A stretch of 49,048 nucleotides of DNA, taken from assembly GCA_017964325.1 (NCBI GenBank), contig JAGCSE010000023.1, positions 1-49,048 on the forward strand, in the 5' to 3' direction. Of this stretch, positions 1 to 49,048 are shown piece by piece. A program made the translations under genes and the position numbers. Numbering within the stretch: the stretch's first letter is position 1; every line of letters begins with the position of its first letter. The stretch is from Victivallales bacterium. GTDB lineage: Bacteria; Verrucomicrobiota; Lentisphaeria; Oligosphaerales; Oligosphaeraceae. A model generated the notes under the pieces. That model saw only the letters and a list, made by a program, of their open reading frames with translations, was not told where the DNA came from and ran no database searches.

Positions 1-2766
1 CCAGTCAGGCAGTTTGGCGAAAACTTTCACATCTTCATTGGCGTCCAGTTTTTCGGCGAACTCACGCTCGATATCGGAATCATAGACGGTGTATTCATAG
101 ATCCCTTTGTTGGGCGTGGCGACCATATTCTGATTCAAATACCCCACAAGCTCTTCGCTTTCAAAGAGTTCTTGCGCCCAAATGCCGTCCGCCCCGTTGA
201 GCTTATGGTATTTGATGCCATCGACGATGAATTTCGCCATTACTTCTTTTATGATGGCGACCGCACCGTCGATGAACATCTGCGGATTCTTCCTGAAGTC
301 ATCAAGCCGTTTTGAATCAATGAGTATTCTCGCCAGAGAACGCCTTGTAAGATTTGTTTCGTTCTGAAGATAGCTGATGACATCCGGATAATCAAAGTCT
401 TGGAATGTGAACGGCAAGGTGTTGCCTTTCTCATCCGACACGGTGACACCCGCCTGCGTGACATTGATTTTCCCTTTGCCATAAATGTATTTGGGATAGG
501 TGACAACCAGTTTGGATTCGTCCATCAAAGCCTTTGCGCATTCGTCCACGAGTTTTTCAGGGTCGAAATTCACGCGGAACGTCGTCTTGTATTTGATGCG
601 TTCCCACAACGCCTTGAATTCCGGTGAGAGGAAACGCTCCTTATGCAGGCTGATGTGATGGGCGTTGTCTTTGTTCTTGATATTCAACGATCCCGCGATC
701 TTCTTCAAAACGGCATTGATCAGTTGTCGATGGGCGTTTTCCGCTTCTGGATAGACAATGGTGTCGTCACGCAACGCTTCCTTCAGCAAAGCCTGCACAG
801 TGCCCGTTGATGAAATGTAGCCATGGGATTTCAGGAAATCATAGATGTTCCGCGAATGCTCCAATCCAAGATATTCCATCTGTCCATCGGCGTTTTTAAT
901 CGTGATGTTTGCGAAGGAATGCTCCTCCACCTGCCCGAATTTGATGTCCTCTTCTTCCTCTATTTCCTTCTGAAGATTGTCCGCGAAATCCGAAAACGAT
1001 TCATTGGCCATGATGGTCAGCGTGTTGACATCAAGCCCCATGACTCGTTCATAGTCTTGATTGACGCATATACGGAGGCCGCGTCCGATCATTTGCCGCC
1101 GCCTCATGTCCGAAGAGATTTCATTCAACGTGCAGATTTGGAAGACGTTGGGATTGTCCCATCCTTCCTTCAATGCGGAATGGGAGAAGATGAATTTCAC
1201 AGGCGATTCGAATGACAGCAGCAACTTTTTGTCCTTCATGATCAGCTGGTAGCCGCGTTCAGCGTCCGCCTGCCCCGCCGCCGTGGATTCGTTGGTGTTG
1301 ACGGATACGCCTTTTTTGTCGATGGAGAAATAGCCGTCATGCACTTTCTCCGGCAATGTCGTGGTATCAACATCTTCAAACAGCGTATGATAGGACGGCT
1401 TGGCGATGGCCTGCCGATATTCCTCTTCAAACCATACGGCGTATTTACCCTTGCCTGGATTGCCTTTATCATCGTATGTCCGGTAGTTGGAGACACGGTC
1501 GATGAAGAAGAGCGTCAACACTTTGATGCCTCTGTTGCGCAGCTCCTTTTCTTTCTCCAAATGCTCTTCAATCGTCTTGCGAATCCGCAACCGTTTGATG
1601 TTGTCGTCATCGACACCGCCCAAGACTTTGTCCAGCCGCAACGGCTCCGCCTGATTCAAAAACAGAACATATTCATCGCCCGGTATGCAGCTGATGTCGT
1701 CCACGACATAGCCATCGTACATGCCGCGTTTGCCGGATTTCGTGAAAAGATTGTCGTTCCGTTTGACGGTCACTGTCTTTCTGGTCACGACGCCTTTCGC
1801 CAAGACGTCGATTTCCAGCCGCGCCGTGACCTCTCCGTTCTTGTTGCCGACGGATACCAATCGTATATACGCCTTGTTGTGGCTGTGCTCCACCTTCAGC
1901 CCAGCCACGACAATCTGCTTGACCAGTTTCTGGTCGATGGCATCGACGGAGTCCAACTTGTACATCATGCAGTAGCGGTCTTTCTTGCGGTGTGTCGCGG
2001 AATACCGCAACGTGCACAACGGATGGAGCAACGCCAATGCTTCTTTCGCTTTTTCCGTATTGTCAACGCTTTGCGGTTCATCGATGATGACGATTGGATT
2101 GCAGGAAGAAATGAAATCGATAGGCCGCCCAAGCATCTTGTCGTGGTAACGATGGATGATGTTTGCCTTTGATTCCTTGGAAGGCTCCGCCGCCACTTTG
2201 CGGAAGGCGTCGATGTTGATGATCATGATTTGGATGTTGCTGGAAACAGCGAAGTTGCGGACTTGGTTCAGCTTGTCTGAATCGTAGATGAAATAGTCGA
2301 ATGGCGTATTGTTGTACTGTGCTTTGAAATGGCTGCCCATCAGCTCCAGCGAACTGTAAACACCTTCCTTGATGGCGATGGACGGTACGACGATGATGAA
2401 TTTCGTGAAGCCGTAGAGCTTGTTCAATTCGAAAATCGTCCTTAGATAGACATACGTTTTGCCCGTGCCTGTTTCCATCCAAATACTGAAATTGCGCGTC
2501 TTCACGATGTCTTCCGGCGATTGTGCCAATCCGTTGCGTAACTGCACGGCATGGACATTCTCCAATATCTCTTCGTCGATGAGCTGCAAGGCATTGCCAT
2601 AGCCTTGCTCTGCGAAGCTTCCGCCCAGCGTTTGCTGCGGCAGTTGCTTCACAGTAAAATTGCTCTGACAGACATTCTGGCCTTGAAAGATGTCCGTTAT
2701 CGCTTGTATCGCATCCAGCTGGAACTGCTGGTTGGCATCGAATTTGAATTCTTTTATCTTAGCCAT
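1..2766 (-). CDS. res: Type III restriction enzyme Res subunit (3' end beyond window)
   Basis: ATP-dependent helicase-nuclease subunit of a type III restriction system; with Mod it translocates or slides on DNA and cuts near the recognition site. The 922 visible residues open with MAKIKEFKFD. Walker A METGTGKT lies near residues 97-104, the DEPQ box (a type III hallmark in place of DEAD) at 229-232, and a YSATHR motif follows. The C-terminal DSDIEREFAEKLD segment matches the start of the PD-(D/E)XK nuclease region, and the window ends in it at KLPDW, so the catalytic part is not seen. The ATG overlaps the stop of the upstream HEPN-like gene by 8 bases, which implies translational coupling. 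No frameshift is visible. Family assignment is secure; whether the nuclease is intact cannot be judged. Confidence 0.95.
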   Translation of the reverse strand, partial: MAKIKEFKFDANQQFQLDAIQAITDIFQGQNVCQSNFTVKQLPQQTLGGSFAEQGYGNALQLIDEEILENVHAVQLRNGLAQSPEDIVKTRNFSIWMETGTGKTYVYLRTIFELNKLYGFTKFIIVVPSIAIKEGVYSSLELMGSHFKAQYNNTPFDYFIYDSDKLNQVRNFAVSSNIQIMIINIDAFRKVAAEPSKESKANIIHRYHDKMLGRPIDFISSCNPIVIIDEPQSVDNTEKAKEALALLHPLCTLRYSATHRKKDRYCMMYKLDSVDAIDQKLVKQIVVAGLKVEHSHNKAYIRLVSVGNKNGEVTARLEIDVLAKGVVTRKTVTVKRNDNLFTKSGKRGMYDGYVVDDISCIPGDEYVLFLNQAEPLRLDKVLGGVDDDNIKRLRIRKTIEEHLEKEKELRNRGIKVLTLFFIDRVSNYRTYDDKGNPGKGKYAVWFEEEYRQAIAKPSYHTLFEDVDTTTLPEKVHDGYFSIDKKGVSVNTNESTAAGQADAERGYQLIMKDKKLLLSFESPVKFIFSHSALKEGWDNPNVFQICTLNEISSDMRRRQMIGRGLRICVNQDYERVMGLDVNTLTIMANESFSDFADNLQKEIEEEEDIKFGQVEEHSFANITIKNADGQMEYLGLEHSRNIYDFLKSHGYISSTGTVQALLKEALRDDTIVYPEAENAHRQLINAVLKKIAGSLNIKNKDNAHHISLHKERFLSPEFKALWERIKYKTTFRVNFDPEKLVDECAKALMDESKLVVTYPKYIYGKGKINVTQAGVTVSDEKGNTLPFTFQDFDYPDVISYLQNETNLTRRSLARILIDSKRLDDFRKNPQMFIDGAVAIIKEVMAKFIVDGIKYHKLNGADGIWAQELFESEELVGYLNQNMVATPNKGIYEYTVYDSDIEREFAEKLDANEDVKVFAKLPDW

Positions 2767-3409
2767 TTTCTTTCTCTCTTGCCTGTGAACGCTTTTTCAG
2801 CACAGCTGCTTTTATCTGTTCAGGCCAATCCGCATATTTATCTGCATCGCCATATAAAACATCTAGAATAATATGCAATGTAATTGCAGCTACACTGTGA
2901 CAATCTTTTTGTTCAAGAGTCTCTCGATTAGGGATATCAACCAAATCAGCTTCAAAATTATATATCCACCATGAATCTAAATTATCATAAATTTGAATTA
3001 CATTTAAAAGCAATGATATATCGTCTTGAGATAAACCTACAATCAGAACTGAAGAAAGTTCATGGACAATTTCATTACGACGTTTTTCAATTTGTTTTAT
3101 TTTCTCTACATCTGAATTACTTAGTATCTTTTCATTTTGATACCATTTCAGAGATGCATCGAATATATTCGTGTCCAAAGATCGTACTTCTTGTTTGTAT
3201 TCTATACTTTCTTTTCTAGATATTTTATTATTTTTAATTGAAATATCAAAACAAAAAAAACCACATAATCTATCGATAATCAAATCTTTTAATGATTCAA
3301 AAAACAGAATGAATAAAGCAGAATTTATAATATTTTGTTGAAGAATATCTTTGTTCACCAAATTGGTGAGTTGTCTTATAAATTCTTCTTGTGTATCTTG
3401 TATGGACAT
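2759..3409 (-). CDS. HEPN-like protein embedded in the type III R-M operon
   Basis: Protein of 216 residues, mostly helical and rich in K, E, N and I. It contains RRNEIVH in mid protein, which fits the R-x4-6-H signature of HEPN domains (RNases and toxin or antiphage accessory proteins). I do not recognise a closer family. The start is ATG at 3409 (MSIQDTQEE), chosen because GAGGAG lies at the right distance. A longer open frame up to 3547 only adds a repetitive SQVTPQVTP stretch. The 3' end overlaps res by 8 bases, so it is probably co-translated with it. The gene is clearly more AT-rich than res, suggesting separate acquisition. A role as an abortive-infection effector or a partner of Res is inference from context. 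Confidence 0.7.
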   Translation of the reverse strand: MSIQDTQEEFIRQLTNLVNKDILQQNIINSALFILFFESLKDLIIDRLCGFFCFDISIKNNKISRKESIEYKQEVRSLDTNIFDASLKWYQNEKILSNSDVEKIKQIEKRRNEIVHELSSVLIVGLSQDDISLLLNVIQIYDNLDSWWIYNFEADLVDIPNRETLEQKDCHSVAAITLHIILDVLYGDADKYADWPEQIKAAVLKKRSQAREKENG

Positions 3410-3441
3410 GTTTGCTCCTCTTTCAATAGAGTAAAACAGCA

Positions 3442-3490
3442 TTACTTGAGGGGTTACTTGAGGGGTTACTTGTGGGGTTACTTGTGAGGT
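3442..3490. repeat. 12-bp tandem repeat, in frame, encoding P-Q-V-T units
   Basis: About four copies of a 12-mer (GGTTACTTGAGG and variants) lie just upstream of the HEPN-like start. On the minus strand they read in frame as QVTP repeated. QVTP-type linkers are familiar from the C-terminal part of AlbA_2-type ATP-binding proteins, so this may be a relic of such a linker. It lies upstream of the best ribosome-binding site and is probably not translated as part of the HEPN-like protein. Confidence 0.75.
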
Positions 3491-3517
3491 CGGAGGTTCT
3501 TTTGAGGCTACTTGAAG

Positions 3518-3680
3518 GGTTACTTGTGAAGGTGTGGTTAACACCAACGGCTTATTCCTGTCACGAATAAGAGGTGGTTTTATAGGACTCTTTCCAGTTA
3601 CATGTCGGTTACACCACGGTTACATGTCGGTTACATATTAACACTGTGATAATAAGTAAGTTACATGGTTCTTTGTCGGT
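3518..3680. repeat. Direct duplication, copy 1 (partner 4080-4242)
   Basis: About 163 bases repeated almost identically 562 bases downstream. Both copies contain a 21-base palindrome (CTTATTC/GAATAAG arms; 3551-3571 here, 4113-4133 in the partner) and then GGTTACA-type repeats. A related 38-base spacer motif containing GATAATACGTAAGTTACATG recurs near 3640, 3710, 4205 and 4275. I see no gene in 3410-4378. Confidence 0.85.
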
Positions 3681-3745
3681 TACACCTCAGTTACACTACG
3701 GTTACACACTAAGACTATGATAATACGTAAGTTACATGATTATTT

Positions 3746-3844
3746 GGCGGTTACACCACGGTTACACGGCGGTTACACCACGGTTACACGGCGGTTACAC
3801 CACGGTTACACGGCGGTTACACCACGGTTACACGGCGGTTATAC
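3746..3844. repeat. 11-bp tandem array, first block
   Basis: Nine consecutive 11-base units alternating GGCGGTTACAC and CACGGTTACAC, all in one orientation. The period is about one helical turn. There are no spacers, so it is not a CRISPR array. All plus-strand open frames crossing it are repeat artefacts. A second block of the same unit lies at 4308-4384. Confidence 0.9.
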
Positions 3845-4079
3845 CACTTCTCTTCGAAAGCTTCCTTTCTTACAAATCACATAATCCTTTCTTACACTTC
3901 ATGTTATTATATATAAACAACTTAAAGTCATTTTCAAGTTTTTTCTTGCTTTTTCTTATCTTATATCCTTTTACATTGAATACAAGTTATTTATGGATGT
4001 TTTCAAGCTCCTTTTCTTTCTTACATCCTTTCTTACAATTCAATCTTTTACACAGCAAGTACTTACGGGTTACTTGAGG

Positions 4080-4242
4080 GGTTACTTGTGAAGGTGTGGT
4101 TAACACCAACGGCTTATTCCTGTCACGAATAAGAGGTGGTTTTTTGGGACTCTTTCCAGTTACATTGCGGTTACACCACGGTTACATGGCGGTTACATAC
4201 TAAGACTATGATAATACGTAAGTTACATGATTATTTGGCGGT
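4080..4242. repeat. Direct duplication, copy 2
   Basis: Near-identical partner of 3518-3680, with the same 21-base palindrome at 4113-4133 and the same run of GGTTACA motifs. The duplication indicates recombination or slippage in this intergenic region of the R-M locus. Confidence 0.85.
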
Positions 4243-4307
4243 TACACCACGGTTACATGGAAGTTACACACTAAGACTATGATAATACGTAAGTTACATG
4301 AGTATTT

Positions 4308-4384
4308 GGTGGTTACACCACGGTTACATGGCGGTTACACCACGGTTACATGGCGGTTACACCACGGTTACATGGCGGTCATGT
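4308..4384. repeat. 11-bp tandem array, second block, touching the AlbA_2 gene end
   Basis: Seven 11-base units (GGCGGTTACAC/CACGGTTACAT). The last unit runs over the stop codon (4379-4381) of the upstream AlbA_2-type gene, so the array begins exactly at the 3' end of that coding sequence and may have been seeded from it. Confidence 0.9.
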
Positions 4385-6112
4385 ATTCTGACATTTCCTT
4401 TTGCATGATGGATTATTTTTTTTGCATTCCTCCTGTCCTTTTTGCGTTAAACGCCATCCCAAAACTGTTCTATCATACCAAATCAATTTCTTTCGTCTGG
4501 CAAGAATAACAGACAGTAAATTATGAACTTTTTCATTCTTTTCCTTTTGTGACAACCTAGCAGATAAATGTTTCCCCAACAAAGAAATAATATCTGCGCG
4601 TCTAGCTTTTTTGTTCAGGCAGATAAACTCAAGAATCTTCTGCGTATAAAAAGCATCGTCAAAGCCTTTATTGCTTAAGTATTCAGGTATTGTCTCTGTT
4701 TGCGTTGCGATAGCCGCAGAGGGGAATACGCGAGGATACCTGCCTTCAATCAATTTCCTGCTCCGCAAGCCATCAGCCTCCTCCTTGGTGATGGGTTTTC
4801 TTTTTTGAAGCTTATCGAGCAGAATAATGTCGTTCAGATGCAAATCCGGCTGTCTCATTAGCAGATGGGTATAACGTTCGTCCAGAATTTTCCCGTATAA
4901 AGTCGCCATGACCATATTTTCTTCTATTTGGTATTCTGGCAAGGGCATAAAACGATTCTTCTGTTTCAAGAACATTCTTCGGATTCCAGAACCAATGGTG
5001 TCAATCATTTTCAATTCAGCCATTGCTTCGGTCAGCAGTTTGTTGGGATAGAAACGTGGTCGTTTATTGTCAAATAAGACATTTTCAATCGTTCCAGGAA
5101 GAAAATTACCTGCATTTGCGAAGACCACTCTGTCGGGACATTCCGAAACTGTGATAGAACTATTCAGAGAGTAATTTTGGTGAGCGATGCAATTATGAAG
5201 TGCCTCACGAAATACCCATTCATCATATTGGTTGATTTCAATAGGAAACAAGGTACCAGATGGAATGGTACGCAAGGTAAGATTGCGAATTTTAGCATAA
5301 ACTTTATCGACTGCCAGCAGAAATGGAGGACCAAAATGCTTGTAGTCAATATTGTTTTCTTCAGAATCCAATAGATTCCAAGTGATTTTGGCCACAGCCT
5401 CATGAAGAAAATGCGTCGATTCCGGTTTTCCAAGCAAAATGATGGCGGTACGGGTAATTTTTCCGTCAATAGCCAATTTGGCCTTGTTCAGGAATGTCAT
5501 ATCGTCCCATTCGGCAATTTCTGGAAAAAAAGCATCATCCTTGTGCTTATCGGAATATCGTTCTCTAGCTACCTTGACAGCTTCGTCATCCAAATCCTTA
5601 CGGGACGCCTCCAACAAGATTTCCGCCGACCAGTCTTTTCCAACGGTGCGATATATCTGCGCCGCCATTTCAGGAAGTTTTGACAATGGTTGCAATGATT
5701 CGCCAACACGTCCGTATGCCTTGCCATTAAAAGCGATAGGTTGTCGATAGGCTGCTTCTAGCTCTAGTACTACAACATTACAATTATTAATAATGCATTT
5801 GTAGAATTCCATGGATAATTCAGGACTGATTTGCGTATGCAACCATAAGCGAAGACTCTGATTACCGACTTTTGCTGTGTCTGGATCAAAATGAGTTCCA
5901 ACTATTCGATGCGTGGCGTCTTCAATACCCCAAATCAGATAACCATTAGGCTGATGTGCGGCACAGGCACAATTGGCAAGTGCTGATGCATACTTGCCAA
6001 TGCGCTCTGGATCGTCATTCCCATGTTTGAATTCAAACCATGTCTGCTCCGTAGGATAATCCAGCAGTTCCCTAACCAAAACCTCAAGCTCATGATTGGT
6101 ATATTTGCTCAT
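4379..6112 (-). CDS. AlbA_2/Schlafen-type ATP-binding protein (RecG-like family)
   Basis: 577 residues. The N-terminal AlbA_2 (Schlafen-like) domain shows TWFEFKHGNDDPERIGKYASALANCA, given here as the region around residues 22-47. In the middle FREALHNCIAHQNY and the VFANAGNFLPGT segment match the GHKL-type ATP-binding half usual in putative DNA-binding proteins annotated RecG-like. The C-terminus is a winged-helix-like tail. Such proteins occur often in R-M and other defence loci; their activity is mostly undefined. ATG at 6112 is preferred over the GTG at 6121 because AGGGAG, overlapping the mod stop codon, is 8 bases upstream. It lies 12 bases downstream of mod in the same operon. The gene is AT-rich relative to the metabolic genes of the window. 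Confidence 0.85.
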   Translation of the reverse strand: MSKYTNHELEVLVRELLDYPTEQTWFEFKHGNDDPERIGKYASALANCACAAHQPNGYLIWGIEDATHRIVGTHFDPDTAKVGNQSLRLWLHTQISPELSMEFYKCIINNCNVVVLELEAAYRQPIAFNGKAYGRVGESLQPLSKLPEMAAQIYRTVGKDWSAEILLEASRKDLDDEAVKVARERYSDKHKDDAFFPEIAEWDDMTFLNKAKLAIDGKITRTAIILLGKPESTHFLHEAVAKITWNLLDSEENNIDYKHFGPPFLLAVDKVYAKIRNLTLRTIPSGTLFPIEINQYDEWVFREALHNCIAHQNYSLNSSITVSECPDRVVFANAGNFLPGTIENVLFDNKRPRFYPNKLLTEAMAELKMIDTIGSGIRRMFLKQKNRFMPLPEYQIEENMVMATLYGKILDERYTHLLMRQPDLHLNDIILLDKLQKRKPITKEEADGLRSRKLIEGRYPRVFPSAAIATQTETIPEYLSNKGFDDAFYTQKILEFICLNKKARRADIISLLGKHLSARLSQKEKNEKVHNLLSVILARRKKLIWYDRTVLGWRLTQKGQEECKKNNPSCKRKCQNT

Positions 6113-6124
6113 GGTTTTCACTCC

Positions 6125-8002
6125 CTAAATCGTCTGGATGGATTTTTCGTCAAAGCCGTTCTGCTTGAGGATCTGCAAGGTGTTCGTCTTCGTGACGTCG
6201 TCGAAGCCGTTGTCGCGGAAGACGACCTGCATCGGCACGATGGGATCGTATTCAGTCTTGAATCCGACGATGGCCTCCGCCACGTCGATGGGAATCTTTT
6301 CGTCCAGGCAGATAGCCAACGCCCCTTCGCCGACGATATAGACGGTGTTGTCACCGACCTTTTTCTCTTCGATGGGCAACGTCAACGGCAGATTGCATTT
6401 CAGCAGGATTTCATATAGCAGATCCTGCGTGGTTCTGCCTGTCAAGACATTGTTGACAGCGGCGAACAGGTCTTCCGCAAGTTTTTCCGGATTCGGATTC
6501 CATGGGAGAAGGTTGCTCGTATCCAATTTGAAGACTTTGAAACCCATGTCTTGTGTTTGCGCAAGCAATGGTTTCTCTTCGCGAATCTTCTTCGCCGCAC
6601 GGCGAATCCGCTCCTTCCCGATTTCGCAGATATTCTTGTAACCAGCCTTCGCCGCTTCCGTATCGTCTGCGCATGGCTCCGGCAACTGCACCATGATGAA
6701 ATGACGATGTCCGCCATCCTCCGCATTCAACTGCATGACCGCATGGGCTAAAGTAGATGTTCCAGCAAAAAAATCTAAAACAATATCATTATTTTTGCTT
6801 GTTAATTGTAATGTACGAGCCAACAATCTTACAGGTTTTGGAAAATCAAAAACAGTTTTTTCGTCAAATAACAATTTAATCTCTTGAGTAGCCTCTTGTG
6901 TGTGGCCAACTTCTGAATTTGGCCACCATGTCCACAGATTCTTCCCTTGACGTTCAGATAAATATGTTTTCCTTCGTGGTACACTCTTCCCATCTGCACC
7001 AAACCAAAAACGTCCTTCAGCAACTTGTTGCAAATACAGCGGTTCAAGATTTTTCCAACAATGACCTGCAGGAGGCGTATATACTGCACCGCCAGGTGTT
7101 GTAATAGTGTACATTTGATTAGGACGATATCCTTGAGCAGTAAAATCTGAAGACACCCATGGGCCACGTGGATCATTGTCTGGATTCTTGAATGCTTTTC
7201 TATCCTCTTCAGATAAATCTAGCAAATTTAAAGCAGAATTGACATGATCGATATTTTTTGAAAACATCAATAAATATTCATGTCCTGCGCTTATTATTTT
7301 TCTTGCGTCTGGTGAAGTCCTTTTCTGCCATACAATATTCGCTACAAAGTTTTCCTCTCCAAACACTTCATTACAAAGCTTCTTCAGATTATCTTGTTCC
7401 GAATCATCAATGGAAATGAAAACAACACCATCATCAGAAAGAAGATTCTGCGCAAGAATCAGGCGTGGATACATCATATTGAGCCAGTCAGTATGATAAC
7501 GGCCGCTGGTTTCGGGATTGGCGCGGGTGGCGCGACCTTCATCATCGGTCTGTCTTGTAAGTTCTTTGTAGTTACCAATGGAATTACGATAGTTGTCAGG
7601 ATAAACAAAATCATGTCCTGTGTTGTAAGGCGGATCAAAGTAGATCATTTTAATGGAACTATGATAACCACCCTGCAAGAGTTTGAGCACTTCCAGGTTG
7701 TCGCCTTCAATGTAGAGGTTTTCGCTGTCGAACTTGCCAGGCGTCCCATCTGCGCCAACGCTTTCTTCCGAACATGGACGCAAGGTGCCCATGGACCGTT
7801 GACGGGCATACTGCCGTGCCGCCTCCTTGCCGTTCCATGTGAATTTATAGTATTCCTGACGGTTTTCGATTTCACCGCCCAGCAGCGACTTCAGCACGTT
7901 GAAATCAACCTTCCCCTCCGTCACCGCTTCAGGAAAAATCGCTTTCAACCGTGCGACATTCTCCGCCGTCAAATCCATGCTCATGCCATCCATTTTATTC
8001 AT
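6125..8002 (-). CDS. mod: Type III DNA methyltransferase Mod (beta class)
   Basis: 625 residues. DPPYNTG (motif IV) at about 123-129 precedes the SAM-binding FAGTST (motif I) at about 412-417, the order of beta-class N6-adenine methyltransferases. Mod recognises the target for both methylation and restriction. The specificity region between these motifs (about residues 170-415, nucleotides 7490-6750) is much more AT-rich than the flanking ends, as expected after exchange of the target-recognition domain. ATG at 8002 is used; M4, M7 and M9 are alternative starts and ribosome-binding signals are weak (AGAGAT). It sits 26 bases downstream of the coiled-coil protein gene and 12 upstream of the AlbA_2 gene. 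Confidence 0.95.
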   Translation of the reverse strand: MNKMDGMSMDLTAENVARLKAIFPEAVTEGKVDFNVLKSLLGGEIENRQEYYKFTWNGKEAARQYARQRSMGTLRPCSEESVGADGTPGKFDSENLYIEGDNLEVLKLLQGGYHSSIKMIYFDPPYNTGHDFVYPDNYRNSIGNYKELTRQTDDEGRATRANPETSGRYHTDWLNMMYPRLILAQNLLSDDGVVFISIDDSEQDNLKKLCNEVFGEENFVANIVWQKRTSPDARKIISAGHEYLLMFSKNIDHVNSALNLLDLSEEDRKAFKNPDNDPRGPWVSSDFTAQGYRPNQMYTITTPGGAVYTPPAGHCWKNLEPLYLQQVAEGRFWFGADGKSVPRRKTYLSERQGKNLWTWWPNSEVGHTQEATQEIKLLFDEKTVFDFPKPVRLLARTLQLTSKNNDIVLDFFAGTSTLAHAVMQLNAEDGGHRHFIMVQLPEPCADDTEAAKAGYKNICEIGKERIRRAAKKIREEKPLLAQTQDMGFKVFKLDTSNLLPWNPNPEKLAEDLFAAVNNVLTGRTTQDLLYEILLKCNLPLTLPIEEKKVGDNTVYIVGEGALAICLDEKIPIDVAEAIVGFKTEYDPIVPMQVVFRDNGFDDVTKTNTLQILKQNGFDEKSIQTI

Positions 8003-8028
8003 ATTATTTATCTCTATGGTACAGATTC

Positions 8029-9174
8029 TTACTTTTTAAGCGTATTTATCGCTTTTTGAACTACTTGTAATAGTTTTGTCATATTTTCTTGTTGCTTTGT
8101 ACCTTTAGGAAATAGATTGATTGTATCTTTTATAATTTTTTCAAGGTTATTTAAATCATCATTAATCATTTTTAATACGTCTTCTATATTTTTATCATCA
8201 TAATTAATTTCATTAACTATATCAATAAAACTTGTTTTTGTAGATTTTAAATGTACAAGATTGTTCCATCTCTTTACATTTGCATTAATGATATTTTCAT
8301 CATCTGATATTATAAGTCCATCATTATCTATAATACTATTTTTTAATATTAGATATAATCCATTAATCGCATGTAAATCTGCTTTGATCTGATATATTAT
8401 TTTTAAATTTTGTCTATCATTTGTGTAAGGATTACTTAATGAATCATATATTTTGCCTACTTCTGTATGTACATTTACTTGTGTATCCCAAATACTATCT
8501 CTTATTTTCTCATTTTCTTTTAAACTATTATTTCCCTTTGTTAATGCTTCATTAGCATTTTTTGTCGCATTATCTGCTTTGATTATAGCATCATCAGCTT
8601 GTTTTGTTGCATTATCTGCTTTGATTATAGCATCATCAGCTTGTTTTGTTGCATTATCTGCTTTGATTATAGCATCATCAGCCTGTTTTGATATTTCTGT
8701 CACTTGTTTTAATGCTGTTTCCGTTTGAGTAGCTGTTTTTTCAATTTTATCTAAATCTCTTTCATTGAAACGATGTTGGACAAAAGCCACTGTCAATGGA
8801 AAACCAATGCCAAAAATAGTAAGCATCGCAACTAAAATGGAAAAACTCTTATGGTAATCCTCTACAACTTCTTGACGTGAAACTAATGCCACTGCTTTTA
8901 TGATATTTTCAAAATCATCTTTTTTGATGACTGTATAATTTTTTAAAAAATCATCAATTTTCGGTGTTTGAACAGTTGCTGGATCAAGAATTACTTGTTT
9001 TTTCGTATTCTCATGGATAATGTTTATCAATTCTTGTATTGATTTTGGCTCTTGAGGTTTTGTGTTAGCCCAAAGCAAATATCCACCGACAAAAAATATA
9101 AGAGCAAAGATGATATTGAAATGATTCTTTTTAAACCATTCAATAATTACGTTATTTTTTTTTTCTTCATCCAT
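8029..9174 (-). CDS. Membrane-anchored coiled-coil protein with 14-residue repeats
   Basis: 381 residues, no recognised family. A transmembrane helix near residues 17-35 (FNIIFALIFFVGGYLLW) is followed by a linker and a second hydrophobic stretch (SILVAMLTIFGIGFPLTVAF). After these comes a long coiled coil containing three copies of ADNATKQADDAIIK. The C-terminus is polar and helical. This resembles the shape of a membrane-tethered sensor or scaffold. Start ATG 9174 has AAGGA about 8 bases upstream; the further upstream in-frame ATG at 9219 would lie inside the preceding gene. It lies between a DUF4391-like gene and mod. The low GC content suggests recent acquisition. Function unknown. Confidence 0.75.
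   Translation of the reverse strand: MDEEKKNNVIIEWFKKNHFNIIFALIFFVGGYLLWANTKPQEPKSIQELINIIHENTKKQVILDPATVQTPKIDDFLKNYTVIKKDDFENIIKAVALVSRQEVVEDYHKSFSILVAMLTIFGIGFPLTVAFVQHRFNERDLDKIEKTATQTETALKQVTEISKQADDAIIKADNATKQADDAIIKADNATKQADDAIIKADNATKNANEALTKGNNSLKENEKIRDSIWDTQVNVHTEVGKIYDSLSNPYTNDRQNLKIIYQIKADLHAINGLYLILKNSIIDNDGLIISDDENIINANVKRWNNLVHLKSTKTSFIDIVNEINYDDKNIEDVLKMINDDLNNLEKIIKDTINLFPKGTKQQENMTKLLQVVQKAINTLKK
8567..8692. repeat. Three in-frame 42-bp tandem repeats
   Basis: Units start at 8567, 8609 and 8651 and are almost identical. Each encodes 14 residues, so copy-number change would lengthen or shorten the coiled coil without a frameshift. Confidence 0.95.
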
Positions 9175-9178
9175 ATCA

Positions 9179-9601
9179 TCAATCCTTATTCGTATCCATT
9201 CGCGATTCAAGTTTTCCAACCAATTCGTCCCGATGTTTCATCAGATGTCGGGCCTTGATGTTCAGTTGAACTTGCTTCGACAGTTCAGTCTCCTGTTTAG
9301 CCTGAGCGTTGAGGGAAGCCAGTTCATTGTCGATGGCATGGATTTGCTCCATGATCGTCCGACGTTCCTCCGGGCTGATGGCGTCAGGAGAGAAATGTCC
9401 TGTAACTTCCGCGGCCTCCAACGTCTCCAGCAGATTAACATAATGCCGATACAGCTCCAGAAAACTGTTTCGAAGAAATTTTCCGTAATCCGCCGCCGTA
9501 AAGAAATCCCGCAGGGAGTCCTCCGTATGCCAAGCGGTATGAACGACATGCTCCAAAACCGTCTGCTCCTTGCCGTCGCGGCTCAGCCGTTTTTCCGCCA
9601 T
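9179..9601 (-). CDS. DUF4391-like protein, probably N-terminally truncated
   Basis: 140 residues from the first ATG. The end (NAQAKQETELSKQVQLNIKA region) resembles the C-terminal helical part of DUF4391 proteins, which commonly accompany type III R-M genes. Reading upstream of the ATG in the same frame, IPIIALSFS also fits the family core, but the frame then enters the 9713-9752 hairpin without a usable start, and no Shine-Dalgarno precedes the ATG. The usual N-terminal half is therefore missing, and the junction with the neighbouring glycan gene looks like a deletion or insertion end. It overlaps the ribosome-binding region of the coiled-coil gene. Either a remnant or a shortened functional protein. 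Confidence 0.5.
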   Translation of the reverse strand: MAEKRLSRDGKEQTVLEHVVHTAWHTEDSLRDFFTAADYGKFLRNSFLELYRHYVNLLETLEAAEVTGHFSPDAISPEERRTIMEQIHAIDNELASLNAQAKQETELSKQVQLNIKARHLMKHRDELVGKLESRMDTNKD

Positions 9602-9712
9602 GGAGAAAGATAATGCAATTATTGGAATGGTATTATGAGAAAGATTGGAGTAAATATCCGCATGGAACTGCTGGTATATTGCTGTATTATCGCAACCGTA
9701 TTTCTTGCTATT

Positions 9713-9752
9713 TTTTGAGGAATCGCCCTTTTTTTTTGACGATTCCTCAAAA
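9713..9752. terminator. 13-bp hairpin after the glycan-degradation genes
   Basis: Arms TTTTGAGGAATCG (9713-9725) and CGATTCCTCAAAA (9740-9752) are perfectly complementary around a homopolymeric loop. It lies 20 bases beyond the stop of the lipoprotein gene. The A/T ends are inside the stem, so it is not a textbook terminator, but position and strength fit termination or mRNA stabilisation. No gene is seen in 9602-9772. Confidence 0.65.
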
Positions 9753-9772
9753 TATAATGTGATATCCGATAC

Positions 9773-11113
9773 TTACTCCGCGACGATCAGTGCGCCGCCG
9801 CAGGATTTCATGGAAATCGAATAGGAGCCATCGGCAAGTTTCGTCAACGGGGCGCCGACCGCTTTCACCTTGAAATCGTCGCAACGGAATGTCACGTCGA
9901 ACGTCTTGTTCGCCGTGTCCTGCGGATCGTCAGCCGCGCAGACCATCAGCGCGTAGGAGCCGTCGGCCTTGCGGGAAACCATCTGGCCGATGATCAATTC
10001 AGCGCCGTTCGCCGCCTTGACGTCGCGGAACACGCCTGTGTTCAACGCTTCCAACGGCTTCGTGTTCTGTAGCTTGGCGAGCCACGGCGAATCTGTTTTG
10101 AAGCCCACGAAATGCGTGGAGGCGTTGCGGAAACGCATGTATTCGTCGCTCAAGGCGTGCAATTCGGCGTTGACGGTCTTCAACTTGTCGTACTGTTGCG
10201 TCTTGTTGCCTTTGTCGTCCAGAACTTGGTTGTGCCACCAGCCGGCCGTGTAGCAGGCCCAGATGATGTTCTCCGCGCCGAAGGCCATAGACGAATAGGC
10301 CTGGATGCGCAACTGGTTCTCGCTGATCCATTTTTCAGGTTTGTTGGAATTGACCTGCAGAACGATCCACAGGCTGCGGCCGCTCTTGCGGCAGGCGTCC
10401 GCCACGATGCGCAGATTTTCGTAATGGCCCGCCACGGAGGCCGAATACATGTAGAAATCGTAGCAGATGTAGTCCGCGGCGATGTTTTCGCAGTAGCGGT
10501 CGATATGCTCCGCGTAGGTCGGCGTGCCCAGCTGGTTGACGGTCTGCTGCGCATTGTTCTTCGCGACGGAGGCGTAGTTCGGATACAAGTTCAAGTACGG
10601 GAACTGTTTCGGGAAATTCTTCTCCACGAATTTCAGCACTTCGCCATAGTACGGGAAATCGAGGGCTGACGGCTCGTCACCAGTATCGATGCCCCAGATG
10701 GCGGGATGGTCTTTGAACGACGCGGCGCCTTTTTCGTATGCGCTCCACGGATTCTTTTCGCGCATCGTGCCCGCGTTGTCGCCGTCGCCGCCCCACCAGC
10801 CAGGCAGGATGCCTGTCACAATCGCACCGACGTTGTATTTCGTGAACAGATCCAACGTTTTCGGATCATTCTGCATGCAGACGACAAAATCGATGCCGCA
10901 GTCGGCCAAATCTTTAACATGCGCCTCCGAGCAGGCATACGGTCTCAGAAAATACGTTCCGATGTTCAGACGGTTGCGGTTCATTCTCGTGTTCATTTCT
11001 TTGGCTCCTTTTTCTATTAAAGTTGTTGTTTTAGATTCATAAGTTACACTGCAAGAAACACAAAATACCAAACAGCCAGTGAGAGTAAGCGACAGCAAAC
11101 GATTCATGTGCAT
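9773..11113 (-). CDS. Lipoprotein with glycoside-hydrolase-like TIM-barrel domain
   Basis: 446 residues. The N-terminus is a lipoprotein signal with lipobox VFCVSC, so the product is probably anchored on the envelope. The body has barrel-like segments (GIDFVVCMQND, WGIDTGDEPS, YICYDFYMYS, IIWACYTAGWW) in which GDEPS could hold a catalytic acid. A short beta-rich domain follows. I place it with glycoside-hydrolase-like (GH42/GH5-clan-type) proteins without naming a family. ATG 11113 has AAGGA eight bases upstream. Unusually, a second in-frame ATG at 10996 (MNTRMNRNR) also has a strong AAGGAG, so a cytoplasmic form is possible. It begins 20 bases after the DUF4838 gene, same operon. Confidence 0.75.
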   Translation of the reverse strand: MHMNRLLSLTLTGCLVFCVSCSVTYESKTTTLIEKGAKEMNTRMNRNRLNIGTYFLRPYACSEAHVKDLADCGIDFVVCMQNDPKTLDLFTKYNVGAIVTGILPGWWGGDGDNAGTMREKNPWSAYEKGAASFKDHPAIWGIDTGDEPSALDFPYYGEVLKFVEKNFPKQFPYLNLYPNYASVAKNNAQQTVNQLGTPTYAEHIDRYCENIAADYICYDFYMYSASVAGHYENLRIVADACRKSGRSLWIVLQVNSNKPEKWISENQLRIQAYSSMAFGAENIIWACYTAGWWHNQVLDDKGNKTQQYDKLKTVNAELHALSDEYMRFRNASTHFVGFKTDSPWLAKLQNTKPLEALNTGVFRDVKAANGAELIIGQMVSRKADGSYALMVCAADDPQDTANKTFDVTFRCDDFKVKAVGAPLTKLADGSYSISMKSCGGALIVAE

Positions 11114-11133
11114 GGTGGAATTCCTTTTTCTTG

Positions 11134-14100
11134 TTATTTCCAAAACTCGTATGTATTTGTTACGGTCACGCGACCGTCTTTCGGCTTGCTCCACTGTTCG
11201 AGATTCAGGCGTTGCTCTTCATGCTTCGCGTTCACGTAGCAGAAGTCCATCTGGCTGGCGTCGAACGTGTTGACAACGCCATAACCGGTCGTTCTGTTCA
11301 CAAAGGCCCATTTGCCGTCCGGTCGGTCGCCATCGCGGAAATAACGGTTCGTGCTTTCCGTTTCAGACAGTTTCACGTCCTCCGACTTGTCGCCATGGAA
11401 GATGACAAGAGACGTGTTCTTCAGCAAATCCGTGGCGAACGCGGGATGGATCCGCAAGACCTGCTGGCCTTTGCCGACGAGTTCGCTCGTGACTTTGAAG
11501 CCTGCGCGATCCGGCAGCAACTCGACACGGCGCGTCAGAGTCTTGCCGTCTCCAAGTGACGCTTTCATCGTGACATGCGATGCATCCCGCTCCGTCACGT
11601 CATAGACCTCCTGCCAGCCGGACGACTGGTATTGGGCGGAACTGTACTCCTCATAGCCGTCGTGAAGCGGATCATAGCCTTTCGTGTCGTCGCCGAAGAT
11701 TTTCATCATCTCGCGACCTTTCGTATCGACACAGCTCCAGACGCGGCCACCCATGGACGGGATGACCGTCACGCTTCCATGGGCGTTGGACAGTTTCACA
11801 AGTTCGATTTCCTTCTGGCCGGTTACCGCTTTCGATTTCAGCCATACCATGTATTGATCATGGTTGCCGCCTTCGCGGATGGATGTCAGTTTGACGGCCG
11901 CCGCCGCTGTTTCGAACCGCTTCGCGATGGCAGCGCAGTCCGTGGAACTTGTGGCGATCAACTTGTCGCCACGCAACGCATAGCGTGATGTGGCCAGTTG
12001 CAACTTCGTGTACCACAATGGCATGTGGGCGACGGCGGCACGGCGTGCGAACGTCTCGTCGCCCGCCGCGGCCTGTTCCGCCAATTCCAGCATGGCGTCC
12101 GCAACGGCCAGTTTCACCTTGTCGTTCAGATAGACGGACGGATGCGCGTAGATGCGGACATGGGGGCTGGTCGGCTTGCAGAGCCAGTCGTGCATGTAGT
12201 TGATGTATTCACGGATGTACGGCGCGGCGGGGCCGTAATACGCATCCGTGAATTCACGGATGCCTTTCTCGACGTCGAAATCGCTGTCCCACAACAGCTT
12301 GGCGATGAGATAAGGGCGCAGGTCCTGAAATTCGCCGCCCTTTGTAAAGGCGTTGCCCTGTTCGAACAGGCCGCGGACACCCCACTTCTGGTAGAATTTC
12401 ACGTTCTTCTTGAGCGTCCGCAGGTTCGGGAAGGGCTGCGTGCTGTGCGCGAAATTGATCGAATAGTCCCAAACGGACAGATATGGCGCGATTTTCGACC
12501 AGTCTTCGATATCCTTCACGAAGGAGCGGTTGAATTCGCATTCGTCCAGCCCGTGCGCGAAGCAACATTCGATGGAGCAGAGCCGCACGATCACGTTATG
12601 AGCGGGCCTTACAAATTTCGGCGCTTTCCGCGTGTATTGATAGGCCAACGTGTCGATTTTCACCGTTGGAAACTCCTTTTCGACTTCCGCCGCGATGGCA
12701 TTCACGAAATGAAGCAGGGGGCCCGCCTGGCTGCCTTCTTTCTCTGCAAGTGCCGTGCAGTTTTCGCATTCGCAGTAGTTCCGCCAGTCGTTCTGCGAGA
12801 CGCTGACGGCGAACGGCAGTTTCTGCGAATGGCGCAGCCAATCCAGAACCGTCTCCGTCGCAATGCGTTTCACATCCGGATTCGTCAGACATAGCTGTGT
12901 GCGGTCTAGGAGACGTTTCCCTTTTACCAAAGAATAATATTCGGGATGCGTCGCGCCGTATTTGGAAAGCGGCACCAATGAATTGAAGGTATGGACCCAT
13001 CCGCGGTACATGTAGTTGCCGCCCCATTCGTCGCGATCCATGTCCATGGCGCTCAACTTCAGCGGGACGATCATCTCCGGATTGCGGAAAATGTGGATGT
13101 AGCTTGTGCGGCGATAGTCGAAGGGCGGAACATGGATTTTCTTCAACGGCGCGACGTCGATGACGTCTTTCTTCGGGAAGACGATGCAATCGTCCGTGAA
13201 CCAACGCCATCCAAGTCGCTCTTCCAGAAAATCATAGACGGCGTAGAGGACGCCGCGCTGTCCGCCGCCGAGCAGCAGACCGTCAGGCCGCAGCTCCACA
13301 TGGATGCCGTCGAAACGCAATTTTTCGTAATCGACGGGCCATGCGGCACGTTTCGCTTCGGGAACGCGTCCGATGTAAATCGGCTGTTTTCCGTCAGTTG
13401 CGTCGCTATCGACGATTGGCAAAAGCTGTCTCGTCTGGCGTTCCAGACGCATCTGAAGCTCTTCACAAGCTTTTTTTTCCGACGGCGTCGCGTCAACGGG
13501 CCGCACGATGACCCACTGTTCCAAAGGCTTGCCAACCAACGAGATCCGGCATTGCCCATATTCGGAAAGCCATTTTTCAACAGTTTCGATGGCGTCGTCC
13601 ACGCTGTCTCCCGCCTTCGCAAGCCATTCACGGCCAGGCAGTTTGGACTGCTCTTCTGCAAACGCCTTGATTTGGTCGCGCATCTTCAGCAGCGTCTCTA
13701 GACGCGCCTTGCTCTCCGCCCATGTGCCGTTGGGGACGTTCATGTCGCCCGCGAGACATTGCAAATGCCTGGCGTTCTTTCCCTTGTAGGCTTTCAAGCC
13801 TTTGAGGCAAGCGTCCAGCCGCTTCTCGGCGGGAACGTCCTTCAGCAGTTCTGCCATGCGCAGATGCGCGTCAGGAAAGTCATAGCAGCCGGCAGCGAGC
13901 ATTCCGATAACATGCTCCATTTTATCGTCTTCCGATGTGGCGCGCTGCGCCATCAGACAGTGGAACTCCGCCACTTCGCGGCGGTCATTCGGATCGATTG
14001 CCGCCCATGCCGCCTGCGAATCGCCATGGTCTAGATGCCAACGCATGAGCAACTGGCGTTCATGCGATGTCTTGTTCGACTTGGCTTCAATCCGCTTCAC

Positions 14101-14571
14101 TGTTTCCTCTGGTGACGCGATTTCCACCATCGACATGTCATCGACGAACGCTTCGCCTGGACCGCCATCCAAACACGTCAACGGCATGACGGTGATCGTG
14201 TCTTGAATGGTGAAAATCCGCCGTTTGACAAACGTCCAATCCTTCATGTCTTTCACGACAGGATGCGGATCGCCTGCGCCGAACCAACCATAGCAATTAT
14301 AATTATAGGTATAGAGCGCCAACGCGTTGCCCTGTTCACCCTTCACGTAGGCGGACAATTCATACGTGGCATACCGCTTCACGTTGATTTGGCGCAGGTT
14401 GATGCTTTTCCAATGGATTTTCGTGTCCGATTGCAGATGGCCACAGTTGCCGCTGCGGCCGCCTGGCACGCCGTTTGCTTTAAAGCCGCCGTCAACCCAC
14501 AAGTTTTCGGCTTGCTGACCGAAAACCAACGTCCCAAAAAGAACCGCCAGAAGGAATATGCGTTTGTCCAT
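11134..14571 (-). CDS. DUF4838 domain glycan-active secreted protein
   Basis: 1145 residues. A signal peptide (cleavage near FGQQAEN) is followed by a carbohydrate-binding-like beta domain (to about 150). A helical section leads into an alpha-glucuronidase N-terminal-like domain (YIGRVPEAKRAAWPVDYE; GGGQRGVLYAVYDFLEERLG region). The DUF4838 core contains HPEYYSLVKGKR, CLTNPDVKRIA, SQNDWRNYC and CECENCTALA. A beta-sandwich C-terminal region ends the protein. DUF4838 proteins are large polysaccharide-associated proteins abundant in Lentisphaerota and planctomycetes; the substrate is unknown. The second of two adjacent ATGs (14571) is chosen because AGGAG is only one base from the first. Promoter not identified. 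Confidence 0.85.
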   Translation of the reverse strand: MDKRIFLLAVLFGTLVFGQQAENLWVDGGFKANGVPGGRSGNCGHLQSDTKIHWKSINLRQINVKRYATYELSAYVKGEQGNALALYTYNYNCYGWFGAGDPHPVVKDMKDWTFVKRRIFTIQDTITVMPLTCLDGGPGEAFVDDMSMVEIASPEETVKRIEAKSNKTSHERQLLMRWHLDHGDSQAAWAAIDPNDRREVAEFHCLMAQRATSEDDKMEHVIGMLAAGCYDFPDAHLRMAELLKDVPAEKRLDACLKGLKAYKGKNARHLQCLAGDMNVPNGTWAESKARLETLLKMRDQIKAFAEEQSKLPGREWLAKAGDSVDDAIETVEKWLSEYGQCRISLVGKPLEQWVIVRPVDATPSEKKACEELQMRLERQTRQLLPIVDSDATDGKQPIYIGRVPEAKRAAWPVDYEKLRFDGIHVELRPDGLLLGGGQRGVLYAVYDFLEERLGWRWFTDDCIVFPKKDVIDVAPLKKIHVPPFDYRRTSYIHIFRNPEMIVPLKLSAMDMDRDEWGGNYMYRGWVHTFNSLVPLSKYGATHPEYYSLVKGKRLLDRTQLCLTNPDVKRIATETVLDWLRHSQKLPFAVSVSQNDWRNYCECENCTALAEKEGSQAGPLLHFVNAIAAEVEKEFPTVKIDTLAYQYTRKAPKFVRPAHNVIVRLCSIECCFAHGLDECEFNRSFVKDIEDWSKIAPYLSVWDYSINFAHSTQPFPNLRTLKKNVKFYQKWGVRGLFEQGNAFTKGGEFQDLRPYLIAKLLWDSDFDVEKGIREFTDAYYGPAAPYIREYINYMHDWLCKPTSPHVRIYAHPSVYLNDKVKLAVADAMLELAEQAAAGDETFARRAAVAHMPLWYTKLQLATSRYALRGDKLIATSSTDCAAIAKRFETAAAAVKLTSIREGGNHDQYMVWLKSKAVTGQKEIELVKLSNAHGSVTVIPSMGGRVWSCVDTKGREMMKIFGDDTKGYDPLHDGYEEYSSAQYQSSGWQEVYDVTERDASHVTMKASLGDGKTLTRRVELLPDRAGFKVTSELVGKGQQVLRIHPAFATDLLKNTSLVIFHGDKSEDVKLSETESTNRYFRDGDRPDGKWAFVNRTTGYGVVNTFDASQMDFCYVNAKHEEQRLNLEQWSKPKDGRVTVTNTYEFWK

Positions 14572-14600
14572 CATTCTCCTACCATGTCGTTTAAATGAAA

Positions 14601-14624
14601 ACGGACACGCTTTGGCGTGTCCGT
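14601..14624 (-). terminator. Rho-independent terminator of the STAS-to-PHP operon
   Basis: A perfect 10-bp stem (ACGGACACGC/GCGTGTCCGT) with a 4-base loop lies 8 bases after the PHP gene stop and is followed on the minus strand by TTTTCATTT. It separates this operon from the DUF4838 gene. Confidence 0.85.
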
Positions 14625-14632
14625 ATCATCGA

Positions 14633-15451
14633 TTAATCGTTGAACAAAATCTTCGTGATTCCGCAGAGGTCCGTAAAGCGGTCGAAACGACCATATCCGC
14701 CCGATTTTTCAATGCCCTTCGGGTTGTGTGAATCCGTGCCGATGGAGAACGTGCAGCCGGTCTCGCGGGCGAGCGTCATCATGCGGACGTATTCGGGCGA
14801 GAACTTGTCGTCGCCGATGCCGTCGTCGGCTGTGATCGGCGCGATTGCGCAGGTGTTGATTTCAATCGCGCAGTTCGCCTGCTTCGCCGCCATGAAGCAT
14901 TCGATGTATTCGTTGTCCGTGATCATCGACTGGATGAGACGCGGCATTTCGGGTGTCCAGCCCATCGCGTGGAACGGATGGACGACGGCCGTCGCCATGC
15001 CAAGCTCCATGACTTCCATGAAACGGCGGATCATCAGCTCCTTGATGCCCTGCGGATCATTCAAATCGGCAGGCCGCGTGAAGCCTTTCATGTGGAAATG
15101 GTCTGGCGGAATCAGCACGTAATCAAAAACGGACATCGCCTCGCGGCTCAACGCAACATGCTTGCCGCCAAGGAATTCCGTTTCGCAACCGAAGAGGATC
15201 TTCAAGCCGCCGCATTGCTCCTGGCATTCGGGCCCTTTCAGAAGTTCCTTCAACTGAAGCACATGCTCGACATCCTGCGGCGCGTACCATTTCGAAGAGC
15301 CTGGAACCGCCTTGTCCCATAGATGGTCTGAAAAACCCAATGTCTTGATTCCAAAAGATTTGCAAATGCGCATGAAATCCTGTGGATAGGAATCGCGGGC
15401 CGCGCAAGCGGATAAAAACGTATGAGTATGGATGTCGCTTGTGATTTTCAT
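14633..15451 (-). CDS. PHP-domain phosphatase/hydrolase
   Basis: 272 residues. Metal-binding motifs of PHP phosphoesterases are all present: DIHTHTF near the start, GFSDHLW, FGCETEF, VVHPFHAMG and GTDSHNP. Histidinol-phosphate phosphatases share this layout, but no his gene is nearby, so the substrate is open. AAGGAAAACACA precedes the ATG. It is the last gene of a minus-strand operon and is followed by a strong terminator. Confidence 0.9.
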   Translation of the reverse strand: MKITSDIHTHTFLSACAARDSYPQDFMRICKSFGIKTLGFSDHLWDKAVPGSSKWYAPQDVEHVLQLKELLKGPECQEQCGGLKILFGCETEFLGGKHVALSREAMSVFDYVLIPPDHFHMKGFTRPADLNDPQGIKELMIRRFMEVMELGMATAVVHPFHAMGWTPEMPRLIQSMITDNEYIECFMAAKQANCAIEINTCAIAPITADDGIGDDKFSPEYVRMMTLARETGCTFSIGTDSHNPKGIEKSGGYGRFDRFTDLCGITKILFND

Positions 15452-15507
15452 TGTGTTTTCCTTCTATATATCATTTGTTATAAATGAGTTATATCTCGAA
15501 ATCTAGT

Positions 15508-16251
15508 TTATTTGCCGACCGCCAGACGCAATGCGAACTTCTCCGGCAACCCTGCCGCCCGAATCTTCTCCTGTGTTGGTTTCACATCATACTGAACACG
15601 CGCAATCGACAATGCGTGTTCTTCGTATTCATAGAAAACAACACAAGCCCGCGGATCACCATCACGCGGCTGACCGACGGACCCCACGTTCACCAGCACT
15701 TTCGCATCCGGCTTGATGGTCTGTTTGCGGATGTAATCGACATACGGCAGCTCCTCCCCGCGGTCGATGCCGATCAGCGGCGAATGGCTGTGGCCGCAGA
15801 AGCAGAGAGGATACTGCTGGTATTCAAAATTTAGCTTGATAGTCTCCTCGTCACGGCAATAATTATAATGATTGGGCGTATTCGAGCCATGAATTAGGTT
15901 AAAATCATCGTCGTCGGAAGCAATGGATTCGGGGAGCTTCGCCAGCCAGTCGATGTCATCGAACGACAACTGCGTCTGCGTCCATTCGATGGATGTCTTT
16001 ATGTCGTCACGGAGGCGTTTCGTGATATCCGCCTCAAACAACATGGAGCAATAGTCGTCATGGTTCCCCTTAATGGTGGGGATTTCGCGGGAACGAATGA
16101 TGTCGATGCATTCCTTCGGATTCGGACCGTATCCAACGACATCGCCAAGACAGATGATCATGTCTGTGCCAATTTCGTCAGTCTTTGCCAGCACGGCATT
16201 TAGAGCTTCCAGATTCGCATGGATGTCACTGATGAACGCGATTCTTGTCAT
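15508..16251 (-). CDS. Calcineurin-like metallophosphoesterase
   Basis: 247 residues with the full signature: SDIHAN, GDVVGYGPNP, KGNHDD, then IHGS and GHSHSP. This is the YfcE/diadenosine-tetraphosphatase-like branch (di-metal phosphoesterases in the cytoplasm). The start MTRIAF at 16251 is taken because GAGGAAACC lies at the right distance; the upstream extension has no ribosome-binding site. It is preceded by the CYTH gene at 34 bases. Confidence 0.9.
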   Translation of the reverse strand: MTRIAFISDIHANLEALNAVLAKTDEIGTDMIICLGDVVGYGPNPKECIDIIRSREIPTIKGNHDDYCSMLFEADITKRLRDDIKTSIEWTQTQLSFDDIDWLAKLPESIASDDDDFNLIHGSNTPNHYNYCRDEETIKLNFEYQQYPLCFCGHSHSPLIGIDRGEELPYVDYIRKQTIKPDAKVLVNVGSVGQPRDGDPRACVVFYEYEEHALSIARVQYDVKPTQEKIRAAGLPEKFALRLAVGK

Positions 16252-16285
16252 AATGGTTTCCTCTTTGCCCCGAAGGCGTTGCGAC

Positions 16286-16768
16286 TTATTTCCTTTTCCA
16301 TTCACAATACGGCGTATCCGCCAATCGCTGGTTTCCGTAACGGCTGTCCGCCGTCACGTCCTCTCCCGCCCAGACTGGCTTTTCAAATTTTACATCTGCG
16401 CTATCCAGCTCTATTTCCGCCACGACGAGCCCTTCGTTCGCACCGAAAAACTCGTCCACCTCCCAACAATGGCCTGCGTAATCCACATAATGGCGCACTT
16501 TTTCCACGACACGTCCGCCGCAAAACTCCGTCATCATCGTCTCCGCATCCTCCAACGGTATCGGATATTCAAATTCATAACGGCTGATGCCGCTCGCCAA
16601 CTTTTTGGATTTGATGGTCAGTTTCGCCGACATCCCATCCAAAATCCGCACCCGCACATTATAGCCATCCGCCTTCGCAAAATAGCCCTGTCGTATGCGG
16701 ACATGGCGCGTCGCCTGTGACCGCCATCCGTCGTCCTTTGGCAGGAATTTGAGCTCCGTTTCAATCAT
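16286..16768 (-). CDS. CYTH/triphosphate tunnel metalloenzyme
   Basis: 160 residues. It starts MIETELKF, the E-x-E-x-K signature of CYTH (CyaB-thiamine triphosphatase) proteins. Alternating charged strands (NVRVRIL, AKLTIKSKK, RYEFEYPI, CWEVDEFFGANEGLVVAEIEL) would form the eight-stranded tunnel. Bacterial members hydrolyse tri- or polyphosphates. ATGA overlap with the glycosyltransferase stop codon shows tight coupling. Confidence 0.85.
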   Translation of the reverse strand: MIETELKFLPKDDGWRSQATRHVRIRQGYFAKADGYNVRVRILDGMSAKLTIKSKKLASGISRYEFEYPIPLEDAETMMTEFCGGRVVEKVRHYVDYAGHCWEVDEFFGANEGLVVAEIELDSADVKFEKPVWAGEDVTADSRYGNQRLADTPYCEWKRK

Positions 16769-18015
16769 TGCGTTTCACCGGCCACTGTTGCTTTTACCTT
16801 ATTATATATCCCCACAAGCGATTGCGCCACCGTTTCCCATGAATATGCTTCGACATCTTCGGCGGCCTGCTTTACCAAAGCCTCTTTGAGCCCTTCTGTT
16901 GCAAAAAGCCGGTCGTATGTAGCCAATAGCGATTCGTCATTGCCCTGCACGAATTTAAGCCCGTTCACACCGTCTTTTATCAATAGGCCCAAGCCACCTA
17001 TGTCCGAACCGATGACGGGAATGCCTGCGCTCCACGCTTCCAATACAACGATACCAAATGGCTCATGTTGCGATGGCAGTACAAAGACGTCCGCCTCCTT
17101 ATACGCCGCAATGAGCAACGGGTCGTCGGGAGATAGGCCTGGAATGACTGTCAGATGTTCCGACACACCCATCTTACGAGCCTGAAGACGGATTTCCTCT
17201 TCATACCATTTTGCCGTAATAGGGCCAATCAGAAGTACATGCACATTATCACCACGTTTCCGCAAATCTCCTAGCAACTGTACCAACTGCAACTGATTCT
17301 TTTGGTAGTCAATGCGTGAAACACATAAAATCAAGCGGTCATCTTTGGGAATCTTCCACAATTCACGACAATCTGGAAGTTCCGCTTGCAGACGATTGAA
17401 TTTTTTCGTATCAACACCATTCGGAAGATAGATGACAAGTTTATCCGGATATTTTTCCGATAACTTGTTGTATTCATTCCGCCCTACACAGATGACACCG
17501 TCCACACCTGCCATTAAATCCTTCGACCAGCCAAGCAGACGCTCTATAATACCGCCATACGGCAACTTATGCGCCGTCGGCGCAATCAGCTCCTGCATTT
17601 CTTTCTGCGGAATGTCCACAAAGCCACCATGAAGGCTCATGACACAGGGGATTCCCTTCTTCTTCGCCACTCCGATGCCCATTTCCGCTATTCTTGCGCC
17701 CGAATGAACATGAATTATGTCAAAATCATTATCTAGCAAATACTTGTACAATTTGAATGAAAATGGATTGCCGCCTTTTTTATCCATTTCACGGCGGGCG
17801 TGTTCAGGCAATGGAAAATATGGATAAAAATATGGAAAACGGCGCACCGTTATTCCATTGCGTGTCTCCACGCCGTCCTTGTCCAAGGCGGATGTGGACA
17901 ATATTTCCGACTCTACGCCGAGCTTTTTCAGCGTCAATGCGCTGTTCCATATCACGTTTTCAGTTCCGCCCCACTCCTGAAACACAAACCGCCTGACGAC
18001 ATGCGCGATTTTCAT
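16765..18015 (-). CDS. Glycosyltransferase family 4
   Basis: 416 residues in the GT-B fold. The N-terminal acceptor domain has GGTENVIW and IIHVHSGA; the C-terminal nucleotide-sugar domain has ILCVSRIDYQKNQ and EPFGIVVLEAWSAGIPVIGSD, where E-x7-E of GT4 is conserved. It is likely involved in capsule, exopolysaccharide or glycolipid assembly. It overlaps the preceding GT2 gene by four bases (ATGA) and the following CYTH gene likewise. Confidence 0.92.
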   Translation of the reverse strand: MKIAHVVRRFVFQEWGGTENVIWNSALTLKKLGVESEILSTSALDKDGVETRNGITVRRFPYFYPYFPLPEHARREMDKKGGNPFSFKLYKYLLDNDFDIIHVHSGARIAEMGIGVAKKKGIPCVMSLHGGFVDIPQKEMQELIAPTAHKLPYGGIIERLLGWSKDLMAGVDGVICVGRNEYNKLSEKYPDKLVIYLPNGVDTKKFNRLQAELPDCRELWKIPKDDRLILCVSRIDYQKNQLQLVQLLGDLRKRGDNVHVLLIGPITAKWYEEEIRLQARKMGVSEHLTVIPGLSPDDPLLIAAYKEADVFVLPSQHEPFGIVVLEAWSAGIPVIGSDIGGLGLLIKDGVNGLKFVQGNDESLLATYDRLFATEGLKEALVKQAAEDVEAYSWETVAQSLVGIYNKVKATVAGETQ

Positions 18016-18866
18016 GCGCTCCTCCTAGCCTTCAAATAATCCCGACATCCCCTCCGATGAGTGAATGTCTGGATGTACCGCCGTATCGGAGACATCAGCA
18101 ACTCATTGAAAGCACCATGCTTAAACAAATAAACATAGTCTCGCAGACATTCCATGGCAAAACGGCGACAACAAGCCCACAGCGATGGAATCATGCCATA
18201 AATCCGTCCATCCGCAAAACCTTCATTGTAAAATCTCACCCACAATTGGCGAATCGTGTAATTGTGTGAATGCTTCACCATTGCCTCTTGGCAATAGACA
18301 ATTTTCTCACCGCGCTGGCGGCTGTGCCATGCCCATTCGACATCTTCGGAATATTGGATCCCTTCATCAAAGGGATAGTCGAGCAAGGCTTGGCGACGAA
18401 TGGCGGAACTCGCTAAAGAAAAGAAATTCAACCATTTGGAAGCAATTTTTCCATCTCCAAATGCACGCTCCGAATCTTTGCGAACCAACGCCTGAGCGTT
18501 GTCACGCGGCAATTGGTTGCCATAGACCGCCACAACGGATTCATCTGCCAACATCGGAGCAAGCAGTTGGGAAAGATAGTCATGGCGACACGGCACCGCA
18601 TCCGCATTGTTGAAGACGACAATATCACCGTGACATTTTTGAATCGCACGATTCAACGTCTTCCCAGGCACATACCGTCCTTCGGGTCTTTCCAGACGGA
18701 TGACATTTGAGACGGCGGCTATAGCCTCCGCCGTCCCGTCAGTCGAGGCATCGTCACAGGATATGATTTCAAAATCATGAAAATCCTGAGCTAGCAACTC
18801 TTTCAATGTGTCGGAAATAAACTCGACGTCATTGTGTGAGCGAATGACGATGCTGACCTTCGGCAT
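18012..18866 (-). CDS. Glycosyltransferase family 2
   Basis: 284 residues in the GT-A fold: VSIVIRSHNDVEFI, SCDDASTDGT and NNADAVP (DxD-like) near residue 90. There is no membrane segment in the first half; a hydrophobic patch near WACCRRFAMECL could associate with membrane. The start has only a weak ribosome-binding signal. It sits 23 bases after the STAS gene and overlaps the GT4 gene. Confidence 0.9.
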   Translation of the reverse strand: MPKVSIVIRSHNDVEFISDTLKELLAQDFHDFEIISCDDASTDGTAEAIAAVSNVIRLERPEGRYVPGKTLNRAIQKCHGDIVVFNNADAVPCRHDYLSQLLAPMLADESVVAVYGNQLPRDNAQALVRKDSERAFGDGKIASKWLNFFSLASSAIRRQALLDYPFDEGIQYSEDVEWAWHSRQRGEKIVYCQEAMVKHSHNYTIRQLWVRFYNEGFADGRIYGMIPSLWACCRRFAMECLRDYVYLFKHGAFNELLMSPIRRYIQTFTHRRGCRDYLKARRSA

Positions 18867-18889
18867 AATGCTTTGACGTTGACAATCCG

Positions 18890-19222
18890 TTATTTGAACG
18901 ATGCTACCGCCGTCTCGACATCATCGTAGATATCGAAAATACGATAGACTTTTGTGATATCGAAAACAACACGCGGCTTGGCTTGCAAGCAGGCGATTTT
19001 CAACTGCCCCCCCTGCTGGGTGATTTCCTGATGGCCGAAAACAATCGCACCAAGTCCCGTACTGTCAATGAAATTCATATTCGACAAATCCAGCAGTATC
19101 TGCTTGCTGGTTTTGGCGGAGTTCCTCAGAAGCTGCTTGAATTCCTCTGCGCTACCGGCGACTAGACGTCCCGTTACCGATATTTTCAACACATTGCCGA
19201 TTTGTTCTGTGCTGGTTTCCAT
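18890..19222 (-). CDS. STAS-domain anti-sigma factor antagonist
   Basis: 110 residues covering one STAS domain. NFIDSTGLGAIV carries the serine that is the phosphorylation site in SpoIIAA-like antagonists. It normally works by binding an anti-sigma kinase; no such kinase is in the window. AGGAG lies 11 bases before ATG. As first gene of an operon with two glycosyltransferases, it may link stress or growth state to surface polysaccharide synthesis (inference). Confidence 0.9.
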   Translation of the reverse strand: METSTEQIGNVLKISVTGRLVAGSAEEFKQLLRNSAKTSKQILLDLSNMNFIDSTGLGAIVFGHQEITQQGGQLKIACLQAKPRVVFDITKVYRIFDIYDDVETAVASFK

Positions 19223-19288
19223 TAAATGTCTTCTCCTACTACGCTGTCAACTGCATGGCCTTCGCTCTGGATAGTCCATGACGTTGAT

Positions 19289-19316
19289 TTTACTATACAC
19301 ATTTATGCACTATAAT
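19289..19316 (+). promoter_or_regulatory. Predicted promoter of dut
   Basis: TTTACT at 19289-19294 and TATAAT at 19311-19316 with a 16-base spacer, about 60 bases before the dut start, in the divergent gap between STAS and dut. Confidence 0.5.
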
Positions 19317-19377
19317 ATTAATTTAATGCCTATGATTAAATAATCAAACGAATCCATCCCATCGAAAGGTTCTACAA

Positions 19378-19824
19378 ATGTCCATTTCCATCAAAATCTG
19401 CATGGCCGAAGGCTGCGACGACCTCTTTCCCAAGAAAGCCCATGAAGACGACGCCGCATTCGACCTCCGCTCCAGGACGGAACTCACCATCCCTAGTGGA
19501 AAAATCATGCTTGTCCCAACTGGCATTTTCATGGAACTGCCTGTCGGCTACGAAGCGCAAGTCCGTCCACGCAGCGGACTTGCACTCAAACACGGCATCA
19601 CCGTCCTCAACACCCCTGGCACAATCGACGCGGGCTACCGCGGCGAAGTCGGCGTCATTCTCATCAACGCAGGAGAAAATGATTTCGCCGTCGCGCGCGG
19701 CGATCGCATCGCCCAGATGGTTGTCCAGCAGCTGACGGACGTCCAGCTCGTTTCCGTAGATGCTCTTTCCGAAACTACCCGCGGGGCAGGCGGCTTCGGC
19801 TCAACTGGCGTCAAAAACAATTAA
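19378..19824 (+). CDS. dut: Deoxyuridine 5'-triphosphate nucleotidohydrolase
   Basis: 148 residues, normal trimeric dUTPase length. Five motifs in order: [38 protein letters not shown] and [10 protein letters not shown]. It hydrolyses dUTP to dUMP and PPi, keeping uracil out of DNA and supplying dTMP synthesis. GAAAGG precedes the ATG. It is convergent with the esterase gene, whose stop is only 11 bases away; no clear terminator lies between. Confidence 0.97.
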
Positions 19825-19835
19825 AAACAAACAAA

Positions 19836-21275
19836 TTAGAACAACGGAGTGCCTGGTTGGGACGCGGCATCACCAGTTGCTCCGCGCGTCAAAACTTCAC
19901 GTGAATAGAAATGCTTTTGGGCTGAAATCGCGTATAGCTTGTTTGGTTCTTTGTCTAGAAAGCCGATAAGCATTGGAACTTCCTTGTCAGGTAACGGGAG
20001 GATGCAGTTGCAATGCCCTTCCCATGAGAATGTTTGGATGCCAAGAGCCGTCGCCGCATAGAGACGGTCATGTTCATCGACGCAGATAGATGAAGCTCCC
20101 ACATATTCGGCGTGATCCGCAATATGCAGGCGTGCAAAATGATACATATCATGAAGACTTCCATCTTCATAGATTCTGAATGCGAGGATGAAGCGATTGT
20201 CGATAGAACATACGTAAAGCAGTGACTTGTCGCACGAGAGTGCTATTCCTGAAATGACGAAATCAAATGTCGCGACGCATTTGTTTCTTCCATTTTCATG
20301 CAGAAATATTTTATTTTCATGGAGTTGCTGTTTGTTATCCACCATATCGTATCTTCCAAATGGACTGATGGCAATGAACGAAAGCCTCGTGATTCGCGGT
20401 CGTCGCCCGACAATCCACGGGGCATCCATTGTCACGATATCCGCCACGCGCTCCGGCAGATGGCAGATGCCCACAGGTTTCGTCTTCCAGTCCTTCCAGA
20501 TGAACCGCAGGCCGCGTTCCATGACATCCGCGTCACGCGAGCCGACGCCATGCTTGCCGCCTTCGAACAGCTCGAATTCGTATTCATAGCCGCCATATTC
20601 CATGGCCTCTTTCGCCGTCAAGGCTTCCAAATACCAGTCACCGGCTGAGTTGCGCATGTCATCCGTTCCCACCGTCATGAAACAGCGGATAGGTTTCGTC
20701 TCAACTTTTCGCATGTAGGCGAGCAGTTCTTCACCGCCACGGAACGATGAAAACGTCGGGCTGTTGATGAGACAACGGCGGAAATAATCGTTTCGTTCCC
20801 AACAAGCGTTCCATGAGCAGATTCCACCGGATGAACAGCCACAGATTGAATGCATGTCGCATGAGGCGGAAAGTGTTATGTCTTTGGGCAGCACTTCCTT
20901 TTGAATGGCGGGAATCAATTCGTCGATGATGAAATTCGCATAGCGTGGGCCGAGGCTGTCATATTCAATGGAGCGAATCCTGCGCGCCGTTCCGCCATCG
21001 ATCAACGACGGTATGACTCCGGGCTTTACGCCGATGGAGATCATTGGCGGTATCGCCTTTTCCGCCAAGAGTTTTTCCAGAACGGCTGGTTCGCATTCGC
21101 GCATCCCATCCGTATAGACTTGCACGGCAAGATCTTTTTTCGCGTGGTTTTCCTTTGGTATATAGACCGTTACATCACGTTCCGATCCAGATTCAATTCC
21201 GTTCGATACATAACGGAAGGATATTAGCTTCCCTCCAGCTGGATGTTTGCTGTTTTTTACATTGTTGCAACCCAT
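19836..21275 (-). CDS. Esterase (Fes/YieL-like) fused to an SMP-30-like propeller region
   Basis: 479 residues. Residues to about 280 form an alpha/beta-hydrolase of the enterochelin-esterase-like type. GCSSGG is the nucleophile elbow, VGTDDMRN supplies the acidic region and GGKHGVGSRD the likely histidine. The rest resembles part of a gluconolactonase/SMP-30 propeller (GASSICVDEHDRLYAAT). No convincing signal peptide, although the first residues contain cysteine. Strong ribosome-binding site AAGGGGTGAG. Followed in operon order by nothing and preceded by a phosphoesterase gene at 42 bases. Substrate unknown, perhaps an acylated sugar. Confidence 0.8.
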   Translation of the reverse strand: MGCNNVKNSKHPAGGKLISFRYVSNGIESGSERDVTVYIPKENHAKKDLAVQVYTDGMRECEPAVLEKLLAEKAIPPMISIGVKPGVIPSLIDGGTARRIRSIEYDSLGPRYANFIIDELIPAIQKEVLPKDITLSASCDMHSICGCSSGGICSWNACWERNDYFRRCLINSPTFSSFRGGEELLAYMRKVETKPIRCFMTVGTDDMRNSAGDWYLEALTAKEAMEYGGYEYEFELFEGGKHGVGSRDADVMERGLRFIWKDWKTKPVGICHLPERVADIVTMDAPWIVGRRPRITRLSFIAISPFGRYDMVDNKQQLHENKIFLHENGRNKCVATFDFVISGIALSCDKSLLYVCSIDNRFILAFRIYEDGSLHDMYHFARLHIADHAEYVGASSICVDEHDRLYAATALGIQTFSWEGHCNCILPLPDKEVPMLIGFLDKEPNKLYAISAQKHFYSREVLTRGATGDAASQPGTPLF

Positions 21276-21317
21276 GATCTCACCCCTTTGAATCTCTATC
21301 AGCTTCTGTGAAAATGA

Positions 21318-22265
21318 CTAACGGAACTGCTCAGGTATGCACGCGTCACGTGCGTCGTGTGACGACACAAAATACTGCTCCCAACGGGCGTTGACGTGGT
21401 CGCGGAAGAAAACACCGTATTCGCCATTGCCGTAGTAGTCGAAGAACGCACTGCGCACCGTCGTGCCGCGCCAATGGTCCAACGATGAAATATCGAACTG
21501 CACAATCGGATGGTCATCGACGGCCGCAATCTGGCGATACAGGTTCTTCCCCGCCCAGACAGCGTCGCCGATATGCGCATGACCATGGAAATGCGCACGG
21601 AAATTCTTGGGCAACGGCAGCATCTGTCCAAGAAATTCCGACGGACGGTTTCCGCCGGGGAAGGCGTAGTGCGAAAATGTAAACACGAGCTTGTCGCCTG
21701 CAAATCGGTCTCTTACAGCTTCCCAATCTGCCTTCGTGTAGGGATAGCCGCTGCCAGCCTCAGGCCATTTTTCATAGAATCCAATCCACGAGCCGTCCTT
21801 CGCCAGATGGTCCGAGAAGAACAGCATCGTGTATTCGGGCATCTCCTGCGAAAACCAAAACTCCTCCGAACTTTTCACCAAATGCCAATTTGGACGACCG
21901 CTAACGGCCTCCATGAACGGCAACGGCGCCCTGCCCTTATCGCCGTTTTTCAGACAATGGCGGAAATATTCCGTCTCATGGTTGCCCATCGTGTAATAAA
22001 TCGGAAGACCCAAGCTGTCGAGCTTATCCAATTGCATGTCAATCATGCGGTTGATGGTCTCCAAATTCGTCCCTTCCGACGCGTCGCCAAGGTAGCAGAT
22101 TCCGTCCAGCTTGCCTGGAATACGGTTCAAGTCATTGATGGCGATGGTCACATAGCGCTCCGCCCGTTCATATACTCCCTGTTGCAAGTCGGAAATCAAC
22201 CAGAAACGAGTATGATAACGTTTCGTCGCTTCTTTGAAGATAGTATCAATGAAATTGTCTGTCAT
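21318..22265 (-). CDS. Calcineurin-like metallophosphatase
   Basis: 315 residues. Motifs: LISDLQQG (the usual SDxH has Q in the histidine place), YLGDASEG, MGNHETEYF, FSHYAFPGG and FHGHAHIGD. Several catalytic positions fit the family, but the altered first motif may change metal binding. No signal peptide. Same direction as the esterase gene and probably co-transcribed with it from the divergent promoter region 22266-22413. Confidence 0.82.
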   Translation of the reverse strand: MTDNFIDTIFKEATKRYHTRFWLISDLQQGVYERAERYVTIAINDLNRIPGKLDGICYLGDASEGTNLETINRMIDMQLDKLDSLGLPIYYTMGNHETEYFRHCLKNGDKGRAPLPFMEAVSGRPNWHLVKSSEEFWFSQEMPEYTMLFFSDHLAKDGSWIGFYEKWPEAGSGYPYTKADWEAVRDRFAGDKLVFTFSHYAFPGGNRPSEFLGQMLPLPKNFRAHFHGHAHIGDAVWAGKNLYRQIAAVDDHPIVQFDISSLDHWRGTTVRSAFFDYYGNGEYGVFFRDHVNARWEQYFVSSHDARDACIPEQFR

Positions 22266-22413
22266 TTTCTGTCCCTTTTGAATGGTAGCTTCGTATAAAA
22301 TAGCCTTTTAACGTTCAACTGCAACCTGAAAACTATGCTTTTTGCTTTCAGCAAGTATATTTCTATCATGACAGTTTTTCATTAATTTCATTCTCAACAA
22401 CAGGAGACAAAAA

Positions 22414-23193
22414 ATGGTCATCGACGGCGAACTCAAATACCCCTACCCCAGAATCTGCGCCCACCGCGGCTTCAACGCCGCCGCGCCCGAAAACACCATG
22501 CCCGCCTTCGGAATGGCCGTCGCATACGGTATGCCTGAAATCGAATTCGACGTGCGGTTCACAAAGGACAACGTGCCCGTCGCCTGTCACGACCGCGCCC
22601 TCCACCATTATTCGGATGTACAAGGCAATATCGAAGACTTGACATGGGATGAAATCCGCGTCGCCGACTGCGGCTCCAAATTCAATCCCGTCTTCGCTGG
22701 CACGCGTCTCCCGCTCTTCGTGGAGATCCTCTCCCATTTCTCACGGCAGACGATTTTCAATATGCACATCAAGGCATTCGAAGGCAAGACGCCGACGGAC
22801 GAAGCCACCTTCCCCGCACAGTTCAAAATGCTCGTGGATCTGCTCAAAAAGCATGACTGCATGGAACATGTCTATATCATGGCCAACTCCAAAGTCATGA
22901 AAGTCGCATTGGACATCGCCCCCGAAATTCCACGCTGCATGGGAGCTGGTGAAGGCAAATGGGACATCGTTGAACGCGCCATCGAATGGAAATGCTCCAA
23001 AGTTCAGCTCTTTATGGACGGTATCAGCAAAGAGCTCATCGACAAAGCCCATGCCAACAACATCTTGTGCAACTATTTCTACTGCGATGACCCTGAAAAG
23101 GCCGTCGAATACATCAAGATGGGAGTCGATACAATTCTCACCAATAACTGCCTCGCCGTCGCTCGCGCATTCGAACGCGCATCTCTGCTGTAG
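22414..23193 (+). CDS. Glycerophosphodiester phosphodiesterase family protein
   Basis: 259 residues. AHRGFNAAAPENTMPAF, EIEFDVRFTKDNVPVACHD and a C-terminal strand ending DTILTNN follow the GDPD TIM barrel; the HRG, E-x-D and HD residues that bind metal and act in catalysis are present. No secretion signal, so cytoplasmic turnover of glycerophosphodiesters is likely. CAGGAG stands before the ATG. Divergent from the phosphoesterase. Confidence 0.92.
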   Translation: MVIDGELKYPYPRICAHRGFNAAAPENTMPAFGMAVAYGMPEIEFDVRFTKDNVPVACHDRALHHYSDVQGNIEDLTWDEIRVADCGSKFNPVFAGTRLPLFVEILSHFSRQTIFNMHIKAFEGKTPTDEATFPAQFKMLVDLLKKHDCMEHVYIMANSKVMKVALDIAPEIPRCMGAGEGKWDIVERAIEWKCSKVQLFMDGISKELIDKAHANNILCNYFYCDDPEKAVEYIKMGVDTILTNNCLAVARAFERASLL

Positions 23194-23302
23194 GAAAAAA
23201 TGCAGCGGAATCCCGTTAAAGGCCGTGCAACGTCTGAAAAATGTATTATCTTATTATAATTAAATTGACAAACGTGGATTTCAACCATATTGAAGGTACA
23301 CT

Positions 23303-23743
23303 ATGCTCAACAATATCAGCAAGATTCTGACAGGTGATATGCTCAAAGCCCTCTGCGACATGGGCCATGGCGATTCGCTCGTCATCTCAGACGCCAATTT
23401 CCCCGGCGACACCGTCGCCCAACGTCTTATCCGCTGCCCGGGCGTCGATGTCAGCGCCATCCTCAAAGCCATCGTGGAGCTTTTTCCGCTGGATATCGCC
23501 TATACGGAACATCCTGCCGCCGTCATGCAGCTCACGCCTGGCGACGTTGCAAAAGGCATGAAACGCCCCGAAAGCTGGCTTGATTTCGAAGGCATTCTCC
23601 AGCCAAAATATCCTGGCCTCCAACTCGGTGAAATTGAACGCTTTGAGTTCTACGAACGCGCTAAAAAGGCATTCGTTGTCATCCAGAGCGGCGAAGAACG
23701 CCAATACGGAAACCTCCTGCTCGTAAAGGGATGCGTACTCTGA
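23303..23743 (+). CDS. fucU: L-fucose mutarotase, FucU/RbsD family
   Basis: 146 residues. MGHGDSLVISDANFP is the family signature; the C-terminal YGNLLLVKG matches FucU. It interconverts the alpha and beta anomers of L-fucose, feeding fucokinase. GAAGG precedes the ATG; a TATAAT at 23255-23260 may serve as its -10. It lies upstream of fkp with a MITE-like insertion between. Confidence 0.92.
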   Translation: MLNNISKILTGDMLKALCDMGHGDSLVISDANFPGDTVAQRLIRCPGVDVSAILKAIVELFPLDIAYTEHPAAVMQLTPGDVAKGMKRPESWLDFEGILQPKYPGLQLGEIERFEFYERAKKAFVVIQSGEERQYGNLLLVKGCVL

Positions 23744-23994
23744 TAATGCATAATTCACAATGCATAATTCATAATTATCTAATTATCAATTAGTTAATAA
23801 ATAATTGCATAGGGGTATAAACATCATGAAACCAACTTGCTCCACTGCACAATATATAGTGTTCCTTATTGCTAGAATCACATACATGTAGAGTCTGGTT
23901 ACGTCAAGTTGATACCCCTATAATTGCATTATCTCATACACGACAGCCAATAAAACAAAAACAAAATATTATTATGCATTATGCATTATGAATT
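23744..23994. repeat. AT-rich ATGCATAAT repeats on both sides of the MITE
   Basis: ATAATGCATAATTCA-type repeats at 23744-23777 recur inverted at 23971-23994 (ATTATGCAT units). They flank the insertion element and the start of fkp. Confidence 0.7.
23811..23919. mobile_element. 109-bp MITE-like element with 10-bp target duplication
   Basis: Ends are inverted repeats: AGGGGTATAAAC at the left and the complement of AGGGGTATCAAC at the right; with further positions the arms match at 19 of 24 bases. The perfect direct repeat ATAATTGCAT flanks the element at 23801-23810 and 23920-23929. No coding frame. These are the hallmarks of a non-autonomous transposable element; the mobilising transposase is unknown. 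Confidence 0.82.
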
Positions 23995-24000
23995 GAAACT

Positions 24001-27000
24001 ATGCAGCCATTAATCTCCCTATTCCTATCTCAGTCCTACCAAGACACTTGGGATGATTACAAGCGTTCTTTGAGCAATCCGAATTTCGTCTGCTGGGACT
24101 ACGTCGTGCTGACGGCCTCCAACGAACGCCAGGCCGCCGCTTTCCAAGCCCAGCTTGATGAACGGCAGGCCGCTGGATTCCTCCCCTCCCGAACGAAATT
24201 CGCCGTCATTCCCGACCGCGACGGCACACGCATTGGCAGCGGCGGCGCCACTCTCGGGGTCCTTCGTCACATCGCCGAAAAGACTGGAAACGACGATTTC
24301 TCAAACCTCCGCATTATGGTCATCCACAGCGGCGGCGATAGCAAGCGCGTCCCCCAGTATTCCGCCCTTGGAAAGCTCTTTTCGCCTGTCCCGCACGAAC
24401 TTCCAAATGGCCGCATTTCGACGTTGTTTGACGAATTCATGATCGTCATGTCCTCCGTCCCCTCCAGAATCCGCGAAGGCATGCTCCTCCTTTCAGGCGA
24501 CGTCCTTCTCCTTTTCAATCCGTTGCAGATTGATTTCTCCGGTAACGGAGCCGCCGCCATCTCCTTTAAGGAAAATGTCGCCACTGGCAAAAACCACGGC
24601 GTCTTCCTAAAAGGCGCCGACGGCTATGTCGCACGTTTCCTACACAAGCAAAGCGAGGAGACACTCCGTTCTTTAGGTGCCGTCAATTCAAGAAATTGCG
24701 TCGATATCGACACAGGCGCCGTTCTCTTCTCTTCGCCCATGCTCAAGTCACTTTACAGTCTCGTCTCGACGGATGGCAAACTGGACAATGTCAAATACGA
24801 CCGTTTCGTCAACGGCAAAGTCCGCCTTTCCCTCTACGGCGATTTCCTCTATCCGCTGGCCGTTGATTCCACGCTGGAAGCATTTCAGCGCGAGGCACCT
24901 GAAGGCGATTTCTGTCCTGAACTCACCGCCGCCCGCGAAGCCGTCTGGGCTGTCCTCCATCCATATCGTCTGAAGCTTTTGCAGCTTGCCCCCGCCAAAT
25001 TCATCCATTTCGGCACGACGCGTGAAATTCTTGACTTGATGTGCCGCGGCATCGACGACTACCGCGGCCTCGGCTGGTGCCATCAGGTCGCCAGTTCCAT
25101 CTCAGGCTCCACCGCTGGCTATGACAGCATCCTCTCGGACAAGGCGGAAATCGGCACAGGTTGCTACTTGGAAGTGAGTTACGTCCATCATGGAGCCAAA
25201 ATCGGAAACAACGTCGTCCTGTCGTTCATCGATATCCATGACGAAACGATTCCAGACAATATCGTCCTCCACGGCCTGAAGCAGCGCAACGGTCGTTTCG
25301 TCGCCAGAATTTTCGGCGTCATGGACAATCCAAAATCCGCATTGGACGCCAGTTGCACATTCCTCGGCTCGACATTGCAGGATTTCATGACGCAAAACCA
25401 CATCTCCGTCACCGAGCTTTGGCAGGATAATAACTCTCAAACTCTCTGGAATGCAGCACTTTATCCAGAATGTGACACCATCCGAGAAGCCATCGCCGCA
25501 GCCCTCAACCTCTATGCAATGGCCCATGGTTCAGGCAATGCCGAAATCTGGCGGAACGCTTCTAGAAAGTCTTTGTGTTCAGGCTTTAACGATGCAGACC
25601 CACAGGCCATCATTGCATGGACGCGCCGCATGGCTGAACTCGTCCGCATGGACGGCATCGCCAAAACCATCCGCGCCAAACGCCCCGCCCGCGAAATCAA
25701 AGGCATCTTGAACGCCGACGAACTCACGCCAATCCAGACGGCATGGCTTGAAAAGCATCTTCAAACCGCCGATTTCAGCGATGCCATGCGCCTCCATTAC
25801 TATGTCGGAACTGCTCTCGACGGCGTCGCAGGCGACCGCCAAACAGCCGAATGTTTCCGTACCATCCAGAAATTCATCCTACACAGTACGTTAGACAATC
25901 TTCATTATAACGAGACTTGCCACATCGTCAAAGATAAACACGTCGTCCAGCTCCCGCTCCGCGTCAACTGGGGGGGCGGCTGGAGCGATACGCCACCATA
26001 CTGCAATGAAAACGGCGGCACCGTCCTCAACGCCGCCATTCTGCTCAACGGACAGCGCCCCGTCGAAGTCCGACTAGAACGCATCGCCGAACCAAAAATC
26101 GTCTTCGACAGCCGAGATATGGATGTCCACGGAGAGTTCGACACACTCGCCCCACTCCAATTGACTGGCGACCCCTACGACCCGTTCGCCCTCCAAAAAG
26201 CCGCGCTGCTGGCCTGCGGCGTACTCCCGAAGAACGGTGGCGACTTGCCATCCATCCTGAAACGGCTCGGCGGCGGCTTCATCATGCACTCTGAAGTCAC
26301 GGGCGTGCCGAAAGGCAGCGGCCTCGGTACAAGCTCCATCCTCTCCGCCGCCTGCGTCAAGGCAGTCTTCGATTTCATGGGCATCCCGTATTCGGAAGAC
26401 GACCTCTATTCTCATGTTCTTTGCATGGAACAGATTATGTCAACAGGCGGCGGCTGGCAGGACCAAGTCGGAGGCGTAACGGAAGGAATCAAATACATCA
26501 CATCACTGCCTGGACTTGAACAGCAAATCCAAGTCCAGCATATCATCCTTCCACAAGCCACGAAAGATGAACTGGATCAACGCTTTGCGCTCATCTACAC
26601 AGGGCAGCGGCGACTGGCCAGAAACCTCCTGCGGGATGTTGTCGGACGATATGTCGGCAACGAGCCCGATTCGCTTTACGCGCTCAACGAAATCCAACGC
26701 GTCGCCGCCCTCATGCGTTTCGAACTGGAACGCGGTCGCATCAACGAGTTTGCAAAGCTGCTCAATTTCCATTGGGAACTTTCGCAGAAAGTCGATGCAG
26801 GCAGCACGAACACGCTCATCGACCAGATTTTCGCCTCCATTGAGGAGTTCATCGACGGCCGCATGATCTGCGGCGCAGGCGGCGGCGGCTTCCTGCAAGT
26901 CATCCTCAAGAAAGGCATAGCCCGCCAGCAAGTCCACAACAAGCTCAAAGCTGTTTTCGAAGACAACGAAATCGACGTTTGGGATTGCCATCTCGTTTTT

Positions 27001-27003
27001 TAA
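24001..27003 (+). CDS. fkp: Bifunctional fucokinase / L-fucose-1-phosphate guanylyltransferase
   Basis: 1000 residues, close to Bacteroides Fkp. The N-terminal half is the guanylyltransferase, with RIGSGGATLGVL and SGGDSKRVPQYS near residues 78-120. A left-handed beta-helix-like segment follows. The C-terminal GHMP kinase begins near residue 645 with LRVNWGGGWSDTPPY, then PKGSGLGTSSIL and CGAGGGGFLQVI. It makes GDP-L-fucose from L-fucose, ATP and GTP for fucosylation of surface glycans. No strong Shine-Dalgarno before the ATG. Together with fucU it forms a fucose salvage module. Confidence 0.95.
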   Translation: MQPLISLFLSQSYQDTWDDYKRSLSNPNFVCWDYVVLTASNERQAAAFQAQLDERQAAGFLPSRTKFAVIPDRDGTRIGSGGATLGVLRHIAEKTGNDDFSNLRIMVIHSGGDSKRVPQYSALGKLFSPVPHELPNGRISTLFDEFMIVMSSVPSRIREGMLLLSGDVLLLFNPLQIDFSGNGAAAISFKENVATGKNHGVFLKGADGYVARFLHKQSEETLRSLGAVNSRNCVDIDTGAVLFSSPMLKSLYSLVSTDGKLDNVKYDRFVNGKVRLSLYGDFLYPLAVDSTLEAFQREAPEGDFCPELTAAREAVWAVLHPYRLKLLQLAPAKFIHFGTTREILDLMCRGIDDYRGLGWCHQVASSISGSTAGYDSILSDKAEIGTGCYLEVSYVHHGAKIGNNVVLSFIDIHDETIPDNIVLHGLKQRNGRFVARIFGVMDNPKSALDASCTFLGSTLQDFMTQNHISVTELWQDNNSQTLWNAALYPECDTIREAIAAALNLYAMAHGSGNAEIWRNASRKSLCSGFNDADPQAIIAWTRRMAELVRMDGIAKTIRAKRPAREIKGILNADELTPIQTAWLEKHLQTADFSDAMRLHYYVGTALDGVAGDRQTAECFRTIQKFILHSTLDNLHYNETCHIVKDKHVVQLPLRVNWGGGWSDTPPYCNENGGTVLNAAILLNGQRPVEVRLERIAEPKIVFDSRDMDVHGEFDTLAPLQLTGDPYDPFALQKAALLACGVLPKNGGDLPSILKRLGGGFIMHSEVTGVPKGSGLGTSSILSAACVKAVFDFMGIPYSEDDLYSHVLCMEQIMSTGGGWQDQVGGVTEGIKYITSLPGLEQQIQVQHIILPQATKDELDQRFALIYTGQRRLARNLLRDVVGRYVGNEPDSLYALNEIQRVAALMRFELERGRINEFAKLLNFHWELSQKVDAGSTNTLIDQIFASIEEFIDGRMICGAGGGGFLQVILKKGIARQQVHNKLKAVFEDNEIDVWDCHLVF

Positions 27004-27040
27004 GTGGGGCGTGGGCAGTGGTAATGCTTATTGTTCTCAA

Positions 27041-27090
27041 CATTAATCATTAAACATTAATCATTAATCATTAGTCATTAATCATTAAAA
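27041..27090. repeat. 7-bp ATTAATC-type tandem repeats before cstA
   Basis: Several direct copies of ATTAATC/ATTAAAC immediately upstream of the cstA ribosome-binding site (AAGGAG). Could affect promoter spacing; no further function visible. Confidence 0.7.
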
Positions 27091-27100
27091 AGGAGTTGCC

Positions 27101-28792
27101 ATGAACGGCATGCTGTTGTTGTCAGGCGTCATCGTCTTGTTTCTGATTGCTTATTTGGGTTACGGGGCCTTCCTGAAACGGACTTTCGGAATCGATAATT
27201 CGCGCCCATGTCCATCCGAAACAAAAAAGGACGGCATCGACTACATTCCGACGCCGCTTTGTGTCCTCTTCGGTCACCATTTTGCATCCATCGCGGGCGC
27301 CGGCCCGATCGTCGGCCCCGTACTTGCTGCGTATCTTGGCTGGGGGCCTGCCATGATGTGGATCGTGCTCGGATGCATCTTCATCGGTTCCATGCACGAT
27401 TTCGCGGCCATGTTCCTCTCCGTCCGCAACGACGGCCGTTCCATTGCGTACATTATTGAAAAGGAACTCGGCTATGCAGGACGGCAGATATTCCTGTTCT
27501 TCTGCGTCGCCACGCTGATTCTCGTCGTAGCCGTCTTCACGTCGCAAGTCGCGTCATCCTTCGTGACCAATCCAGCCGTCGCCACCTCCTCCATTCTGTT
27601 CATCATCATCGCCCCAGTCTTCGGTATCATGACCGGCAAGAAGATACTCGGACTTGCGGAAGGCACGCTCGTCTTCGTGCCCATCCTCTTTGTCTGCGTA
27701 TGGGCGGGCACCCTAATGCCTTTTGATCTCATGAAACTCACGGGCTGCAGCAAAGCCGCCGCCACGAACATCTGGGCCGTGGTGCTTCTATACTATGCCC
27801 TCTGCGCCTCCATCCTGCCCGTCTGGGTCCTCCTCCAGCCGCGCGACTACCTCAACTCCTACCTCCTCTATGTCATGATGATACTTGGCTTCGCAGGCAT
27901 CGCCTGCTACCGCCCCGAACTCCATGTCCCCGCGTTTGCATGCAAAGGCAGCATCACGCCAGGCCTCTTCCCACTGCTGTTCGTCACCATTGCCTGCGGT
28001 GCCTGCTCGGGCTTCCATGCCATCGTCGCATCTGGAACCTCGTCCAAGCAAATCGCCAAGGAAAACCATGTCCTGCCTGTCGGCTATGGCGGCATGCTCA
28101 TCGAAGGCGTTCTTGCGACCATGACCATCATCAGCGTCTGCTATCTTAATCTGGACGAACTCAAGGCCATGCTCAACGGCCCCGACAAAGTGCCGCCCGC
28201 CGTCGCCTTCGCCAAAGGACTCGCCCAATTCTCCACGAAGCTTGGACTTTCATACGATGCCGCCCTCAATTTCGTCAGCCTGTCAATATCCGCCTTCATG
28301 TTGACATCGCTTGACACCGCAACACGTCTCGCCCGCTTCATCTGGCAGGAAATGGTCCTCCCGAAAGGCAGCGCCGAATCTTCCGACACCGCAGCCACGC
28401 AGCCTGCCATGAGCCCCACGCGCCAGTTCTTCGCATCCCGCTGGACATCCACCGTCATCATCATCCTGCTCGGCGGATGGCTCGTCCTCTCCGGCGAAGG
28501 CAATCACATCTGGCCGATTTTCGGTGCCGGCAACCAGCTGCTCGCCGCCTTGACGCTTCTCGCCGTCTCGCTCTGGCTCATGCGTACAAAGCGTCCAGTC
28601 CTCTTCGCGCTCCTCCCCATGTTCTTCATGCTTCTGATCAGCGGCTGGGCCCTGGTCATTCTCATCAAGCAGAACATCAGCAAGAACTGGTCGCTCGTCT
28701 TCATCGCGGCCTTCCTGCTTGTCATGGCTCTCGCCCTATTGGCCCTCTCTTTCAAAAAAATGCAAGAGACGAAAGCTGCTCAAAGAGGCTGA
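27101..28792 (+). CDS. cstA: Carbon starvation protein A family transporter
   Basis: 563 residues with many hydrophobic helices. GHHFASIAGAGPIVGPVLA and GSMHDFAAMFLSVRNDGRS are diagnostic of CstA. Members import peptides or pyruvate. The usual internal CstA core is complete; the C-terminus ends in a short charged tail. AAGGAGTTGCC precedes the ATG. The downstream terminator at 28820-28854 is shared with the convergent AAA+ gene. Confidence 0.95.
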   Translation: MNGMLLLSGVIVLFLIAYLGYGAFLKRTFGIDNSRPCPSETKKDGIDYIPTPLCVLFGHHFASIAGAGPIVGPVLAAYLGWGPAMMWIVLGCIFIGSMHDFAAMFLSVRNDGRSIAYIIEKELGYAGRQIFLFFCVATLILVVAVFTSQVASSFVTNPAVATSSILFIIIAPVFGIMTGKKILGLAEGTLVFVPILFVCVWAGTLMPFDLMKLTGCSKAAATNIWAVVLLYYALCASILPVWVLLQPRDYLNSYLLYVMMILGFAGIACYRPELHVPAFACKGSITPGLFPLLFVTIACGACSGFHAIVASGTSSKQIAKENHVLPVGYGGMLIEGVLATMTIISVCYLNLDELKAMLNGPDKVPPAVAFAKGLAQFSTKLGLSYDAALNFVSLSISAFMLTSLDTATRLARFIWQEMVLPKGSAESSDTAATQPAMSPTRQFFASRWTSTVIIILLGGWLVLSGEGNHIWPIFGAGNQLLAALTLLAVSLWLMRTKRPVLFALLPMFFMLLISGWALVILIKQNISKNWSLVFIAAFLLVMALALLALSFKKMQETKAAQRG

Positions 28793-28819
28793 TTACAAGT
28801 AGATAAAAAAACAAAATTG

Positions 28820-28854
28820 GGGCTGTTGCAAAATTTCATGACGCGCAACAGCCC
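28820..28854. terminator. Terminator between cstA and the AAA+ gene
   Basis: GGGCTGTTGC / GCAACAGCCC, a perfect 10-bp stem with a 15-base loop, then TTTCCT. It most clearly serves cstA. Confidence 0.85.
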
Positions 28855-28944
28855 TTTCCTATTTCCATGCCTTAGCGGAAAATAATCTATTTCAGATTCT
28901 TATATGTGTTGATTGACCAGCTTTATACAGGCTGGTTGCCACCG

Positions 28945-31284
28945 TCAGTTGCCGAAACCTATGCCGTGCTTCTCCTCACCGAACCCTTTGTAGGAGCCGT
29001 AGGAGTCACGAGACTGTGCCTCGATACGGAGCGCGTCGATGATTTCTTTAGCTGTAAGTTTTTCATCCTCCAGATAGAAGAGTTGCTGGCGAACATTGCG
29101 GTAGTCGGAGGGCGTCAGACGCTCGATGGCGTGAAGCTCGGCTTTGTCCGCGTCCGTGAGTTCTGGGGCGTTCAGAGGTGCAAAATACGTCTTGTAGAAC
29201 GTTTCCTTGCCCGTGTTGTCCAAGAAATCGAAATGGATGCGAAAAGTGAAACGACGAAGAGCCGCTGGATCCAGCTTCTGGATGAGATTGGTCGAAACAG
29301 CAAAAATACCGTTGAAATTCTCCATTTCCGTAAGAAGCGTGTTAACTTGGGAAACCTCCCATGAACGCTGCGCACCGTCACGGGACGAAAGCATGGAGTC
29401 GCCCTCGTCAATGAAAAGCATCTCGTTGTTCTTCTCGGCCTCGGCGAAAGCAGCAGCGAGAAGGTGTTCCGTACCTCCAACATACATCGACAGCAATTCG
29501 GATGCGTTCTTGATGTTCAGCTTCTTGCCAAGCTGCTTCGCCAAATACTTGACGAATTCGGTCTTGCCGCTTCCAGGCACGCCGTGGAGCAGCAGGTTCA
29601 TACGTGGCTTGTCGCGTCCAGCCTGGCCAGGCTTGTCCTTTGCTTCCAAGAAGTTGCGGCACACTTGGATGATGCGTTCAGGACGGATGCCCGACTTGAT
29701 GTTCAGGCCGTCAAGCGAGTAATCGCGTGCAGGTTCCAAACGCTCGTCATTGGACTTGCGGATGCCCAGAAGAGCACAGTGAGACTGCAGGAACGTCGAA
29801 ACGCAGTCTTCGAAAGACTTTGTGGAATCCGCCGCCACAAGGGCGGCCGCGTTCTTCACCGCCAAGGCGATGCCGCCGGCATTGACCTTGTACTTACGGG
29901 AAACATCATTGATGAATTCTGACGAAAGTTTTCCCTCGCAGTGCTCTTTCTTCAGGCAGTTCTCCCAAATGTGGATACGAGTTTCAGGGAGCAGTTCGTC
30001 GAACAACACCGAGTAGTCAAAGCGACGGCGTGACGACTTGGCGATGGCATCCTGCTGCGAATTGCAAATCCAAATGACCGTGTGACGGTTTTCATCAATA
30101 ACCGTATTGAGCTGTCCCTTGGTTTCTGCGCCATCGTCACGTGTAAAGAACATACCGAAGAAACTGTTGGCGCGATTCGCCTCAATCATGTCGTCGCATT
30201 CGTCCACGACTAGAATGCACTTGTTCGGATCTAGTTGACGCTGGGCCGCCGCGAGTGCCGCATAACGGAAACTAGCGGAGTATGAACGACGTGAAGAATC
30301 CTTGTCATTCTGGGCGATGAAATAGAGGTCGCGTCCCAACTGGGCAGCAAGGGATTGGGCAAAACTAGTCTTGCCGGCACCCGCTGCACCGTAGAGCAGG
30401 ATGGAAATGCCATTGCCGGCAGGCTTGCTTTTCACCATTTCGGCAATGATCTTGCCATGTTCCTCGGCAATCTTGCCGTGGAACTCCCATGGAAGGGCCT
30501 CCTCCGTCGATTTTGTCCAGAAACGCTCGGAAAGTGCTTGGGCGCTGATTCCGATAAGAAAGCTCATGAAGCCGCGGTCCACGTCGCCATCCTCGTCGAT
30601 GATGCCGTATTTGTGCAGATTTGCGTTGTCGGCGAGGTATGCTCCGATTTGAAATTCATCGATGCCAGCAGCAACGGCTAGCTTGCGCGTGTCGAAAGTA
30701 TTGCGGTAGGTATTGATAGCAAAGTCGCCTAGTTTGAGACGTTCACTTTCCTGCAAGAAAAGCACCATAAGGATGTCGCGTTCATGGTCATCAAGCCCAA
30801 GGTATTTTTGCAATTCCTCAATGCGGGTTTGGATGGCACGTGGATGAAAGTCCTTGCCATTGATGATGGTTTTGTATTCCTCTACACGGGTGTCCATGAT
30901 TTCTGCCAGCATCTCCCAGATGACTTTGCGGTTGGCGATGTCCTTGTAGAGTGCCTCCAGCAGGTCGTCCTTGTCGCGTGTTCGGTTGCGGCGATGGTAG
31001 GAACTGGTATTCTCTTCAATGAATTCGGACTGCTTTATCTTGGAGGGAATCAACTCGTCAAGCAGATTTTGGAATTCGTCCCCCTTGATGAATGGAGCGA
31101 CAGACTCCCAGATGTCATCGTCATGGACATCCTGGGGACCCGCGTGATGGAAGACGCGCCCCAGTATCAGACAGCGGTTCAATGCCAGGTAATGGTCAAT
31201 ATTCGGCCCGAACAGGCGTTCCCATTCCAGTTGATCGTATTCTTTCTTCTTGGTAGATGTTTTTCGTGTGCTTCCTCTAGTCAT
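28945..31284 (-). CDS. Tandem AAA+ ATPase
   Basis: 779 residues. A helical N-terminal domain of about 280 residues precedes two AAA+ modules. The first has GAAGAGKTS (299-307) and ILVVDECDD; the second has GVPGSGKTE (568-576) and MLFIDEGDS. Arginine-rich segments follow each. The pattern suggests a remodelling machine of the CDC48/ARC-like two-ring type, but I do not recognise a named family. The start ATG 31284 is chosen because GAGGAG lies seven bases upstream; the in-frame start at 31341 lacks one. It is last in a minus-strand set with two small proteins and a DUF6847-like protein. Confidence 0.85.
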   Translation of the reverse strand: MTRGSTRKTSTKKKEYDQLEWERLFGPNIDHYLALNRCLILGRVFHHAGPQDVHDDDIWESVAPFIKGDEFQNLLDELIPSKIKQSEFIEENTSSYHRRNRTRDKDDLLEALYKDIANRKVIWEMLAEIMDTRVEEYKTIINGKDFHPRAIQTRIEELQKYLGLDDHERDILMVLFLQESERLKLGDFAINTYRNTFDTRKLAVAAGIDEFQIGAYLADNANLHKYGIIDEDGDVDRGFMSFLIGISAQALSERFWTKSTEEALPWEFHGKIAEEHGKIIAEMVKSKPAGNGISILLYGAAGAGKTSFAQSLAAQLGRDLYFIAQNDKDSSRRSYSASFRYAALAAAQRQLDPNKCILVVDECDDMIEANRANSFFGMFFTRDDGAETKGQLNTVIDENRHTVIWICNSQQDAIAKSSRRRFDYSVLFDELLPETRIHIWENCLKKEHCEGKLSSEFINDVSRKYKVNAGGIALAVKNAAALVAADSTKSFEDCVSTFLQSHCALLGIRKSNDERLEPARDYSLDGLNIKSGIRPERIIQVCRNFLEAKDKPGQAGRDKPRMNLLLHGVPGSGKTEFVKYLAKQLGKKLNIKNASELLSMYVGGTEHLLAAAFAEAEKNNEMLFIDEGDSMLSSRDGAQRSWEVSQVNTLLTEMENFNGIFAVSTNLIQKLDPAALRRFTFRIHFDFLDNTGKETFYKTYFAPLNAPELTDADKAELHAIERLTPSDYRNVRQQLFYLEDEKLTAKEIIDALRIEAQSRDSYGSYKGFGEEKHGIGFGN

Positions 31285-31382
31285 GTGTGTCTCCTCTTTT
31301 TCAACATCGCCGATGATTGATTCCAATGGTGATTTTCTCATATTTTTCCCTTGTAAAAATATAAACGTGATTAGGGGTCAAA

Positions 31383-31547
31383 TTATTTATAACAGAGAAA
31401 CCGAATGCTGGCGGAACAGTCGCAACGGTCCAGAATTTCAGGATATATGGCTTCCATCATCCTGCTAGCCTTGAGAATATTTCTGGCAACCACGATAGCT
31501 TTGACCAAATGACCGCCCTCTTTGAATTTTACAGAATAGTGCTTCAT
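31383..31547 (-). CDS. Small protein, 54 residues, paralog of the next one upstream
   Basis: MKHYSVKFKEGGHLVKAIVVARN... ending RFLCYK. GAGAGGTTGGAGC precedes the ATG. It shares with the 31634-31780 product the pattern V-x-[FI]...G-x-[LI]-x3-I-x2-AR-x-I-x2-A and a YP further on, so the two probably arose by duplication. Predicted fold: short beta strands then a helix. Function unknown; located directly upstream of the AAA+ gene with a 98-base gap. Confidence 0.65.
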   Translation of the reverse strand: MKHYSVKFKEGGHLVKAIVVARNILKASRMMEAIYPEILDRCDCSASIRFLCYK

Positions 31548-31633
31548 GCTCCAACCTCTCTGTTTGTTTTCAACTGAATAGGTTTAGATTCGGTGGCTGC
31601 CGGAGTGCCAGACTCACGGTAGCCATTCCGGGT

Positions 31634-31780
31634 TCAGTCTGCCTGTATAATGCAGCCGATGCTAGCATTGGGATACTGCTCCTGTGCCAGCAACCGCGCT
31701 TGGCCGATGCTGCGTGCAGAGATGATAGTTTCAATCAAACCACGATTTTTTGTGTAGATTTGCACCTTGAACTTATGCAT
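31634..31780 (-). CDS. Small protein, 48 residues
   Basis: MHKFKVQIYTKNRGLIETI... ending CIIQAD. The start at 31780 has CAGGA nine bases before; an upstream in-frame extension lacks a good ribosome-binding site. Contains ARSIGQARLLAQEQYP, related to the neighbouring 54-residue protein. Possibly an AAA+ adaptor or substrate, by position only. Confidence 0.65.
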   Translation of the reverse strand: MHKFKVQIYTKNRGLIETIISARSIGQARLLAQEQYPNASIGCIIQAD

Positions 31781-31865
31781 AGTGATATTCCTGAGGTTTG
31801 TGAACGGTTGTTTATCAGATGATATTGAATGCGGATTGGATTTGAACAAGTGTAAGAAGAGACCA

Positions 31866-32110
31866 GGGAGTCCGGGAGATAATCTCCGACTCCCCGGGAG
31901 AAGGGAACTGGACAAATAAAGAGTTTTGAGATTTTATGCTTGATGATTGATATTTAAGTCCTTAACCTTTAAGTTTTACGTCCGCAACATGACGCGGACG
32001 GACTTGTCAATATCAATATCAATGGCGCGTCCAGTTCCCTTCTCTTTTAGGCCTCCCAGTCGTTGCCGCATTACCCATGCGGTGGCCAGGAGCCCGAAAG
32101 ATTATGCTAA
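31866..32110 (-). promoter_or_regulatory. Structured leader region upstream of the small proteins
   Basis: No gene in 31781-32148. It holds a perfect 16-base inverted repeat (GAGAAGGGAACTGGAC at 31898-31913, complement at 32029-32044). Other hairpins are present: GGGAGTC/GACTCCC at 31866-31894, GTCCGC/GCGGAC near 31980-31998 and CCGCAT/ATGCGG near 32068-32084. The dense pairing fits an mRNA leader or a small RNA on the minus strand. Confidence 0.5.
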
Positions 32111-32148
32111 TCCATTGGTAGTGCCCTCCTATATTGTTTGTTGTTTAT

Positions 32149-32616
32149 TTAGTCCACCAGCGGTGTGTTGAACTCTATCTTGTGCAGTGCGTTGTACGCA
32201 TCCAGCTTGTCCTGCAGCGCATTGCACTCAAGCTGTAGTTTCCGTTTCATTTCAAGAAGCTTCGACTCGTTGAAGATAGCCGTGCGTTTGACATAGTAGT
32301 ACGAGTCGTGTGAATATTCACGATCGCCATCTTCATTAGCGTTGGTCTCATTCAGTTTTGCCATCCGGTTCTTTGCTTCTTCCAGTAGGTACATGTTCTT
32401 TAAGTTGCCTGCGTTCGCTGTGCCTATTTTTGTCTTCAGCTCCACAAGCTTAGCCGTATAGTGCTCGATAGTTTGCAGGGTTTTCTCCACGTCGATCGAC
32501 CTTGTGTGGTTTTCCAGACATGAGTTCTCATGCTGAAACAGTCCCCACAGCCGTCTTATTTCTCCAGCCAAACGGTTCTTTTCTTTCAGTGCCTGTGCAA
32601 GTGTGATCTGTGCCAT
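32149..32616 (-). CDS. DUF6847/DIP1984-like helical protein
   Basis: 155 residues, nearly all helical and coiled-coil. MAQITLAQALKEKNRLAGEIRRL at the start and LVELKTKIGTANAG in the middle resemble the DIP1984 (DUF6847) family of unknown role. The ribosome-binding site AAGGAGACAACGACA is strong. First gene of the minus-strand set that ends with the tandem AAA+ ATPase. Confidence 0.65.
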   Translation of the reverse strand: MAQITLAQALKEKNRLAGEIRRLWGLFQHENSCLENHTRSIDVEKTLQTIEHYTAKLVELKTKIGTANAGNLKNMYLLEEAKNRMAKLNETNANEDGDREYSHDSYYYVKRTAIFNESKLLEMKRKLQLECNALQDKLDAYNALHKIEFNTPLVD

Positions 32617-32744
32617 TGTCGTTGTCTCCTTATTGGTTGATATCTGTAACTGTGTTCTGCAATGATATCGTTTTGTTCAATTGAAAACTTTCATCGAGCC
32701 GGTGATTTGATTATCCAGTGATTTGTGGAACCGTTTATTGTTGT

Positions 32745-33005
32745 CTGCCGATAATACGGTGCTGGGGCCTCATGGCTTTCATTTCAATGAACTTTTTTGT
32801 GTTTTTCATTGGTGATTACGTATTTGCCAAGGTCATCGGTGATCTTCTATCGATAATACGGTGCTGGGGCCTCATGACTTTCACTTCAATGAACTTTTTC
32901 TGCATTTTTCATTGAAGCCCTTGGATTTGCCAAGGCCGTCGATGATCTTCTGTCGATAATACGGCGCTGGGGGCTCCCGGCTTTCATTTCAATGAACTTT
33001 TTCTG
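32745..33005. repeat. About 102-bp tandem repeat, three copies
   Basis: The core CGATAATACGG starts at 32749, 32851 and 32954 and is followed each time by a CTTTCA(T/C)TTCAATGAACTTTTT-like segment. A partial inverted copy lies near 33477-33497 and a diverged direct copy at 44458-44580. The 32617-33695 stretch has no credible gene. Confidence 0.85.
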
Positions 33006-33240
33006 TACTACTATTGTTCATTTTCTTGTTTTTCTGAAAAGATTTTCTCTAAAACTTAAAACTTCCGCATGAGATTTTTTACATCTCGCGAAGCGATGAC
33101 AACCGCCGAGCCGCCAGAGCCGTTTGCATCATTTGTGATCAACGTTTTGTTCAATCAATACATCCTTTTAGCTATATCGGCCCGGCGGCGAGGCATTTCT
33201 GTTTATTCTGTACTACTATCGTTCATTTTCTTGTTTTTTC
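33003..33240. repeat. Dispersed repeat block, partner of 44700-44935 in inverted orientation
   Basis: Contains CTGTACTACTATTGTTCATT at 33003 and again, slightly changed, at about 33216; AAGCGATGACAACCGCCGAG near 33094; and TCGGCCCGGCGGCGAGGC near 33177. All three appear reverse-complemented at 44700-44935. It brackets the protease/MoxR cluster with its partner. Confidence 0.8.
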
Positions 33241-33695
33241 GCAAAAATTTTCCTGCTGCCTAATTGTCTAATCGTCTCCCATCTCACGTCTCACGTCCTC
33301 CCCCCAGTAGAAGGGCGCAATGGCGTCACCATCACGCGGTTTGACATGGGAGGAAAAAAATGCATGATGATTATTTGGTTGCGGCCAGCGGCTGCTCCAT
33401 GTTTTTCATTGGTGGTTCCGTAGGAAGAGAGCGATGGGGAGAAAAAAACAAAACAAATGCAAGTTTTTTTACTGTGCCACGTATTATCGATAGACACCCC
33501 CAAATGCCACTGCAATCGCCATCCAGTATAGACGTACAATGAATCTGAAGGATGGTTCTATACCCAGATTGTAAAACAGTGTTTTTTACAAAAAAAATCA
33601 ATCCAAAACGAAAACTTGCCTCGTTTGAAGCCATACCATTTGTAAACAACCATTCACAGCATCAGCCAATAAACGTTCAACAAGAGGAACACACC

Positions 33696-34382
33696 ATGAG
33701 CAAAGTCACTTATCCACTCGCCAAGATCAACGACCGCGTCGTCTTCAATGCGGACGGCACCCATGTCCTTCTCGACACGGGCTTCCCACACTCCGTCTCC
33801 GGCAACGGCAAGATCGGTCCGTTCAATGTCGGAATGCAGAGCAAGGAGTTTTTTTATTCGTTCATAAACCTCACCGCCCAGGACGGTTCCAATGTCACGG
33901 CGATTCTGTCCCCCATGGACGGCTACAACTGCAGACTCACCCGGGACGACGTCACGATCACCGACGAGGAGGAGGCGATTCCCGAACACGATTATTTCCT
34001 CCCGTTTGTCGGAGGCTTGCTTCCTATCGTCGAGGGGACGATGAACGGCGTGCCGATCCGTTTCTTCTTCGACTCGGGGGCGCGGATGACAATGTTCGGG
34101 GAGACGGCGCTTGCTGGCGGCAAGCCGGCGGTGGGCAGCTACACGGAATGGCTTGCAATGCTGCACCAAAGTGCGACACTCCCCATATATGACGTGGAGC
34201 TCGACTTCCCGTGCGGACTCCACTACAATGGAAGAGGGGCGCTTGTCCAGAGGCAGGAGTATATGATGGCTGGTCAGATGATGGGCATCCAAGCGATGCT
34301 CGGGATTGACTTTTTCAATGAATATGACGTGTATTTTTCCACGGCAAACAACAAGCGTGGGATCGCGCTCTCGCGGCGTTGA
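33696..34382 (+). CDS. Retropepsin/pepsin-like aspartyl protease candidate
   Basis: 228 residues. Two aspartyl-protease-like active-site triplets stand in hydrophobic settings: VLLDTGFPHSV (27-29) and RFFFDSGARMTMFG (126-128). AMLGIDFFNEYDV near the end is typical of bacterial retropepsin-like proteins. It could be a single-chain two-lobed enzyme or a duplicated retropepsin. No signal peptide, so cytoplasmic. The start is ATG 33696 with AAGAGGAAC upstream; the frame to 33552 has no site. Followed by moxR-like, VWA and ankyrin-like genes on the same strand. Confidence 0.75.
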   Translation: MSKVTYPLAKINDRVVFNADGTHVLLDTGFPHSVSGNGKIGPFNVGMQSKEFFYSFINLTAQDGSNVTAILSPMDGYNCRLTRDDVTITDEEEAIPEHDYFLPFVGGLLPIVEGTMNGVPIRFFFDSGARMTMFGETALAGGKPAVGSYTEWLAMLHQSATLPIYDVELDFPCGLHYNGRGALVQRQEYMMAGQMMGIQAMLGIDFFNEYDVYFSTANNKRGIALSRR

Positions 34383-34534
34383 TGACTCCATGCATCTTGA
34401 ACGGCCTCGTCCGTTCCAGAAGTGATCAAAAATGGAGAATTTTTCATCTGTCACTGAAAGGTCGGCAATGTTTCAGACGTATTGTCTATGAACACATCAG
34501 ACGACTGTAAACACACATAACAGAAGGAACCTAA

Positions 34535-35671
34535 ATGGTCAAGGAAAACACCGCTCTCATCGACATGCACAACCGAATCTCCGCTACCCAGTTGGAGAAA
34601 ATCCTTCGAATGCAGCTCAAAACGCTGGCGGAACATCCCGAACTGGCCCATGTGCTCCCCCCCTTGATGGTCTGGGGCGCACCCGGGCTCGGCAAATCAT
34701 CCATCATCAAAAGCATTGCGGAGGAAATGGGCATCCAGTTCATCGACGTCCGCCTCGCCCAGCGCGAGCCCGTCGATGTCCGCGGGCTTCCCGTACCCGA
34801 CCGCGAAAACAAGAAAGTCGATTGGATGGTCTCCGGCGAATGGCCGCGCGAAGGACGCGGCATCCTGCTCTTCGACGAACTCACGGCGGCGGACCGCTCC
34901 CTGCAGGTGGCGGCATACGAACTCATCCTCGACCGCCGTCTCGGCGATCTCTATAAAGTCCCCGACGGCTGGTACATCTGCGCGGCTGGCAACCGCGTGG
35001 AGGATGCGGCTGTCTCCACCACCATGTCCTCCGCACTCGCCAACCGCTTCATGCACGTGGAGCTTGGCGAGGACGTGGAGTCCTGGGCGCACTGGGCGAC
35101 CCTGCACAACATCCACCCGTCCGTCATAGGCTTCCTGCGCTTCCGTCCCGAGTGTCTTTTCCGTCAGAGCGACGAGAACCTCGAACGCGGCTGGCCGACG
35201 CCCCGTGCCTGGGAGCGTGTCAGCATCATGATGGGGATCGTCCCTGAAGACGATGAAGAGCTGCTGCGCAAGCTCGTGTACGGTCTTGTGGGCAATCGGG
35301 CTGGCATGGAGTTCATCGAGTTCCACAATCTCAATGCTAGCTTTGATGATGTCCGCAGGATGATGCTGGATCCATCCGTTCCCGTCTCCATCCCCCAGAA
35401 AGTAGACCGCAAATACGCAATGTGCGCCGCCATGGCGTACTATGTCTGGCGTGGCAAGGACAAGGCGGAGTCAGATGCGCTTCTTGACGGATTTTTCCGC
35501 ATCAGCAAGAAGCTTACCAGCGACTTCGCCTGCATGGTGATGACCGACACCATGGGCGGTTGCGGACAGCTCGACTCCAAAGAGGCGGCTTCGCGCCTCT
35601 TCTACCATAAGGATTACAAGGAGTGGGCGGAAATACATGGAAAGGCGATGAAGAAGCATCTCTCGTTCTGA
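34535..35671 (+). CDS. MoxR-family AAA+ ATPase
   Basis: 378 residues. Walker A GAPGLGKSS at 48-56 and Walker B GILLFDELTAAD at 109-120, with the arginine-finger region SSALANRFMHVEL. MoxR ATPases act as chaperones that work with a VWA protein, here the next gene, 10 bases downstream. AGAAGGAACC precedes the ATG. No membrane segment. Confidence 0.93.
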   Translation: MVKENTALIDMHNRISATQLEKILRMQLKTLAEHPELAHVLPPLMVWGAPGLGKSSIIKSIAEEMGIQFIDVRLAQREPVDVRGLPVPDRENKKVDWMVSGEWPREGRGILLFDELTAADRSLQVAAYELILDRRLGDLYKVPDGWYICAAGNRVEDAAVSTTMSSALANRFMHVELGEDVESWAHWATLHNIHPSVIGFLRFRPECLFRQSDENLERGWPTPRAWERVSIMMGIVPEDDEELLRKLVYGLVGNRAGMEFIEFHNLNASFDDVRRMMLDPSVPVSIPQKVDRKYAMCAAMAYYVWRGKDKAESDALLDGFFRISKKLTSDFACMVMTDTMGGCGQLDSKEAASRLFYHKDYKEWAEIHGKAMKKHLSF

Positions 35672-35681
35672 AGAGGAAAAC

Positions 35682-36959
35682 ATGAACAAAATAGCAATTA
35701 GAGATACAAACGAAAGCGAGGAAGCTCGCAAGAAAGTCTGTCTTGAGCAGCTTGCCCAGGACCGTCAGCAGCTCCTCCTGCGCTGGCCGTTTGTCGGCGG
35801 CATCATCATGCGCATGGAGCTGATCCCCGTACGTGACGACCGGCTGGATACCACCTGCACGGACGGAGACAACATCTTCGTTGATATCGACTTCTACTCG
35901 AAATTGACAAAGGACGAACGGCTGTTCGTCCTGGCCCATGAAGTCTGGCATAGCATCCTGCTGCATTTCGCCCGTCGCCAGAAACGCGACCGCGAGCTTT
36001 TCAACATCGCAACCGACCTCGAAATCCATTTCACCCTCATGGACGAGAAGATGCATGAACCATTTGTTCTCCCCCACGACCCGAAATGGAGGGGGCTTTC
36101 AGCAGAGGAAATCTACGAGAAACTTCCTGTCTTTCTGAGCAAAGTCGCGCAGGGCAACGGCAAACAAGGCAAGTTTTCCGGCAATGGCAAGAACGGCTTT
36201 GACAAACACATCTACCAGAATGATACGTGTTCTGTACCTGAAACGGCAGCATCAGAAAAAGGGCAGCCAGACAATCCCTTCGTCATCGACAAGGACTACG
36301 AACCTCGTGTCAGCAATGAGTCCATTGAGCGTTCCCGCTCACGGACAATCGCTTCCGCACAGCAGATGGAGCGTACACGGGGCAGGCTCCCTGCGGGAAT
36401 CCAAGCACTTTTAGAGAAACTCCAGAAGCCGTCGCTTCCCTGGCAGGAGATGCTGAAACAGTTCGTGACGACATGTTACGGCGGAAAACGCCGTTGGCTG
36501 CCTCCCGCTCGTCGTCATGTCTGGCAGGATCTCTATCAGCCTAGCATGCGGGATGAAGCACTGAAAGCGGTTGTCGCGATCGATACCAGCGGAAGCACCC
36601 AGGGGGACCTTCCCGTATTCTTTGCCGAGCTTGTCTCGCTGATGAAATCCTTCGGCAAATTCACACTGGATGTCATCCAGTGCGATGCGAAAGTTCAGGA
36701 TGTGGAGCACTATTCGGATGCCAATGTCCCGCCACCCGATAAGAAATGGGAAATCAAGGGATTCGGAGGAACGGACTTTTGTCCAGTATTTGAATACATC
36801 CAGAAGAAGATGAAAGAACAGCCTGATCTCCTCCTGTTCTTTACAGACGGCTGCGGCACCGCCCCCAGACAGCACCCCGCCTATCCTGTGATGTGGGTGC
36901 TGACAAAAGACGGTACCAAACCGACGGATTGGGGACGTGTGGCGTATTTCAATAAGTGA
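35682..36959 (+). CDS. DUF2201-type HExxH + VWA protein
   Basis: 425 residues. The N-terminal metallopeptidase-like domain has HEVWHSILLH (HExxH at 86-90). After a linker the VWA-like domain contains DTSGST (301-306), a MIDAS-like metal site. This fusion is the usual partner of MoxR ATPases; the pair is thought to remodel or insert metals into targets. GAGGAAAAC precedes the ATG. No obvious truncation. Confidence 0.88.
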   Translation: MNKIAIRDTNESEEARKKVCLEQLAQDRQQLLLRWPFVGGIIMRMELIPVRDDRLDTTCTDGDNIFVDIDFYSKLTKDERLFVLAHEVWHSILLHFARRQKRDRELFNIATDLEIHFTLMDEKMHEPFVLPHDPKWRGLSAEEIYEKLPVFLSKVAQGNGKQGKFSGNGKNGFDKHIYQNDTCSVPETAASEKGQPDNPFVIDKDYEPRVSNESIERSRSRTIASAQQMERTRGRLPAGIQALLEKLQKPSLPWQEMLKQFVTTCYGGKRRWLPPARRHVWQDLYQPSMRDEALKAVVAIDTSGSTQGDLPVFFAELVSLMKSFGKFTLDVIQCDAKVQDVEHYSDANVPPPDKKWEIKGFGGTDFCPVFEYIQKKMKEQPDLLLFFTDGCGTAPRQHPAYPVMWVLTKDGTKPTDWGRVAYFNK

Positions 36960-37043
36960 TTCATAATACGGGCTCTTTGAAACATCTGAAGCGGAAATAA
37001 AAACAGGCAAGGCAGTATATCGCCTCGCCCAAACGAGGTGACT

Positions 37044-37961
37044 ATGACCATTGAAACAAAAACTCCCGCCTATTTGGAACATATCCTCTTGAATGCTCTG
37101 TGCAAAGACAGAACGCCTTCGGAAGTGCTCCGGCAATATCTGAAATGCGGATATGACAAATATACCCTGTCGTCACATTTCTATTCGTATGACGTGAGAT
37201 TCAGATTCGCGTCATGTGCGCCGGTGTCTTTGCTTCCCCATCCCTTTGTCACGGCCTGCGTCCATGGGAACATACCCGTTGTGAGATTGTTCTTGCTTCT
37301 CGGGGCAGATCCGAAAAACAGCCTCATGGAAGGCAATCAAAGTCCCCTTGAGGCATTTCAAGGCAATCCTGAAATAACTGCCGTTTTGTCGGATGACACT
37401 CCCATGATGGCGAGGCGTTACCCTAAGGATTTGGCCGTTGTCATGAAAGGGCAGGTTGAGAAAAGCGTCCTGAAAGGTAATTTCGGACAATTGTTCATCT
37501 ATGGAATGCAAGGGCTGAAAGTGACGGATTCCAACATCGTCTTTTCATGGCGATTCAGAAATTCCCCCACGCTTATCCAGGCTTTTGTTTTCCGTATGCT
37601 TATGACACCACGCAGGCGGAAGGCCATTGTCAACAAAATCATAAGGACAAATGGAAGCGATGCCGTCCCCCCTGTGCTTCGGAGGGCCGTGGAAAGCGAT
37701 GGCTCAAAGGGCAGAGAAAAACTGGACAAATTGCTTGCCATGGTTAATTTGCTGCCAGAGGAAACCATGCGTATGATGGCTCATTCCCTCCTGACGGTGG
37801 AGGAAAAGATTTCCTTTGTCGGAGAAATAATGGAAAAGTCCAATGATGCCAGAGAAAGCAGAAACTTATGGTCGCTTATCGAAGAATTGGCCAATGGGAT
37901 TTACAATGCCATGTGGGAAGATTTTTGTAATCACGCATCTCAATATAACGCCATTCCATAA
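37044..37961 (+). CDS. Ankyrin-like protein 1
   Basis: 305 residues. HPFVTACVHGNIPVVRLFLLLGADPKNS is an ankyrin-type helix-turn-helix unit (about 65-92), followed by an unmatched helical region. Start ATG 37044, with GAGG ahead; a GTG at 37038 would add two residues. First of three related genes; the shared order is ankyrin unit, short basic segment, helical C-terminus. Confidence 0.7.
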   Translation: MTIETKTPAYLEHILLNALCKDRTPSEVLRQYLKCGYDKYTLSSHFYSYDVRFRFASCAPVSLLPHPFVTACVHGNIPVVRLFLLLGADPKNSLMEGNQSPLEAFQGNPEITAVLSDDTPMMARRYPKDLAVVMKGQVEKSVLKGNFGQLFIYGMQGLKVTDSNIVFSWRFRNSPTLIQAFVFRMLMTPRRRKAIVNKIIRTNGSDAVPPVLRRAVESDGSKGREKLDKLLAMVNLLPEETMRMMAHSLLTVEEKISFVGEIMEKSNDARESRNLWSLIEELANGIYNAMWEDFCNHASQYNAIP

Positions 37962-37996
37962 AAATTGATTTTTGAGAAAGACAAAGACGATACACA

Positions 37997-38899
37997 ATGA
38001 AAGTAACAAATGACTATTTCTTGGATTACACGAAAACTTTCAGCGGACAGGCAAAGCAGGAACTTGAGATTCTTTGCAACCTCTGTGAAGCGGAAAAGCC
38101 CAAAAAAGTGCTTGCGCAGTTAAGGAAATGCGATATCGACAGCACGGTTCTGAAAAAGAAATTCTTTGTCCGAGAAGCCAGCCCGATCCCATTTCATCCC
38201 ACAAGGCATCCTTTTCAGACAGCTTGCCGAACTAGCAATCTGCCTGTTATTCGATTGTTGCTTGAAATTGGCGCAGATCCCGACGCAGACTGCTGTGCGA
38301 ATTTCAAGCATATGACGCCCCGCCAGGCATATGCCGACAATGGGCTCGTTCAGGAACTGTTCGAAGGTGGAAAATGTTGGTGGAAAGTCGAATATTCCGA
38401 AGCAAAGAAGCAGGAGTTGCAGGGCGAATTGGAACAAAATATACTGGATGGCGAGCCTAGCGAAGCCATCTGGCTCATGACTCACGGAGTGCGGCTGTCT
38501 GCCCCCGATGTCCTGGCAAATGCGATGTTCAGACAACAATCATCGGCATTCAAGGAACTGATCTGCCGCATGGGCATTCCGGTTGATCGTCTGCCGGAGT
38601 TTCATTCCTGGCTGAAGAATAACTGCACAGCCAGAGAAATACAGGACATAATGGACACATTGATTCAGGCAAAAGACGACAATGAAGAGGATGTCGCTGA
38701 AAAATTGCTTCTTTCCGTTGGCCTGATCGGAATGGATAAACTTGATGAACTGGCTGACAGAACATTCTCCCTTCCCGTGCAAATCAGCATGTTGCAGTAT
38801 TTCATCAACAACTACGATGGCAGTGAAAACCAGTCATTCATAGATAAAACCATAGCCTCCTTGTTCAAGGAGATACTCTATCGCTGTATGGAGGTATGA
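37997..38899 (+). CDS. Ankyrin-like protein 2
   Basis: 300 residues. HPFQTACRTSNLPVIRLLLEIGADPDAD near residues 70-97 aligns with the first paralog, and GGKCWWKVEY with the third. The ending is rich in charged helices. Weak ribosome-binding site. Starts 35 bases after the previous gene and ends 3 bases before the next. Confidence 0.7.
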   Translation: MKVTNDYFLDYTKTFSGQAKQELEILCNLCEAEKPKKVLAQLRKCDIDSTVLKKKFFVREASPIPFHPTRHPFQTACRTSNLPVIRLLLEIGADPDADCCANFKHMTPRQAYADNGLVQELFEGGKCWWKVEYSEAKKQELQGELEQNILDGEPSEAIWLMTHGVRLSAPDVLANAMFRQQSSAFKELICRMGIPVDRLPEFHSWLKNNCTAREIQDIMDTLIQAKDDNEEDVAEKLLLSVGLIGMDKLDELADRTFSLPVQISMLQYFINNYDGSENQSFIDKTIASLFKEILYRCMEV

Positions 38900-38902
38900 T
38901 TT

Positions 38903-39922
38903 ATGTTCCAGAAGATATTCACATTCACAATAGGTGCAATTGTCGCCATTCCGGTTCTGCTGTGGTTTGCCATACAGGGAATCTTTACGGGAAGCTGGAA
39001 ACTTATGGCCTTCGTCTGCCAATGTCAATATCGTGAACTGAAGCATTTATGTGAATCTGGAACGGCTGTTGAACTCCAAGCATTCCTGACAACGCATCCA
39101 GGAGCAAAGGAATATATCGTCTATGCAAGGCAAGGAGCAACGACATCCGTCATAACATCGCTGTTCCGTCTTCCTTCGCCTCTGACCGTGGCTTATCAAG
39201 CGAACAACATGGCAGTCATCCCCGTCCTGCTCGCCAACGGGGCATCTCCCGAGATCCGCAGCATCGCTGCTGACCAGTCGCCTGCCGAAGATGCCATCGG
39301 CAATCCTGACAAGATGCGTGCACTCTGCAATGGAAAGACCTGGTGGCTGGAACATACAGCAAGAACAGATTCGCTTGAAGCGAAAATCAAAGAACGGAAT
39401 CATCGTGGTATCATTTGGAATGTCATGCGCGGCGCGCGGTTGACGAATTTCAAAATGGTTACAAAAGTCGGTTTTTTACGCCTGCCAATGGTGATGAAAG
39501 AGTTCCTTTGCCGTTTTGGCATCGATGAAAAACAACGCAAGGAGTTTTATTCTCAATTGAAAACACTTTCTTCAGAAGAACGGAAGCAAATTATAACGTA
39601 TCACTTTAAGTCACCTGTTGGCTATCAAGGTGTGCGGTTGGAGAAAGAGTTTTCTGAAATGCTGCAGGCCATGGAAAAAACTCTGTTGCCCTTGCCCGCT
39701 GTTGATGATGACGCAATGGAGCGTCTGAAATTCTCCGCGGGATTAATGGACAGAAAGATGATGCTGGAATTGCTCAATACCCTGTTCAACATGGACCAGC
39801 AGTTCGCAATGCTGGAACAATGCACCTGTGTTCCTCCATCAACGAACAACTGTGAACTGACAGAAGATGTCGTCGATCTACTGTTATGTTCAATCTTGAA
39901 AAATGCGGGGGATAAAGTGTAA
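38903..39922 (+). CDS. Ankyrin-like protein 3, membrane-anchored
   Basis: 339 residues. A single transmembrane helix at 8-28 (TIGAIVAIPVLLWFAIQGIF) is followed by an ankyrin-like unit (PLTVAYQANNMAVIPVLLANGASPEI) and the same WW-containing stretch as paralog 2. The membrane anchor is unique to this copy, so the complex may reach the inner membrane. ATG follows the previous stop by three bases (GGAGG present). Confidence 0.7.
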   Translation: MFQKIFTFTIGAIVAIPVLLWFAIQGIFTGSWKLMAFVCQCQYRELKHLCESGTAVELQAFLTTHPGAKEYIVYARQGATTSVITSLFRLPSPLTVAYQANNMAVIPVLLANGASPEIRSIAADQSPAEDAIGNPDKMRALCNGKTWWLEHTARTDSLEAKIKERNHRGIIWNVMRGARLTNFKMVTKVGFLRLPMVMKEFLCRFGIDEKQRKEFYSQLKTLSSEERKQIITYHFKSPVGYQGVRLEKEFSEMLQAMEKTLLPLPAVDDDAMERLKFSAGLMDRKMMLELLNTLFNMDQQFAMLEQCTCVPPSTNNCELTEDVVDLLLCSILKNAGDKV

Positions 39923-39985
39923 GGCTACGCTCTCCTTTCTACCTATATGGATATAATGCTTTTTAGAAAAGTGCTGACAAGTGAC

Positions 39986-40013
39986 TTGCAAATTTCAAAA
40001 AGTGTGGTATAGT
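39986..40013 (+). promoter_or_regulatory. Predicted promoter of the small RNA
   Basis: TTGCAA at 39986-39991 and TATAGT at 40008-40013 with a 16-base spacer; transcription would begin near 40019. Confidence 0.6.
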
Positions 40014-40018
40014 ATAGA

Positions 40019-40219
40019 TGTTCTTCCAAAAGAAGAACAGCATCATGAGTAATTCAGTCATCTAGATGACTGAATGAAGTCCACCAGAAATGGTGGATGG
40101 CCAACCTAGGACTCGCGATCCCAAGGTGGACGGCCGAAAGGCAGATGTGGCGGCAAGCAAAAACAACTCGCTCCATATTTGGTTTTTCAGCCCCTTGATG
40201 CGAATCAAGGGGCTTTTTT
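40019..40219 (+). ncRNA. Putative structured small RNA sharing the sigma-leader core
   Basis: About 200 nt between a consensus promoter and a strong terminator, with no coding frame. Hairpins follow in order. GTTCTTC/GAAGAAC lies at 40020-40038, a perfect 24-base palindrome at 40052-40075, and TCCACCA-GAAA-TGGTGGA with a GNRA loop at 40080-40097. A stem closed by GGCC/GGCC (40099-40135) contains CCAACC and GGTGG; GCC-GAAA-GGC follows at 40133-40142. The segment 40101-40130 matches the two sigma leaders at 22 of 26 aligned bases, allowing a 3-base insertion. No known RNA family recognised. Confidence 0.65.
40189..40219 (+). terminator. Rho-independent terminator of the small RNA
   Basis: GCCCCTTGAT / ATCAAGGGGC, ten perfect pairs closed by a GCGA tetraloop, then six T. 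Confidence 0.92.
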
Positions 40220-40286
40220 ATTGCCCATGACAATTCTATTTCAACAAGGAGTAAACAGTAGCATAACAAAAAATGCATCCCGAAAA

Positions 40287-40493
40287 GCCTGGCGAATCGC
40301 AGGAGTTAACCAGGCCCAACCGAGTCGTGACCCCACGGTGGTGTCGTTGCCTTAAAATGGCAATGACAAAATGATGCGGCCGGACGTACGCGAAAGCGGC
40401 GGATTCGAGCAAAAAGGTCTAAAGCAGAGGATAAAGTCACTTCCCTGTCTCCTGAAGCGTGCAGAAAACAATTATTCAGGAGAATAGGAAAAG
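40287..40493 (+). promoter_or_regulatory. Conserved structured leader of sigma-like gene 1
   Basis: Aligns base for base over most of its length with 46207-46402. Stems: GCCTGG/CCAGGC (40287-40315); CCAACC/GGTGG around 40316-40341; TCGTTGCC/GGCAATGA (40344-40366); CGC-GAAA-GCG (40389-40398) inside the invariant GACGTACGC(G/A)AAAGCGGCGG. At the 3' end TCTCCTGAA (40448-40456) pairs with TTCAGGAGA (40475-40483), hiding the ribosome-binding site of the next gene. This is the layout of a translational switch. Ligand or binding protein unknown. Confidence 0.7.
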
Positions 40494-41120
40494 ATGAGGA
40501 TTGCCTCTGTCGATTTCGTCCACACAAACTCGGAGATTGTTCGCTTTATCAAAGATTACAGATCGATTATCTACAAAGTATGTGAGAAGGCAGGATTGAG
40601 CAGGTGCGACTGGGAAAATGTTGAGTCCGAAGTGGCTCTCAAGTATGCACATGGACGTATCAACTATGACCCTGCTCGTGGTTGCAAGGACACGACCTAT
40701 GTCTTTGCGATAGCTCTGAATGCTGCGCATGACCTGCTGAGATGTCAGCACCCTGAACGTTTTCAGGAAATGGAAGACAAGGACTGGGACTCTATTGCTG
40801 ACAAGATTGACAAAAACAAGCAGAGGGAGGCAATGGACGATAAAGTTATCGTCATGGAGGCGTTAAGGCGTCTAGTCCAAAAATGTCACGACAAGAAGAA
40901 GATCGAGATCTTGCTCAGGTATGTCGTTGAAAAGACTGACAGAACACAACTTGCAGAAGAGTATGGAGTGACGAGTGATTATATCAGCGGTGTGAAGAAC
41001 CGCTGGTTACCATGCTTGCAGGAACTGGTAAAAGAGGTCCTGAAGGAAGACCAGGAAGGTAACTTGAAGTTCAGCAATGTTGACTTACGCTTTCTTAAAC
41101 CGTATATGAAGAGTTGGTAA
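40494..41120 (+). CDS. Sigma-70-family-like regulator 1
   Basis: 208 residues. HTNSEIVRFIKDYRSIIYKVCEKAG at the N-terminus resembles sigma region 2; LAEEYGVTSDYISGVKNRWLP is a helix-turn-helix like region 4. A paralog lies at 46481. Intermediate between ECF sigma factors and phage-type activators; I infer promoter recognition. Translation is probably controlled by the leader hairpin. A GC-rich intercistronic hairpin (41126-41164) and metK follow. Confidence 0.72.
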   Translation: MRIASVDFVHTNSEIVRFIKDYRSIIYKVCEKAGLSRCDWENVESEVALKYAHGRINYDPARGCKDTTYVFAIALNAAHDLLRCQHPERFQEMEDKDWDSIADKIDKNKQREAMDDKVIVMEALRRLVQKCHDKKKIEILLRYVVEKTDRTQLAEEYGVTSDYISGVKNRWLPCLQELVKEVLKEDQEGNLKFSNVDLRFLKPYMKSW

Positions 41121-41125
41121 TGCTA

Positions 41126-41164
41126 ACTTCCGCCGCTTGACGGCTCGATGGTCTGGCGGCGGGA
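41126..41164 (+). other. GC-rich hairpin between sigma-like gene 1 and metK
   Basis: TTCCGCCGC pairs with GCGGCGGGAA around a loop. A similar hairpin (CCGCCGCC/GGTGGTGG) follows sigma-like gene 2 near 47114-47142. No T-run, so processing or partial termination rather than a full terminator. Confidence 0.6.
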
Positions 41165-41194
41165 ACAAGCCATTCACAAGGAGATAAAATACAA

Positions 41195-42211
41195 ATGATC
41201 AAGACATCCGAATATGTAAGCCTCGGCCATCCCGACAAGACCGCCGACTATATTTCCTGCTATCTTCTCGACCGTTTTCTGGAAAAGGATCCCAAGACCC
41301 GTTTTGCAGTAGAGGTGATGCTAAAGGACAATATCGTCACCCTTGGCGGCGAAGTCACCAGCAAGGCAAATTTCTCCGACGAGGAGATCACCCAGTTCGT
41401 CCGCGCCGCAGTAAACGAAATCGGCTATACAAGGGAATACCAGAACAAGTGGGGCAAGGAAAACACCATCTGTGGAGATGATTTGCAAGTCACCGCCTAT
41501 ATCGGCCACCAGAGCGAAGGCATCGGGCAGGGAGTCTCGCGCGATGCCTGGGGAGACCAGGGCATCTTCCATGGAATGGCCGTGAACTGCCCCGATTACG
41601 GCTATATGCCAAAGGATTATTCACTGGCCAAGACACTCGGCCGGCAATTGTACAGGTCCAGCCTCGGCGGCCTCGACATCAAGACTCTCGTCGCGACGGA
41701 CAACGGCCATGTCAGCCATGTAACCGTTGCCGTCCCGATGCTGCCGGACTGCGACAATACCACGGCGATTCTTGATATTGTCAAAAAGACAACAGATTGT
41801 TCAAAGATTATTCTGAACGGGACGGGAAACTATGTAAGCCATTCCAGCATCGCGGACTGCGGCATCACGGGGCGCAAGCTCGCCGTTGATTTCTACGGCG
41901 GCAACTGCCGCATCGGCGGCGGTTCGCCCTGGACAAAGGACGCGACAAAAGCCGATCTCACATTGAACATCCACGCAAGAAAGCTCGCGTTGGACTACAT
42001 GCGGAAGCATAAGCTTGAATGCGTCTATACGTCGCTCTCATGCTCCATCGGCTCCGCGGAAGTCGAAATCTCCTATCAGGATGCCCACGGAAATGAACTC
42101 CATCATGAGAAGGCCATTGTCAAGCCATCTGAGCTTGTCGGTTTGTATGGATTGGATAAGCCAATCTTTACCACACTCTGCCGTGACGGCCTGTTCAGCC
42201 AGGTGAACTGA
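41195..42211 (+). CDS. metK: Divergent S-adenosylmethionine synthetase
   Basis: 338 residues against about 380-400 for housekeeping MetK. Catalytic motifs persist: YVSLGHPDKTADYIS, WGDQGIFHGMAV, GRKLAVDFYGG and WTKDATKADL. The shortening and sequence divergence suggest a second, mobile-element or phage-type copy. It would make SAM from methionine and ATP. ACAAGGAGATAAA precedes the ATG. No SAM riboswitch recognised; it seems to be transcribed with sigma-like gene 1. Confidence 0.85.
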   Translation: MIKTSEYVSLGHPDKTADYISCYLLDRFLEKDPKTRFAVEVMLKDNIVTLGGEVTSKANFSDEEITQFVRAAVNEIGYTREYQNKWGKENTICGDDLQVTAYIGHQSEGIGQGVSRDAWGDQGIFHGMAVNCPDYGYMPKDYSLAKTLGRQLYRSSLGGLDIKTLVATDNGHVSHVTVAVPMLPDCDNTTAILDIVKKTTDCSKIILNGTGNYVSHSSIADCGITGRKLAVDFYGGNCRIGGGSPWTKDATKADLTLNIHARKLALDYMRKHKLECVYTSLSCSIGSAEVEISYQDAHGNELHHEKAIVKPSELVGLYGLDKPIFTTLCRDGLFSQVN

Positions 42212-42345
42212 AAAACTTGGAGCGGTCGTTCCGCAACCAATTGCCGTGGCAAGGATTCACATGTCTGTAAATACTGCGGTGAAAACTTTCAGTATTCATC
42301 GACGAGACACGCGCGAGCGACTGCACTTGCTTTGTTTTTTATGCT

Positions 42346-42411
42346 AAAAACGCCGTTGAAACACGAGACAGCATCTTCTAGGCCATCTCGCGTTTCAATG
42401 GCGTTTTTTTT
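42346..42411. terminator. Bidirectional terminator between metK and the HPEF-repeat gene
   Basis: AACGCCGTTGAAAC pairs with GTTTCAATGGCGTT (one G-T), with A-run on one side and eight T on the other. Between metK and this hairpin (42212-42340) a short AATACTG/CAGTATT stem is the only other structure seen. Confidence 0.9.
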
Positions 42412-42430
42412 CAGGTTAATATGCAACTCT

Positions 42431-44032
42431 CTATTCCTCAACCTTCAAGTACTGTTTCAATGCATGATTGATCTGATTATAGGAAAAGCCCATGTTGTTC
42501 GGTGTATCGGGAGAACAGGCGTAGTCAGCAAGGAACTTGTAGTTGTCGTACTCTAATGCGTCATGCATAGACTTTTGGGAAGGCTGATACAGAGGATTCC
42601 GGAAGAAAAAGTAATGCCAGGCGTTGTTGCCCGCCTTATCCCTGAAATTGGTGACAGCATCGTAACCATGTTCGCTGATGATTTCAACCAGAACGGAATA
42701 CAGGCAAGTTGAGGAAACATACATGATTGCCAGCGACAGGAGCATATTGACTGGAACCTGCTGGACGACAAGCGTCAGGTCATCTCCAAGCATGGTGTCC
42801 AGGAACTCATTTGGATCGGAGATGAAGAGACCATAGAGAACCATTCCGCAATCCTCCTTGGACATCATGCTCATCTTGATCATTAGTTGCTCATACGTCA
42901 GGTTCTTGTCCATGAGGATATTCCTGATGTGGAGAGGGATTGTCTCCATCAAGTCCATGGAGTTGCCAAGTCCAATCCAGTAGCGATATTCCATGATCGA
43001 ATCGATGCTGTTGCGGAGATTCTTCTCCTTTGGATTGTCGGGCAGCGGACGTGCGGCTAATTTCCTGTTGCGTGAATGCTTCGTCAGGGAGACTTCCTTC
43101 TTGGATGACTTGACAAACTCCGTGACAAAGGCGTCAGTGTGCAGGCGCTTGCCATTTTTCTGCCATGCAGAGAGGCGTGTCAGAAGAGCATTCCAGTATG
43201 AATAGGAAAAATTCCATCGGGTGTATGGAACAAGGCATGGGTATTTCTCGATCCAAGCCGTGTCACCATCGCCGATTTCGTTGAAATTATCCAGGTCATA
43301 GTGCTTTAGGACTTCGGGAAAGTTTTCAGCTATAAGAAGGATTTCATTTGGAGTCATCGAATAGGTGTCGCAGTCGTTCAGCCATTGTGGCTGGCGTTCC
43401 AGAATCCGCCCCAGATAACGCGAAGCAATTTTGTTCAGGTTGCATCGGTCACGTAACTGGGGCTGATTGAAGAGAATGGTCTCCCAAGCCTCCCCATGAA
43501 AATCATCAGACGTGAAATGATTGAAAAGCGACGGCTGGCAGGCGATGATGTCCGCTTGGTCGAGTGTCGTCAACGAAAACTGCCAGCTATTCTTTTGGGA
43601 GCGCTCCTGTTCATAGTTGACGATGAACTGAGGCTGCTGGCTGAGCACTTTCTTCCAATCACTGCTGCGCAACCGTTTCCATGGTTCATATTTGGCGAAC
43701 TCCGGATGGCGTGAAAGCAACTTCCCCCAGAGTTTTCCAATTGCCTGCGAATCCTTTTTGAACAAGGATTTCACCGATGGAACATGCGCATCCAGTTCTG
43801 GATGGGCAATGAGTACCTCCAGCCACTGATTGGCGCTCATGAAGGAGAGCGTGATTTTCTTCGGCGCATGACTGATGAACTCGGGATGCTCCATAAGGAT
43901 GTCATGCCAATCCGCCGGGCCGAACTGATTCCATGGACACTTGTCCTCCAATTCAGGATGACAGAGAATCGTCTCGGTCCAGAATTTTGTCTCAAGATGT
44001 TCAAATTTACTGTTCATGTCATGTTCTGTCAT
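42431..44032 (-). CDS. Protein of W/HPEF repeats with ankyrin-like tail
   Basis: 533 residues, no recognised family. The first 260 residues hold about nine copies of a 24-32-residue repeat, consensus W-x2-[IV]L-x3-(H/Q)P-[EQ]-[FL]. Examples are WHDILMEHPEF, WLEVLIAHPEL, LWGKLLSRHPEF, WKKVLSQQPQF and WETILFNQPQL. The tail contains FRDKAGNNAWHYFFF, like an ankyrin unit. Probably a helical solenoid for protein binding. AAGGA stands before ATG 44032. Opposite strand to the sigma-like genes; no signal peptide. Confidence 0.8.
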   Translation of the reverse strand: MTEHDMNSKFEHLETKFWTETILCHPELEDKCPWNQFGPADWHDILMEHPEFISHAPKKITLSFMSANQWLEVLIAHPELDAHVPSVKSLFKKDSQAIGKLWGKLLSRHPEFAKYEPWKRLRSSDWKKVLSQQPQFIVNYEQERSQKNSWQFSLTTLDQADIIACQPSLFNHFTSDDFHGEAWETILFNQPQLRDRCNLNKIASRYLGRILERQPQWLNDCDTYSMTPNEILLIAENFPEVLKHYDLDNFNEIGDGDTAWIEKYPCLVPYTRWNFSYSYWNALLTRLSAWQKNGKRLHTDAFVTEFVKSSKKEVSLTKHSRNRKLAARPLPDNPKEKNLRNSIDSIMEYRYWIGLGNSMDLMETIPLHIRNILMDKNLTYEQLMIKMSMMSKEDCGMVLYGLFISDPNEFLDTMLGDDLTLVVQQVPVNMLLSLAIMYVSSTCLYSVLVEIISEHGYDAVTNFRDKAGNNAWHYFFFRNPLYQPSQKSMHDALEYDNYKFLADYACSPDTPNNMGFSYNQINHALKQYLKVEE

Positions 44033-44065
44033 ATAAAATTCCTTAAACTAAAACCTTGTCATCCT

Positions 44066-44310
44066 ACTGTGCTGGCCATACTTGATTTGACTAAAGACTG
44101 CATGATCCGGCAAAGGCTGCAGCCGTAAGGCAACGGGTTCCGTCGCGAAGCGACATCGTACGGAGTGCGAAACCATGCTTAACCGCCGGCAAGCGCCCGG
44201 AGTGGCGCTCAGCCTGCGGATGAAACAGTCCCCCTGTCATAGCGCGCGGGGCGCGCCACATGAAACAGTCACGAATACAAAAGCATCAAATGATATATGG
44301 CCAGCACAGT
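44066..44310. mobile_element. Non-coding element A with perfect 15-bp terminal inverted repeats
   Basis: ACTGTGCTGGCCATA at 44066-44080 is exactly complementary to 44296-44310. The inside is GC-rich and hairpin-forming (GTCGC-GAA-GCGAC; AGCGCC/GGCGCT). A similar element in the same orientation lies at 47235-47426. No target duplication identified. MITE or structured RNA gene. Confidence 0.6.
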
Positions 44311-44457
44311 GACAAACTTCTTTCACCGACTTGAAGGAAGTGGACCATGCTTTGGTTGCTCCCGTTCTCATATAAAACGCTTTGTATTTCGTGTGTTGCA
44401 TTGGCAACGGCGAGAATGCCGTCGGTACTCCCCTCCTGAACATAGACAATCGACGAT

Positions 44458-44580
44458 GCCATTCTACCGATCATACGTTCATTTGGGCTTCCACCTTTCA
44501 TGTCCCTGAATTTTTTCTGCATGTTTCATGGAGCCATTGGATTTACCCTGTCGGTTGGATATCCTGCTGATAATATGGCC
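44458..44580. repeat. Diverged copy of the 102-bp repeat
   Basis: CCGATCATACG at 44458 leads into CTTTCATGTCCCTGAATTTT, then a second GATAATATGG near 44565, matching the 32745-33005 units in order. Confidence 0.65.
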
Positions 44581-44699
44581 AAATCATGAAGAATTTTCAT
44601 GTTATGCTACAAAATAATAGACAATCAACCTGGAGCGGTCAAGCCACAACCAAACCGTTGAATTGGAATCACGAAAAGCACGAAATGTACGAAAAATCA

Positions 44700-44935
44700 A
44701 CATTTTAGAGTCCACAGAATACACTGAATAAACAGAAATGCCTCCCCGCCGGGCCGACAAACTCCTGTATGTTTTGTTTGTATGTAATGACTTTTGAATG
44801 CTGAAATGTAAACGGCTCCGGCGGCTCGGCGGTTGTCGTCGCTTCTCGAGGCGGGAACAGCATCATGTGGAAGCTCTATGCCTTGCAGAAAATCTTTTCA
44901 GAAAAACAAGAAAATGAACGATAGTAGTACAGAAG
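44700..44935. repeat. Inverted copy of the 33003-33240 block
   Basis: Reading the complement gives CTGTACTACTATCGTTCATT, AAGCGACGACAACCGCCGAG and GTCGGCCCGGCGGGGAGGC, the three signature segments of the left block. Confidence 0.8.
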
Positions 44936-45064
44936 GTATGGGGAAAATGAGAAGTTTTTTAGGGAAAAACACAAAAATCTTCATCTAAAATGCAAGGATT
45001 TATTTCTGTGACGAGTAAAATCTATAGACAATCAAAACAAGATTCAAGAATCAAGGAGATGAAG

Positions 45065-45160
45065 ATGACTGAAATTCAGGAACAGATGGTTCAGGCTATT
45101 GAGCAGGTGAAGAATAATGCTCCCATAAATCCAATATCGGAGCGTATCACCAAAAGGTGA
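45065..45160 (+). CDS. Short ORF, 31 residues, possible gene remnant
   Basis: MTEIQEQMVQAIEQVKNN..., preceded by CAAGGAGATGAAG, an excellent ribosome-binding site. The same frame continues after two stop codons as MRTTSNPLVERRPYALIFTG, so it may be the start of a broken gene. Confidence 0.4.
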   Translation: MTEIQEQMVQAIEQVKNNAPINPISERITKR

Positions 45161-46200
45161 TATTGAACTTCTTCAGAAATGAGAACGACATCAAATCCTC
45201 TGGTAGAGAGGCGGCCATATGCCTTGATCTTCACTGGTGACAAGAAGGCAATCCATGATTCCGGTAGTCATCCACATTCTATATCGTTCGTCGTTCAACC
45301 CGGACTTCATCTGTGACGACATGCTGGTCTCAGACCAGCACACAGGCGAAAGCCACACCTTGCAGATCCCATTCACAGTATTAATGTTTTTTGAAAAAAA
45401 TATCACTCAAAAACTTGAAAAATTAAAATTTTGGTGTACAGTAAAGGTGTAACATGAAAGAATTGAAAACAGTATCAAAGTCGAGTCATAATCATTATAA
45501 ACAACGTGGATTAATATTTGTAAAACCAACGGTGGTTGCGATGTAAAAAACGAAAATTATATACTATATTTAAATTTCTAAAGAAGAATATATAAGTTTC
45601 GCTAAAAAATTATCCATGAATGTATTCAACAAGAATTGTATTTTTTCCCTACTTTGTTTAATAATTCAGTATTCCCTAACAGTTTGACAATCAATTCAAA
45701 AACGATCACCAAAGGATAAAAAACAGCTTTGTTTTTTGTTCAATGGACATATTCATATCTGGCAACAAAACCATGATGAAGTGGTTTTGATAAAGTCCTT
45801 TTTGTCTGATCAACATCAATTATACGATGTCATTATCCTACCGTGGGTTACGAAGCTCCAGAGGCGCCTGCTTCATCCACGGCAAAAATCCTTTCGCCGC
45901 TACGCGGCCTGAAATCTATGCATGCACAGACTTTTGAGGGTCCCGTCTTCGGGATGATCCTGACTACTTTCCTGACAATTTTCACATTTTGTTCCTGTCT
46001 CACTCTTCTCATATTTTGACCAGGTATCATCTCGGATATTATACTGGCAATATAAGAAGAAAATCTATCTTTTGCTTAAGCACGGCTTCCTCCTGAAAAA
46101 CAGAATATAACTTAACTGACTGTGTGGATTGTATTTGTAAAATATAGTACCACAAGGAGCGAAAAATAATATGAGATAATCATCATATCAAAATGTATTC
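45161..46200. other. AT-rich stretch without a credible gene
   Basis: Several short open frames exist. One open frame of about 100 codons (45612-45911 +, containing LFNGHIHIWQQNHDEVV) has no start codon; a 30-codon frame follows a weak TTGAAA/TACAGT promoter-like pair near 45410-45442. These look like decayed genes. The minus-strand 45848-46030 frame has no ribosome-binding site. Confidence 0.4.
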
Positions 46201-46206
46201 AGAATA

Positions 46207-46480
46207 GCTTGGTTAAGAACAGGAATTAACCAGGTCCAACCGAGTTGGGCCTCCACGGTGGTGTCGTTGCTACGAAACAGCGACGCATAATACGGTCAGA
46301 CGTACGCAAAAGCGGCGGATTAAGGCAAAAAAGGTCCATAACAGAGGATAATGTCATTTCCTCTGTCTCCTGGACATGTGCGAATACCGGCAATTTAGGA
46401 GAATTGGAAATGATGACGTTGAAATCATTTCCCTTGTCTCCTAAAAATGTGTGAATACCAGCAACTTAGGAGAATTGGAA
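46207..46480 (+). promoter_or_regulatory. Conserved structured leader of sigma-like gene 2, with duplicated SD hairpin
   Basis: Same architecture as 40287-40493. GCTTGG/CCAGGT (46207-46235) keeps pairing through G-U changes; CGTTGC/GCGACG and CGC-AAAA-GCG follow. ACAGAGGA pairs with TCCTCTGT (about 46341-46366). The SD hairpin occurs twice, 71 bases apart: TCTCCT/AGGAGA (46366-46402) and TCTCCTAA/TTAGGAGA (46437-46473). Confidence 0.7.
46410..46454 (+). CDS. Upstream leader ORF, 14 codons
   Basis: MMTLKSFPLSPKNV, starting eight bases after the first AGGAG copy. Its codons cover the 5' arm (46437-46444) of the second SD hairpin, so a ribosome translating it would open that hairpin. Attenuation-like coupling is inferred. 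Confidence 0.5.
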   Translation: MMTLKSFPLSPKNV

Positions 46481-47104
46481 ATGATGAGGAAAGAATCTGG
46501 CGACTTCAAGCACACAAATTCGGAAATCGTTCGTTTTGAAGAAGATTATAAACTGATTATCTTTAGTGCTTGTAAAGCGGCAGGTTTAAGAAGATGCGAT
46601 TGGGAAGGCGTTGTAAACGAAATGCTTGTCAAGTTTTCTCGGGGACGAATCGAATACGACGGCTCCCGAGGAGCGAAGGCGACCAGTTACTACTATAGAA
46701 TCGCAAAGAATGTTGCGTTGGATGAATGCAGAAAGCAACGTTTGGTCGAACTTGATGACAACGAGATGGAACATGTTCTTGATGAACATGAACCTATCGT
46801 TCAGACTGAGATTGAGGATGAACGGCTTATCGTCACAGAAGCGATTCGACGGCTGGTAAAGGAAATGCGTGACAAGACAAAGGTGGAGATTTTGATTCGT
46901 TATGTGCTCAGTAAAGAAAATCGTGAAGATTTGGCAGAGGAATATGGTATTGACAATGATGATGTTTCGTTGGTTAAAACAAGATATCTCCCACGTTTAA
47001 AGCAACTTCTGATAGAAATACTGAGGGAAGACGAAGAGGGGAAGTTCAAAATCGGGAATTTCTCTGAGATACATTTTCTGCAGAAGTATATGAAGAACTG
47101 GTAG
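46481..47104 (+). CDS. Sigma-70-family-like regulator 2
   Basis: 207 residues, paralog of 40494-41120: HTNSEIVRFEEDYKLIIFSACKAAG, RRCDWEGVVNEM, RGRIEYDGSRGAKATSYYY, LAEEYGIDNDDVSLVKTRYLP and the shared ending YMKNW. ATG 46481 has AGGAG eight bases before; the GTG frame from 46451 reads through the leader. Likely DNA-binding regulator of transcription initiation. Confidence 0.72.
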   Translation: MMRKESGDFKHTNSEIVRFEEDYKLIIFSACKAAGLRRCDWEGVVNEMLVKFSRGRIEYDGSRGAKATSYYYRIAKNVALDECRKQRLVELDDNEMEHVLDEHEPIVQTEIEDERLIVTEAIRRLVKEMRDKTKVEILIRYVLSKENREDLAEEYGIDNDDVSLVKTRYLPRLKQLLIEILREDEEGKFKIGNFSEIHFLQKYMKNW

Positions 47105-47234
47105 TTCAAAGTCCCGCCGCCGGGCCGCTGGCCTGGTGGTGGTCTACTAGGATGGTTCGTTCATCTGGCTTGTCTAAAACAAATACAGATATAAATGAAT
47201 AGATTGAAAGGTTAACATCATTGATAACGTAATA

Positions 47235-47426
47235 TTACTGTGTTGGCCATAATTATCTTGACAAAAATTCCGCATGGTCGGTCAGAGGCTGTCGTTGTCT
47301 GGAAACAGAATTCCGTCGAGGAACGGCGCGTAACGTGGGGATGAAGACGCCCCTTGACATGGCACGCGGGACGCGCCACTGAAAATGGTCGGCAAGTAAT
47401 CTAATGATTTATGACCTGTACAGTAA
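47235..47426. mobile_element. Non-coding element B, related to element A
   Basis: TTACTGTGTTGGCCATAA and the complement of TTACTGTACAGGTCATAA (14 of 18 identical) bound a region that shares CCATA..TTGAC, GCATGGTC and the CACGCGGGACGCGCCAC segment with element A. No gene in 47105-47535. Confidence 0.55.
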
Positions 47427-47535
47427 GCTTTATCAGACGATGTGGATTTTTCAGATGAAAGCCACTGGGTGATTCCCCGTAGCGGATCACGGCGTTTTAT
47501 CTATCAATCATGAAAACAAAGGAACAAACGAGTAA

Positions 47536-48258
47536 ATGGAAAAGAAGAAACAGGAAGACGTGCTGAACATTTTAAGGGACTTTCTGGCATTGCCACATTC
47601 GTCGGATGCCGTTCTCGACAGATTCTCGGAACTGCCTGGAGCCGTCAGGGCGACAGATGAAGATGGCTTGGGCCATGTTTATGTTCCCTCCACCCGTCCT
47701 TCGCCAGTGCTGATGGTGGCGCATGCCGATGTTTTCATCGGTGAAGAAAACCCACCTGAATTGTTTGAAGACGATAAAATCATCTGCAATCCAGGGCATA
47801 TTCTCGGCGCGGACGATCGTGCCGGCTGCGCCATCATCTGGGCGCTCCGCCATTTGGGGCATGGCATACTCATTACCGACGAGGAGGAATTCGGCTGCTG
47901 GGGTGCGATGGATATCATGGAATATCATACTGAACTCCGAGAGGAGTTGCAGAGCCGTTACCAGTTCATGGTGGAATTTGACAGGAAAGGTCGAGATGAA
48001 TACAAATGTTATGATGTTGGTACCGAGGCATTCCGTCGCTATGTCGAAAAAATGACCGGCTTCCATGAGCCCGACCGTCGGTCCATTACGGATATTTCAG
48101 TTCTTGCGCGGGACATCTGCGGCGTCAACCTTTCCTGCGGATACATGAAGCACCATACAGAGGACGAATATATCGTCAAGTCTGGCTGGCTGAACACGTT
48201 ATACATTGCTGAAAAATGGTTGTCCTCCTCAGACCTGCCACGATTTGAACGTCAATAG
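47536..48258 (+). CDS. M20/M42-type zinc peptidase-like protein
   Basis: 240 residues. Di-zinc ligands: VAHADV, GADDRAGCA, TDEEEFGC, VEFDRKG and a late KHHTEDEY. This is the co-catalytic aminopeptidase layout, compact because the dimerisation domain is nearly absent. AAAGGA is about 13 bases before ATG. Substrate probably a short peptide. Confidence 0.82.
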   Translation: MEKKKQEDVLNILRDFLALPHSSDAVLDRFSELPGAVRATDEDGLGHVYVPSTRPSPVLMVAHADVFIGEENPPELFEDDKIICNPGHILGADDRAGCAIIWALRHLGHGILITDEEEFGCWGAMDIMEYHTELREELQSRYQFMVEFDRKGRDEYKCYDVGTEAFRRYVEKMTGFHEPDRRSITDISVLARDICGVNLSCGYMKHHTEDEYIVKSGWLNTLYIAEKWLSSSDLPRFERQ

Positions 48259-48516
48259 TCTTTCTTCATATCGTTTAATTTGAACAAAATGATGTGCACA
48301 ATGATTACTATAAAAATGGGCAGACTTAAATGGATATAACATAAATTATTATTTCTTGAAATAACCAAAAACAACTGAACTGTATGAATACTTTTTGTTT
48401 TCAGAGCTGTCCCAGTCCTCGTCAAAAATGACGAATTCATGGCGTGTTTGAGCGTAAAGTGCCTTGTTTTTTCAAAGCACCCTTTTTGTGTGTAAAAATA
48501 TTCAGGTTCAAATCCT

Positions 48517-49048
48517 TCAAAAGCCCTCGAAGCAGGGCTGGTAGGCCGTGCCCAGGCTTCCCCTGATGAGATGGTGGTGCCGTTCACGCGGCGTGTCGCA
48601 GCATTCGATCACGGCAGGCATCTTGAAATAATTCCACAGCACGGCCCGCAGAAGCGTGAACAGCCGGCAGAACTGGTGCCTCCATTTGTTCTGCCAGGCG
48701 ATGAAGCGGAGCAGGAGATATGCCGGCAGCGCCGTCCAGACCTGCCAGCGCACGGCGTTCTCGCTGTTGCCCAGGAAATCGGCCAGCTGCAGCGTCTGCT
48801 TCAGCTCCTTGAAGAACACCTCCACCCCCCAGCGGCACTGGCAGGGCTGGCAGATTGAGAACGCCGACCATTCGAAGTTGTTCGTAATGAAGGACATCTT
48901 CACCATCTTGCCCCTGACCTCGACCATGGCGGCCACCAGACGCAGCTCATTCGGGTAGTTCTCCCGGGTCTTCGGCCCGGACAGCCTTATCCGCTCGTCC
49001 GACAGCACGGCGCATTTTTTCCAGGCGTATTTACGCTTGCGTTTTTTC
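48517..49048 (-). mobile_element. IS4-family transposase, partial (5' end beyond window)
   Basis: The open frame enters from the right edge. CRWGVEVFFKELKQTL is the YREK signature (R-x3-E-x6-K) and GNSENAVRWQVWTALPAYLLL the following helix of IS4-type DDE transposases. Stop near 48517; the IS end is somewhere in 48390-48516 but cannot be fixed without the other terminus. Confidence 0.9.

Follow-up and report, generated by a model that had tools for sequence, protein, structure and literature searches.

SAM-I/IV-like aptamers, arranged in tandem at one gene, precede two sigma-like genes in a Victivallales bacterium

Two sigma-like genes and their leaders

The window analysed here is the whole stretch of 49,048 nucleotides of contig JAGCSE010000023.1 from a Victivallales bacterium. 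It carries two sigma-like genes, gene 1 at 40494-41120 and gene 2 at 46481-47104, the products of which are 50% identical; these genes, the elements preceding them and the gene behind gene 1 are all on the plus strand. Gene 2 matches Sigma70_r2 with 30.5 bits (cut-off 24) and was counted as an ECF sigma factor with regions 2 and 4, whereas gene 1 stays under the Pfam cut-off (Sigma70_r2, 20 bits) and under that of sigma70-ECF (38.9 bits, cut-off 42.9). An AlphaFold model of the gene 2 product (mean pLDDT 75, pTM 0.43) retrieved ECF sigma factors first from the PDB, with TMt values of 0.73-0.77 for the -35-binding domain and whole-chain E-values that were all above 0.001 (286 hits). A protein search yielded 17 homologues. 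Four of them (P0004, P0007, P0009 and P0011) are mosaic, with nearly identical first halves and different second halves or vice versa, which suggests recombination among paralogues. Gene 1 is followed after 74 nt by a paralogue of the S-adenosylmethionine (SAM) synthetase MetK (41195-42211; 145.5 bits to TIGR01034, cut-off 309.4), perhaps co-transcribed with it, in which GHPDK, GDQG, GRK and KDxTK, presumably the catalytic motifs, are kept.

In the original prediction, both genes had been assigned a conserved leader with stems maintained by compensatory changes and a last hairpin covering the ribosome-binding site. These stems were found where they had been placed and fit a common fold. GCCTGG/CCAGGC at 40287-40292/40310-40315 in leader 1 corresponds to GCTTGG/CCAGGT at 46207-46212/46230-46235 in leader 2, and the last stem TCTCCTGAA/TTCAGGAGA at 40448-40456/40475-40483 to TCTCCTAA/TTAGGAGA at 46437-46444/46466-46473. 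The element is real, but it starts about 12 nt earlier than proposed, at about 40272 and 46192, and is closed by a helix, P1, that had been overlooked (40275-40279/40373-40377 in leader 1, 46195-46199/46289-46293 in leader 2). In P1, TGCATC (40274) pairs with GATGCG (40373) in leader 1 and TGTATT with AATACG in leader 2.

The aptamer portion of leader 1, referred to as aptamer 2, extends from 40272 to 40424, that of leader 2 from 46192 to 46341. P2 is in both cases the first of the stems mentioned above; it has 6 bp, closes one loop and lacks an internal loop. In leader 1 it is followed by P3 (CCAACCG 40316-40322 with CGGTGG 40336-40341), P4 (40343-40351/40359-40367), the P5 region (40378-40410) and a linker of A residues (40411-40415), and in leader 2 by P3 (46236-46242/46256-46261) and P4 (46262-46269/46278-46285). 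An inner P3 stem is absent from leader 1. Both folds are more stable than expected from shuffled sequences (leader 1, z -2.89, 0 of 200 shuffles as good; leader 2, z -4.65, 1 of 200). When the leaders are compared with each other, 66 of 66 cells pair and three pairs change on both sides, two of them in P1. Since 65 of 500 shuffles match this result, the two leaders by themselves do not prove covariation.

The window has two copies of a core described as nearly invariant, GACGTACGCRAAAGCGGCGG (40383 and 46299); none of 100 shuffles contains it. According to the pattern count and the leader alignment it corresponds to a hairpin inside the P5 region, CGUACGC-GAAA-GCGGCG (40385-40401). It is thus present in both leaders, but the pattern CGUACGC-RAAA-GCGGCG was seen only in this pair and is not a signature of a family. 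Eleven loci in viral contigs containing the exact core pattern were judged from their flanks to be chance occurrences, and blastn searches with the leaders returned only short runs around the core at these loci.

Relation to SAM-I/IV riboswitches

The leaders share with SAM-I/IV riboswitches (Rfam RF01725, clan CL00012) the order of helices P1 to P5, a P2 without internal loop, a CAACC/GGUG core, an A-rich linker, a pseudoknot of loop 3 and GG after P1. They differ from canonical members by a longer J1/2, a long P5 hairpin, the missing inner P3 stem of leader 1, scores below the Rfam threshold and the sigma-like genes downstream. SAM-I (RF00162) and SAM-IV (RF00634) riboswitches have the same kind of ligand-binding core. 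Compared by description, the leaders are set apart from SAM-I by the lack of a P2 internal loop and of a kink-turn. Passages of PMC2864571 name the missing P2 internal loop as a trait of the SAM-I/SAM-IV variants.

The original prediction recognised no described class in the leaders and held that an Rfam match would remove their novelty. At gathering score, a scan of the window gave no match to the leaders; leader 1 had no match from the SAM clan even up to an E-value of 10, leader 2 being scanned at gathering score only. The gathering score of RF01725, 41.1 bits, is reached by none of the three aptamers of the window, including aptamer 1, a further one upstream of leader 1 (22.2 bits, E 0.46). 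The Rfam model falls short of the leaders, and they are therefore treated as divergent relatives within the superfamily rather than as members of RF01725. Core nucleotides, helix order, the pseudoknot and R2, a covariance model from which the leaders were left out, nevertheless place them among the relatives of SAM-I/IV, contrary to the absence of a known class.

In the class Lentisphaeria, 16 of 197 genomes match RF01725 at E <= 0.05, 11 of them above the cut-off, in a total of 18 places. R2 was derived from 11 of these places, ten above the Rfam cut-off and one, L136, below, and included no sigma leader. Left out were L120 (the aptamer of a sigma leader), the metK loci L121 and L122, and L127, L137, L138 and L140, three of the last four being SAM-I-like by eye. 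The leaders had already been seen when members and structure were picked, so that the choice was not blind. In an unfiltered search of six sources (62,900 bases), the three best places of the window were aptamer 1 (22.8 bits, E 0.0023), the aptamer of leader 2 (16.8 bits, E 0.054) and aptamer 2 (16.4 bits, E 0.063), followed by a place with 9.8 bits. These E-values are rough, as they come from a short calibration; because the leaders were named beforehand, the test is stronger than the values suggest. The likeness of the leader aptamers to bona fide SAM-I/IV members thus exceeds chance.

Over 15 sources, without L101 and L139, R2 gave 18 matches at E <= 0.6, a limit set after the window result to keep the aptamers of genome G018, and every match was at a place where an aptamer was expected. 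Covariation in ten or more members had been suggested as a check. It was not provable from the leader pair, but it exceeds shuffles in the wider alignment of these 18 aptamers: double-sided changes are seen in 20 of 27 pairs, pairing holds in 96.5% of the cells, none of 500 shuffles reaches any of the measures, and pairing collapses if the partners are slid by one to three columns. The alignment leans towards the structure, to which it was fitted, and ten of its 18 rows also built R2. CAACC, GGUG and GG after P1 are invariant in all 18 aptamers, leaders included.

R1, the covariance model from both leaders that had been proposed as a search tool, was too narrow: at E <= 1 it reached three of the 197 genomes, with 17.4-19 bits, and G018 obtained 8.8 bits, less than two false places in the window. 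A further model, R3, had matches in 18 of the 197 genomes when E was limited to 0.3, with the new places L150 to L152. Stricter filters made it overlook the known G018 aptamers, so that this tally is a lower bound, and it does not confirm aptamer 2 of genomes G022 (E 1.8) and G023 (E 0.71), both of which carry extra helices. A descriptor marked just three places in the window, and these were the leader aptamers; from Markov sequence, where it hit 30 places over 4.9 Mb, about 0.6 would be expected. Applied to 818,415 bases of loci, it picked up ten more places, judged unrelated, but neither of the G018 aptamers.

In SAM-I/IV aptamers of the class, loop 3 pairs with a sequence after P5 and the A-rich linker, for example UCGGAUA/UAUCCGG (L126) or UCAGGA/UCCUGA. 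Leader 2 shows the corresponding pseudoknot with 7 bp, UGGGCCU (46246-46252) with AGGUCCA (46332-46338), and 5 of 5000 shuffles were as good. In leader 1 it is weak, with only 4 bp between GACC in loop 3 (40329-40332) and GGUC (40416-40419; 148 of 5000). A first assignment of this GGUC to P5, paired with GGCC and used in R1, was replaced. The pseudoknots of related sigma leaders are spelled in new letters, UUGCUGU/ACAGCAA in G023 (23 of 5000) and CGUGCUG/CAGCACG in G022 (44 of 5000); for CCGUU/AACGG in the second aptamer of G018, 1358 of 5000 shuffles were as good. Altogether 16 aptamers were scored, with segments chosen by eye and L131, L133, L134, L121 and L122 excluded. Fewer than 50 of 5000 shuffles were as good in eight and 86-168 in four, and the remaining four (both G018 aptamers, aptamer 1 of G022, and L129) were no better than chance (745-4921).

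Tandem arrangement and Shine-Dalgarno hairpins

Aptamer 1, also divergent and SAM-I/IV-like, is located at 40035-40176, with P1 at 40040-40044/40144-40148. A promoter-like sequence, TTGCAA-16-TATAGT (39986-40013), precedes it but is weak (two found, 0.9 expected), and an intrinsic terminator, AGCCCCTTGATGCGAATCAAGGGGCT with a T run, follows at 40189-40222 (one found, 0.7 expected). The terminator copies the 3' strand of P1, and the 5' strand of P1 is consequently able to pair with the terminator instead. At gene 1 this antiterminator pairing joins UGAUGC of the terminator to GCAUCA of P1, with 157 of 5000 shuffles as good. The same P1/terminator pairing is AAGCAUCAAG/CUUGAUGCUU in G022 (0 of 5000) and, ahead of metK, AUUCAUCA/UGAUGAAU in G023 (11 of 5000) and UUUCAUCA/UGAUGGAA in G024 (28 of 5000), so that both partners change together in four loci; G018 offers only GUGCGG/UCGCAU. 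Upstream of the aptamer of gene 2, R2 found no match, and this gene is taken to have a single aptamer.

Behind the second aptamer of gene 1, a hairpin at 40448-40483 sequesters the Shine-Dalgarno (SD) sequence AGGAGA (40478-40483). In leader 2 this last hairpin is duplicated in tandem (46354-46487), the copies being 71 nt apart and 87% identical: the first (46366-46402; SD 46397-46402) faces a mini-ORF of 14 codons, MMTLKSFPLSPKNV* (46410-46454), and the second (46437-46473; SD 46468-46473) faces gene 2. RNAfold models bear out that the last hairpin covers the ribosome-binding site, as the SD is mostly paired in both leaders. Its mean probability of being unpaired is 0.08 in leader 1, 0.05 at the gene start of leader 2 and 0.01 in the upstream copy. 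Among ten control ORF starts of the window, eight had a scorable motif and gave 0.12-0.80 on somewhat shorter segments; with the lowest controls at 0.12 and 0.17, some ordinary starts closely approach the leaders.

In leader 2, the ORF that begins behind the first hairpin copy extends across the anti-SD arm of the second copy, which suggests that the mini-ORF couples translation to that of gene 2. By eye, G022 (L111, about 1299-1470) likewise contains a pair of SD-type hairpins separated by a short GTG ORF.

As to a contact between aptamer and SD hairpin, pairing of P1 with the hairpin is unsupported as a switch, since 1273 (leader 1), 277 and 108 (the hairpins of leader 2), 1434 (G023) and 845 (G022) of 3000 shuffles were as good. 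Pairing of the P2 loop, CAGGAG, with the anti-SD sequence CUCCUG is clear in leader 1 only (75 of 5000 shuffles as good) and is regarded as a lead; elsewhere 115 and 1206 (the hairpins of leader 2), 438 (G023) and 940 (G022) of 5000 shuffles were as good.

Relatives in other genomes and the regulatory reading

The family (29 genomes) and the class (197 genomes) of a close relative were searched for relatives of the sigma gene. The class search returned 32 places at E <= 1e-8, and for 30 of them the locus was scanned for CCAACC...GGUGG. Related leaders upstream of sigma-like genes were detected in three more genomes. In G022 (contig C84) a clear sigma relative is preceded by a SAM-I/IV riboswitch above the Rfam cut-off (49.2 bits), a terminator and a second, SD-burying leader. 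In G018 a terminator-like hairpin separates two sub-threshold SAM-I/IV matches of 19.6 and 31.3 bits, and the gene behind them is weakly sigma-like: its E-value of 3.1e-10 does not surpass those of generic ECF sigma factors from other genomes, and its ORF has no Pfam match. G023 harbors a leader resembling the second one of G022, ahead of a sigma gene with an internal deletion. Besides gene 1 of the window, two genomes among the 197 of the class thus show the order aptamer, terminator, aptamer. At gene 1 and in G022 the second aptamer stands at a buried SD, and in G018 the order is the same with an SD less buried (probability unpaired 0.25). The leader is not universal: among six places of the class at E <= 5e-29, two of which are rows of the query alignment, only the G022 locus has one. 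Near the other five, Rfam gave no SAM match at E <= 0.5, and the best R3 match (13 bits, E 0.24) was inside a coding gene of L091. No relative of the sigma family was found by peptide patterns in genome contigs and viral contigs, nor did gene 2 match plasmids (tblastn) or leader 1 phages (blastn). A likeness to cobalamin riboswitches noticed by eye in L085 had no Rfam match at E <= 3.

In two loci, L121 (G023, contig C555) and L122 (G024, contig C49), metK lies directly behind a SAM-I/IV-like aptamer scoring just below the cut-off (39.2 and 39.1 bits) and a terminator. Together with the MetK paralogue behind gene 1, these loci were counted in favour of the preferred reading given below. Judged from sequence, the leaders most likely constitute a strongly diverged relative of a known SAM sensor rather than an unknown class. 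The original view of a conserved, SD-burying leader of translational-riboswitch type before sigma-like genes is retained in this respect, the absence of a known class is not. We estimate at roughly three in four the probability that both leaders are divergent SAM-I/IV switches acting on SD hairpins, in tandem at gene 1, with SAM as the likely ligand and binding turning expression off. If aptamer 1 is unbound, the 5' strand of its P1 would pair with the 5' arm and loop of the terminator, causing antitermination; a bound ligand would hold P1 together and free the terminator, and transcription would stop. RNA escaping termination would contain aptamer 2, which may tune translation via the SD hairpin. 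High SAM would thereby switch off gene 1 together with the downstream MetK paralogue, and at gene 2 the SD hairpin would serve as expression platform of the single aptamer.

Such a two-level arrangement resembles the SAM-II/SAM-V tandem riboswitch, with its first aptamer connected to a terminator and its second on the ribosome-binding site; it differs from it in that both aptamers of gene 1 belong to one superfamily. Passages of PMC9481103 describe the SAM-II/SAM-V tandem, SAM-II combined with SAM-I/IV and 164 double SAM-I riboswitches, and contain no SAM-I/IV pair among the tandems.

The aptamers may be of the same type and aptamer 2 may respond to another ligand, such as SAH, decarboxylated SAM, a polyamine or a further SAM-related compound, the tandem then acting as a two-input gate. 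A precedent is the spermidine riboswitch, a SAM-I variant altered, according to passages of PMC10853860, in both J1/2 and the internal loop of P3. The leaders deviate from canonical members in J1/2; their P3 bulge is canonical, as AA/U and the adjoining C-G pairs are unchanged in 18 of 18 aptamers, and GA in J1/2 is kept in all five second aptamers in the hand register (in the model's own alignment, 17 of 18 rows). As the neighbouring gene also encodes a SAM synthetase, a changed ligand is considered unlikely. It is slightly less likely still that aptamer 2 drifted to another SAM-related ligand and that methylation state, for example SAM versus SAH, is passed on to a transcription programme by a two-input RNA gate.

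Regulatory leaders occur in the sigma mRNAs of rpoH and rpoS, and four of the five second leaders have a buried SD when modelled. A protein-binding or autoregulatory leader or an rpoH-type thermosensor with an aptamer-like fold as mere scaffold would fit these points, but no observation specifically spoke for a thermosensor or a protein-binding leader; such a reading leaves unexplained the conserved SAM core, the pseudoknot and the presence of a SAM-I/IV aptamer above the Rfam cut-off in the G022 tandem, and appears very improbable. Equally improbable are degenerate remnants travelling with a multi-copy sigma gene and leaving the SD hairpin to act alone: low scores, the 4-bp pseudoknot and lost inner P3 stem of leader 1, the mosaic paralogues and the deleted sigma gene of G023 would agree with this, but neutral decay would hardly keep 66 of 66 pair cells while the proteins are only 50% identical.

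SAM riboswitches mostly control methionine and SAM metabolism. If the leaders are SAM switches as preferred here, their placement ahead of sigma-like genes would let the SAM level switch a set of promoters. The site is unusual, and the tandem of gene 1 is a SAM-I/IV pair that seemingly acts at two levels; the superfamily itself is known. A combination of SAM riboswitch and sigma factor in Lentisphaerae or Victivallales was not found in the open-licence PMC literature among the matches listed, and passages of PMC12452182 include no sigma-gene case. In Lentisphaeria the SAM-I/IV superfamily extends below the Rfam threshold, and the leader aptamers with changed J1/2 provide material for testing ligand drift.

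Other SAM-I/IV riboswitches of Lentisphaeria stand ahead of genes for an uncharacterised protein some 150-170 aa long (L126, L128, L130, L134, L139), for which three tested members had no Pfam match and two searched with NCBIfam gave one weak sub-threshold match. Further ones are located ahead of N-formylglutamate amidohydrolase-like genes (L132 by Pfam match; L135, L150 and L151 by eye).

Upstream of the tandem leader (34535-39922), the window contains genes for an apparently MoxR-like AAA ATPase (AAA_3 below cut-off) and a DUF2201 metallopeptidase/VWA protein, as well as a group of three genes resembling each other, of which one weakly matches ankyrin under the cut-off; by eye, such a gene is also present behind the sigma-like gene of G018 (L103, 2727-3497). 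Two MITE-like elements, about 245 and 185 nt long and bounded by the inverted ends ACTGTGYTGGCCATA, are found at 44066-44310 and, by eye, at about 47236-47420, and a transposase-like fragment was noticed by eye on the minus strand at 48517-49008. A fucokinase-type protein (24001-27003) has counterparts of 87-88% identity in L012 and L032, both Victivallales MAGs from water buffalo forestomach, and in L013, a third genome, of an uncultured bacterium. The remaining 68 of 71 loci, with at most 72% identity, belong mostly to Clostridia or their families, which indicates that this gene moves between phyla.
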